Source of the DNA: an uncultured Muribaculaceae bacterium
Lineage (GTDB): Bacteria; Bacteroidota; Bacteroidia; Bacteroidales; Muribaculaceae
DNA: 42,718 bases
NCBI GenBank assembly: GCA_947176745.1
Contig: CAMWRV010000021.1
Coordinates: forward strand, 1 to 42,718
Direction of reading: 5' to 3'
The notes under the pieces: generated by a model
What the model was told of the DNA's origin: nothing
Seen by the model: the letters and a program-made list of their open reading frames with translations, nothing else
Databases searched by the model: none
Translations under genes and position numbers: made by a program
Shown: piece by piece, positions 1 through 42,718 of the stretch
Position numbering within the stretch: position 1 is the stretch's first letter
Layout: each line of letters starts with the position of its first letter

Positions 1-199
1 TTAGAAGTTGTTTAAACTAATTTTAATGGTAAGATTTATTAATATTTTGGAGCAGATTTGGCCTGTCGAAGAGGCAGCAACCTTTCGGTTGGTGCCGATG
101 AGAGAGGTCAAAGATGCCCAAAAGATTAATAAAGATTGCCATTAAGAAACAATTTTAGACACTTCTTAGGTTTCGTAAATTAGTTTAAACAACTTCTTA
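1..199. mobile_element. MITE-like foldback element
   Basis: Positions 3-23 and 177-197 are a perfect 21-bp inverted repeat. Inside it, 23-50 pairs with 118-145 with few mismatches, and 54-82 pairs with 87-115 less well around a TTTC loop at 83-86, so almost the whole stretch folds back on itself. About 30 bases on the right (146-176) lack a partner. TTA occurs at 1-3 and again at 197-199, as expected for a TTA or TA target duplication; such TNA duplications are known for the IS1031 group of the IS5 family. There is no open reading frame of transposase size. The right end abuts the ATG of the next gene, so the element supplies that gene's whole visible leader. The base before position 1 is not visible, so the duplication cannot be fully tested. 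Confidence 0.6.
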
Positions 200-1440
200 T
201 GTTGCCAGAAGGATTTCTTGAGGAAATAGACGCTTTGCCAGGAATCGACACCGCCGCCTTCGCAGCCGCGATGTCGGGTGCTCCCGAAGTGAGTTTCAAG
301 ATCAACCGCCGCAAGTGCGCCGATGCCGCCGATGCCGGATACCCCGGCGCCGAACGCGTCGGATGGTGCCCGTCGGGCTTTTATCTGGCCGAGCGTCCGC
401 AGTTTACACTCAATCCGCTTCTGCATGCCGGAGTTTTCTATGTGCAGGAAGCATCCTCAATGATCCATGAGGCAATCGTGGCGGAACTGTTCAGAAAATA
501 TAATCTGCCGCAAAAGGGAATCGCCCTCGACCTCTGCGCCGCTCCCGGCGGAAAGACCACTTCGATGATAAACGCCCTTCCCGACGGATTCACCGTGGTT
601 GCAAACGAGGTCATGCCGCAGCGTGCGAAGATACTGCGCGAGAATCTTCTCAAATGGGGATATCCAGACATTCTTGCCACATGCTCGCAGACGTCTGTCT
701 ATGCCGAAGCGGGAGAAGCCTTTGATATAGTGGCCGTCGACGCCCCATGCTCGGGAGAAGGCATGATGCGCAAGGATGAGACTGCGGCGGCGCAATGGAG
801 CCCGAGGCTTGTCGCACAGTGCGCCGCGCTGCAGCGCGAGATTCTCGACAATGCCGTGGCCTCCCTACGGCCCGGAGGATTCCTTATTTACTCGACCTGC
901 ACGTTTAACCGCACGGAAAATGAAGAGAACGTCGAGTGGCTTTCCTTCAGGCACGGACTTGAACCGATCGACATGGAGTTTCCTGCCGAATGGGGAATTG
1001 CGACTGGCGTCGGATGCGACTTGCCGGTCATGCGGTTCATGCCACACCTGACACGCGGAGAGGGGCTTTTCGCCGCGGTGCTGCGCAAACCTGGCGAACC
1101 GCACCCGCAATCAGACCGGAAGGCTCTCGCATTCCTGCGCAAGAAAGCGCGCGTGATCCTTGACGGCATACCTACAGTCTCCTTGAAAGGAAAAATCGAG
1201 ATACCGGCTTCGGAATGGGCTCTTTCCACCGCCTTCCCCTCGGGCCGCTACCCGGTGGCCGAACTCGACGAAGCCGCCGCTCTGAGTTATCTGCGCCACG
1301 AGGCGATACGCCTCGACGCCGACGCGCCGCGCGGATTCACGGTGGTGACCTACAAAGGCCATCCGCTCGGATTCGTCAAGAACATCGGCAACCGAGCCAA
1401 CAACCTCTATCCCGCCGAATGGCGTATACGCAATCTGTAA
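199..1440 (+). CDS. rsmF: rRNA cytosine-C5 methyltransferase, RsmF/NOL1-NOP2-Sun family
   Basis: The 413-residue protein is an S-adenosylmethionine-dependent RNA m5C methyltransferase that probably modifies 16S rRNA. The SAM-binding motif I is [11 protein letters not shown] at residues 111-121. The two cysteines typical of this family are present: C184 in PCSGEGMM (motif IV) and C234 in YSTCTF (motif VI). The C-terminal part, ending in [15 protein letters not shown], matches the PUA-like tail of RsmF proteins rather than RsmB. The ATG at 199 is taken as the start because it is the first one and is followed by a typical N-terminus ([10 protein letters not shown]); it lies directly at the edge of the foldback element. 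copA begins 13 bp after the stop, so the two are probably co-transcribed. The family is certain; the exact target base is inferred. Confidence 0.9.
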
Positions 1441-1453
1441 CAGGCTACCTCAC

Positions 1454-3655
1454 ATGGGAAAACAGAATTCTGTCAAAGAGACATTTCCGGTCACCGGCAT
1501 GATGTGCGCCGTGTGCGCCGGCACAGTTCAGAAGACCCTCGCCTCGCTCCCCGGAGTGACGGAAGCCGACGTCAACTTCGCCACAGGCTCGGCCACAGTG
1601 ACATGGAATCCGGCTGTCACTTCGCCCGACACCATGAGACGCGCGCTCGACGAGGCCGGCTATGTGCTTATAACCGAGAGCGACGAGGCGCGCGCCGACG
1701 CCGAGAGAGAACGGCGCGAGGCCGCCGAATACAGCAGCATGCGCCGACGCCTGATTGTGGCCTGGATCCTGTCGCTGCCGGTGGCGGCGTTCTGCATGGT
1801 GCATTTCCACTTCCGCGGCGAGGAGTGGGTGTATATGGCACTCACCCTGACAGTCATGCTCTATTGCGGGGCGGGATTCTTCAGACGTGGTTTCCGCAGC
1901 CTTGCAGCAAAAGCGCCTACAATGGATACGCTTGTCGCCATATCGACATCTGTCAGCTTCCTTTTCTCGGCATTCAACACGGTCTTCCCTGAAGTCATGA
2001 CCTCGCGCGGCCACTCTGCCGACCTGTATTACGAGGGAGCGGCGATGATCATAACTTTCGTGCTCACCGGCAAACTGATGGAGATGCGTTCGCGACGCGG
2101 CACGGGAGCTGCGCTCCGCGCACTGACCGGACTCCAGCCGAAGACAGCACTTGCGGCCGGAGCCGACGGCGAATTCCGCGAGACCGAGGTGAGCCTGATC
2201 AAGACCGGAATGCTTGTGTCCGTGCGTCCGGGAGAACGAATCCCTGTAGACGGGACAGTGACGTCAGGACTCAGCGCTGTCGACGAAAGCATGCTTACCG
2301 GCGAGCCGGAACGTGTGGAGAAGACACCCGGATGCACCGTAACAGCCGGGACTCTCAACGGCACCGGCACTCTGACCGTCCGCGCCGACAGCGTAGGGGC
2401 CGACACCGAACTTGCACGTATCGTCAGAACAGTGCGCGAGGCACAGGGATCGAAAGCCCCCGTGCAGCGACTGGTCGACCGCATCAGCGCATGGTTCGTA
2501 CCGGCGGTCATAGCGGTGTCGGTCATCACATTCGCGGCATGGGCAATCATATCGGGAGACATTGCCCGCGCTCTCGTGTGCGCGGTGTCGGTGCTTGTCA
2601 TAGCCTGTCCCTGCGCGCTCGGACTCGCCACCCCTACGGCCATCATGGTCGGAATCGGCCGCGGAGCGCGCCGCGGGATCCTCGTCAGAGACGCCACGGC
2701 ACTCGAACTTCTCGACAAGACTGACACGGTGGTGCTCGACAAGACGGGCACAATAACATCGGGGCATCCTGTAGTAAGCGAATCTGTCTGGAAACCCGGA
2801 GCCGATATCATGAAATTTTCCGCTGCCGCCTACGGAGCGGAACTCAGATCGACACACCCTCTGGCTGAAGCTCTGTGCTCCTATTTCCGGTCTCTCGGAA
2901 TCTCGGCATCCGAACCTGAAAGTTTTGAATACACTCCCGGCAAAGGAATGACTTTCAAGACCTCAGGCATGGCATTCAGACTCGGGGGCGCGGATCTTGC
3001 ATCAGAACCCGACAGCCCTATCGCACAGGCCACCCGCGACTGGCTTGCCGAGGGAGCCGGAGTCGTTATCCTCTCCGCCGACGGCGAGCCGGCAGCCGCA
3101 TTCAAGGTGGCTGACTCTCTGCAGCCCGGCATAAAAGAGACCATAGAAAGACTCCGCGCGAGCGGACGCGAGGTCATTCTGCTTACGGGCGACCGCGAGG
3201 CGACGGCCCGGCATATCGCCTCGCTCGCGGGGATAACCGAAGTCCGCGCAGAGGCCATGCCCGATGACAAATACCGGTTTGTGGCCCGACTGCGCGAAGA
3301 GGGGCACACAGTAGCCATGGCCGGCGACGGAATCAACGACGCCGAGGCTCTTGCCGAGGCCGATGTGTCTGTCGCCATGGGAGGAGGTAGCGACATAGCC
3401 ATAGAGGTGGCGCAGCTCACTCTCGTCGGAGGCCGGATCTCGGCTCTTCCCGAGGCGTTCGCGCTCTCACGCAAGACAATACGCATCATCAAAGAGAATC
3501 TTTTCTGGGCGTTTGTTTATAATGTGACGGGCATACCGCTTGCCGCAGGCGTTCTGGCATCATCAGGCTTCCTGCTGACGCCGATGTTCGCCTCTGCGGC
3601 AATGGCTCTCTCGTCGGTGTGTGTGGTGGCAAACTCACTGCGTCTGCAGAAATAG
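1454..3655 (+). CDS. copA: Cu+-exporting P1B-type ATPase CopA
   Basis: This 733-residue inner-membrane pump exports cytosolic Cu+ using ATP. One N-terminal HMA domain (about residues 10-75) carries C18-A-V-C21 in the variant GMMCAVC. The ion-path motif is C385-P-C387, the phosphorylated aspartate is D429 in DKTGT, the HP motif occurs in STHPLAEAL, and the hinge GDGIND is at 624-629. The last two membrane segments contain the YN and MALSS/N motifs seen in Cu+ (P1B-1) pumps rather than Zn/Cd pumps. Length is normal for a one-HMA CopA. A small HMA protein follows 54 bp downstream, as expected for a copper export pair. No CueR- or CsoR-type regulator is visible here. Confidence 0.93.
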
Positions 3656-3709
3656 TTCTACTCCACCGTCCGTTATCTATTCATAAACTTTTTATCAGAA
3701 TCACAAATT

Positions 3710-3934
3710 ATGAAATTCAAGACAAATGCGAAATGCGCCGGCTGCAGTTCGGCGATAATCAAGGCCGTGAGCGCAAAATTCCCCGATGCGGAGTGGAAAC
3801 TTGATCTCGACAGCGCCGACAAGGTTCTCGAAGCTCACGGCATACCGGAGAACGCCGAGACAGCCGCCGCTGTGGAAAAGACAATTGAGGAAACCGGATT
3901 CAAGGGAAGCTGGCTTCCCGGCACAGGATATTGA
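3710..3934 (+). CDS. small HMA-domain protein, CopZ-like copper chaperone
   Basis: The protein has 74 residues with the metal-binding pair C9-A-G-C12 at the expected place near the N-terminus of an HMA fold. No signal peptide is visible, so it is cytosolic. Proteins of this kind carry Cu+ to CopA; the adjacent copA supports that role here. The motif KCAGC differs from the usual MxCxxC by having Lys before the first Cys, so the metal and affinity are not certain. Its stop overlaps the probable start of tcdA by 4 bp, which suggests translational coupling. There is no clear TAnnTTTG promoter in the 54-bp gap after copA. Confidence 0.8.
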   Translation: MKFKTNAKCAGCSSAIIKAVSAKFPDAEWKLDLDSADKVLEAHGIPENAETAAAVEKTIEETGFKGSWLPGTGY

Positions 3935-4674
3935 CCGTGGTTCAGAACGAAAATGCGGAAAAATGGAACGACCGCACGGAGCTGCTGATCGGCTCCGGGG
4001 GAGTCGCGCGTCTTGCCGGCGCACGCGTGTTTGTGGCCGGCGTCGGCGGTGTGGGAGGATATGCCGCCGAGATGCTTGCCCGCAGCGGGACCGGACACCT
4101 CACCCTTGTGGACGCCGACTGCGTGTCGGTGACCAACCTCAACCGACAGCTGATCGCGACAATACCCGACATAGGCCGGCAGAAGACAGAACTGTTCCGC
4201 GAGCGGTTTCTCTCCATCAACCCCGCCATAGACGTGCTCGCGGTGAGCGACTTCATAACTCCCGACAACGTGGCGTCTCTTCTTGATCCGGGCTATGACT
4301 ACGTGGTAGACTGCATCGATACAGTTGCACCGAAAGTAGCACTTCTCGCCCACTGTCTGCGCAACCGCATACCCGTCATATCCTCGATGGGAGCAGGCGG
4401 ACGTCTCGACCCGACAAAAGCAGGATATGCCGACCTGTGGGAGACACGCGAAGACGGTCTCGCCCGCGCGGTGCGACAGCGGCTTAAGAAACTCGGTCTG
4501 CGGCGCCCGCTGCGAGTGGTGGCAAGTTCGGAAGCGCCGCGCGCCGGTGCGGTGATAGCCCTCGACGAGCGCAACAAGCGGAGTTCTTACGGCACCCTCG
4601 CCACCATCCCCTCTCTCTTCGGCATTCTTCTCGCCAGCAAAGTCATAAACGACCTGACAAGCCCCCACAAATGA
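3931..4674 (+). CDS. tcdA: tRNA threonylcarbamoyladenosine dehydratase TcdA (ThiF/E1-like)
   Basis: This E1-like enzyme uses ATP to cyclise t6A37 of tRNA to ct6A. The nucleotide-binding loop GVGGVGGY lies at about residues 37-44, followed by the acidic [15 protein letters not shown] segment and the [11 protein letters not shown] segment typical of the family. The length (about 247 residues) fits TcdA and is too short for a MoeB with a rhodanese domain. No in-frame ATG exists near the N-terminus: the start is a TTG at 3931, overlapping the previous stop, or a GTG at 3937. The lolD-like gene overlaps its stop by 4 bp. Copper genes upstream and a lipoprotein-transport ATPase downstream imply transcriptional coupling more than shared function. 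Confidence 0.88.
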
Positions 4675-5321
4675 TCGAACTAAGAAACATATGCAAATCA
4701 TACGGCAGTCTCGCCGTGCTCTCGGATGTCAGCCTGACCGTCGGAAACAACGAGATAATCACCATCGTCGGCCCGAGCGGAGCCGGAAAGACCACACTGC
4801 TCCAGATAGCAGGTTCGCTCGACCGCCCCGACAGCGGCAAGGTGATATATGACGGCACCGACCTGTCGGGTCTCAACGACCGCAGGCTGTCGGAGTTCCG
4901 CAACCGCAATATCGGATTCATCTTCCAGTTCCACCAGCTACTTCCGGAATTCACCGCGGTCGAGAACGCCGCCATGCCCGCGCTGATAGCAGGAACACCC
5001 CGTCGGAAAGCGTTCGACAAGGCGTCGGAGCTTCTCGACATGCTCGGCCTCGGAGAGAGACTGCGCCACAAACCGTCTGAGATGTCGGGCGGCGAGAGGC
5101 AGCGGACGGCAGTGGCACGCGCCCTTATAAACGACCCGCGTGTGGTTTTCGCCGACGAACCGACCGGAAGCCTCGACTCGCGCAACCGCGACGAGATCCG
5201 CTCCCTGATATCCGATCTGCGCCAACGCCTCGGACAGACATTCGTGATCGTCACCCATGACCCGTCAGTGAGCGAGATCGCCGACCGGACCATCCGGATG
5301 GCCGACGGCCGCATTATCTGA
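4671..5321 (+). CDS. lolD: ABC transporter ATP-binding protein, LolD-like
   Basis: The 216-residue ATPase has Walker [10 protein letters not shown] (34-42), signature SGGERQ (139-144), Walker [13 protein letters not shown] and an H-loop in VIVTHD. The [16 protein letters not shown] segment after the Q-loop is typical of the LolD/MacB/FtsE branch. LolD drives release of lipoproteins from the inner membrane through LolC/E permeases, none of which is encoded nearby; solitary lolD genes are common in Bacteroidota. The ATG overlaps the tcdA stop as ATGA. FtsE or another MacB-type exporter ATPase is the main alternative. Confidence 0.8.
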
Positions 5322-5373
5322 CACCTCCGGCCGCAGTCAGTTTCTGTACTATGCGGTAATGAAATGTATCGGA

Positions 5374-5405
5374 TTTGCAGGTTTGGAAAATATTGAGTAA
5401 GTTTG
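5374..5405 (+). promoter_or_regulatory. Bacteroidota-type promoter
   Basis: TTTG at 5374-5377 and TAAGTTTG at 5398-5405 are separated by 20 bp, matching the -33/-7 arrangement of the primary sigma factor in this phylum. It would start a transcript near 5412 with a leader of about 85 nt for the gene at 5498. It also marks the end of the rsmF-to-lolD gene string. Confidence 0.7.
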
Positions 5406-5497
5406 CATCCTGATTTGGCGGCAAAAGGCATCCATCCATGCGCCGCAACAGATTTACAAGCATACCAAGTTAACCTACAACTCATTACAAACCTCAA

Positions 5498-7249
5498 ATG
5501 AAATCACGATTTCTTTATGCTCTGGCAGCATTGATGCTGCCGGCTCTACCCTCCTTGGCCGACGGGTTCACCATTTACTATGACAATTCCGCCACACAAT
5601 GGGAAAGTGTCGGAATACATTACTGGGGCAACCTGCAGACCGAATGGCCCGGCATCGAGATCGACCATGTGGATGGCGATATCTGGGCTTACACCTTCCC
5701 CTCGACGCCGTCAAGTGCAACCCGCTTTCTTTTCAAGCACGCCACTCTCGAAGGCGACAGCTACCAGACAGCCGATTCATCCCAGGCTCCGGCCAACGGA
5801 CATCTCTATAAAGGGGCCGGCGGAGAAAAAGGGAAATTGACAGACGAGGGAGTCTATACCGGAGATCCGGCACCGACAACCGCCACAGTGACAGCGAATC
5901 CGCGCACCGGCACACGTTTCTCTGACCAGATAACCGTAACTCTTACAGTCTCTCCGTCGGTTCCGATCAGATACACCACCGACGGGAGCACGCCGACAGC
6001 AGCATCTCCGGTCTATTCCTCGCCGCTCACATTCAGCAAGTCCACAGAGCTCCGCACCCTGACAGTAACCGACGAAGGAGTCGAGAAGACCCAGACCTTC
6101 ATCTATACGAAGCGCAACATAATCGAAGCTGTCAACGGAAAACTTGAGACCGAATACTACCGTGTAAATCCCGACGGAAAGAACGGCAGCAACCGCACGG
6201 TCAACGTGCAATTCACAATGCACCCAGGCACCAACTACCAGTGCACAGCCGACAACGCGCTGTCCAACTGGACGGAAAACGATCTGATCTGTCAGGGTGT
6301 GGCCCGCGACATAGCCTCGGCTTTCAGAGGGAAGCATGAATATCCGGTCATCGACTCTTACGCGGTCTATGCCGCCTACGACACCGACAACCTCTATCTC
6401 GGCGTACAGTACGTCTATGCCGTGTGGGATGCCGCAGGTGACGGAAAATCCGACAACGACAGACACCGTCCCTGGATGATGGACGGCCGCATAATGCTCG
6501 CTTTCGACCTTGACCCCGACAAGGAATTCGAGGGTGTGCTCACAAACGGCAACACCATATGGGACGCCGACGGACAGTATAACGTGATGCGCAACGGCAC
6601 AGACTGCATCTGGCTCGGCAACACAAAACCGACAGTCGGTGTGCCCGCGCTCTTCTTCCCCGACGCAAACGGCACGACAAGCTATGACGAACCTTACTGC
6701 GTCACTTTCGGCAGCGAGCCGTTCTATGGCGTGGCCAACGGACTTCTCCCCGACATCGAGCACATATGGGGACAGGCTGATTTCGGATATGACCCCGAAG
6801 AACTGCGCACAAACGAAGGATTTGTCGATCTCATCGGCGAGGTGGCACGCGACAAACACACATTCTACGAATGGAAGTTCCCCCTCTCGAAACTCGGAGT
6901 TACCGAACAGTATATCAAAGACAACGGCATCGGCGTCATGGTAATCGACACATACGGACAGGGAGCGATCGGATCAACCCCCTACGATCCGTCAGTGTTC
7001 GACAACGCGGCCACATCATACTCCAAAGATCCCTCGACAAGCGCGGAAAAAGAGGACACCGACATCTTCACCTTCCGTCATGCACGCATAGGTGGCGACA
7101 TCGAATCGGGCGTGAACGCGATCTCCGCCGAAGCAGACGAGAGCGCAGCCGCCGAATACTACACCATCGACGGACGACGCGTGGCAGAACCCGCACAGGG
7201 ACTCTACATCGTGCGCCGCGGAGGCAAAGCCACCAAAGTCATATTCTGA
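5498..7249 (+). CDS. secreted modular glycan-binding protein with C-terminal sorting tail
   Basis: The 583-residue protein has a signal peptide (1-21, cleavage after SLA). Residues about 23-105 resemble starch-binding modules of the CBM26/25 type (aromatic FTIYY, HYWG, EWPG, WAYTFP). Residues about 128-205 match the chitobiase/hexosaminidase C-terminal fold (IRYTTDGSTPT). A large region at about 210-530, with YDTDNLYLGVQY and FDLDPD, resembles CBM9/DOMON-like carbohydrate-binding domains. The end (YYTIDGRRV ... GLYIVRRGGKATKVIF) is a type A-like sorting tail. No glycosidase catalytic domain is recognised. It probably binds extracellular glycans, though the substrate is unknown. It has its own promoter upstream and is separated from the B12 locus by a second promoter. 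Confidence 0.75.
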   Translation: MKSRFLYALAALMLPALPSLADGFTIYYDNSATQWESVGIHYWGNLQTEWPGIEIDHVDGDIWAYTFPSTPSSATRFLFKHATLEGDSYQTADSSQAPANGHLYKGAGGEKGKLTDEGVYTGDPAPTTATVTANPRTGTRFSDQITVTLTVSPSVPIRYTTDGSTPTAASPVYSSPLTFSKSTELRTLTVTDEGVEKTQTFIYTKRNIIEAVNGKLETEYYRVNPDGKNGSNRTVNVQFTMHPGTNYQCTADNALSNWTENDLICQGVARDIASAFRGKHEYPVIDSYAVYAAYDTDNLYLGVQYVYAVWDAAGDGKSDNDRHRPWMMDGRIMLAFDLDPDKEFEGVLTNGNTIWDADGQYNVMRNGTDCIWLGNTKPTVGVPALFFPDANGTTSYDEPYCVTFGSEPFYGVANGLLPDIEHIWGQADFGYDPEELRTNEGFVDLIGEVARDKHTFYEWKFPLSKLGVTEQYIKDNGIGVMVIDTYGQGAIGSTPYDPSVFDNAATSYSKDPSTSAEKEDTDIFTFRHARIGGDIESGVNAISAEADESAAAEYYTIDGRRVAEPAQGLYIVRRGGKATKVIF

Positions 7250-7324
7250 TCCCGGCGCCGGGTCTGGCCCAGGGTCCGGCGCAGTCCATGTCTCGCTCCG
7301 TCCGGCAAGTGTGTTCCGATTTTT

Positions 7325-7356
7325 TTTGGAAGATCGGGAATATTTGATTAAATTTG
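7325..7356 (+). promoter_or_regulatory. promoter of the vitamin B12 locus
   Basis: TTTG at 7325-7328 and a perfect TAAATTTG at 7349-7356 are separated by 20 bp. Transcription would start near 7363, immediately before the cobalamin riboswitch, which fixes this as the promoter of the B12 locus. Confidence 0.85.
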
Positions 7357-7367
7357 CCGCCGGAAAA

Positions 7368-7560
7368 CGGTATCCTGCCCAAGAGAGGGAATGAGGATCA
7401 AAAGGGAATCCGGTGAGAATCCGGAACAGTACCCGCTGCTGTAAGTCCACCCACAGAGACTTCGCACGGCCATTGGGACACGGTGTCCCGAGAAGGCGCG
7501 AAGATCTCGGACAAGTCAGAAGACCTGCCGTTGACCCACATACGACAACGCCTGCGGGAC
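7368..7560 (+). promoter_or_regulatory. cobalamin riboswitch
   Basis: The stretch has the conserved core blocks in order: AAGGGAATCCGGTGAGAATC (7401-7420) leading into the CAGTACCCGCTGCTGTAA block (7436-7444 at its end), then a GGCCATTGGG block near 7468-7477, GAGAAGGCG near 7490-7498, and the B12 box AGTCAGAAGACCTGCC (7514-7529). It lies between a promoter at 7325-7356 and a terminator hairpin at 7647-7689, followed by the btuB start at 7705. In this class adenosylcobalamin binding lowers expression of transport genes. The outer limits are approximate because the P1 helix and the kissing-loop partner were not folded computationally. Confidence 0.93.
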
Positions 7561-7646
7561 AATGGGCAGATGATCGGCATAAGCAGACAGCGAGACAAAA
7601 GTCTGGCGTGCGTCCGCGCACGCGGACCGGCGCGCAAATACCATAC

Positions 7647-7689
7647 AATCCCGTCGGCGTATCCCCGGATGCGCAGACGGGATTTTTTT
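7647..7689 (+). terminator. intrinsic terminator of the cobalamin riboswitch
   Basis: The 9-bp outer stem 7647-7655 / 7676-7684 (AATCCCGTC with GACGGGATT) encloses a second 8-bp stem (GCGTATCC with GGATGCGC, one G-T pair) and runs into seven T residues at 7683-7689. It ends 15 bp before the btuB ATG. The position shows that the riboswitch can act by premature transcription termination. Confidence 0.85.
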
Positions 7690-7704
7690 GCGCCCCGACA
7701 CACC

Positions 7705-9705
7705 ATGAAACAGACATTGACTCTGACCGCGGCTCTGCTCGCCACATATCTCAATGCACACGCCTCAGCCACTGAGGCGGCTGACAGCACACGCCATCTC
7801 GACGAAATCGTCGTCTCTGCCTCACGGCCGGGGAGCGACGTCATTCCGGCGCAGACACTTTCGGGCGAGGAGCTGAAAGGACTCAACTCCAACAGCGTCG
7901 CCGACGCCCTGCGATACTTCTCGGGGGTGCAGGTCAAAGACTATGGAGGCGTCGGAGGCATCAAGACCGTCAATATCCGGTCGATGGGCACAAACCATAC
8001 CGGCGTGGTCTACGACGGCGTCGAACTGGGCAACGCACAGAACGGACAGATCGACCTCGGACAATTCTCACTCGACAACATCGAGGCCCTTTCTCTCTAC
8101 AACGGCCAGAAAAGCGAGATTCTGCAGCCGGCCAAAGACTTCGGGTCGGCCGGAACGATTTACATGCGCACCCGCACGCCGCAGTTCGGCGAGGGGGAGA
8201 CTTATCACGCACGAATGACGGTAAGGACCGGCTCGTTCGATCTTCTGAACCCATCGGCGCTCATAGAAGTGAAACTCAGCGAGACAGTGAAGGCCTCGCT
8301 GAGCGCCGAGTGGGTCAACTCAAGCGGCAAGTACAAGTTCCGCTACCGGCGCGTCAATCCGGCCGGAGAACTCGCCTACGACACTGTGGCAACACGCCAG
8401 AACGGCGACATCAACGCCACCCGGCTCGAACTCAACACTTACGGGGCTCTGCGCAACGGCTCATGGATGGCCAAAGTCTACAATTACAACTCCGAACGCG
8501 GAGTGCCCGGCGCCATCGTCAACAATGTCTGGCGGCGCGGCGAGCGCATCTGGGACACGAACTCGTTCGCACAGGCACGATACAGCGGTTTCTTCGGCAG
8601 ATTCTCCACTCTCAACAACGTCAAATATTCCGCCTACCGCACCCACTACGTCAACAACGACGACAAGCAGGTGAAGATCGACAACCTCTACCGACAGAAA
8701 GAGATATATTTCTCTTCGGCCAACGAATACGAGATCTCCGGCATATGGCGCGTATCGGCAAGCTATGACTTCATGTGGAACACGCTCGATGCCGATGTCT
8801 ACGGATTCGTAAAGCCTGACCGCATATCGAATTTCATATCGGCGGCCTCTGCGCTCGACCTTTCCCGCTTCCGTCTGCAGGCAAGCTGCCTGGCCACATT
8901 CATACATGACCGCATCCAGGGGCAGGAGGCACCCGCCGACAAGCATGTGCTGACTCCGGCGGTGTTCGCATCGGTCATTCCGCTGCGCAACCGCGACTTC
9001 TCTATCCGCGCCTTCTTCAAGCAGTCGTTCCGCATGCCGACATTCAACGACCTCTATTACGCCGACATGGGCAACTCGAAGCTAAATCCCGAACGTGTCA
9101 CCCAGTATAACGCCGGCCTGCTCTACGACCATTCGTCGCGCACATCGTTTGTCAGCGCGGCCCGGGTCAGCGCCGACGTATACTACAACCGTGTCCGCGA
9201 CAAGATCGTGGCGTATCCCAAAGGGCAGCAGTTCAGATGGACAATGCTCAACCTCGGGCTCGTCGACATACGCGGAGTGGATGTCAGCGCGCTCATAACC
9301 GTCAATCCGGTCGATGAACTCTACATCACCGCCCGCGCCCAATACACGTTCCAGAGGGCGATCGACATCACCGATCCGTCAGACAACTACTACCGCGACC
9401 AGATTCCATACATACCGCGCAATTCGGGCGCGGCTGTAGCCAACGCGCAGTGGCGCGGATGGGGACTCAACTATTCCTGGATATACGTCGGAGAACGCTA
9501 CAACCAGCAGGAAAACATACGCTACAACTACACCCAGCCCTGGTATACCTCCGACATTTCCGTCAGCAAGGATCTCAGACTCGGCAGGTTGTCGCTCCGC
9601 GCCCTGCTTGAGATCAACAACCTGCTGAGCCAGGACTACGACGTCATACTGAACTATCCGATGCCTAAGCGCAACTTCCGCATCACCATAACCGCCGAGA
9701 TCTGA
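7705..9705 (+). CDS. btuB: TonB-dependent outer-membrane vitamin B12 receptor BtuB
   Basis: The 666-residue outer-membrane receptor takes up cobalamin using TonB energy. The ATG at 7705 gives a clean signal peptide (MKQTLTLTAALLATYLNAHA) and follows the terminator; the reading frame is open upstream but runs through the riboswitch, so earlier starts are rejected. After the signal comes a TonB-box-like LDEIVVSAS, a plug domain (about 45-150, with VADALRYFSGVQVKDYGG) and a 22-strand-type barrel with the common motif FRMPTFNDLYYADMGN. The riboswitch and the BtuG-type neighbour identify the substrate. It lacks an N-terminal carboxypeptidase-like extension of the SusC kind, as expected for BtuB. 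Confidence 0.93.
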   Translation: MKQTLTLTAALLATYLNAHASATEAADSTRHLDEIVVSASRPGSDVIPAQTLSGEELKGLNSNSVADALRYFSGVQVKDYGGVGGIKTVNIRSMGTNHTGVVYDGVELGNAQNGQIDLGQFSLDNIEALSLYNGQKSEILQPAKDFGSAGTIYMRTRTPQFGEGETYHARMTVRTGSFDLLNPSALIEVKLSETVKASLSAEWVNSSGKYKFRYRRVNPAGELAYDTVATRQNGDINATRLELNTYGALRNGSWMAKVYNYNSERGVPGAIVNNVWRRGERIWDTNSFAQARYSGFFGRFSTLNNVKYSAYRTHYVNNDDKQVKIDNLYRQKEIYFSSANEYEISGIWRVSASYDFMWNTLDADVYGFVKPDRISNFISAASALDLSRFRLQASCLATFIHDRIQGQEAPADKHVLTPAVFASVIPLRNRDFSIRAFFKQSFRMPTFNDLYYADMGNSKLNPERVTQYNAGLLYDHSSRTSFVSAARVSADVYYNRVRDKIVAYPKGQQFRWTMLNLGLVDIRGVDVSALITVNPVDELYITARAQYTFQRAIDITDPSDNYYRDQIPYIPRNSGAAVANAQWRGWGLNYSWIYVGERYNQQENIRYNYTQPWYTSDISVSKDLRLGRLSLRALLEINNLLSQDYDVILNYPMPKRNFRITITAEI

Positions 9706-9723
9706 CCAGCAACAACAACAGAA

Positions 9724-10881
9724 ATGAAACGGATAAAGAGATTTTTCTTTTATTTTTTGCCACTCCTGTCGGTGACCACAGGCTGTCGCGAGGACGAGCT
9801 TGTGGTTCCGACGGAGTATGACATCATCCCCGAATACCCGGCGGCCGACACACGCATCCGCGGCTTCTACCTGGTCAACGAGGGAAACATGGGGTCGAAC
9901 AAGTGTACGCTCGACTATTTCGACTACCTCACCGGGCTATATGCCCGCAATTTCTATGCCGAGCGCAATCCCGACGTAGTGAAGGAACTCGGCGACGTGG
10001 GCAACGACATCGGCATATACGGATCGAAGCTATATGTCGTTGTGAACTGCTCGCACAAGGTCGAGGTGATGGATGCCCGCAGCGGCATACGGCTCGGCCA
10101 GATCGACATACCCAACTGCCGCTATGTGAGGTTTCACCGTGGCAAGGCCTACGTCAGCAGCTATGTCGGCCCGGTGCTGATCGACGCCAACGCACCCAAG
10201 GGTGCCGTCTACGAGGTCGACACCACATCCCTTGCCGTGACACGCAAGGTCACCGTCGGATACCAGCCCGAGGAGATGGAGGTGGTCGACGACTATATGT
10301 ATGTGGCCAATTCGGGGGGATACCGCGCCCCGCAGTACGACAACACCGTGTCGGTAATCCAGATGATCGACTTCAAGCAGGTCAGGCAGATTCCCGTCGG
10401 CATAAACCTGCACCGCCTCCGCAAAGACAGCCACGGCCAGATATGGGTCAGCTCGCGCGGAGACTACCAGACAAGACCGTCGCGTCTCTACGTGCTCGCC
10501 AAGAAGAAGGGCTACAATACCATGGAGGTAACCGACACGATCGCAACGGCATGCTCAAACATGGCCATAAAAGGGGATTCGCTCTATTTCTATGCTACGG
10601 AGTGGAATAATTACACGGCCTCCAACACCGTCAGCTACGGAATCATCGATGTGCGCACCCATGAAATCGTATCGACCGGATTCATAACCGACGGCACAGA
10701 GAAGGAGATCACAATTCCATACGGAATAGCCATCCACCCCGAGACCGGCGACATATTCGTGACTGACGCAAAGAATTACGTATCGTCGGGCACGCTCTAC
10801 TGTTTCGACCGCGAAGGGCGGAAGAAGTGGAGCGTGCGAACCGGCGACATACCCGCCCACATAACATTCCTGCCCCGATGA
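9724..10881 (+). CDS. btuG: surface lipoprotein beta-propeller, BtuG family
   Basis: The 385-residue protein has a lipobox ending TTGC21, followed by RED, the acidic pattern that directs Bacteroidota lipoproteins to the cell surface. Residues about 45-385 are a YncE/DUF5074-like seven-bladed propeller (repeated IYGSKLYVV, VDDYMYVANSGG, YGIAIHPETGDIFVTDA units). In Bacteroides, BtuG lies next to BtuB, binds cobalamin very tightly and hands it to the barrel; gene order here is the same. It starts 18 bp after btuB with an AC-rich leader, and its stop overlaps the next ATG by 4 bp. The symbol rests on locus and domain, not on a search. Confidence 0.85.
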   Translation: MKRIKRFFFYFLPLLSVTTGCREDELVVPTEYDIIPEYPAADTRIRGFYLVNEGNMGSNKCTLDYFDYLTGLYARNFYAERNPDVVKELGDVGNDIGIYGSKLYVVVNCSHKVEVMDARSGIRLGQIDIPNCRYVRFHRGKAYVSSYVGPVLIDANAPKGAVYEVDTTSLAVTRKVTVGYQPEEMEVVDDYMYVANSGGYRAPQYDNTVSVIQMIDFKQVRQIPVGINLHRLRKDSHGQIWVSSRGDYQTRPSRLYVLAKKKGYNTMEVTDTIATACSNMAIKGDSLYFYATEWNNYTASNTVSYGIIDVRTHEIVSTGFITDGTEKEITIPYGIAIHPETGDIFVTDAKNYVSSGTLYCFDREGRKKWSVRTGDIPAHITFLPR

Positions 10882-12149
10882 GAACCGCCCGCATTATCAT
10901 CCCCGCATGTACGGCCGCCCTGCTGTCGGGCTGCACAGCCGACATTCCCACAGTGAGCCTCGGCATCGACGACACGTACTACATAAACCGCATGCAGAAG
11001 CTCGATCTGCACCCTGCACTGACCGGCAGCGCATACAGATGGACCGTGACCCGACCTGACGGAACAACGGAAACCGCAGCCGAGACACGCGACTTCATTT
11101 TCATCGACGCCGAGGAGGGACGCTATTCGCTGAAGTTCGAGATCATAGATCCCGACACCCCCTATGAACATGAGTTCACGGTCAATGTGCTTCACGAGGA
11201 GATAGAATACAGTCCCTACATAGCACGCGTCTATGAATACAACCCTGCCCCGGGCCAGTTCGTCAACAAGATGCCCGAATACGAGGAGGGAGACACATAT
11301 ACCGACATGACGCGCAAAGCCGAAGAATCCATATCAGGCACCAACGACATCATGATCACATTGGGTGGATATGGGGGTTACGTCACGTTCGGATTCGACC
11401 ACACGGTGATCAACATTCCGGGCGAAGCTGATTTCCGCATATGGGGGAACTGCTTCTACGAGCTTACCGATCCCGACCGCAAAGGGGGATCGGCCGAACC
11501 GGGCATAGTCATGGTGAGCTATGACACCAACTGCAACGGGCTGCCCGACGATGAATGGTACGAGCTTGCCGGCAGCGAATACCGGTCCGACGCCACACGC
11601 CACAATTATTCGCTGACCTACAGCCGCCCCGACCCTCAGCGGCAGATCGTGACCGACGAAGAGAACAGCATCGACGACCTCTACTACATCCGCTGGCACG
11701 ACAACGAGGGCACGGAGGGTTACATGCCGAAAAACGTGTTCCACACGCAAGACTACTATCCGCGCTGGGTCAGCGACGACTCCATCACATTCTCAGGCTC
11801 GCTTCTCGCGCCCAACGGGAAAGACATAAGCGGATACGGCACATACTACGTGCTCTACAGCTATCCGTGGGGATATGTCGACAACCACCCCAACGAGTAT
11901 GCCGACCTCAATTCGTTCGACATCGGCAATGCCGTTGACAACGAGGGAAAACCGGTAAGCCTCCCCGGCGCCGACTTCATTCGCGTCTACACGGGCGTGA
12001 ACCAGTATTGCGGCTGGCTCGGGGAGACCTCGACAGAATTGAGCCGCGCACAGGATCTGCACATACAGCTCCCCGGCGCCTTTCCCGACGATCCACTGCC
12101 CGGCAACTCCGGCTCCTCCCTGAAGCGGAATCATCACAAACAACCATAA
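10878..12149 (+). CDS. B12-locus surface lipoprotein with PKD-like N-terminus
   Basis: The 423-residue protein starts at an ATG overlapping the btuG stop; earlier in-frame codons lie inside btuG and are rejected. The lipobox is LLSGC19. Residues about 25-110 look like a PKD/Ig-like beta sandwich (YRWTVTRPDG, YSLKFEIIDPD). The remainder contains an EF-hand/dockerin-like loop DTNCNGLPDDEWYEL near residue 217 and many aromatic residues (YYVLYSYPWGYVDNHPNEYADL). Proteins of this kind are known from other Bacteroidota btuB-btuG loci and are predicted to be surface exposed, but their exact role is unclear to me. Calcium binding by the loop is inference. Unlike BtuG it has no strong acidic run after the Cys. 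Confidence 0.75.
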   Translation: MRTARIIIPACTAALLSGCTADIPTVSLGIDDTYYINRMQKLDLHPALTGSAYRWTVTRPDGTTETAAETRDFIFIDAEEGRYSLKFEIIDPDTPYEHEFTVNVLHEEIEYSPYIARVYEYNPAPGQFVNKMPEYEEGDTYTDMTRKAEESISGTNDIMITLGGYGGYVTFGFDHTVINIPGEADFRIWGNCFYELTDPDRKGGSAEPGIVMVSYDTNCNGLPDDEWYELAGSEYRSDATRHNYSLTYSRPDPQRQIVTDEENSIDDLYYIRWHDNEGTEGYMPKNVFHTQDYYPRWVSDDSITFSGSLLAPNGKDISGYGTYYVLYSYPWGYVDNHPNEYADLNSFDIGNAVDNEGKPVSLPGADFIRVYTGVNQYCGWLGETSTELSRAQDLHIQLPGAFPDDPLPGNSGSSLKRNHHKQP

Positions 12150-12155
12150 ACCATC

Positions 12156-14489
12156 ATGAAACAGACCTTGACACTGACCGCAGCTCTTGCGGCGGTCATG
12201 TCCGTATCGACATTGACAGCCTCAGCCTCGCCAGTCACGTCGATCGAGGACACCGAAATCCATGTGACAGTCAGCATGCCTCCGACTCCGATAGCCTCTC
12301 TTCTGAGATATCAGCCGGCAGACGCGCACGACGCACTCTTCGACCTCGAAGAACTAATTGTCACCACTCCCGACAAGTATATCATCGATACCGAGGCGGG
12401 AACAATCGAGATTCTTGAGGGAGCGGAAGACGCCATCTATACCGTATATCCGAGAGGCGACCGGTCCGTGTCGGGACTTCTCGGCTTCACCATAACACGC
12501 AACGCCGTGACCGACGTGCGCCTCAGCGGCATCGAAGGAGACGAGATCGCACTCGAACTCCACGACATTCTCGCGCTACGCACGGAGACAACCCCGGCCG
12601 ACGCCGAAAACAAGTCCGTGTCGTTCAGGCTTGAGAACGCATCGGCCGACGGCATGGCCACCACCTACACCGTCGGCGGATCGGAAAAATTCACCGAGCT
12701 TGTCACCTACCACGCCGGCACGTTCGACCTTGTACTCACCTCAGTGGCCAATCCGGCGGTCACCCGCACGTATCATGTCTCGGTCAGCGATCTTCTCCCC
12801 GACGAAACCTCAGGCAACCATACTGACGGCACATTCTGGCTGAACGAGGAATGGTTCACCCACAAGAACGGCTCTGTGACATACCTAAGGACTCCGCTCC
12901 CGGAGGATGAGAACGACATCGTATATCATGCCTACTCGCGACAGAATGAAGACGCCTGCTTCGGCGCGACCTCGCAATACGGCATGATATACGCCGACAA
13001 ACTGTTTGTCATGTCAAAGCAGGAGAACGACAAAGGCGATATCCGCTCCAACGGCGGCGGGCGGCTTGTCGTGGCCGACGCCCGGACACTGCGCCGTCTC
13101 GCCTCTTTCGACGAAATCGGAGGCGACGGGCGCGCGTGTGTCGGCGCGGGAGCCGGAAAAGCCTATATCGGCACCCACTCGGGCATCCGCGTGCTGACAT
13201 GGGATGACGATAGTTTCACCCTGTCTGACACCGACATTCCGGGCATCAGCAACGACACCGAGGGGGGAGGCTCCGACATCGGCGGCAACCAACAGCTCTA
13301 CAACAAGCAGATCGGCGACATGGTCCGCGCCGGCCGGTATGTCTACGCCCTGCAGCAGGGAACCGGAGTCCACGTCATCGACACGGAAACCGACATGGCC
13401 GTCCGCACCATACCCGACACCGGAGTGCAGGGAATAACCCAGACAGCCGACGGCCACGTGTGGTACGCATCGACTATGAACGCTCCGAAAAACCGCTCCA
13501 TCCTGACTGAAATAGATCCTGACACCACAGAAAAGATCCGCGAGACTGAAGTGCCCGGAAGCATCGGGTGCAGCTGGGGATCGTGGAGATCGACCAATTT
13601 CTTCGCATCGACCGCCGGGAACATGCTTTTCTGGAACGGCGGAGCATCCGACATCACATCAAGCGGAGGCACCCTCTACAGATGGGACACCGAAGGCGAT
13701 CCGTCGGATCTGGAGCCGTTCTACGTCTTCCCCCGCACCGAGGGACTGTTTCCGGGAGTCTACCGGCAGATCTACGCCACCATGCGCCACGACAGCCGCA
13801 CCAATGCCATTCTTTTCGCCACCACCACCGCTCCGAGCGGAAATTACCGCTACAACTGGCTCAACTTCATCGACGCTGAATCTGGCGAACTCCTTTCGGA
13901 AATCAGACTCAGAGACTACTACTGGTTTCCGTCGATACCGATTTTCCCCGACGCTTACGCACCGGAATTCATCGACATCGCCCCCCTGTCGCTTGAAAGC
14001 GACGATGACGCCGCCACTCTCACACTCCGCGATCTTGCCTTCGACAACGACAATATCGGCTACAACATCTGCGTGACACGCGCACAGGATGCGGAAGAGC
14101 GATCCGGCGCGGCACTTGACGAGATTGCCGAAGTATCGGAAGAAAACGGCATCCTTACGCTCCGTCCGAGAAAACCGGGCAACGCCGCCCTCGCTCTTCG
14201 CGCCGAATCAAACGGCCGCGAGACCTACGCCTACATTCCGGTCAGCGTGTCGGTCAACTGCGATGTCTCCGGCTTCCCATCCGCCACAAAGACAATATCC
14301 GTTTCCGCAGGCAAAGCCCGTCTGCGCGGTTTCGACGGCGAGACATTCACAGTGACCGATGCATCAGGGCGAGTAGTATCATCATTCCGCGCGATCGGAG
14401 ACGACTGCACGGTCACTCTCATGCTCGACCGCGGAATCCACATCATGACAGACTCAGAGAACAGACATTCCATAAAATTCACGATATGA
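12156..14489 (+). CDS. secreted BtuG-like (DUF5074) propeller protein with accessory Ig-like domains
   Basis: The 777-residue protein has a signal peptide with no lipobox. Residues about 25-215 form an N-terminal beta-rich region of DUF5074 proteins. Residues about 220-600 are a propeller clearly related to the protein at 19503: both have the pattern SQYG/NQYG ... SKQEND/AKQEKD ... GGRxxVADA ... YxWFPSIPxF. An Ig-like region follows (about 610-710), then a weak sorting-tail-like end (VTDASGRVV ... KFTI). Its first 11 residues are identical to those of BtuB. It lies six bases after the upstream lipoprotein and overlaps the next gene by 4 bp, so it belongs to the riboswitch operon. Cobalamin or cobamide binding is inferred from family and locus. 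Confidence 0.75.
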   Translation: MKQTLTLTAALAAVMSVSTLTASASPVTSIEDTEIHVTVSMPPTPIASLLRYQPADAHDALFDLEELIVTTPDKYIIDTEAGTIEILEGAEDAIYTVYPRGDRSVSGLLGFTITRNAVTDVRLSGIEGDEIALELHDILALRTETTPADAENKSVSFRLENASADGMATTYTVGGSEKFTELVTYHAGTFDLVLTSVANPAVTRTYHVSVSDLLPDETSGNHTDGTFWLNEEWFTHKNGSVTYLRTPLPEDENDIVYHAYSRQNEDACFGATSQYGMIYADKLFVMSKQENDKGDIRSNGGGRLVVADARTLRRLASFDEIGGDGRACVGAGAGKAYIGTHSGIRVLTWDDDSFTLSDTDIPGISNDTEGGGSDIGGNQQLYNKQIGDMVRAGRYVYALQQGTGVHVIDTETDMAVRTIPDTGVQGITQTADGHVWYASTMNAPKNRSILTEIDPDTTEKIRETEVPGSIGCSWGSWRSTNFFASTAGNMLFWNGGASDITSSGGTLYRWDTEGDPSDLEPFYVFPRTEGLFPGVYRQIYATMRHDSRTNAILFATTTAPSGNYRYNWLNFIDAESGELLSEIRLRDYYWFPSIPIFPDAYAPEFIDIAPLSLESDDDAATLTLRDLAFDNDNIGYNICVTRAQDAEERSGAALDEIAEVSEENGILTLRPRKPGNAALALRAESNGRETYAYIPVSVSVNCDVSGFPSATKTISVSAGKARLRGFDGETFTVTDASGRVVSSFRAIGDDCTVTLMLDRGIHIMTDSENRHSIKFTI

Positions 14490-15523
14490 ACACAAAACTG
14501 ATTTTCACAATTCCGGCTGCCGTCATAGCCCTGTCGGCAGGGGCATTCAATCTCGACTGGAACCGGATAGAGTTCTGGACGGGAGAGGGATCGTGCCGCT
14601 CCGCCCTTGTGGTGCAGTTTCAGGACAACGGCCCGAAGGAGGCTTATGTGTGGGGATTCAGATGGAACCCCGCCGATTATGAAGGAGGACAGCCCTCGGG
14701 TGAGGATATGTTCCGCGCTATTGCTGCGGCCAACGACGATATCCTTCTCTTCACACAATACACAGGCTGGATGGGGAGCACGGTCGACGGCATCGGATTC
14801 CAGTTCCCGGGCAATGAGAAAGTGGTCCGGCAGATTGAATACGATTTCGACGGCGCCAGCTCGGATCCGCGTGTCAGCTTCGACTATTTCACACCCAACG
14901 AACTGATGGGGCAGACAAAGGCTCCGGGCATGTTCACCCCCGTATACTGCCGGCGCGCCATTCAGGAAGCGGAGGCAACCAACATCATCGAACATCCGAT
15001 CAATGCGCTCGAATACGGCTATCCCGCCTACGACTACGACTGGTGGCAGCCCGGCAGCCCTCTCGACAACACCCGTCAGCGCTGGAACGCCGGGTGGTAT
15101 GACGGCTACTGGAGCTATTGGACCGGAGGCACGGATTCCGAGGAACTGAGTTATTCAGGACTCGGTTATTCATCAAGAAAACTGTCTGACGGTCAGGTTG
15201 ACGCATGGAAATACGCGCTTCTCGACGGCCCGGTCGTCTTCATGCCCGGCAGAGAAGGACGCCAGAATCTCCCTCCGCGGAGAATCGACGGCGAGACCGG
15301 AGCGTCCGAGCAATGGCACGATCTCAGCTACTCGCATCTCTACAACGAGACATCTGTCGGCAGCCCGGAAGCCCGTACTGACATCAACGCGGAAATATAC
15401 ACGCTGCATGGCACAAGAATCGGTTCGACAGCTGTGGAAGATCTCGCCCGGACCGTTGACGCCCTGCCTCACGGATGCTACGTGATCAGACAGGGAAACA
15501 AATCGACAAAACTCATAAAATAA
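14486..15523 (+). CDS. secreted Trp-rich B12-locus protein (candidate BtuH-type)
   Basis: The 345-residue protein has a signal peptide (1-20, ending AGAF) and no lipobox. The mature part begins with EFWTGEGSCRSALVVQF and VWGFRWNP, followed by GWYDGYWSYWTGG and SYSGLGYSSRKLSDGQVDAW. The same blocks occur in the N-terminus of the next protein, so they define one domain of about 240 residues. It ends in a sorting-like tail (EIYTLHGTRI ... HGCYVIRQGNKSTKLIK). BtuH, a second type of B12-binding surface protein, is known from Bacteroides btu loci; I infer a possible match from locus and pattern only. Three 15-bp repeats follow its stop. Confidence 0.65.
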   Translation: MNTKLIFTIPAAVIALSAGAFNLDWNRIEFWTGEGSCRSALVVQFQDNGPKEAYVWGFRWNPADYEGGQPSGEDMFRAIAAANDDILLFTQYTGWMGSTVDGIGFQFPGNEKVVRQIEYDFDGASSDPRVSFDYFTPNELMGQTKAPGMFTPVYCRRAIQEAEATNIIEHPINALEYGYPAYDYDWWQPGSPLDNTRQRWNAGWYDGYWSYWTGGTDSEELSYSGLGYSSRKLSDGQVDAWKYALLDGPVVFMPGREGRQNLPPRRIDGETGASEQWHDLSYSHLYNETSVGSPEARTDINAEIYTLHGTRIGSTAVEDLARTVDALPHGCYVIRQGNKSTKLIK

Positions 15524-15564
15524 ACACAACAACCATAAACACAACAACCATAAACACAACAACT
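15520..15564 (+). repeat. three tandem 15-bp repeats at a gene junction
   Basis: ATAAACACAACAACC is repeated at 15520-15534 and 15535-15549, with a third copy at 15550-15564 that differs in its last base. The first copy contains the TAA stop of the upstream gene and the array ends 9 bp before the next ATG. It is AC-rich and unstructured, like other leaders here. Confidence 0.9.
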
Positions 15565-15573
15565 GACAAAACA

Positions 15574-18500
15574 ATGAAGACACGCTTATTGGCCGGCATT
15601 GCCCTCATGGCGCTTGCAGCCGGCTCTCAGCTTGCGGCCAGACGCATTCCCGCCAGAGTGCAGGGCACGGACTATGCCGCCACACTCCCTGCCGACGGAC
15701 GCCAGAAAGCATCCGACTGGGAATGGGATCCCAACCCTGACGCTCCGGCACTTCCGATGAATGAATTCACATTCGACGACATCGAGAACTGGACCGGAAC
15801 GGGCGAGAACAAGGCTGCCCTCGTGATCCAGTGGAACGACCCCCGCGAGACTCACGCCATAGTTTTCGGCTACCGCTGGGACGGCCTGGCCACCGGAACT
15901 GACATGATAAAGGCCGTGGTCAAGAACAATCCGCGACTGTACACTCTGATGCAGTATACAAATGTATCCTCTCCCACCGACCCGCTCGGCGGATATACTA
16001 TCAACGGATTCGGGTGGGACGCAGACAATGACGGCGACATCGCACTCGTTGACACAAAAGATGGTGAGATCTACACCTCGGAAGATGGCTTTTTCGAGCA
16101 TCCGAGAGGATATGTGCCCGGATCCGGAGGCAGTTCTGATTATGACTACGACGACTGGCTGGCTCTCGACGAGGACGATTACTGGGGAGCCGGATGGTTT
16201 CTGAGTTACTGGAGCTATTGGGTCGGTCCGCTCGGTGAGACTCTCCTTTATTCAAACTGGGGAGCGTCAGGACGCGTGCTTGAAGACGGTGCGTGCGACG
16301 GATGGAATTTCTCCCTCAACATGTACCCCAGCGACTGGAAGGAATTCAAATCCGCGCCATCACTTATACCTGAAGGAGCGAAGACCGAATTTGCTGTCGG
16401 CGACCTTTTCTATAAGCTCATAGACTTTTCGAAAGGTACCGTCAAAGTTGTCAACCCCTCTGTGCTGACCACTATCGAAAAGGCGGCCTACAGGGATTTC
16501 GACAACGCCGACATCGTGATTCCCTCCACTTTCAGCGAAGGGGAACAGACCTACACGGTAATCGAGATAGACGACGAAGCATTCGCCGATGTCGCGGGTA
16601 TTGTCTCGGTCACAATACCGGCATCAGTCAGCAAGATCGGAGCCCGCGCATTCTTATGGAATGAAGGTCTTGTGGAAATAAAGGGCGCCGACGGTACTGA
16701 CCTTGACAAAACGTTGACAAGCATAGGTGAAGAAGCCTTCAAAGGCTGCGTGTCGCTGCGCTCACTGGTTCTGCCGGAGGCCATGCGCGTCATTCCTAAA
16801 GGTGCATACATGTATTCTCCTCTCGCCGACAACCTGACCGTTCCGTCGACAGTCGAGGAAATATCCGATGAGGCTTTCGCATACACTCAGATAAAGGATA
16901 TATACATCCCGGCCTCAGTCAGAAAGATTGGAAACAAGGCATTCTACGGCAAACTTGTCTCGTCGGTAAAGTCGGACTCCTTCTACCCTGCTGAACTTGA
17001 CACCGAGGCATTCCTCGACAACATCTACTCATCGGCTACCCTTACTGTACCCGACGGTTTCACCGGCACGTATGCGGAAGCCGCCGGCTGGAAACGGTTC
17101 TCACGCACTGACGTGATGACTGTCGCGGTCAACACCGGCGATACGTTCTCCCTTGACGGGGTGACATACAATGTGACCGACACATCGGAAGAATCACCCT
17201 CGCTCAAGGTATCGTATGCGAAAGTCGACGGCAAACCTGACCGCACGAAGATAGCGGCAGCCAACAAGGCCGCATATACGGGAGCTGTAACGGTGCCTGA
17301 AAAAATCCGCCTCATGGGTCGCGATTACAAGGTGACTGCCATCAATGACTCGGCATTCTACGGCGCATCCGAGATGACCTCGCTCTCAATCTCCGCGAAG
17401 GTCGAGACGATCGGAGCACACACCTTTTATGACTGCACAAAGCTCGCCGAGGTCACACTCCCCTCGACAGTAAAGGAACTCGGCACATATGCATTCTCAT
17501 ATTCAGGCATAAAATCGATCATTCTTCCCGAAGGAACAGAGAGACTCGGCGACCGCGTCTTCTTCCAGTGCTCCGCATTGGAATCTGTCAACATTCCTGA
17601 ATCTCTGACAGCCATTCCTTCTTATTGCTTCTCCTACTGCAAGTCGTTGGAAAGCCTTGTCTTCGGCGACAATATAAAGGAATTCGGAACTTATGCCATG
17701 CAGAACTGCTCAAGCCTGACAAGCGTAACTCTTCCCGAATCACTCAAATCTATTTCTACCGGCATGTTCTCCTCATGCGCCTCTCTGGAGACTGCCGCGA
17801 TACCGGCATCGGTAACTGAAATCGGCAACACTGCATTCTCCGGATGCTCAAGTCTCGTGTTGACACTGCATGAAGGCATCACCACAATCGGCACAGAGGC
17901 GTTCAAAGGTATCGCCAACACTTCGTTCAGGCTTCCCGAAACGGTGACAGCCGTCAGCAACGGCCTCTTCAACGGCTGCCCCAATCTGACCGACCTCACA
18001 ATAGGAACCGGAGTAAAGTCAATCGGATCAAGCGCATTCGCCAACTGCAAAATGCTCGAAAACCTGACAGTATCCGATTCCTCCGAAGGGGATGACTCAC
18101 GCGAACGCCTGTCCGCTTCGGGAATCTCATTCCCCGCATCACTCACGTCGATCGGTAACTACGCTTTCCAGAACTGTGCAGCCATCAGGTCTGTCATAAT
18201 CCCCGAAACAGTTACAAGCCTCGGCACTTACGTGTTCCAGGGATCAGGAATCACCGAGGCGGAACTTCCCAATTCGATCACAACCGGGCCTTCGAGCCTG
18301 TTCTATTCCTGCGCGAACCTCAAGAAAGTGACTCTCGGCAACAGCATGAAGTCGATCGGTCAGAACATGTTCCGTGACTGCACGGCTCTTGAGACAATCT
18401 CTGTCAAGGATGAGGAGGAGACTCCTGATACTCCGGCAATCAATCTGCCCGCGACTCTGACAACCATCGGCACATGGGCTTTCACAAACTGCAAAAACAT

Positions 18501-19422
18501 GACCTCGATCGTCATTCCTGACGGCGTCACATCTATCGGTGCGAACGATTTCGACGGCTGCTCGGCTCTTGCCTCGGTGACTCTCCCCGCCAGACTGACT
18601 TCGATCGGCAACTATGCGTTCCGCAACACCGCCATTACCGAACTGACACTTCCGGCTACCACCGGCGACATGGCGTACACATCAGACATCCTTTACGGAT
18701 GCCCCGAAGGTACAAAAGTCTATGTCTGCAACACCGGGACTCCCAAAAAGGCAGGCTCGAATCTCTGGCGTATCGCCACTGGAAAATATGCCGATATAAT
18801 AGTGGCCGCCGGAAAGAAATCCGATTATATGGCAGCCGCAGGCTGGAAAAGCTCCGTGATCTCGGAAGTGATGCCCGACGGAATTGAATGCGAATACACC
18901 GTTGACGACAACGGCTCGGATGACGTGGAGATCAGAGTCGAGGCCGGTTTCACATATGAGACAGAACTGCCCGCAATGTTCCGCGAAGCCAACGATTCCT
19001 GCCTCTTCACAGACCAGGCCGAATTCAATGTGCTCTACCGTGAGGCGACGACAACGGAAGATACTCCTGAAAGCATAGCTGAGGAGGGAGACGACGCCGG
19101 CATTTCCGGGTTCACCTCCACTCCCCTCTCGCTTGACACCGAAGGGACAGGCTCATTCTTCATGACTCGCCCCGGGAAGACCACAGCCTATGATGTCATG
19201 CTCTCCGCCGCGACAGGAGAGACAACCGTGACAGGAACTCCCGGAACGGTCACGCTCACCGGCAAAATTGAGACAGGCATGACTGTTGTGACTGACGGTT
19301 GCGACGCAGAGACAGAGATCTATACTCTTGACGGCGTCAGAGTAAACGGAAACAGCGGACTCCAACCCGGAATCTACGTAACCGTGCGACATGGAAAGAG
19401 CGACAAAATCATAGTAAAGTAA
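15574..19422 (+). CDS. secreted fusion of the B12-locus Trp-rich domain with BspA-type leucine-rich repeats
   Basis: The 1282-residue protein starts at ATG 15574, which gives a signal peptide (MKTRLLAGIALMALAAGSQLAA); earlier in-frame codons cross the previous gene's end and the tandem repeats. Residues about 60-255 repeat the domain of the preceding gene (NWTGTGENKAALVIQW, FGYRWDG, SYWSYWVGP, NWGASGRVLEDGACDGW). Two blocks of about 23-residue BspA/LRR_5 repeats follow, roughly 300-505 and 563-1085, with the recurring pattern IPxSVxxIGxxAFxxCxxL; each block closes with the YAEAAGWKRF/YMAAAGWKSS cap seen in BspA proteins. The end (EIYTLDGVRVN ... GIYVTVRHGKSDKIIVK) is a sorting tail. BspA repeats usually mediate adhesion; their role in a B12 locus is unknown. 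Confidence 0.75.
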   Translation: MKTRLLAGIALMALAAGSQLAARRIPARVQGTDYAATLPADGRQKASDWEWDPNPDAPALPMNEFTFDDIENWTGTGENKAALVIQWNDPRETHAIVFGYRWDGLATGTDMIKAVVKNNPRLYTLMQYTNVSSPTDPLGGYTINGFGWDADNDGDIALVDTKDGEIYTSEDGFFEHPRGYVPGSGGSSDYDYDDWLALDEDDYWGAGWFLSYWSYWVGPLGETLLYSNWGASGRVLEDGACDGWNFSLNMYPSDWKEFKSAPSLIPEGAKTEFAVGDLFYKLIDFSKGTVKVVNPSVLTTIEKAAYRDFDNADIVIPSTFSEGEQTYTVIEIDDEAFADVAGIVSVTIPASVSKIGARAFLWNEGLVEIKGADGTDLDKTLTSIGEEAFKGCVSLRSLVLPEAMRVIPKGAYMYSPLADNLTVPSTVEEISDEAFAYTQIKDIYIPASVRKIGNKAFYGKLVSSVKSDSFYPAELDTEAFLDNIYSSATLTVPDGFTGTYAEAAGWKRFSRTDVMTVAVNTGDTFSLDGVTYNVTDTSEESPSLKVSYAKVDGKPDRTKIAAANKAAYTGAVTVPEKIRLMGRDYKVTAINDSAFYGASEMTSLSISAKVETIGAHTFYDCTKLAEVTLPSTVKELGTYAFSYSGIKSIILPEGTERLGDRVFFQCSALESVNIPESLTAIPSYCFSYCKSLESLVFGDNIKEFGTYAMQNCSSLTSVTLPESLKSISTGMFSSCASLETAAIPASVTEIGNTAFSGCSSLVLTLHEGITTIGTEAFKGIANTSFRLPETVTAVSNGLFNGCPNLTDLTIGTGVKSIGSSAFANCKMLENLTVSDSSEGDDSRERLSASGISFPASLTSIGNYAFQNCAAIRSVIIPETVTSLGTYVFQGSGITEAELPNSITTGPSSLFYSCANLKKVTLGNSMKSIGQNMFRDCTALETISVKDEEETPDTPAINLPATLTTIGTWAFTNCKNMTSIVIPDGVTSIGANDFDGCSALASVTLPARLTSIGNYAFRNTAITELTLPATTGDMAYTSDILYGCPEGTKVYVCNTGTPKKAGSNLWRIATGKYADIIVAAGKKSDYMAAAGWKSSVISEVMPDGIECEYTVDDNGSDDVEIRVEAGFTYETELPAMFREANDSCLFTDQAEFNVLYREATTTEDTPESIAEEGDDAGISGFTSTPLSLDTEGTGSFFMTRPGKTTAYDVMLSAATGETTVTGTPGTVTLTGKIETGMTVVTDGCDAETEIYTLDGVRVNGNSGLQPGIYVTVRHGKSDKIIVK

Positions 19423-19445
19423 CATATACCATAGTGATTACCGCC

Positions 19446-19480
19446 GGCGGGAGGGTTGTCTGCAATGGCATCCTCCCGCC
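19446..19480 (+). other. intercistronic GC-rich hairpin
   Basis: GGCGGGAGG (19446-19454) and CCTCCCGCC (19472-19480) form a perfect 9-bp stem over a 17-nt loop in the 80-bp gap before the last B12-locus gene. No T-run follows (AATTTCAC), so it is more likely an mRNA processing or stability element, or a weak attenuator, than a standard terminator. Confidence 0.6.
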
Positions 19481-19502
19481 AATTTCACTCAACACTACAA
19501 TC

Positions 19503-20876
19503 ATGAAAACAAAAATACTGCTGACGACAGCAATAGCGGCAGCCGCCTTTCAGACGGCATCCGCCGGCACTGACACCGACTATTCATCGGGCGTGTTTAT
19601 CGTCAACGAAGACTGGTACGGCCATCAGAACTCCACTGTCAACTACCTGCTGCCCGATGACCCTGACGGCGACTTCTGGCACTACCGTGTGATCCAGGCC
19701 GAAAACCCCGGACGCGAGCTGGGATGCACCAACCAGTACGGACAACTATGGCGCGGACGCCTCTACCTCATAGCCAAACAGGAAAAAGACCCCGGAGCCG
19801 ACATAACCGGAGGCCGAATCACAGTGGCAGACGCCGCCACAATGAAGATTCTTTTCCAGAGCGAACTGATCGACCCGTCGGGCAGGCAGTGCGATGGAAG
19901 AGGATTCGTCGGCATCGATGATCATAAAGGCTACATATCTACAAGCAACGGAATCTGGATCTTCGATCTCGACACCTATGAGGTCAAAGGCCAGATCGAG
20001 GGAACCGCCAACCCGAACGCGGGCGATGACAGACCGAACACCGACCCGACCGGTTCGCTATATCACGGGCAGTCAGGCTCGATGGTGCTTGCCGAAGGAA
20101 AAGTCTTCGCCGCTCACCAGCAGGCCGGACTTCTTATAATCGACACCGCGACCGACCGGCTCATAAAGACGATCCCGATGGATATCGTTCAGGAAAAAGC
20201 CGGCATAGGATCGGTGGTACGCGCAAAAGACGGCTCGCTCTGGCTGAGCGTTGCCCGCAACATTCAGGGCACCGGCACCACACTTCCTAACATGGTCAGG
20301 GTAGATCCGCGCACTTTCGAGACTGAAGTCATCGATATCGCAGAGGGAATGTATCCCCCCTCGAATTCGTGGTACGCCTGGACTCCCGACGCCTTCTGCG
20401 CATCGGCTGTCAACAACACTCTCTACTGGAAAGGGGGCTCGACAAGCTGGTTCACCGGCACCAAAATCTTTAGATTCGACGTCGACACACGCCGCATGGA
20501 AAAAATCATAGACCTCGACGAGGATGGCGAGAACTGGAAACTATACGGCTGCTCGATGCGAGTGCATCCGGTGACCGACGAGATATACATGTCGCTTTAT
20601 CATGAATTCAGCATCCCGACCTATGTCACACGACGCTACACAGCCGACGGCGTGAAGATTCGCGACTATGAAATGATCAGCAACTACTGGTTTCCCTCCA
20701 TCCCTCTTTTCGCTCAGGATCCCGACGCTCTCCCCTCTGGAGTACGAGCCGTGAGCGCTGACGACGATGGCGTAACCAGATACTACAACACCCAGGGTAT
20801 GGAGATTTCCGAACCGCAGCCCGGAGAAATCGTGATCGTGCGCCGCGGATCGAAAACCTTCAAAAAGGTGATGTAA
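19503..20876 (+). CDS. secreted BtuG-like (DUF5074) propeller protein with sorting tail
   Basis: The 457-residue protein starts at ATG 19503, giving a signal peptide ending QTASAG; no lipobox is present. The mature protein opens with GVFIVNEDWYGHQNSTVNYL, comparable to FYLVNEGNMGSNKCTLDYF of BtuG, and continues as a propeller (IFDLDTYEVKGQ, LIIDTATDRLIKTI, SLWLSVARNIQG, IFRFDVDTRRMEKI). It ends YYNTQGMEIS ... VIVRRGSKTFKKVM, a sorting-like tail. It is closest in pattern to the propeller of the protein at 12156. It is the last gene before an AT-rich spacer, with no promoter found ahead of it, and so probably ends the riboswitch operon. Cobamide binding is inference. Confidence 0.75.
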   Translation: MKTKILLTTAIAAAAFQTASAGTDTDYSSGVFIVNEDWYGHQNSTVNYLLPDDPDGDFWHYRVIQAENPGRELGCTNQYGQLWRGRLYLIAKQEKDPGADITGGRITVADAATMKILFQSELIDPSGRQCDGRGFVGIDDHKGYISTSNGIWIFDLDTYEVKGQIEGTANPNAGDDRPNTDPTGSLYHGQSGSMVLAEGKVFAAHQQAGLLIIDTATDRLIKTIPMDIVQEKAGIGSVVRAKDGSLWLSVARNIQGTGTTLPNMVRVDPRTFETEVIDIAEGMYPPSNSWYAWTPDAFCASAVNNTLYWKGGSTSWFTGTKIFRFDVDTRRMEKIIDLDEDGENWKLYGCSMRVHPVTDEIYMSLYHEFSIPTYVTRRYTADGVKIRDYEMISNYWFPSIPLFAQDPDALPSGVRAVSADDDGVTRYYNTQGMEISEPQPGEIVIVRRGSKTFKKVM

Positions 20877-21171
20877 ACATTCACAACAAACAACGGCTGT
20901 TCATATTCTGTCATTTTGTCAAAATCGCTTCTACATTCACATTAAGAATATGTTTTAAATTTGGCAAAATGATAAAAATCAGCATTTTAACATATGTTTA
21001 AGGATAAAATTCTCACATAGTTTTCCAAAAATATCAAAAAGATTATACTTTATTGCACAAAAAGTATCAAAATATGCAAAGTTTATCGAACTGTCTGTAG
21101 TTCATAAGTTAATTAATCATAATGCCATATATTTTCTTTGAAAATTATTTTTTTGTTAAAGGAATTTTATA
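20877..21171. other. AT-rich intergenic stretch without gene
   Basis: This spacer after the B12 locus is much richer in A and T than the genes around it. I see no convincing open reading frame, no intrinsic terminator for the B12 operon and no repeat of note. The small RNA promoter begins at its right end. Confidence 0.6.
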
Positions 21172-21179
21172 TAACTTTG
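21172..21179 (+). promoter_or_regulatory. -7 element of a small RNA promoter
   Basis: TAACTTTG at 21172-21179 is a perfect TAnnTTTG. A TTTG at 21152-21155 lies 16 bp upstream, shorter than the usual 19-21, so the -33 box is uncertain. The predicted start is near 21186. Confidence 0.6.
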
Positions 21180-21185
21180 CAACGT

Positions 21186-21253
21186 GTTTTTCATGGTATT
21201 AGATTTAAGGTTAGAGGATTAGTTGTCGTGAGACAATTAATCTTTTCTTTTTT
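21186..21253 (+). ncRNA. probable small RNA of about 65 nt
   Basis: A -7 element, a leader of about 27 nt containing ATTAGATTTAAGGTTA, and a strong intrinsic terminator follow one another with no room for a gene. From memory, very similar leader and hairpin strings (ATTAGATTTAAGG ... TTGTCGTGAGACAA) stand after promoters in other Bacteroidales, which suggests a conserved small RNA; I cannot name the class with certainty. The next gene downstream is on the opposite strand, so it is not that gene's leader. Confidence 0.55.
21213..21253 (+). terminator. intrinsic terminator of the small RNA
   Basis: GATTAGTTGTC (21217-21227) pairs with GACAATTAATC (21232-21242) with one G-T pair around a GTGA loop. 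G-T and A-T pairs extend the stem outward to 21213/21246. The right side runs into TTTTCTTTTTT. Confidence 0.8.
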
Positions 21254-21404
21254 ATTAATATCCAGCAACTTAGCCAATATCTACCGACTAATCCCGGAGA
21301 GCGTACCTCTTTCCTCCGCACCCCTTTGATAATAAAAAGCGGGTACATTGCAGCCTACATCTCGCGCCCATACAGACAGAATACAAGACTGCAACCTAAA
21401 AAAG

Positions 21405-22085
21405 TTACCAACCCCTCGGACTGACCACACTTATCACTTTCCATATCTCGGCCACCATTTCGCGAGGCAGAGTCTCGTCACCCACTTCCGGATTATAGGA
21501 ATGAGCCAGCAGATACTTCTGCGGATCCTCTTCATACCTTACGATATTTTTTGTCATTCTCCGGCCATCATTGAGAATTATCACAAAATCATTGCCGTAA
21601 CCGAGATATTCCCTCCACATACCCACACGCCTGATATGAAGTATCGAACCGGCCGGAATTACGGGAGCCATCGAATCGCCATACTGGCAGACAGCGACAT
21701 CTCCTTTCTCGCAATTCATGAATGGCACCGAGACTCCCGACTTTTCCCATGAATCCACAGACTCTGCGCCAACCACAATACGTCCGATCGACTTGATGTC
21801 AACAAGCGGCACTGAATCGACCGACGAGAGCGACTCCGCTACCACTTCGCGCACGGGCGCAGACTCATCCTTCAGCATGACTCCGGCTCCGGTAAGAAGC
21901 CATGCCATGTCAATATTCAAGTATTTTTCTTGAATACGCCTCGCGAGTTCTTTAGAAATACCACATCTACCCGCTTTTATATCATAAAACACTTGAGGAC
22001 TTGTAAGACCTATATCTTTGGAAAACTTGTTTGCAGAAACGCCAAGATAGTCCAAAAGTTGTTTAATTCTTTCAAAATCAGACAT
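21405..22085 (-). CDS. HTH (XRE)-S24 peptidase-like transcriptional regulator
   Basis: The 226-residue protein has an N-terminal helix-turn-helix (about 1-62; LGVSANKFSKDIGLTSPQVFYDIKAG) and a C-terminal LexA/CI-like S24 domain. The catalytic-type serine lies in YGDSMAPVIPAG and a matching lysine in RRMTKNIVR. No Ala-Gly cleavage dipeptide is seen 25-45 residues before the serine (the region reads IVVGAESV), so self-cleavage is doubtful. Such proteins act as phage-type or stress-responsive repressors. No phage genes are nearby. It is divergent from the 1049-residue surface lipoprotein, whose promoter overlaps an inverted repeat, making that gene a candidate target. Its own promoter was not clearly found. 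Confidence 0.82.
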   Translation of the reverse strand: MSDFERIKQLLDYLGVSANKFSKDIGLTSPQVFYDIKAGRCGISKELARRIQEKYLNIDMAWLLTGAGVMLKDESAPVREVVAESLSSVDSVPLVDIKSIGRIVVGAESVDSWEKSGVSVPFMNCEKGDVAVCQYGDSMAPVIPAGSILHIRRVGMWREYLGYGNDFVIILNDGRRMTKNIVRYEEDPQKYLLAHSYNPEVGDETLPREMVAEIWKVISVVSPRGW

Positions 22086-22122
22086 ATCACTTCTATATCT
22101 AAAAATAATTAAAGATTTTCTC

Positions 22123-22143
22123 TTGAATTATTTGGAAATTCAA
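22123..22143. promoter_or_regulatory. candidate operator between the S24 regulator and the lipoprotein gene
   Basis: TTGAATT (22123-22129) and AATTCAA (22137-22143) form a perfect inverted repeat with a 7-bp spacer. It covers the -33 element of the rightward promoter and lies 38 bp upstream of the regulator's start, as expected for repressor binding. Binding is inference. Confidence 0.45.
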
Positions 22144-22162
22144 TAATAACACATTAACTTTG
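22131..22162 (+). promoter_or_regulatory. promoter reading toward the coiled-coil lipoprotein gene
   Basis: TTTG at 22131-22134 and TAACTTTG at 22155-22162 are separated by exactly 20 bp. Transcription would start near 22169, about 470 nt before the next rightward ATG. Confidence 0.75.
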
Positions 22163-22636
22163 CAGTCAAATCATAGTATCCCTTACCCCGGATGCTGTGA
22201 GCGAAACAACAACAGCCAACCGACACGAGTCTCAAAACGCAATGCAATGGTACAAGGCAGAACATCATCCCCACGGCAGCCACGCGCACGGACATATTCC
22301 GCAGCGGGCCACGTGCGTGCATTAAGACACTATGGATCAGACACCCCTTCACTCCATCACAAAACTCCGGCCGAGACTTCTGCGGATGCAGCCGTATTAT
22401 CGGAAAGTGGCATGAATACTCAGCACCGTTCCGCGCGAAGACAGGGACAGAGCACCTACAAAATTACTAATTTTTTACCAGATTTCAGTATACAACTTGA
22501 ACATCACGAATAAAAAATCATAATCAATAATTTTACAGTACCGATACAAGTCAGTCCAGAAAGTCCGGATCAGACTCCGGATCAGACGGAAAGAAAACGA
22601 ACATACAATATATTAACCATTTAATAAGAACAATCT
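22163..22636 (+). other. long 5' leader region of the lipoprotein gene, no convincing gene
   Basis: Between the promoter and the ATG at 22637 there are about 470 nt. The only rightward reading frame (22160-22513) would start at a TTG inside the -7 element and has a low-complexity composition not resembling a protein, so it is rejected. The first 300 nt are GC-richer and the last 120 nt are AT-rich. I recognise no riboswitch core. A 12-bp tandem repeat lies near its 3' end. Confidence 0.55.
22564..22587 (+). repeat. 12-bp perfect tandem repeat in the leader
   Basis: TCCGGATCAGAC occurs twice in a row. Each copy contains the palindrome TCCGGA, so the two copies can also pair as a small hairpin. 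A single GTCCGGATCAAACCG occurs in the leader before the protease gene, near 35503-35517. Confidence 0.85.
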
Positions 22637-25600
22637 ATGAAGAAAACCTTAGTAAAGGTTTCGCTGCTCTCAATGATGCTCTCATTGATGCCCGTTGCAA
22701 TGACTTCTTGCAAGGACTATGATGACGACATCACAGAAATCAACGGAACCACAGGTGAGTTGAGTTCCCAGATAGCAGCGGCGCAGGCTGCGATCGAGGC
22801 CAACAAGGAGTCAGCCAAAGCCGCTCATGACGCAGCTGAGGCAGCCATGCAGGCGGCAAAAGATGCAGAGGCAAAAGGGGATCAGGCTGAAGCCGACGCC
22901 CAGAAAGCCATGGCCATGGCCAAGGCAGCGGAGGAAGCCGCCGCCAATGCCAAGGCTGAGGCTCTTGCTGAAATTGCCGCACAGGTGAAGATCCTCAACG
23001 ACAAGATCGGCTCGAACGCCGACGCCATTCAGGCCAACAAGGATGCAATCGCCGCCCTTGTCGGACGCATCGAAGGTGTCGAGAAGGGTCTCGCAGCAAT
23101 AGATATCGACGGGCTCAATGAAAGCATCAAGGAACTCAACACCGCTCTTGAGGCTGTAAACGTGCAGCTCGCCGCTCTCGCAGGCTACGAGTCCCGCCTC
23201 AACGAGCTTGAGTCGCAGTACAGCGGCCTCAAGTCGGAAGTAGCCGAGATGAAGGAGAAGATCGAGAGCATGCGCTCTGATCTGGCCGACGCTCAGGACG
23301 ACATTGTCGAGCTCTTCGCAAAAGTATCAAGCCTCGGCGGTGACATCACAGAACTCCGCAACCTGCTCAACACTCTTTCAGGACGCGTTGACGGAATCGA
23401 CGGCTCTATCACCGCCATCAACGGCAATATATCGGAGATTCTCGCAAAGATAGCCGACATCGTGGCCGATGTGGAATACAACAAGAACGCCATAGCAGAG
23501 AACACACGCCTCATCGGCCAGCTCCGCGCGGATCTCAACGAACTGAGCGAGAAGATCTCGACCGAGGTGCAGAACGGCATCAACACCATTGCCGGCGTGA
23601 TCAGCGCACGCCTCACATCGGTGACTCTCATGCCCGATCTCTATGTTGACGGCATTCCGACAATCGAGTTCAAGTCAGCTCAGTACAACGCTCTCAAATG
23701 GCAGAACGGAAACTGGGTTGAAAGCTCCGACATATACCGTGTGTCGAACAACGAGACCGAAGTGGAGTACCGCCTCAATCCCGGAACCGTCGGCAACGAG
23801 GATATCAACATCAACAATCTCGCTTTCGTATCGCGCATAGCCACTACCCGCGCAGCCGAGGTTGACAACGATATCATCAACGTGGCTTCGGCCAATGTCG
23901 AGGCCAACGGCGTTCTCAAGATCAAGGTCGGCAAGAGCAACACCGCATCGCTCAACCTCAACGGCAACAAGATCTACACCGTTTCGCTCAAAGTGCCCAT
24001 CGCCGCCAAACACCTCTTCGACAAGGAAGGCGCGGCCAACGTTTACTCCGAGTACACCCGTCTGAGCGAGATATACTTCACTCCGAAGCTCCACAAGACA
24101 GCTGCAGTGGGCAACACCATCCCCGTCCACTTCAACGACTCGACCGAAATCTATCAGTCGGCAATGGGCAGTCTCGTTGCAGCCAAGGTGCAGTATAACA
24201 AGACTCTTGACCTCAACACTCTCGTTCAGGGTTGTGCGTTCACTGATCCCACCACACATGAGATCATGACGCTCGAGCAGATGAAGGGCTACGGTTTCGA
24301 GGTGTCTTACACTCTCGCCACCCGCGCATACACCACGACATCTGCCGACGGCGCCAACCAGCAGGAGTTCGCCAAGATCAGCGGCTCGACATTCACTCCG
24401 GGTTCTCCCTCGGGCAACAGCTTCGCCGCTGCCAACCAGGCAGCCATCGGCAAGCAGCCCATCGTGCATGTCTTCCTGACCGACACAAAGAACAAGCAGC
24501 TCGTAGACCAGCGTTATTTCAAGGTGCTCATCACCCGCGAGGATCCCACTCCTCTTAGCTACAGCATCACTCCTTCGAAGGAGCTTGAACTCGGCTGCGG
24601 CAACTACTCCTGGAACGTGACATGGGACGAGATGACGAAGCAGGTTCTTTCGCAGTTCCCCGACAACGGCATCTCGAAAGAGGACTTCTTCAACCGCTAC
24701 GGCGCTCACGCTTCTAACATCGAAGTCAAGGTTGACGGTGTCGTGAACTCCGCTCTCGCAGCCAACGTGACCGACAATGTGACTCTCGACAACACAGGCG
24801 CGTCGATCCCCGTGATGACATTCACGCTCGACAACACAGAGGTAGGCGCTCTCGCACAGGGCAAGTCGAAGACATACACCGTGACTCTGACTTACACTGA
24901 TCCTCAGGATCTCAATCCCGCAGTGTCGATCACATTCACTTGTGTTGTGACCAACAACATCAAGAGCCCGACACTCGGTGCTACCGACAAGACCAAATGG
25001 GTCAACGAGACTATGCTTCTCTACCCCATACCTTACGGTTCTGCCAACGCAAGTGCCAAGGCGGAATACTCGACCAACATCCTCGAAGGACGCACCAGCC
25101 CGCTCGTGAAGGGTCTTACTACCTGCGGCATGTGGGATCTCGGATTCGGAAGCACTTACAACGGCGCGACAATGACATATCCTTCAGGCTACTCGGGCTG
25201 GAAGACCTCAGCACAGGCATCAAGCCTCAGCGAGATCACTGTCAATATCACTCACGACAACAACGGCATCAGCCTCGTCGAGAACGAAGCCAAGCTGAAA
25301 CTTGATTGGAAAGCTGAGCTCAACGGTCTCTCTGTGAACACCGTGGCCTTCGGCAACAGCTACCTCCAGATCGTGAAGCCGCTCAACAACCCGACAATCG
25401 CACAGGGTGTCGAACTGACCGACCAGTCGTTCGCACAGACTGTCAACCTCAACGACAAGTTCCAGCTCTTCGACGCGTTCGAGAACCGTGTGGCCAACAC
25501 AAGCGGCATGGAGAAGAACCTCTGGGACTACTATGGAGTGACCAACGTGACATTCGCAGGCACAGCCGGCACTATCTATGTGACCGACGACACCAACGGA

Positions 25601-25786
25601 ACAAACCCGCGCTCGCTCGCCTCGCTCCACATGTCGGCCGATGTGAATGTATCCAACGTGCTTACCTACACCAACGAAGGCGCTCCTCTCCAGAACAGCT
25701 GCTATCTCCAGATCCCTGTCGAGATCAAGCACTACTGGGGCACTCTCAAAGGCAAGCTCTACATCCAGATCAAGCACAAACTCTAA
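22637..25786 (+). CDS. large surface lipoprotein with coiled-coil stalk
   Basis: The 1049-residue protein has a lipobox ending MTSC25 followed by KDYDDD, a strong surface-export signal. Residues about 38-120 are Ala/Glu/Lys-rich helix, and about 120-330 carry regular heptads (IDGSITAINGNISEILAKIADI), together forming a long coiled coil. The start resembles the DUF4988/PL29 N-terminal family by memory. The remaining 700 residues look like beta-rich domains of unknown type. No catalytic motif is recognised. A stalk plus distal domains suggests a fibre-like surface structure or adhesin. It has its own promoter with a long leader and two terminators after it, so it is a single-gene unit. An S24 regulator is divergent. 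Confidence 0.75.
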   Translation: MKKTLVKVSLLSMMLSLMPVAMTSCKDYDDDITEINGTTGELSSQIAAAQAAIEANKESAKAAHDAAEAAMQAAKDAEAKGDQAEADAQKAMAMAKAAEEAAANAKAEALAEIAAQVKILNDKIGSNADAIQANKDAIAALVGRIEGVEKGLAAIDIDGLNESIKELNTALEAVNVQLAALAGYESRLNELESQYSGLKSEVAEMKEKIESMRSDLADAQDDIVELFAKVSSLGGDITELRNLLNTLSGRVDGIDGSITAINGNISEILAKIADIVADVEYNKNAIAENTRLIGQLRADLNELSEKISTEVQNGINTIAGVISARLTSVTLMPDLYVDGIPTIEFKSAQYNALKWQNGNWVESSDIYRVSNNETEVEYRLNPGTVGNEDININNLAFVSRIATTRAAEVDNDIINVASANVEANGVLKIKVGKSNTASLNLNGNKIYTVSLKVPIAAKHLFDKEGAANVYSEYTRLSEIYFTPKLHKTAAVGNTIPVHFNDSTEIYQSAMGSLVAAKVQYNKTLDLNTLVQGCAFTDPTTHEIMTLEQMKGYGFEVSYTLATRAYTTTSADGANQQEFAKISGSTFTPGSPSGNSFAAANQAAIGKQPIVHVFLTDTKNKQLVDQRYFKVLITREDPTPLSYSITPSKELELGCGNYSWNVTWDEMTKQVLSQFPDNGISKEDFFNRYGAHASNIEVKVDGVVNSALAANVTDNVTLDNTGASIPVMTFTLDNTEVGALAQGKSKTYTVTLTYTDPQDLNPAVSITFTCVVTNNIKSPTLGATDKTKWVNETMLLYPIPYGSANASAKAEYSTNILEGRTSPLVKGLTTCGMWDLGFGSTYNGATMTYPSGYSGWKTSAQASSLSEITVNITHDNNGISLVENEAKLKLDWKAELNGLSVNTVAFGNSYLQIVKPLNNPTIAQGVELTDQSFAQTVNLNDKFQLFDAFENRVANTSGMEKNLWDYYGVTNVTFAGTAGTIYVTDDTNGTNPRSLASLHMSADVNVSNVLTYTNEGAPLQNSCYLQIPVEIKHYWGTLKGKLYIQIKHKL

Positions 25787-25889
25787 AGAATTCTTAGCAA
25801 TTGAAATTGCTTACAATTTCATTACAACTGCGTGAATCTGAAAGTGGAAAATCCCAAAATCTGTAGTTAACACAGGTATTCTACGTGAA

Positions 25890-25927
25890 GGAGCGGGGTT
25901 CCAGGGATGGAGTCCCGCTCCGCTTTT
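25890..25927 (+). terminator. intrinsic terminator after the lipoprotein gene
   Basis: GGAGCGGG (25890-25897) pairs with CCCGCTCC (25914-25921) and is followed by GCTTTTC. It lies about 100 bp after the stop codon. Confidence 0.65.
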
Positions 25928-25952
25928 CATCAATAAGTTTTTAAGTTGAGAG

Positions 25953-25988
25953 AAGGATTCCGGCGTGAGCCGGGGTCCTTTTATTTTG
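25953..25988 (+). terminator. second, stronger intrinsic terminator
   Basis: A 12-bp stem, AAGGATTCCGGC (25953-25964) with GCCGGGGTCCTT (25969-25980), with two G-T pairs, closes over a GTGA loop and runs into TTATTTTG. It separates the lipoprotein unit from the flippase promoter. Confidence 0.8.
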
Positions 25989-26031
25989 TCCTTTATTTAC
26001 GATTCAATCAGCCTTTTCAAAGGAAAATGCT

Positions 26032-26039
26032 TAACTTTG
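26032..26039 (+). promoter_or_regulatory. -7 element of the flippase gene promoter
   Basis: TAACTTTG is a perfect -7 match. No good -33 element is seen 19-21 bp upstream. The predicted transcription start (about 26046) is only a few bases before the ATG at 26049. Confidence 0.6.
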
Positions 26040-26048
26040 CAAAGTGTT

Positions 26049-27506
26049 ATGAAAGAGACGAGAAATGAAAACGGCTACAGGAGCATACTCCGGGGTACAT
26101 CGGTGTTCGGGGGCGTGCAGATCTTTCAGATCCTTGTCAATCTGGTCAGGGGGAAGTTTGTCGCCCTCTTTCTCGGTCCAGACGGCATGGGCGCGGCATC
26201 GATGTTCAATTCCGCTTCCAACACGCTGACACAGTTGTCGTCGCTCGGGCTCAATCTCGCGTTTGCCAAGGAGGCTGCCGCCGCAAGAGATGACGCATCC
26301 CGACTTGCCCGCGTCCGTCACGCCGCAGTCCTGCTTCTGCGCCTTACGGCTCTTCTCGGCGCGGTCGCATGCGCTGTGCTCGCTCCCACACTCAGCCGCA
26401 TCTCATTCGGTTCGGCTGATTACTCATGGCAGTTCATGCTTCTTTCGGCTGCCGTGTTCCTGACCGTCTCGGCCAACGGCAAGATGGCTCTTCTGCAGGG
26501 TCTCCACAAAATCCGGATTCTTTCAACCACGTCGCTTGCCGGCGCGGTCTCCGGCCTTGTGGCCGGCGTGCCTCTCTACTGGCTGTTCGGCACGCGTGGC
26601 ATTGTTCCGGCCATGATAGTTCTGGCAGCCACTTCATATGCGTTCTATTCGTTCGGCCTGCGCAAAGCCATACCCAAGAGAGGCAACCGCCTCCGCCTCA
26701 AAGAACATCTGCCGCTCATGCGCGGCATGCTGGCATCGGGAATCATTCTGCTCGCCGCCACCCTCATCAACACTCTCTGCACGTATCTGATCAACATATT
26801 CATCCGCACGCGCGGCGATCTGGCCGACGTCGGACTCTTCAACGCGGCCAACAGCATCACCCTGCAGTATGCCGGCGTGGTGTTCACCGCCATGGCCATG
26901 GACTATTTTCCACGCCTCACCGCTGCCGCCGGCGACAATTCAAGAATGCGTCTCGTCATCGACCGCCAGATGGAGATTGTGGCTCTGATAGCCGCTCCTC
27001 TGTCTATCCTGCTTGTAGGCACTGCTCCGCTTGTGATCAGACTCCTGCTGACCGCCGAATTCCTGCCTACAACCCCGCTCATGCGCTGGCTGGGCATCAG
27101 CATACTCCTGAAAGCAATAGCATATCCCTTGGGATACATCACTTTCGCCAAAGACAACCGGAGACTCTTTTTCTGGCTTGAGGCAGTGGCATGCAACGCC
27201 CTTTACCTCGGGCTGTCGATAGCGTTCTACAGTCGTTTCGGACTTATGGGACTCGGATATGCAGCCGTCACCGAGCAGGCTGCATGCGTATTGCTTTATC
27301 TTGCAGTCAACTATTTCACCTACGGATTTATGCCGAACCGCAAGGCCGTCACAGAGACCGTGACCGGCATTCTTTTCGGGGCTGCGGCCTTCTGCACAAC
27401 AATCATGACCGATAGCGCGCTCTCTTATTATCTGATCGCATGCGTGTTTCTGATTTGCGCGGCCAGATCTTTCATTGTGCTCAGAACCCGCATACGCGGC
27501 AACTGA
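26049..27506 (+). CDS. polysaccharide flippase, Wzx/MOP superfamily
   Basis: The 485-residue inner-membrane protein has about 12 hydrophobic segments. Its N-terminus (GYRSILRGTSVFGGVQIFQILVNLVRGKFVALFLGPDGMG) matches Wzx-type lipopolysaccharide/O-unit flippases, which move lipid-linked saccharides across the inner membrane. ATG 26049 is chosen because the family sequence begins there and the -7 element sits just upstream. It converges with a GNAT/FemAB-like gene 16 bp away and is not inside a glycan-synthesis cluster, although a GT2 gene lies about 6 kb downstream. The substrate (O-antigen, enterobacterial common antigen-like or other) cannot be read from the sequence. Confidence 0.85.
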   Translation: MKETRNENGYRSILRGTSVFGGVQIFQILVNLVRGKFVALFLGPDGMGAASMFNSASNTLTQLSSLGLNLAFAKEAAAARDDASRLARVRHAAVLLLRLTALLGAVACAVLAPTLSRISFGSADYSWQFMLLSAAVFLTVSANGKMALLQGLHKIRILSTTSLAGAVSGLVAGVPLYWLFGTRGIVPAMIVLAATSYAFYSFGLRKAIPKRGNRLRLKEHLPLMRGMLASGIILLAATLINTLCTYLINIFIRTRGDLADVGLFNAANSITLQYAGVVFTAMAMDYFPRLTAAAGDNSRMRLVIDRQMEIVALIAAPLSILLVGTAPLVIRLLLTAEFLPTTPLMRWLGISILLKAIAYPLGYITFAKDNRRLFFWLEAVACNALYLGLSIAFYSRFGLMGLGYAAVTEQAACVLLYLAVNYFTYGFMPNRKAVTETVTGILFGAAAFCTTIMTDSALSYYLIACVFLICAARSFIVLRTRIRGN

Positions 27507-27522
27507 TCACCTTCATGATTAC

Positions 27523-28467
27523 TTACAGTTCAAGAAAATAACGGTTGTAGACAGTTCCTCCGGCTCCATAGGAACACTTCTGCCGGAGGAGTCCGGAATT
27601 AAGATAACGTCCGTGATCCTCGTTGCATATGCCGAAATCGAAGAAATTTCGCGAGGCATATCGCTCTGTCATGAGCCAATGAAACAGTGGAGTGAGCAGA
27701 TTGAGCCGTCTCCCCTCCGAGGTCGTGGCGATATACTGGGCATGCGCCACCGTGCCGGTGTCGTAGACACACACCGCCGCATGGGGCACACCCTCAAGAT
27801 ATGTGGCGAAGAAACGGATATTGTCGGGAAATGACTCTGAAAGCATTTTCATTTCCGATGCCGAATGGACAGGAACCGTATCATGTCTTTCTCTCAGACA
27901 ATCGGAAAGGATATCCATAAACACGTCAATGTCGGTCATCTCGGCCGTCTCGACCGGAAGTCTGAGTGCCTTTGCCAGATGACGACGCTGCTGCTGGTTG
28001 AAAGCGGGAGGGATGCGCAGATCGACGGCAGCGCTGAGATTGCACTCCGACAGTCGCGCGCCGAGCCTGAAAAGGGCATATTCATCCTCTTGCGACGGGC
28101 GCGTGCAGTAGATATGAGGAACCGTCTTGTAATCAAGAGCCTTTATCCCGGCTGAACGCCACACCGCGCATGCCTCCGTGAATATATCGAGAAGACCGGA
28201 GCCGTCGAGGTGGGCGGATGGTAAAATCCATCCGCCATATGTGAGGCCGCCATGGGAATGCAGGGTACCGTCGGAGGTCAGATTGGCCGGCAAGAGAGCC
28301 ATCAGTCTGTTCTCCTTGTATGCCATCCAGGAGCAGTCGGAGAACCGATCGGAATGATAATCCATATATGCGCGCATGAAAAGAAACGTGCCGTTGCGCG
28401 AGCGTCCGACAAACTCGTCCCACTCGCGGCGCATTGACTCATGATACCTTATTATCCTGTATTCCAT
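27523..28467 (-). CDS. GNAT/FemAB-like acyl- or aminoacyl-transferase
   Basis: The 314-residue protein begins MEYRIIRYHESMRREWDEFV and has the pattern of the GNAT/FemAB-like proteins common in Bacteroidota: an N-terminal half with NGTFLFMRAYMDYHSDRF and a C-terminal acetyltransferase-like half with AVCVYDTGTVAHAQYIATTSEGR and FDFGICNEDHGRYLNSGL. The start at 28467 lies 8 bp after the stop of the EnvC-like gene, so it is probably the last gene of the leftward operon. Members may transfer an acyl or aminoacyl group to a cell-envelope precursor; the substrate is unknown. An upstream in-frame start at 28521 would overlap the previous gene and is less likely. Confidence 0.7.
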   Translation of the reverse strand: MEYRIIRYHESMRREWDEFVGRSRNGTFLFMRAYMDYHSDRFSDCSWMAYKENRLMALLPANLTSDGTLHSHGGLTYGGWILPSAHLDGSGLLDIFTEACAVWRSAGIKALDYKTVPHIYCTRPSQEDEYALFRLGARLSECNLSAAVDLRIPPAFNQQQRRHLAKALRLPVETAEMTDIDVFMDILSDCLRERHDTVPVHSASEMKMLSESFPDNIRFFATYLEGVPHAAVCVYDTGTVAHAQYIATTSEGRRLNLLTPLFHWLMTERYASRNFFDFGICNEDHGRYLNSGLLRQKCSYGAGGTVYNRYFLEL

Positions 28468-28475
28468 GACGTGTC

Positions 28476-30179
28476 CTACTTTATCCAGCCGAGCGGATCC
28501 ATCTTGTCGCGGTTTTTCCACACCTCAAAGTGGATCAGACTGTGCGACGGATCTTCCTCATCGGGAGCAAGGCGGCCGAGCGACTGCCCCTGCTTCACCA
28601 CATCTCCGACGCTCACTCCGGCCTGCGCGATATTGCCGTAGACAGTATAATACCCTCCATGACTGACGATCACGACAGTCGAATAGCCGGGTATCATATA
28701 CACACCCGAGACTTTTCCTGCATATACGGCCAGAGCCGAGGCACCGGCGGAAACCTCGGCGTCGATACCTGGATTGTCATATGTCACGTCGGGCAGGTCG
28801 GGCAGCGAATGCTTGCCGAAGCGGCTTGTGACGCGGAATGAGCCGGCCACCGGACGTGGCAACGAGCCCTTCATGCTCTCAAAGCCGCCCGATTGCGCCG
28901 TACTGCGCGAAGCGGCTGCCTTATCGCCCGATTTCGCGGATGTGCCGCCTGAAGTGGCGGACTCGGATGACTGCTGCGATTTGGGACGACGGCGGCGGGC
29001 TTCGGCATACGCCTCCTTGCCCGTGGATGATTTCTTGCCGGAAGCCGTCTTGCTCTTGTCAGTTCCGCTCTTTTTGGGAGTATCGCTCTTTTTGGGAGTC
29101 TGCTTCTTTGACTGAGCTTTGTTTTCCTGCTTGCTTTTCGAGCCATCGGCAGATTCTGTCGCGTCTCCGGCTTTTGCCGGACTTTCAGCCAGCAGTCGCT
29201 CACGCTCCTGTCTTTCGCGCTCGATGCGCTCGGCTTCGGCTTTCTCGCGGGCCGCGCGTTCGGCCTCAGCCTTCTCGCGGGCACGACGCTCTGCCTCCGC
29301 CTTTCTCTGCTCCTCGGCTATGAGAGCCGCCACACGCCCCTTGAGCGCATTGACCTCCGCCTGCTTTTTGGCGAGATGGGAATTGAGGGCCTGACCGTTT
29401 TTCTTGAGCTCGACCACAATGGCGTCCTGACGCGAATATTGCGCCTGGAGTTCATTGCGGGCCTTCACCTCGGCGGCAAGGGCCCGGTCATGCATGGTTT
29501 TGGTCTGAGCCAGACGGTCGGTCTGATTGCGGAGCGACTTGACTTTAGCGTCGATCTCCTTGGTCTTACGATCGCGCCAGTCGGAAAACTGACGAAGATA
29601 GCGCATACGGCGCAAAGCCTCGTTGAAACTTCCCGATGAGAAGATGAACGCGAGCATCGACTTTTCCTTGCGGCGCGCGCGCATTTTCTTGACAGCCTCA
29701 AGATAGCCGGCACGCATCGATGCGAGACTTTTCTCTTCAGCCGCTATCTGCGACTGAAGACCGCCGATCTGCTTCTGGAGTGCCGTCACCTTTCCACTGG
29801 TCTCGGCCACTTTGCGGCGACTGTCGTCTATGTCGCCCTCCAGCTTACCGAGTTCGCTGAGATTCCGGCGTACAGCAGCATCGTTTTCCTTGATCTGCTG
29901 ACGGGTCTGTGTAATTTCCTTCTGTGCGGCCTCCTGCCGGCGGCGCACATCGGCTGCCGTCTCTTTTGGAGTGGATGCTTTGCCGCTCTTCGCGGTTTTC
30001 TTCTTGCCGGCTGTAGCACCGGCCTGCTTCTTCTTTGCCGACGCTCCCTTTTTCGAAGGGGTTTTCGCAGTCGCTGAAGCCGAGGTCTTAGCAGCAGTCT
30101 TGCCTGCGGCCGATCCTGATGCAGGAACCGCGACCGCCAGCAGGAAGGCTGTCATGATTATAATCGAGAATCTTTTCAT
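28476..30179 (-). CDS. EnvC-like murein hydrolase activator with degenerate M23 domain
   Basis: The 567-residue periplasmic protein has a signal peptide (1-24), a Lys/Ala/Thr-rich segment (25-75), a coiled coil (about 75-330), a Lys/Ser-rich linker (330-440) and a LytM/M23 domain (445-567). The usual HLHFE zinc motif reads LIHFE, so one ligand is lost, as in EnvC-type activators that switch on amidases rather than cut peptidoglycan. The coiled coil ends in 10-residue AEAERxAREK repeats, and the linker gene segment at 29067-29102 has two 18-bp tandem copies. Order with dut, TPR and DUF4292 genes is conserved in Bacteroidota. The partner amidase is not encoded here. Confidence 0.85.
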   Translation of the reverse strand: MKRFSIIIMTAFLLAVAVPASGSAAGKTAAKTSASATAKTPSKKGASAKKKQAGATAGKKKTAKSGKASTPKETAADVRRRQEAAQKEITQTRQQIKENDAAVRRNLSELGKLEGDIDDSRRKVAETSGKVTALQKQIGGLQSQIAAEEKSLASMRAGYLEAVKKMRARRKEKSMLAFIFSSGSFNEALRRMRYLRQFSDWRDRKTKEIDAKVKSLRNQTDRLAQTKTMHDRALAAEVKARNELQAQYSRQDAIVVELKKNGQALNSHLAKKQAEVNALKGRVAALIAEEQRKAEAERRAREKAEAERAAREKAEAERIERERQERERLLAESPAKAGDATESADGSKSKQENKAQSKKQTPKKSDTPKKSGTDKSKTASGKKSSTGKEAYAEARRRRPKSQQSSESATSGGTSAKSGDKAAASRSTAQSGGFESMKGSLPRPVAGSFRVTSRFGKHSLPDLPDVTYDNPGIDAEVSAGASALAVYAGKVSGVYMIPGYSTVVIVSHGGYYTVYGNIAQAGVSVGDVVKQGQSLGRLAPDEEDPSHSLIHFEVWKNRDKMDPLGWIK

Positions 30180-30205
30180 TTGTCAGGGCTGATCGTAAAT
30201 ACGGG

Positions 30206-30967
30206 TCATTTCGAGATGGACCCGATAAATTCCTTGAGTCCGACTTTGGTGTAATTGCCGAGTCTGACGGGCGACATTTCGGTTCCGCCCCATTTCACGG
30301 AGGTGAACTCAAGCGTGGCCTCGGTCTTTTTGCCGCTGCTGCGGTCAAGGGTGATGTCGAGTTGTTCGCCGCGTCCCGGATAGGAATACTCTATGGTGAG
30401 GGAGCCTTTGCCGGGCACCGCCCCCATCATGGCGAGTGTACGCCCGGCGGGGCTGACCAGATAGCCGTAGTTGAAAGGGAGCGTGCCGGGATCTGTCTGC
30501 GGCACAAGGACCCAGTTCCCCTCGCCGTCATCCTCTACATCTACGGTCGCACCGTTTTCCGCATCGAGTTCTCCAGAACCCAGGACCGCCACTCTTGCCA
30601 GAAAGACACTCTGCAGGTCAGACAGCACAGATGGCCACAACTCGAACAGGCTCGCGGCAGGTTCGGAGCAGTAGACACGCCGCATCTTATTGACAGCAAG
30701 GACTTCGTCGCGGGTCACATTTATGCGGCCCACCTCACCGAGCAGCGGAGCACGCACCGAGATCTGAAGCAGCGAATCGCGCACCATATACATTTTGACC
30801 GTAGGCGACAGCGGCAACTTGTCGCATTTGAGCCGTCCGCTGAATTCCGCAGACTGCCACGGCACATAACTTTCCACAATATCGTCGACAACGGCATCAA
30901 AACCCTGCGCGACAGCGGAAAGCGACAAAGCCACAGCGGTGATGACCGCAAATAAAAGTCTTTTCAT
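30206..30967 (-). CDS. DUF4292 family envelope protein
   Basis: The 253-residue protein has a signal peptide (MKRLLFAVITAVALSLSAVA) and the features of DUF4292: SAEFSGRLKCD near residue 40, VRAPLLGEVGRINVTRDEV and the C-terminal IEYSYPGRGEQLDITL. DUF4292 is predicted to adopt a LolB/LppX-like lipid-binding fold, which suggests a periplasmic or outer-membrane carrier role, not proven. Many relatives are lipoproteins; this one has no Cys at the signal cleavage site. Its ATG overlaps the stop of the TPR gene by 4 bp (ATGA), and the EnvC-like gene starts 26 bp after its stop. Confidence 0.8.
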   Translation of the reverse strand: MKRLLFAVITAVALSLSAVAQGFDAVVDDIVESYVPWQSAEFSGRLKCDKLPLSPTVKMYMVRDSLLQISVRAPLLGEVGRINVTRDEVLAVNKMRRVYCSEPAASLFELWPSVLSDLQSVFLARVAVLGSGELDAENGATVDVEDDGEGNWVLVPQTDPGTLPFNYGYLVSPAGRTLAMMGAVPGKGSLTIEYSYPGRGEQLDITLDRSSGKKTEATLEFTSVKWGGTEMSPVRLGNYTKVGLKEFIGSISK

Positions 30968-32913
30968 TTCTTATGATCTGTTACCTGTTGTCCTGCATCG
31001 GCATCACCTGCGTCCGGTGCCGGAGAGACTGTCATTTCCTTAATTTTAGGTTCTGCTTCCTTTATTTTCGACAAAGTGAGGAGATAAGACTCTTCGTCTG
31101 TCTCCTTATGTTCCTCCTGTATCGCCACCGCTTCGCGCCATGCCTCGACAGCCTCTCCGAGCCGGCCGTTGCGGGCAAGTATGTCACCGAGATGGTCATA
31201 AAGTTCAGCCGACCGATAGCCCTCTTTCTTCGATTCCTCAAGAGCCCTGCGCTGCACCTCCTCCGCTTTTTCATAATTGCCGAGAAGATAGTTTATCCAC
31301 GCATAAGTGTCGAGATATGTAGGATTGTCGGCATCCGCTCCCGATATGGACCGTTCGCTAAGTGCGAGAGCCTTGTCAAGGTCGCCGCCTCCGGTGCTCA
31401 GGAAATAGGCGTAGTTGTTGAGAGCCATGGCATTGGATGAATCGAGTGTTATGGCATTGTCGTATGCGCGGTATGCTCTTTCCGGTTCACCTCCCGACTG
31501 ATACACGTCGCCGAGCGAAGTGAACAGTCGGCTCAGCATGTCGAGCTGGGCCATCGTTATGTCCGGACGCACGTCGCGCAGAGTCAGCAGACTGTCGGTC
31601 TGGAGCCCCGGCTGGATCGAATCTATCATCTCGCGGTATACACCTGACGCTATGTCATATCTTTTGGCCATCTGCGCCACCGAGGCATAATACATCTTGA
31701 GATTGCCGTCGGGCACGATATGCGATTTAGCTTTCTCGTATGTATCAAGACTTCTATCGGGATCGCCGCCGGCGGCCTGATAGGTCATGAGCTGACCCCA
31801 GTAAACGGAGTTTGTAGGGTCAAGGTCGAGAGCGTATGAGATCTGCTCCTCGGCATCCTTGAAATCCTGCTTTGCGGCACTGTACCGGGCGGCGAGGTCG
31901 AGCACCCTCGGCTCATGGGGATACTGGTTGTGAAGCACGGAGAAAAGATGGTCTCCCCTTTGAGTGTCACCGCTGTCGGTCATGAGCGTATGGAGATACT
32001 GGGCCACAAGATCCGACTTCTGATCGATGTCGAGATCTTCTGTCAGCAACACCTCATACATCTTGTTATCGTAGGCCGTCGAATCGCCGGTCTGCTGATA
32101 ATAGCCGGCAAGAGCCAGCTTGGCCGCTCCTGACTCGGGATCGAGCATTTCCGCCTCCTTGTAATATATGAGAGCCGAATCGGGCATGGAGATTATGTCG
32201 AACACATTTCCTTTCAGAATCCGATAGGCAGGCGAGACGGGATCAGTGGCCACAAGACGCGACACCTCGCGAATCGCACCGACCGTATCCTTATCGGCAA
32301 GCAGGAATGAGAGTTTGCGCGTCGTGACCTGAGGCTGCAGTCCCTCTGCCTTCTCATAGCGGTCGATCGAACCGATGGCGTTGTGCAAGTCGCCTGCACG
32401 GGCGTAGACTTCCGAAAGCTGCATGAGAATGCCAGTGGTGGCCGGGTGATAGCCATAGGCCCGCTCAAGAACGCGCACAGCCTCATCGGTGTGTCCGAGC
32501 TGGCCGGCCACATATCCGTAATACTGCGACTCATAGACATCTTCGGGATACTTGTCGACATACTGCCTGAGCATCGACAGAGAGCGGTCAAGCTCGACGT
32601 CGCTCTGCAGCGTGTCGAGTCCTATAGAGAGTCTTCGCGTGCCGAAAGCCGAAGCCGCCTCCTCATAGCCGGGATCGGCTGCATATGCCTTCTTGAAATA
32701 CTCATAGGCCGCGTCCTCATGTCCCTGCGCCTGCTCGACAATTCCGGCCGAATAGTAGTAGGATGCCTTGGCGCGTGAAGCTCCGGCAGCCTCGCGCGGA
32801 CGTGAAGCGTCCGGTCCCGAGGCTGTCGCCATAATGACCGCCGCGAGAATCAATCCGAACAGAATCAGCATCTTCGGAAGGCGGCCTGTTTTTGTTCTTT
32901 TCTCCAATTTCAA
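30964..32913 (-). CDS. tetratricopeptide-repeat envelope protein
   Basis: The 649-residue protein consists mostly of TPR units from about residue 48 to 610 (for example YYYSAGIVEQAQGHEDAAYEYFKKAYAADPGYEEA and the closing YLLGNYEKAEEVQRRALEES). A hydrophobic segment at 15-33 is a signal peptide or anchor. No ATG exists at the first position: the frame opens with TTG at 32913, giving a Lys/Arg-rich n-region, or with ATG at 32871, giving an uncharged one; I prefer the TTG. It lies 21 bp after dut. TPR proteins at this place in Bacteroidota operons are scaffolds of unknown partners. Confidence 0.82.
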   Translation of the reverse strand: MKLEKRTKTGRLPKMLILFGLILAAVIMATASGPDASRPREAAGASRAKASYYYSAGIVEQAQGHEDAAYEYFKKAYAADPGYEEAASAFGTRRLSIGLDTLQSDVELDRSLSMLRQYVDKYPEDVYESQYYGYVAGQLGHTDEAVRVLERAYGYHPATTGILMQLSEVYARAGDLHNAIGSIDRYEKAEGLQPQVTTRKLSFLLADKDTVGAIREVSRLVATDPVSPAYRILKGNVFDIISMPDSALIYYKEAEMLDPESGAAKLALAGYYQQTGDSTAYDNKMYEVLLTEDLDIDQKSDLVAQYLHTLMTDSGDTQRGDHLFSVLHNQYPHEPRVLDLAARYSAAKQDFKDAEEQISYALDLDPTNSVYWGQLMTYQAAGGDPDRSLDTYEKAKSHIVPDGNLKMYYASVAQMAKRYDIASGVYREMIDSIQPGLQTDSLLTLRDVRPDITMAQLDMLSRLFTSLGDVYQSGGEPERAYRAYDNAITLDSSNAMALNNYAYFLSTGGGDLDKALALSERSISGADADNPTYLDTYAWINYLLGNYEKAEEVQRRALEESKKEGYRSAELYDHLGDILARNGRLGEAVEAWREAVAIQEEHKETDEESYLLTLSKIKEAEPKIKEMTVSPAPDAGDADAGQQVTDHKK

Positions 32914-32934
32914 CAGTTTTATCAGGGATGGGGC

Positions 32935-33381
32935 TTAATTTATTCCGGTGTGGCCGAAGGCCCCGTCTTCACGTCTGGTCCGGTCGAGTTCGCCGGTTTC
33001 CTCCCATGTAACATGAGAATACTGCTTGACCACCATCTGGCATATGCGGTCGCCGTCGTTGACGGTGAAGTCGTTCTCGCCGAGGTTTATCAGTATGATA
33101 CCGATCTCGCCGCGGTAGTCGGCGTCGATGGTTCCGGGAGTGTTCGCTATTGTTATGCCGTAATTGAGAGCCATTCCGCTTCTGGGGCGGATCTGGCATT
33201 CATAGCCCGATGGAAGCTGAATGTACAGACCTGTCGGTATCAGAGCCCGCTGCAGAGGCTTCAGAGTCACCGGTCCATCCGGAAGATATGCCCTGACATC
33301 CATTCCGGCTGCCTCGAATGTACCGTAGGCCGGAAGCGGATGGTGGCTGCGGTTGATAACTTTTATTTTGACTTTGTCCAT
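32935..33381 (-). CDS. dut: dUTP diphosphatase
   Basis: The 148-residue trimeric dUTPase converts dUTP to dUMP and keeps uracil out of DNA. All five motifs are present: AAGMDVRA (I), PRSGMAL (II), NTPGTIDADYRGEIG (III), GDRICQMVV (IV) and the C-terminal R-x-x-G-AFGHTG (V, usually GFGSTG). It is the first gene of the leftward operon. A 16-bp palindrome lies 22 bp before the start. No clear TAnnTTTG promoter was found in the 70 bp upstream. Confidence 0.95.
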   Translation of the reverse strand: MDKVKIKVINRSHHPLPAYGTFEAAGMDVRAYLPDGPVTLKPLQRALIPTGLYIQLPSGYECQIRPRSGMALNYGITIANTPGTIDADYRGEIGIILINLGENDFTVNDGDRICQMVVKQYSHVTWEETGELDRTRREDGAFGHTGIN

Positions 33382-33388
33382 ATCTTGA

Positions 33389-33420
33389 GTTGTCTTGAGT
33401 CATTTGTCTTATAAGACAAC
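33389..33420. promoter_or_regulatory. palindromic operator-like cluster before dut
   Basis: TTGTCTTATAAGACAA at 33404-33419 is a perfect 16-bp palindrome. A third half-site TTGTCTT lies at 33390-33396, 14 bp from the first. The cluster is 8-38 bp upstream of the dut start, where a repressor could block initiation. The binding protein is unknown. Confidence 0.5.
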
Positions 33421-33443
33421 GCCGGGCGGGGGGCGGTTGTTAT

Positions 33444-33479
33444 AAAAAAATATGGCTGTCCTTTGAAAAGACAGCCATT
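33444..33479 (-). terminator. intrinsic terminator of the ferredoxin gene
   Basis: ATGGCTGTC (33452-33460) and GACAGCCAT (33470-33478) form a perfect 9-bp stem. Read leftward it is followed by a run of T (A at 33444-33450 on the plus strand). It separates the ferredoxin gene from dut. Confidence 0.85.
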
Positions 33480-33499
33480 ATTTCCGTCGACATCCGGTG

Positions 33500-33667
33500 T
33501 CAGCCCTCCTCGATAGCGTCGTTGGGGCATACAGATGCGCAGCTGCCGCAGCTGATGCATGTGTCGGGATCGATCTTGTAGATATCGCCTGCTGAGATTG
33601 CCTCTACCGGGCATACAGACTCGCATGTGCCGCATGCGATACATCTGTCAGTAATTACGTAAGCCAT
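33500..33667 (-). CDS. 2[4Fe-4S] ferredoxin
   Basis: The 55-residue protein starts MAYVITDRCIACG and ends CPNDAIEEG. It has two CxxCxxCxxxCP motifs (CIACGTCESVCP and CISCGSCASVCP), which bind two [4Fe-4S] clusters of the clostridial type. Its length is normal for this family. It is an electron carrier for anaerobic redox enzymes such as pyruvate:ferredoxin oxidoreductase; no partner enzyme is encoded nearby. It has its own promoter and terminator, so it is a single-gene unit. Confidence 0.95.
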   Translation of the reverse strand: MAYVITDRCIACGTCESVCPVEAISAGDIYKIDPDTCISCGSCASVCPNDAIEEG

Positions 33668-33707
33668 GATTTTTAAGTTTAGATTTGGTTTAAAAAGATA
33701 TTTCGTA

Positions 33708-33738
33708 CAAAATTAAGCCTATTTCTTCATTCTTCCAA
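33708..33738 (-). promoter_or_regulatory. promoter of the ferredoxin gene
   Basis: Read leftward, TAATTTTG (33715-33708) is a perfect -7 element and TTG (33738-33736) lies 20 bp upstream. The predicted leader is about 35 nt. Confidence 0.75.
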
Positions 33739-33769
33739 CTGTCGGATGCAATTTATTTCGACTTTTTTT

Positions 33770-33777
33770 TAATTTTG
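33770..33777 (+). promoter_or_regulatory. -7 element before the glycosyltransferase gene
   Basis: TAATTTTG is a perfect -7 match 22 bp before the ATG at 33800. No clear -33 TTTG was found at the usual distance. It is divergent from the ferredoxin promoter. Confidence 0.55.
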
Positions 33778-33799
33778 TAGAAAAATCAAGAGAAAGCAT

Positions 33800-34540
33800 A
33801 TGGAAAAACAGCCCCTCATATCGATAATAACGATCACTTTCAATGCCGCGCGGACAATCACTCCGACTCTTCTTTCAATAGCCGGACAGACATTCCGCGA
33901 ATTCGAGCATATCATAGTGGACGGCGCATCCGGCGACGAGACTCTTTCTATCGCCCGCAGATTTCCGGATACGCGCATATTGAGTGAGAAAGACAGCGGT
34001 CTCTACGACGCCATGAACAAGGGCATCAGGCTTGCTCGGGGTAAATATCTGCTGTTTCTCAACTCGGGCGACGCATTCCATTCGAAAGATGTTCTGTCCG
34101 CATATGCCTCAAGAGCCGAACGTGGCGACGATATAATCTACGCCGACACCGTGATCGTGGATTCGGCCAGACATATCATCGGCCGCCGTCATCTGACAGC
34201 TCCGGCGTCGCTGACATTCAGATCGTTCGCCAAGGGAATGCTCGTCTGCCATCAGGCCTTCATGGTGCGCAGAGAGATCGCTCCAGACTATGACCTGCGT
34301 TACCGCTTCTCGGCAGATTATGACTGGACCGTGCGGTGCATAAAGAATTCGGACCCGCGCAAATGCACCAATCTCGACATGATAGCCATCGACTATCTTT
34401 CAGACGGGCTGACCGACAAAAACAAGCTCAGATCGCTGCGTGAGCGCTATCGCATCATGACAAGACACTACGGAGCCGCCCGCACACTGGCTAACCACGT
34501 CGGATTCATTTTCCGTGCCATCGGACGGCGCCTGCGGTAA
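33800..34540 (+). CDS. family 2 glycosyltransferase
   Basis: The 246-residue GT-A fold enzyme starts with PLISIITITFNAARTI and has FEHIIVDGASGDET, DSGLYDAMNKGIRLARGKYLLFLNSGD (the sugar-nucleotide and metal site) and an acceptor region with CHQAFMVRREI and FSADYDWTVRC. It matches the WcaA/colanic-acid-type branch of GT2, which adds sugars to surface polysaccharides. There is no polysaccharide cluster around it; the flippase at 26049 is the nearest related gene. Donor and acceptor are not predictable. Confidence 0.88.
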   Translation: MEKQPLISIITITFNAARTITPTLLSIAGQTFREFEHIIVDGASGDETLSIARRFPDTRILSEKDSGLYDAMNKGIRLARGKYLLFLNSGDAFHSKDVLSAYASRAERGDDIIYADTVIVDSARHIIGRRHLTAPASLTFRSFAKGMLVCHQAFMVRREIAPDYDLRYRFSADYDWTVRCIKNSDPRKCTNLDMIAIDYLSDGLTDKNKLRSLRERYRIMTRHYGAARTLANHVGFIFRAIGRRLR

Positions 34541-34621
34541 TCTTACGGCACACGGCCCGGCACCACTCAGGCAGCTTCGGATATCATCAAAAGCTACTCA
34601 CATAAAAAACAGATATTTACA

Positions 34622-34653
34622 TTTGCATTTGGACTAAAAATTTTATATCTTTG
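34622..34653 (+). promoter_or_regulatory. promoter of the Crp/Fnr-family gene
   Basis: TTTG at 34622-34625 and TATCTTTG at 34646-34653 are 20 bp apart. The predicted start near 34660 gives a leader of about 26 nt. Confidence 0.75.
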
Positions 34654-34685
34654 TAACGGATTATAATTCGGGACATTTACGGGAT

Positions 34686-35342
34686 ATGGAAGAACTTAAA
34701 CGACTGCTCAATCTGGAGTGTGACCGCACTCTCGACAGCAAGGAATGGGACTCGCTTTTCAGCCTTGCCACAGAGATCGTGCTGCAGAAGGGCGAAGTCC
34801 TGATAAGTCCGGGAGAAACCAGACCGGATGTCTACATAGTCAAAGAGGGCATTATTCGCGGAGTCGACTTCAACGGCAATCAGGAACGCACATTCTGTTT
34901 CGGGTTGCCCGGCACAATTTTCAACTCAAGATTCTCGTTTTACCGCAAACTCCCGTCTTATTATCAGATCGAGGCCTGTTGCCGCAGCGTTGTTCTCCAG
35001 ATATCGAGAGAAGACTATATCGCGCTCACCGACAGAAGCCATCCGTTCGCAGTCTGGGCTCTGCATTACGCCTGGTATGAACAGTATCTTGAAGAGGACA
35101 GGGAGTCGACAGTCCATAACGGCACAGCCAAAGAACGATACCTGCATATGCTCAAGACTCGACCTATGATCGTAAAAGGAGTCTCGCAACGAGTCCTTGC
35201 CTCCTACCTTGGGGTTACCCCCGAATACCTTTGCCGCGTCAAGGCAAGCATTCTACGAGAAGAACTTAAAGAGAAGAGACTCAGCCTCAAGAACCAAACA
35301 AACAACGGCATCCCGCAACCGACAGACCAAGAAATATCCTGA
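34686..35342 (+). CDS. Crp/Fnr-family transcriptional regulator
   Basis: The 218-residue protein has an N-terminal cyclic-nucleotide-binding-like beta roll (about 25-115; VLQKGEVLISPGE, VYIVKEGIIRG) and a C-terminal helix-turn-helix (about 165-195; VSQRVLASYLGVTPEYLCRVKASI). There are no clustered cysteines of the FNR type, and the phosphate-binding cassette is not conserved, so cAMP binding is unlikely. Such regulators often respond to small molecules or stress in Bacteroidota. The M6 protease gene lies 209 bp downstream with its own -7 element, and could be a target. Confidence 0.85.
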   Translation: MEELKRLLNLECDRTLDSKEWDSLFSLATEIVLQKGEVLISPGETRPDVYIVKEGIIRGVDFNGNQERTFCFGLPGTIFNSRFSFYRKLPSYYQIEACCRSVVLQISREDYIALTDRSHPFAVWALHYAWYEQYLEEDRESTVHNGTAKERYLHMLKTRPMIVKGVSQRVLASYLGVTPEYLCRVKASILREELKEKRLSLKNQTNNGIPQPTDQEIS

Positions 35343-35392
35343 CAGGCGCATATTTCTTAAACTATGTCAATATCCGTTTTTATCCCCGACTA

Positions 35393-35400
35393 TAAATTTG
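35393..35400 (+). promoter_or_regulatory. -7 element before the M6 protease gene
   Basis: TAAATTTG is a perfect -7 match. No TTTG stands at 19-21 bp upstream. The predicted leader is about 145 nt. Confidence 0.5.
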
Positions 35401-35551
35401 TAGCCGGAGACTGACAATATGTCATGTCTTCAACTCCCCATAGACCATTTTGAAAACCATCAGCCGTAAATACCGTAACAAAAGAAGCATTTTGTGAAAG
35501 TGTCCGGATCAAACCGAAAAGAGAACAACAACACAGAGTGAAATAAACAAC

Positions 35552-37267
35552 ATGCAAAGACTAACCACATTCCTGAACTGCCTCCTGCTCGGAACCATGA
35601 TGGTTCTGGCAGTTCCTGCCAAACCCGGAATCATGAGGCTTACGCAACCCGACGGCAGCGTGGTCGAGGCCACCGTCATCGGCGATGAACATTTCCATTA
35701 TTACGAGACAACGTCAGGCGAGATACTCCTTCGTGACAGCAGCGGCACGCTGCGACCTGCGACAGTGTCGTCTGACGGCTCTCTTGAGGCTATCGGCGAA
35801 ATCACCGGCATTGCCACACCGGCAGCCGAACGTACAGAAATTCTCCGGGCTGTGGCCAGAATAACCCATGAGAAAGTTGAAGCACGCCAGACCCGGGTGG
35901 CACCCAATCCGATCCAGCCCAAGTTTCCGACCACAGGAACCGTGACAGGTCTGATCCTTCTTGTAGAGTATCAAGACGTGAAACTCACCCCGGCCGCGAC
36001 TCTTGAGCATTACGACCGCATCTGCAACGAGGCAGGCTACAGAAGCGAGGCCACAAGCGGGAGCGTTCTCGACTATTTCACCGCACAGAGCGACGGTAAG
36101 TTCACTCCCCGTTTCGATGTGTTCGGTCCGCTTACCCTCCCCCGTGAAAGAGCTTATTACGGAATGGGCGACAACGGTCTGGTCAACCAGTTCCGCGACG
36201 CATGTCTCGCCGCAGACGAAGCCGGTCTCGATTTTTCGAAATATGACCTCAACGAAGACGGATTCATCGACTTCCTCTTTATCGTGTTCGCAGGTCACGG
36301 AGAGGCTCAGGGCGGCCCCTATGAGTCGGTATGGCCGGCGATGATGGATCTTTCAGACTATGTGTTCGACTATTTCGACGGTCTTAACCTCGGTGTGGCT
36401 GCCTGCTCATGCGAGCTGAAAGGAGGATCAGGCACCAACCTTGACGGAGTGGGGACCATCTGCCATGAGTTCAGCCATATCCTCGGACTCCCCGACATCT
36501 ACGACACCTCAAGTCAGGGCGGACACGGCATGAGCCACTACGACATCATGGATATCGGCACATATAATGACGACCAGGTGACACCCTCTGGATATACAGC
36601 CATGGACAAGTTCACGCTCGGCTGGATCGAGCCGATAGTGCTCGAAGGCACGATGAAAAATGTCGAGCTGCGTCCCTTCAACGAGACTCATGACGCAGCA
36701 TTCATCGTCAACCCGGCGAATCCCGACGAATACTACACTCTTGAGAACCGTCAGCAGCAGGGATGGGACAAAGGTATTCCCGGTCACGGACTTGTGATCT
36801 CCTACTGCCATTATGACAAGCGTCTGTGGAGCCGCAATACAGTAAATGCCGTAGCAGCCGGCTACGAGCATGTATGCATCATGGCCGCCGACAATGTGTG
36901 GTCAAGCACTATAGCCGACGAAGCGGGAGACCCCTACCCCGGGCTGAAGGGCAATACCTCGCTTTCGGCAAATTCCACGCCTGCCGCACAATGGATGTCT
37001 TCCGGCTCGGCGGTTCCGGTGGAATGGTCGATCTCCAACATCCGCGAGAATGCCGACGGAACAATAACCTTTGATTTCGGCGACACATCCGGGGTCGACG
37101 GCATCGCGCAGGATTCTGAAGGCGTATATGTGAGCGGCAACTCGGTCATCGCACCCGAAGGCTCGGAAGTATACGACATCGCCGGACGCAAGGCCGGCAT
37201 GAGCGGACTCACACCCGGCATATATATCGTCCGGACTCCTTCGGGATCAGTCAAGATCAGCATCTGA
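35552..37267 (+). CDS. secreted M6 family metalloprotease with sorting tail
   Basis: The 571-residue protein has a signal peptide (1-23), a propeptide of about 110 residues, and an M6 (immune inhibitor A-like) zinc protease domain. The zinc motif is H305-E-F-S-H309 followed by ILGLPDIYD, with YDIMDIGTY downstream. An acidic loop YDLNEDGFIDF could bind calcium. The end (EVYDIAGRKA ... GIYIVRTPSGSVKISI) is a type A-like sorting tail. It starts after an AC-rich leader; the next gene follows after 33 bp and is probably co-transcribed. Substrate proteins are unknown; relatives cleave host or environmental proteins. Confidence 0.88.
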   Translation: MQRLTTFLNCLLLGTMMVLAVPAKPGIMRLTQPDGSVVEATVIGDEHFHYYETTSGEILLRDSSGTLRPATVSSDGSLEAIGEITGIATPAAERTEILRAVARITHEKVEARQTRVAPNPIQPKFPTTGTVTGLILLVEYQDVKLTPAATLEHYDRICNEAGYRSEATSGSVLDYFTAQSDGKFTPRFDVFGPLTLPRERAYYGMGDNGLVNQFRDACLAADEAGLDFSKYDLNEDGFIDFLFIVFAGHGEAQGGPYESVWPAMMDLSDYVFDYFDGLNLGVAACSCELKGGSGTNLDGVGTICHEFSHILGLPDIYDTSSQGGHGMSHYDIMDIGTYNDDQVTPSGYTAMDKFTLGWIEPIVLEGTMKNVELRPFNETHDAAFIVNPANPDEYYTLENRQQQGWDKGIPGHGLVISYCHYDKRLWSRNTVNAVAAGYEHVCIMAADNVWSSTIADEAGDPYPGLKGNTSLSANSTPAAQWMSSGSAVPVEWSISNIRENADGTITFDFGDTSGVDGIAQDSEGVYVSGNSVIAPEGSEVYDIAGRKAGMSGLTPGIYIVRTPSGSVKISI

Positions 37268-37300
37268 TAACTTAATCATACAACATAAAACCCAACAATT

Positions 37301-40201
37301 ATGAAAAAAACATTTCTACTGTCATTTCTTATGACGATGGTAGGGATATTCACGGCGGGAGCCACAAGCGTCATGATCGACGTCGACAACGCCGCCAACG
37401 TGATTGTCCAGACCTTGTCAGGCTACGGACAGACACTTGATCTGTATGACGGCATGAACCGTTTCGACCTGAGCGAGCAGGACTCCCCGCTTCTGATTCA
37501 GGCCGCAACGGGAGCACAGATCGAGAGCGTGACCCAGAACGAGACCACAACCATCAATCCGAGTGGCGACGGCAACTACCGTATCGGCATCGGCACATCG
37601 GGCATGATGATCAAGATCGTGACCAGCGGCTCGGGCAGCTCCGTGGCCAAAGATATCCATCTGGATTTCTTCGCCTCAGGCGACGGCATAACCGGCAAGC
37701 CTTTCACCGTTTATTACGAGAAAGACTCTGAATGGATCGAACCTCAGACTGAATGGGGACAGTCGGTCATTCCAGAGAACGCAAGCGTAAAGATCGTTCC
37801 CGAAAGCATCTATGAGATCACCGGCTGCACAGTGCCGAACTGGGGCACCCTCGACGGCACTATCGAGGCCGACGGATCATATGTGTTCACCAACACGGTG
37901 CCTGATTATTACCGTGTGCAGGTAAACATGAAGATGAAAGCTACAGCTCTCCGATTCACCATCACGGTCGATTATGCTGCCAACGTGGGCTGCTGGCTTG
38001 AGAACCAGCGTCAGGGAGACTATGAGAAGCTGACTGTATACGACGGTGTCAAGACCAGCTTCGCGATAGACGCATCGCAGAATCCTCTGGAGTTCATCCC
38101 GGCTGAAGGTGCAGAGATAATCCAGATTCTTAAGAACGGCGAGGTTCAGAATACCACAGGCTGGGGCGGAAGCAACGGCTGGGTGTTCGAGGTCGAAGAT
38201 GGAGATGATTTCTCAGTCAGCACCAAAGGCGCTCCGACCGACATCCTCGTCGAGGCTCCCGAAGGCAACGCCGCTCTTGACGCTTATCTTTTCACAAGAA
38301 ACGACGGCAGCACTATCAATCTCTCGGGTCAGTCTGCCACGCTGACAGGCAATCTCGGCGAGATGATCAATGTATCAGTACGCCCCGGAACAACTATCCA
38401 GTATATCATCGGATCAAACGGCGCCCAGACCAACATGTTAGACAACATGCGTGTAGTCGCAGGCTCTGACGGCTCCAACCCCGCAAAATACGTGATCTAC
38501 GGCTCACGCGACATGTCGGGCGTAGTGATTTCGGTTGATGACGCGGCGCGTGTAAGCGTCATCCAGGAGGGTGGCCGCGGCGACGCGCTCCAGCTCAGCA
38601 ACGGTGAGAACCGCTTCGCAATCACAGACATCAGGAATTCACTCGCCTTCTCGGCCACTACAGGCAACCAGCTCGTTTCGGTGACAGTCAACGGCAATCC
38701 TGTCAATGTCAACTCAACCGGCTATTATATGGTGGAAGCAGCCGAAGGAGACTGGATCGAGGTCGCTTCGCGCAAGAACCCGGTTGACGCAGTCATCACT
38801 TTCAACTTCAATGAAGGTGCCGACGTGACATGGCTGACAGCGACTTCCGCAGGCATACCTGTGGAACTCTCCAACCCCATGACAGTAAAAAGCTATACGA
38901 CCCTGACATTCTCGGCCGCCGACGGCTACGTTCTCGAAGGCATATCCTGCGAGACTCCCGGCGTGTCGGTATCCGCAATTGAAGGCGAGGGCCAATGGGT
39001 GGTCTCCGTGGATAACGCCGACGTGACTGAAGCCGTGATCGACGTGACTATGAGAGAAATGCAGGCATCGGAAGGCAATTCGATAGTTGTGCCCAACGGC
39101 GACGAGCTCTTCGTGCGCTATTGGGAAATGACCGAAAAAGACGGCTCATTAAGCGATACTTTCGTAAAGAAACTCGACAACAACCGCGTCAATGAAGTCA
39201 AGACCGGCAACTGGATCCGCATCTATTGCCAGGATTCACAGAGTGAACTCGTGTCTGTAAAAGTCAACGGAACGGAAATCGAACTGGAGCGTAACGGCGA
39301 CGAACTCATACGCACTGCCTGGGTGGAAGTCTCCGGCCGCACTGTGATCGATACTGAGGTGGCGACTCCCTGTCAGGCCAACACGACTCCGACCTACGAT
39401 GACAACAAGCATATCGTGTCAGGCAACGTCTACATAGAAGTTGACGGTGTAAAATACACGAATGTAATCGTACACGCCGGCCAGACAGTAAAACTCGTCG
39501 CAGAACCGAAGACAGGCTATGTGTTCGATCATTTCGAGAAGTTCTATTCTCTGACCATGGCAGCCGACGGCATTGTGCTCGACGGCGACACATATACATT
39601 CACCCAGGCAGACGTGGCAGAGAACTTCATTCTCTTCAAGGGAGTCTTCAAGGTTGACGAGAATGTCAAGGTGTTCGCACTCCGCGGTTCGACGGCATGG
39701 GCCGTAGACAACGACGGCAACCCCATACAGGACACTTCGAGCGCGATGGGCAATGTGGTGTTCCGCCTCGGTGACGGCTCGACTTCACGCGAGACAACAG
39801 CGATCGAGGGTGAGACGGTTCATCTTGAGATCGAGGTATACGACGAGGAGATCGCGAACACTTACGAGGTATACGGTTTCTGCCTTATGGCCGGATTCCC
39901 CAACGCCAAAATACCTACAAACTACGTTGTCAGCGGCGATGATGCCGATACCGACGGTGTGATCTGGATCAACGGCCTCATGCGCCAGAAAGGCGACGGA
40001 GTCGAAAACGTGACAGACGACAGCACTTTCCGGTATGACGCATCGACCATGACCCTGCATGCACCCGGTGCTGTAAGAATCTTCAGCGCAAGCGGCCAGC
40101 TCATGATCTCATCTGAAGAGAGCAACGTGTCAGTCAGCCGTCTTGCTCCCGGCGTCTACATCGCAGCCTGCGGAAACAAGACAATCAAATTCGTCAGATA
40201 A
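37301..40201 (+). CDS. large secreted protein with threefold internal repeat and sorting tail
   Basis: The 966-residue protein has a signal peptide (1-21, ending TAGA). Three related units of about 90 residues start near residues 26, 221 and 409 (IDVDNAANV, ITVDYAANV, ISVDDAARV), each continuing with a D/N-G-x-x-x-F-x-I/L block and an NPL/SPL/NSL turn. They are spaced by about 190 residues, so the full unit is probably two beta domains. A further beta-rich part (about 590-930) includes a GYVFDHFEKFYSL segment like Listeria-Bacteroides-type repeats. The end (RIFSASGQLM ... GVYIAACGNKTIKFVR) is a sorting tail. I do not recognise a function or catalytic motif. It follows the protease gene by 33 bp. 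Confidence 0.7.
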   Translation: MKKTFLLSFLMTMVGIFTAGATSVMIDVDNAANVIVQTLSGYGQTLDLYDGMNRFDLSEQDSPLLIQAATGAQIESVTQNETTTINPSGDGNYRIGIGTSGMMIKIVTSGSGSSVAKDIHLDFFASGDGITGKPFTVYYEKDSEWIEPQTEWGQSVIPENASVKIVPESIYEITGCTVPNWGTLDGTIEADGSYVFTNTVPDYYRVQVNMKMKATALRFTITVDYAANVGCWLENQRQGDYEKLTVYDGVKTSFAIDASQNPLEFIPAEGAEIIQILKNGEVQNTTGWGGSNGWVFEVEDGDDFSVSTKGAPTDILVEAPEGNAALDAYLFTRNDGSTINLSGQSATLTGNLGEMINVSVRPGTTIQYIIGSNGAQTNMLDNMRVVAGSDGSNPAKYVIYGSRDMSGVVISVDDAARVSVIQEGGRGDALQLSNGENRFAITDIRNSLAFSATTGNQLVSVTVNGNPVNVNSTGYYMVEAAEGDWIEVASRKNPVDAVITFNFNEGADVTWLTATSAGIPVELSNPMTVKSYTTLTFSAADGYVLEGISCETPGVSVSAIEGEGQWVVSVDNADVTEAVIDVTMREMQASEGNSIVVPNGDELFVRYWEMTEKDGSLSDTFVKKLDNNRVNEVKTGNWIRIYCQDSQSELVSVKVNGTEIELERNGDELIRTAWVEVSGRTVIDTEVATPCQANTTPTYDDNKHIVSGNVYIEVDGVKYTNVIVHAGQTVKLVAEPKTGYVFDHFEKFYSLTMAADGIVLDGDTYTFTQADVAENFILFKGVFKVDENVKVFALRGSTAWAVDNDGNPIQDTSSAMGNVVFRLGDGSTSRETTAIEGETVHLEIEVYDEEIANTYEVYGFCLMAGFPNAKIPTNYVVSGDDADTDGVIWINGLMRQKGDGVENVTDDSTFRYDASTMTLHAPGAVRIFSASGQLMISSEESNVSVSRLAPGVYIAACGNKTIKFVR

Positions 40202-40218
40202 TCCCCCGCAAAAGTTCC

Positions 40219-40269
40219 AAGGAATCTCATCATTCCGTGCGGGAAGCCGCATGAATGGTGAGATTCCTT
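40219..40269. other. strong 51-nt intercistronic hairpin
   Basis: The arms 40219-40235 and 40253-40269 pair over 17 bp with one G-T pair, and an inner stem TGCGG/CCGCA (40238-40242 / 40247-40251) closes a GAAG loop. It begins 18 nt after the upstream stop. No T-run follows on either strand, so it is not a normal intrinsic terminator; mRNA 3'-end protection or processing fits better. Confidence 0.8.
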
Positions 40270-40338
40270 CCACAATACGGATATATGTCTTTTCAATCAA
40301 CACAAGCAGACCAACCTATTTTACATCAATTATCTAAA

Positions 40339-42576
40339 ATGAACCAGAAAATTTTAGCCGCCGCGCTCATATGCGCTTTTGCGGCATCCCCGAAAGCTGA
40401 AGCTGCCGGCATCGAGCACGGCGAGCGCCCTTTCTACGGTTTCTTTCTCTCAAATCCGATCGGATTCACCAACGCGGATGAAACACAGTATGGATTCGCG
40501 AAACAGACTTTTGCTTCACCCGACATCAACGAGCTTCTTTGCCCGATATCCGGCGGTATCGGCCTCTATGCTGCCACTGCGGTAGACGGCATATATTATG
40601 CTGTACCGTATCTCTACGAATCCTCTATGTCGATGCCTACACCGCAACCGATGTTCTTCTATAACATCTATACGGGTCAGGTGAAGGAGATCGGCGCATG
40701 GAGCGACGCGTCAACCGACCTAAAACCTTCCGACATGACTTACGACAGGCTCAATGACCGCATACTTGCCATCTGCTATGGATCGCAGGAAGGAAGCGGC
40801 ATTTATGAAGTCAACCGTGAGACAGGAGCAATGACACAGATCCGCAAGATCAATGAAGGAAGCGGCGTAATTGCCTCCGATGCGTTCGGCCGTGTATTCA
40901 CCATCAATCACAACGGCGAGCTTCTTCAGGTTGACATGACCAAAGACAATTCCACAAGAGCAATCTATACTCTGCCTTACCGATACCTTGCCGCAAACCA
41001 GTCGCTCGAGTTCGACCTGACAAGCGGAAAACTGATGTGGGCCTCAAACACTCAGGAAAATCCTCACTCCGACATGGGTAGCGGAACGTGGCTTGTCGAG
41101 ATCACGTTGCCTTCGATAGCTCCCAACGCAGACTATTCCGCCGATATGGATGGCTATTCTTATCAGGAATACGGAGAGATCGGCATAGCTGCACGTTTCC
41201 TCGGAATGTACATTCCATACGCCACCGGCGGATTCGAGGCTCCCGGATTTGCCGTTGACCCGAGATCGACATCAAGTGTAGACGGAAGCTACTGCACGAT
41301 CGATTTCAGCGTGCCATCGACAAGTTTCGGAGGTGGTGCCATCGAATCAATAGACGGTTATGACATCTATCGTGATGGTGTGAAACTTGATACAAAAAGA
41401 GGCCCCTTCACGTCAGGATCTGCACTGCAGTATGAAGACCGAGCTCTCCCCGCAACCGGTCGCGAGTATCGCTATGACATCGTTTGCTACAGCAATACGA
41501 AGGGTGACGGCCCGAAATCTCCAGTGTTCGCATATGTAGGATTCGATGCCCCCGCGGCCGTATCTGATCCGACAGTAACTGTAGGCAGCGATTTCATATC
41601 CACCGTAATCTCATGGTCTGCTCCGACTGTCGGGGAGCATGGAGGCACTTTCGACCCGACAACAACCACATATGATGTGATGCGTCTTCCCGACAATGTG
41701 AAGGTCGCCGAGAATATTACTGAATGCAGCGTGAATGACAACCTGCGCCGTCTGCTCCGCTACTCATATCGTATCACTGCCAAAAACGAGTATGGAGAAT
41801 CTACTGCCGTGACACGTGAATTTGTTGCCGGCACTCCGGTCAATGAATTCCCCGTCGAGGAGACATTCGACAATCCCACTTCAATGGCCCTCAGATGGAC
41901 TACTGTCGACAACAACAACGACGGCATGACGTGGATATACGGAACGACTCTCGGCCAGAGCGTATTCGGAGACTATGAAATGACAGCGGAATACATCATA
42001 TCCCCGACCTCGATCGATGCATACACCAAGGATGCCGATGACTGGATCATCTCGCCTCCCATCAAGTTCGAGGAGGGAAAGAAATATGGAATTCAGTTCG
42101 AAATCCGCTCGCTTACTCCCGAAAAGCTGAATGTATATGTCGGTCCGATGAACACGGTGGAAGGAATGCGTCTCGTCGACTCATTCAGCCTCCGCGAACC
42201 TCAGTACTCTGAATCACGCATCGAATTCCAGACATACGGCACAGAGCTTCCCGCTGATATCGCAGGTACGACATCATGCGTGGCAGTTCAGCTTGCGACT
42301 CCTCTCAACGATAATTACTACAGTTACATCCAGCTCGGTAACATTCTTATCGACGAGGGTCTCTCAGGCGTAGACTCTGTTGTATCCGAAAATACAAACA
42401 GCTTCCGCATCAACGGAGATTTCCTTACGATCGCCGGAGAATTCAACAATGCGGCTATCTACAGTGTAAACGGCATGAAAGTCGCTGACATCCGCTCTGC
42501 CGGAACATCGCTGTCCGGTCTCAAGGGTGTCTACATCCTTGTGATCGACGGCAAGAGCCACAAGGTGGTTATCTGA
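40339..42576 (+). CDS. secreted multidomain protein with FN3 and jelly-roll domains and sorting tail
   Basis: The 745-residue protein is started at ATG 40339, which gives a signal peptide (MNQKILAAALICAFAASPKAEA); a longer start at 40255 would overlap the hairpin and lacks a signal. Residues about 50-310 look like a propeller or other beta-repeat region (IYYAVPYLYE, SDMTYDRLNDRILAICYG, FEFDLTSGKLMW-like units). Two fibronectin type III domains follow (about 315-405 and 408-500), then a jelly-roll or cleaved-adhesin-like domain (about 505-670; DDWIISPPIKFEEGKKYGIQFEI). The end (AIYSVNGMKVA ... GVYILVIDGKSHKVVI) is a sorting tail. It is likely an adhesive surface protein. An intrinsic terminator lies 29 bp after its stop. 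Confidence 0.75.
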   Translation: MNQKILAAALICAFAASPKAEAAGIEHGERPFYGFFLSNPIGFTNADETQYGFAKQTFASPDINELLCPISGGIGLYAATAVDGIYYAVPYLYESSMSMPTPQPMFFYNIYTGQVKEIGAWSDASTDLKPSDMTYDRLNDRILAICYGSQEGSGIYEVNRETGAMTQIRKINEGSGVIASDAFGRVFTINHNGELLQVDMTKDNSTRAIYTLPYRYLAANQSLEFDLTSGKLMWASNTQENPHSDMGSGTWLVEITLPSIAPNADYSADMDGYSYQEYGEIGIAARFLGMYIPYATGGFEAPGFAVDPRSTSSVDGSYCTIDFSVPSTSFGGGAIESIDGYDIYRDGVKLDTKRGPFTSGSALQYEDRALPATGREYRYDIVCYSNTKGDGPKSPVFAYVGFDAPAAVSDPTVTVGSDFISTVISWSAPTVGEHGGTFDPTTTTYDVMRLPDNVKVAENITECSVNDNLRRLLRYSYRITAKNEYGESTAVTREFVAGTPVNEFPVEETFDNPTSMALRWTTVDNNNDGMTWIYGTTLGQSVFGDYEMTAEYIISPTSIDAYTKDADDWIISPPIKFEEGKKYGIQFEIRSLTPEKLNVYVGPMNTVEGMRLVDSFSLREPQYSESRIEFQTYGTELPADIAGTTSCVAVQLATPLNDNYYSYIQLGNILIDEGLSGVDSVVSENTNSFRINGDFLTIAGEFNNAAIYSVNGMKVADIRSAGTSLSGLKGVYILVIDGKSHKVVI

Positions 42577-42604
42577 CGCACTTCGCACAACTGCTATAAA
42601 CCTG

Positions 42605-42637
42605 AAAGGTGTGACCGATATCGGCCGCACCTTTTTT
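42605..42637 (+). terminator. intrinsic terminator after the last gene
   Basis: AAAGGTG (42605-42611) pairs with CACCTTT (42628-42634) around the inner palindrome CCGATATCGG and runs into TTTTTT. The remaining 80 bases to the window end hold no gene I can support. Confidence 0.85.
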
Positions 42638-42718
42638 CGTATACAAGCACTCTCCTTTTTTCAGTATCCGTCCGAAATCGGCCGACTTTATCAAAGCGTT
42701 TTTGGTTGCGAACTTTGC

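What the first reader, a model, noticed from the sequence alone, without database searches (positions are those of the whole stretch)
7325..20876. Enlarged riboswitch-led B12 capture locus of seven genes
One promoter and one cobalamin riboswitch precede btuB, btuG, a second lipoprotein and four more secreted proteins with short gaps or 4-bp overlaps. Seen directly: the riboswitch core, gene order, shared domains. Known: BtuB-BtuG pairs capture B12 in Bacteroides. Inferred: the four additional proteins, two propellers and two Trp-rich proteins, also bind corrinoids, making a multi-layer capture system larger than the usual btuB-btuG pair.
Basis: partly seen in the sequence, partly recalled or inferred. 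Interest (0 to 1): 0.85.

Follow-up and report, generated by a model that had tools for sequence, protein, structure and literature searches.

The report
Vitamin B12 capture operon, intrinsic-factor-like domains
This gut-type bacterium has a vitamin-B12-controlled run of seven genes whose surface proteins probably capture B12, and two of them share a domain predicted to fold like part of intrinsic factor, the human protein that carries B12.

The parts
7325..7356 (+). Bacteroidota-type -33/-7 promoter match (TTTG ... TANNTTTG)
   Evidence: the only + strand match from 7001 to 21400
7351..7546 (+). cobalamin riboswitch aptamer, RF00174
   Evidence: 103.8 bits, E 4.4e-25
7705..9705 (+). btuB, TonB-dependent B12 transporter (gene 1)
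   Evidence: closest solved structure 8blw_A, named BtuB1, E 1.4e-127; Plug domain
9724..10881 (+). btuG, propeller lipoprotein (gene 2); lipobox read by eye
   Evidence: 8blw_B residues 12-361, E 1.7e-39; DUF5074 4.5e-19
10878..12149 (+). btuH, lipoprotein (gene 3; lipobox read by eye); C-terminal BtuH domain
   Evidence: 8blw_B residues 393-662, E 1e-71; 7biz_A (BtuH2), E 1.7e-45
12156..14489 (+). gene 4: secreted protein with DUF5074 propeller (12825-13949)
   Evidence: 8e-93; profile related to BtuG
14486..15523 (+). gene 5: secreted Trp-rich protein; domain about 14546-15250 with a long insert
   Evidence: homologs; no Pfam
15574..19422 (+). gene 6: secreted protein with N-terminal Trp-rich, intrinsic-factor beta-domain-like domain (15754-16371) and BspA-type leucine-rich repeats
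19503..20876 (+). gene 7: secreted DUF5074 propeller (19590-20714)
   Evidence: 2.6e-119
19446..19489 (+). hairpin in the gene 6-gene 7 gap (role unknown)
   Evidence: -29 kcal/mol, z -4.3; 1 of 200 shuffles as stable

Best explanation
This is a B12-repressed corrinoid-capture operon. When intracellular cobalamin is low, the riboswitch lets one transcript run through seven genes. BtuB and its BtuG lid form the outer-membrane importer, and BtuH is a lipoprotein B12 binder; these steps are known from B. theta and assigned here by homology. Genes 4-7 encode a second, outer layer. Genes 5 and 6 carry a divergent soluble-ligand-binding beta-grasp domain of the intrinsic-factor/transcobalamin type, and genes 4 and 7 carry BtuG-related propellers. 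They are exported by an ordinary signal peptide and probably the type IX system, not as lipoproteins, so they can sit further out or be released. My mechanism, inferred: the beta-grasp domain caps a corrinoid held in a propeller cavity, as the beta-domain of transcobalamin caps B12 in its alpha/alpha toroid, and the loaded proteins hand the corrinoid to BtuH/BtuBG. Shown by computation: operon anatomy, conservation, homology, predicted fold. Not shown: binding, hand-over, co-expression, export route.
Against: No binding data. Foldseek alone gave no significant match (best E 0.16, probability 0.84), and VIA-align only re-ranks Foldseek's candidates. No Pfam family, DUF4430 included, matches any of the 16 members tested at E up to 10. 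The profile against one DUF4430 protein had probability 2, and against PDB sequences found nothing. The link to actinobacteria covers only 42 C-terminal columns, and only two of five actinobacterial records have a riboswitch just before such genes. Window tails score under the T9SS cut-off (gene 4, E 0.038; genes 5-7 no hit). L066 has btuG and btuH but no cobalamin riboswitch in 10 kb upstream. The domain is patchy: 17 of 37 same-genus genomes, 8 of 395 in the phylum. B. theta BtuL and BtuK2 show that membership of such a locus does not prove B12 binding.
Confidence: 0.68

Rival explanations
1. Genes 4-7 belong to the B12 regulon but do not bind corrinoids. They act as surface scaffold, adhesin or vesicle-release factors; the leucine-rich repeats of gene 6 would bind mucin or other cells.
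For: B. theta BtuL sits in a B12 locus, does not bind cobalamin and promotes early vesicle release (PMC12751083, abstract, section 6 and passages read). Gene 6 is mostly BspA-type repeats.
Against: The Trp-rich domain is kept without detected leucine-rich repeats in two flavobacterial fusions and in a planctomycete under its own riboswitch. Its predicted fold is that of B12 carriers. The propellers are related to BtuG.
Confidence: 0.17
2. The extra proteins take B12 from host or foreign B12-binding proteins, or recognise a corrinoid-protein complex, by contacting those proteins rather than the free vitamin.
For: B. theta BtuG2 can remove B12 from human intrinsic factor (PMC6143338, abstract read). 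A leucine-rich repeat array suits protein contacts (general knowledge).
Against: The domain also occurs in Chryseobacterium, Flavobacterium, a planctomycete and, as a relative, Streptomyces, so a gut host alone did not shape it.
Confidence: 0.1
3. Only btuB-btuG-btuH form the B12 operon; genes from 12156 on, or gene 7 alone, are transcribed separately and serve another purpose.
For: Gaps of 50 and 80 nt before genes 6 and 7, with a strong hairpin in the latter. Sigma-70-like matches on both strands exceed shuffles (17 against a mean of 8.3), though that is not the Bacteroidota promoter type.
Against: No internal -33/-7 match on the + strand. Same genes, with order changes, in relatives. Fusions of gene-5-type or gene-6-type with gene-4-type domains. 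Ten of 80 loci have a riboswitch within 700 nt of the first Trp-domain gene.
Confidence: 0.08

Closest known systems
B. thetaiotaomicron cobamide loci (btuB/G/H/J/K/L; PMC8941943, PMC12751083, PMC10404256)
   Same: Cobalamin riboswitch, btuB-btuG core, BtuH, extra surface proteins. Genes 1-3 are closest among solved structures to 8blw, whose chain A is named BtuB1; I infer that its chain B is BtuG1/BtuGH.
   Different: BtuG and BtuH are separate genes here. The four extra proteins show no lipobox; no DUF4465 (BtuJ) hit; they carry DUF5074 propellers and a Trp-rich domain.
Transcobalamin-like clade of the SLBB beta-grasp superfamily (Burroughs et al. 2007, PMC1796856)
   Same: Predicted fold of the gene 6 domain. 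Secreted. Fused or paired with a toroid (two Actinomycetota records) or a propeller. Proposed role in scavenging B12.
   Different: That paper's stated range besides animals is low-GC Gram-positives, planctomycetes and, less often, euryarchaea (outline and abstract, section 7 part 1 of 2, section 11 and 12 passages read). Pfam DUF4430 does not recognise this domain. Partners in Bacteroidota are BtuBGH, not CbiO/CbiQ.
Human intrinsic factor, transcobalamin and haptocorrin beta-domain
   Same: Best structural matches to the model.
   Different: 10-14% identity; 101-107 residues aligned within a model span of about 176, so some 70 residues have no counterpart; no alpha/alpha toroid hit in the window proteins.
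NCBIfam SCO2322 family (NF040672), Actinomycetota
   Same: Shared YWSYW...G..dgW motif; hits 45 of 60 domain members at E up to 1; cobalamin riboswitch just before such genes or their toroid partner in two records.
   Different: Far under the curated cut-off (scores seen 14-29 bits against 85); similarity covers only the C-terminal part.

Membership tests
Cobalamin riboswitch (RF00174) | score over the curated gathering threshold | tested here: met
   103.8 bits against 31.5
BtuB | TonB-dependent receptor with plug, closest to a solved B12 transporter | tested here: met
BtuB (NCBIfam TIGR01779 equivalog) | score over the curated cut-off | tested here: not met
   89.9 bits against 599.7
BtuG (gene 2) | propeller lipoprotein next to btuB matching BtuG structures | tested here: met
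   lipobox read by eye
BtuH (gene 3) | C-terminal domain homologous to BtuH2 (7biz) | tested here: met
BtuG (genes 4 and 7) | homologous propeller | tested here: met
   a divergent relative, not an ortholog
BtuG (genes 4 and 7) | lipoprotein signal | tested here: not met
   no Cys lipobox at the N-termini (read by eye); no predictor run
BtuG (genes 4 and 7) | B12-contact residues | not tested
   contact positions were not mapped
[quoted passage not shown]
   (on a predicted model; Foldseek alone not significant)
SLBB, transcobalamin-like clade (gene 5 domain) | same fold, on its own model | tested here: inconclusive
   weaker model, no useful match; related to the gene 6 domain by sequence
SLBB, transcobalamin-like clade | beta-hairpin insert after the helix | tested here: inconclusive
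   strands 62-69 and 80-88 follow the helix, but no per-residue superposition was available
SLBB, transcobalamin-like clade | B12 binding | not testable with these tools
   needs biochemistry
Pfam DUF4430 (PF14478) | profile match | tested here: not met
   0 of 16 members; not significant
NCBIfam SCO2322 (NF040672) | score over 85 bits | tested here: not met
   under the cut-off
DUF4465 / BtuJ | profile match | tested here: not met
   (full proteins, E up to 1) and one search list no DUF4465
Type IX secretion cargo | TIGR04183 sorting domain | tested here: inconclusive
   met in two of two flavobacterial fusions; of the window tails gene 4 has E 0.038, under the cut-off, genes 5-7 none

The most novel reading that the evidence does not exclude
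Bacteroidota carry their own intrinsic-factor-like B12 trap. A divergent transcobalamin beta-type domain works with a BtuG-type propeller, which takes the place of the alpha/alpha toroid, to sandwich corrinoids in T9SS-exported, partly releasable 'corrinophores' that feed BtuBG. Together with the actinobacterial toroid-plus-domain proteins behind cobalamin riboswitches, this would make the two-domain B12 clamp of vertebrates one late version of an old and widespread bacterial design.
Probability: 0.35. Interest if true: 0.87.

Novelty: new variant of a known kind. Interest (0 to 1): 0.72.

Why it matters
Many accessory proteins of Bacteroidota B12 loci have no known function (PMC6143338, abstract and passages). 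This gives two of them a predicted fold and a testable job. It extends the intrinsic-factor/transcobalamin beta-domain to a phylum for which my searches found no report, and ties it to btuBGH operons in both Bacteroidales and Flavobacteriia. It also offers candidate corrinoid binders and an evolutionary comparison with the human B12 carriers.

Tried and rejected
Gene 5 domain model: weak outside its core; no useful structural match. The extra proteins as DUF4465/BtuJ: not supported. Direct Pfam or DUF4430 link: not found; DUF4430 itself in 1 of 198 sampled Bacteroidota genomes. PDB sequence search with gene 5 and with profile A3: no hit. Papers: 'SCO2322' 0 papers; 'DUF5074' 1 paper, listing seen only, on Elizabethkingia vesicles; '9S6C' gave one peanut paper and no mention in PMC13142918 (passages seen), so the identity of PDB 9s6c, the closest solved relative of genes 4 and 7, stays unknown to me. 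Plasmid search with a DUF4430 protein: no match. No tree of the domain was built, and no mapping of B12 contacts was possible because model coordinates are not in the Python box.

Limits of the counts: one search kept the best 80 of 179 confirmed relatives; the 99 more distant ones were not examined. One search covered genomes of 47 of the 80 loci. The 80 loci partly repeat contigs of the 19 neighbourhoods, and the phylum-wide draw partly repeats the 80 (contig lengths coincide, e.g. L121/G004, L090/G337), so the three counts are not independent. Sequences held to be BtuG in alignment A7 were named by similarity to gene 2. B. theta BtuK could not be compared.
Full report
What is there. The window carries, on the + strand, a -33/-7 promoter match at 7325, a cobalamin riboswitch at 7351-7546 and seven genes to 20876 with gaps of 18, -4, 6, -4, 50 and 80 nt, taking for each the ATG before a signal peptide. 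The genome is an unnamed draft of 2.55 Mb. Two same-genus contigs agree in length with records titled Muribaculaceae bacterium (G004:C48 with L121, G005:C16 with L077); others agree with records titled Bacteroides sp., Bacteroidales or Porphyromonadaceae. I take it for a Muribaculaceae relative. It has a B12-dependent methionine synthase, MetH.

Genes 1-3. Gene 1 is nearest to 8blw_A, named BtuB1, among solved structures. Gene 2 matches the propeller half and gene 3 the C-terminal half of its partner chain 8blw_B, which I infer to be the protein the literature calls BtuG1 or BtuGH (PMC10404256, section 6 and passages read; PMC12751083, sections 5-7 and passages read). Gene 3 also matches 7biz, given as BtuH2 in PMC10404256. 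So the 'second lipoprotein' is BtuH, and this locus is a split version of the BtuB1-BtuGH system.

Genes 4 and 7. Both are DUF5074 propellers (8e-93 and 2.6e-119). Alone, neither hits a BtuG structure. A profile of eight such propellers matches 3dsm, given as BtuG2 in PMC6143338 (1.1e-9), and similar chains (best 1.8e-10), and more strongly 9s6c, a 'quinoprotein amine dehydrogenase-like protein' (3.4e-27). Against an alignment of gene 2 and six relatives, hhalign gives probability 98.8 and E 7.2e-17 over 307 columns. In this genome four of four DUF5074 matches lie in B12 loci: three here, one in a second locus.

Genes 5 and 6. They share a Trp-rich domain with a GWYxGYWSYW...YSG.G...L.DG..DgW signature; 31 positions are at least 90% conserved in 60 sequences. 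No Pfam family matches any of the 16 members tested, at E up to 10. Gene 6 continues with BspA-type leucine-rich repeats. Relatives show fusions of the domain with the gene-4-type propeller (L039, L046, L051, L052).

Linkage. Gene 5 finds a match in 19 of 61 genomes searched, 17 of them among the 37 of the genus, own included; so the locus is patchy. In 19 neighbourhoods from genus and order, RF00174 is present in 17; L049 and L050 are cut by contig ends. L044 and L054 have the riboswitch and a Trp-domain/leucine-rich-repeat gene without btu genes nearby. Of 80 GTDB loci (best of 179 confirmed relatives), 65 have a riboswitch upstream on the same strand, 10 within 700 nt of the first Trp-domain gene, 62 have all of btuB/G/H upstream, 71 at least one, 73 a DUF5074 gene on the strand. 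Of the 15 without riboswitch, 14 loci end inside or just before the operon; L066 is a true exception. Three loci (L068, L080, L126) show neither riboswitch nor btu gene, the Trp-domain gene starting within 150 nt of the end of the locus. Across 47 of those genomes I count 171 riboswitch matches in about 175 Mb, so roughly 0.005 expected per 10-kb one-strand stretch. In an even draw of the phylum, 8 of 395 genomes, own included, carry the domain; 7 of 8 loci fetched from the other seven have RF00174, the eighth ends 1.5 kb upstream. In most Chryseobacterium, Flavobacterium and Epilithonimonas loci the operon is short: riboswitch, btuB, btuG, btuH and one fused Trp-domain plus DUF5074 protein; the two fusions tested end in a T9SS sorting domain. 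A Sedimentisphaerales (Planctomycetota) genome has a 226-residue domain protein with a PEP-CTERM tail behind its own riboswitch.

Wider family. NCBIfam SCO2322 matches 45 of 60 members below its cut-off. A plasmid search led to Embleya (E 3e-3) and from there to Streptomyces and Arthrobacter, five records in all. hhalign of the two sets gives probability 97.7 and E 1.6e-12, over 42 columns of the YWSYW part only. In Streptomyces sp. SAT1 a riboswitch (41.8 bits) precedes a 911-residue protein with one such domain followed by alpha/alpha toroid repeats (transcobalamin has the toroid first), a second domain protein, ECF transporter genes including a CbiQ-type component, and metE on the other strand. 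In Embleya NBC_00888 a riboswitch (32.2 bits, just over the threshold of 31.5) precedes a SCO2321-type toroid gene and a SCO2322-type gene. Of the other three records, L163 has only a partial match on the other strand, and L164 and L165 none.

Known and new. Burroughs et al. 2007 (PMC1796856; outline and abstract, section 7 part 1 of 2, section 11 and 12 passages read) defined the transcobalamin-like beta-grasp clade, listed it besides animals in low-GC Gram-positives, planctomycetes and, less often, euryarchaea, noted fusions to toroids and to a propeller, and proposed B12 scavenging. Larger B12 loci with extra binders are known in B. theta (PMC8941943, sections 5, 8 and 9 read; PMC12751083). 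A further B12-binding family, DUF4465, is known (PMC13398666, results part 1 of 2 read) and is not found here. What appears new is a divergent member of that fold, unseen by Pfam, as a recurrent part of Bacteroidota btuBGH operons, paired with BtuG-like propellers and apparently not lipidated. My searches for prior mention were made, in open-licence papers only; the Degnan 2014 survey of these loci, cited in PMC6143338, was not seen.

Mechanism and doubt. I think genes 4-7 form an outer capture layer. The sandwich of corrinoid between beta-grasp domain and propeller is an analogy to transcobalamin and is the boldest step. Against confident binding claims stand B. theta BtuL and BtuK2, which sit in such loci without binding cobalamin (PMC12751083, section 6). 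Type IX export is likely from PorV in the genome and from two flavobacterial relatives, but the window tails score under the cut-off or not at all.

Noticed in passing
21184-21250: FopS-family sRNA (RF04319, 65.1 bits) about 300 nt after the operon, behind an AT-rich gap.
   Followed up: no
19446-19489: Strong hairpin in the gene 6-gene 7 gap (-29 kcal/mol, z -4.3), without a clear T-run; could be a processing, stability or attenuation element.
   Followed up: partly
15521-15573: Three near-identical direct repeats of about 15 nt in the gene 5-gene 6 gap.
   Followed up: no
L056 (own genome contig C15): 9531-9603 minus, 7496-9592 minus, 6327-7436 minus: A second B12 locus in the same genome with an AdoCbl-II riboswitch (RF01689), a second btuB and a divergent btuG.
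   Followed up: partly
L162:6662-14468 (Streptomyces sp. SAT1 plasmid); L161:12339-15110 (Embleya sp. NBC_00888): Actinobacterial candidate B12 uptake loci: cobalamin riboswitch, secreted toroid and YWSYW-domain proteins, metE nearby, and in SAT1 ECF transporter genes; they look like transcobalamin-style B12 binders.
   Followed up: partly
L066: Epilithonimonas hispanica locus with btuG, btuH in two ORFs and the fused Trp-domain protein, but no cobalamin riboswitch in 10 kb upstream and no btuB match.
   Followed up: partly
5498-7249; 35552-37267; 37301-40201; 40255-42576: Other secreted-looking proteins in the window end in a 'G-x-Y-I' type tail like genes 5 and 6, perhaps a lineage-specific T9SS sorting tail that TIGR04183 does not catch.
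   Followed up: no
PDB 9s6c: Closest solved relative of the gene 4 and 7 propellers (3.4e-27); named quinoprotein amine dehydrogenase-like; no paper on it found.
   Followed up: partly
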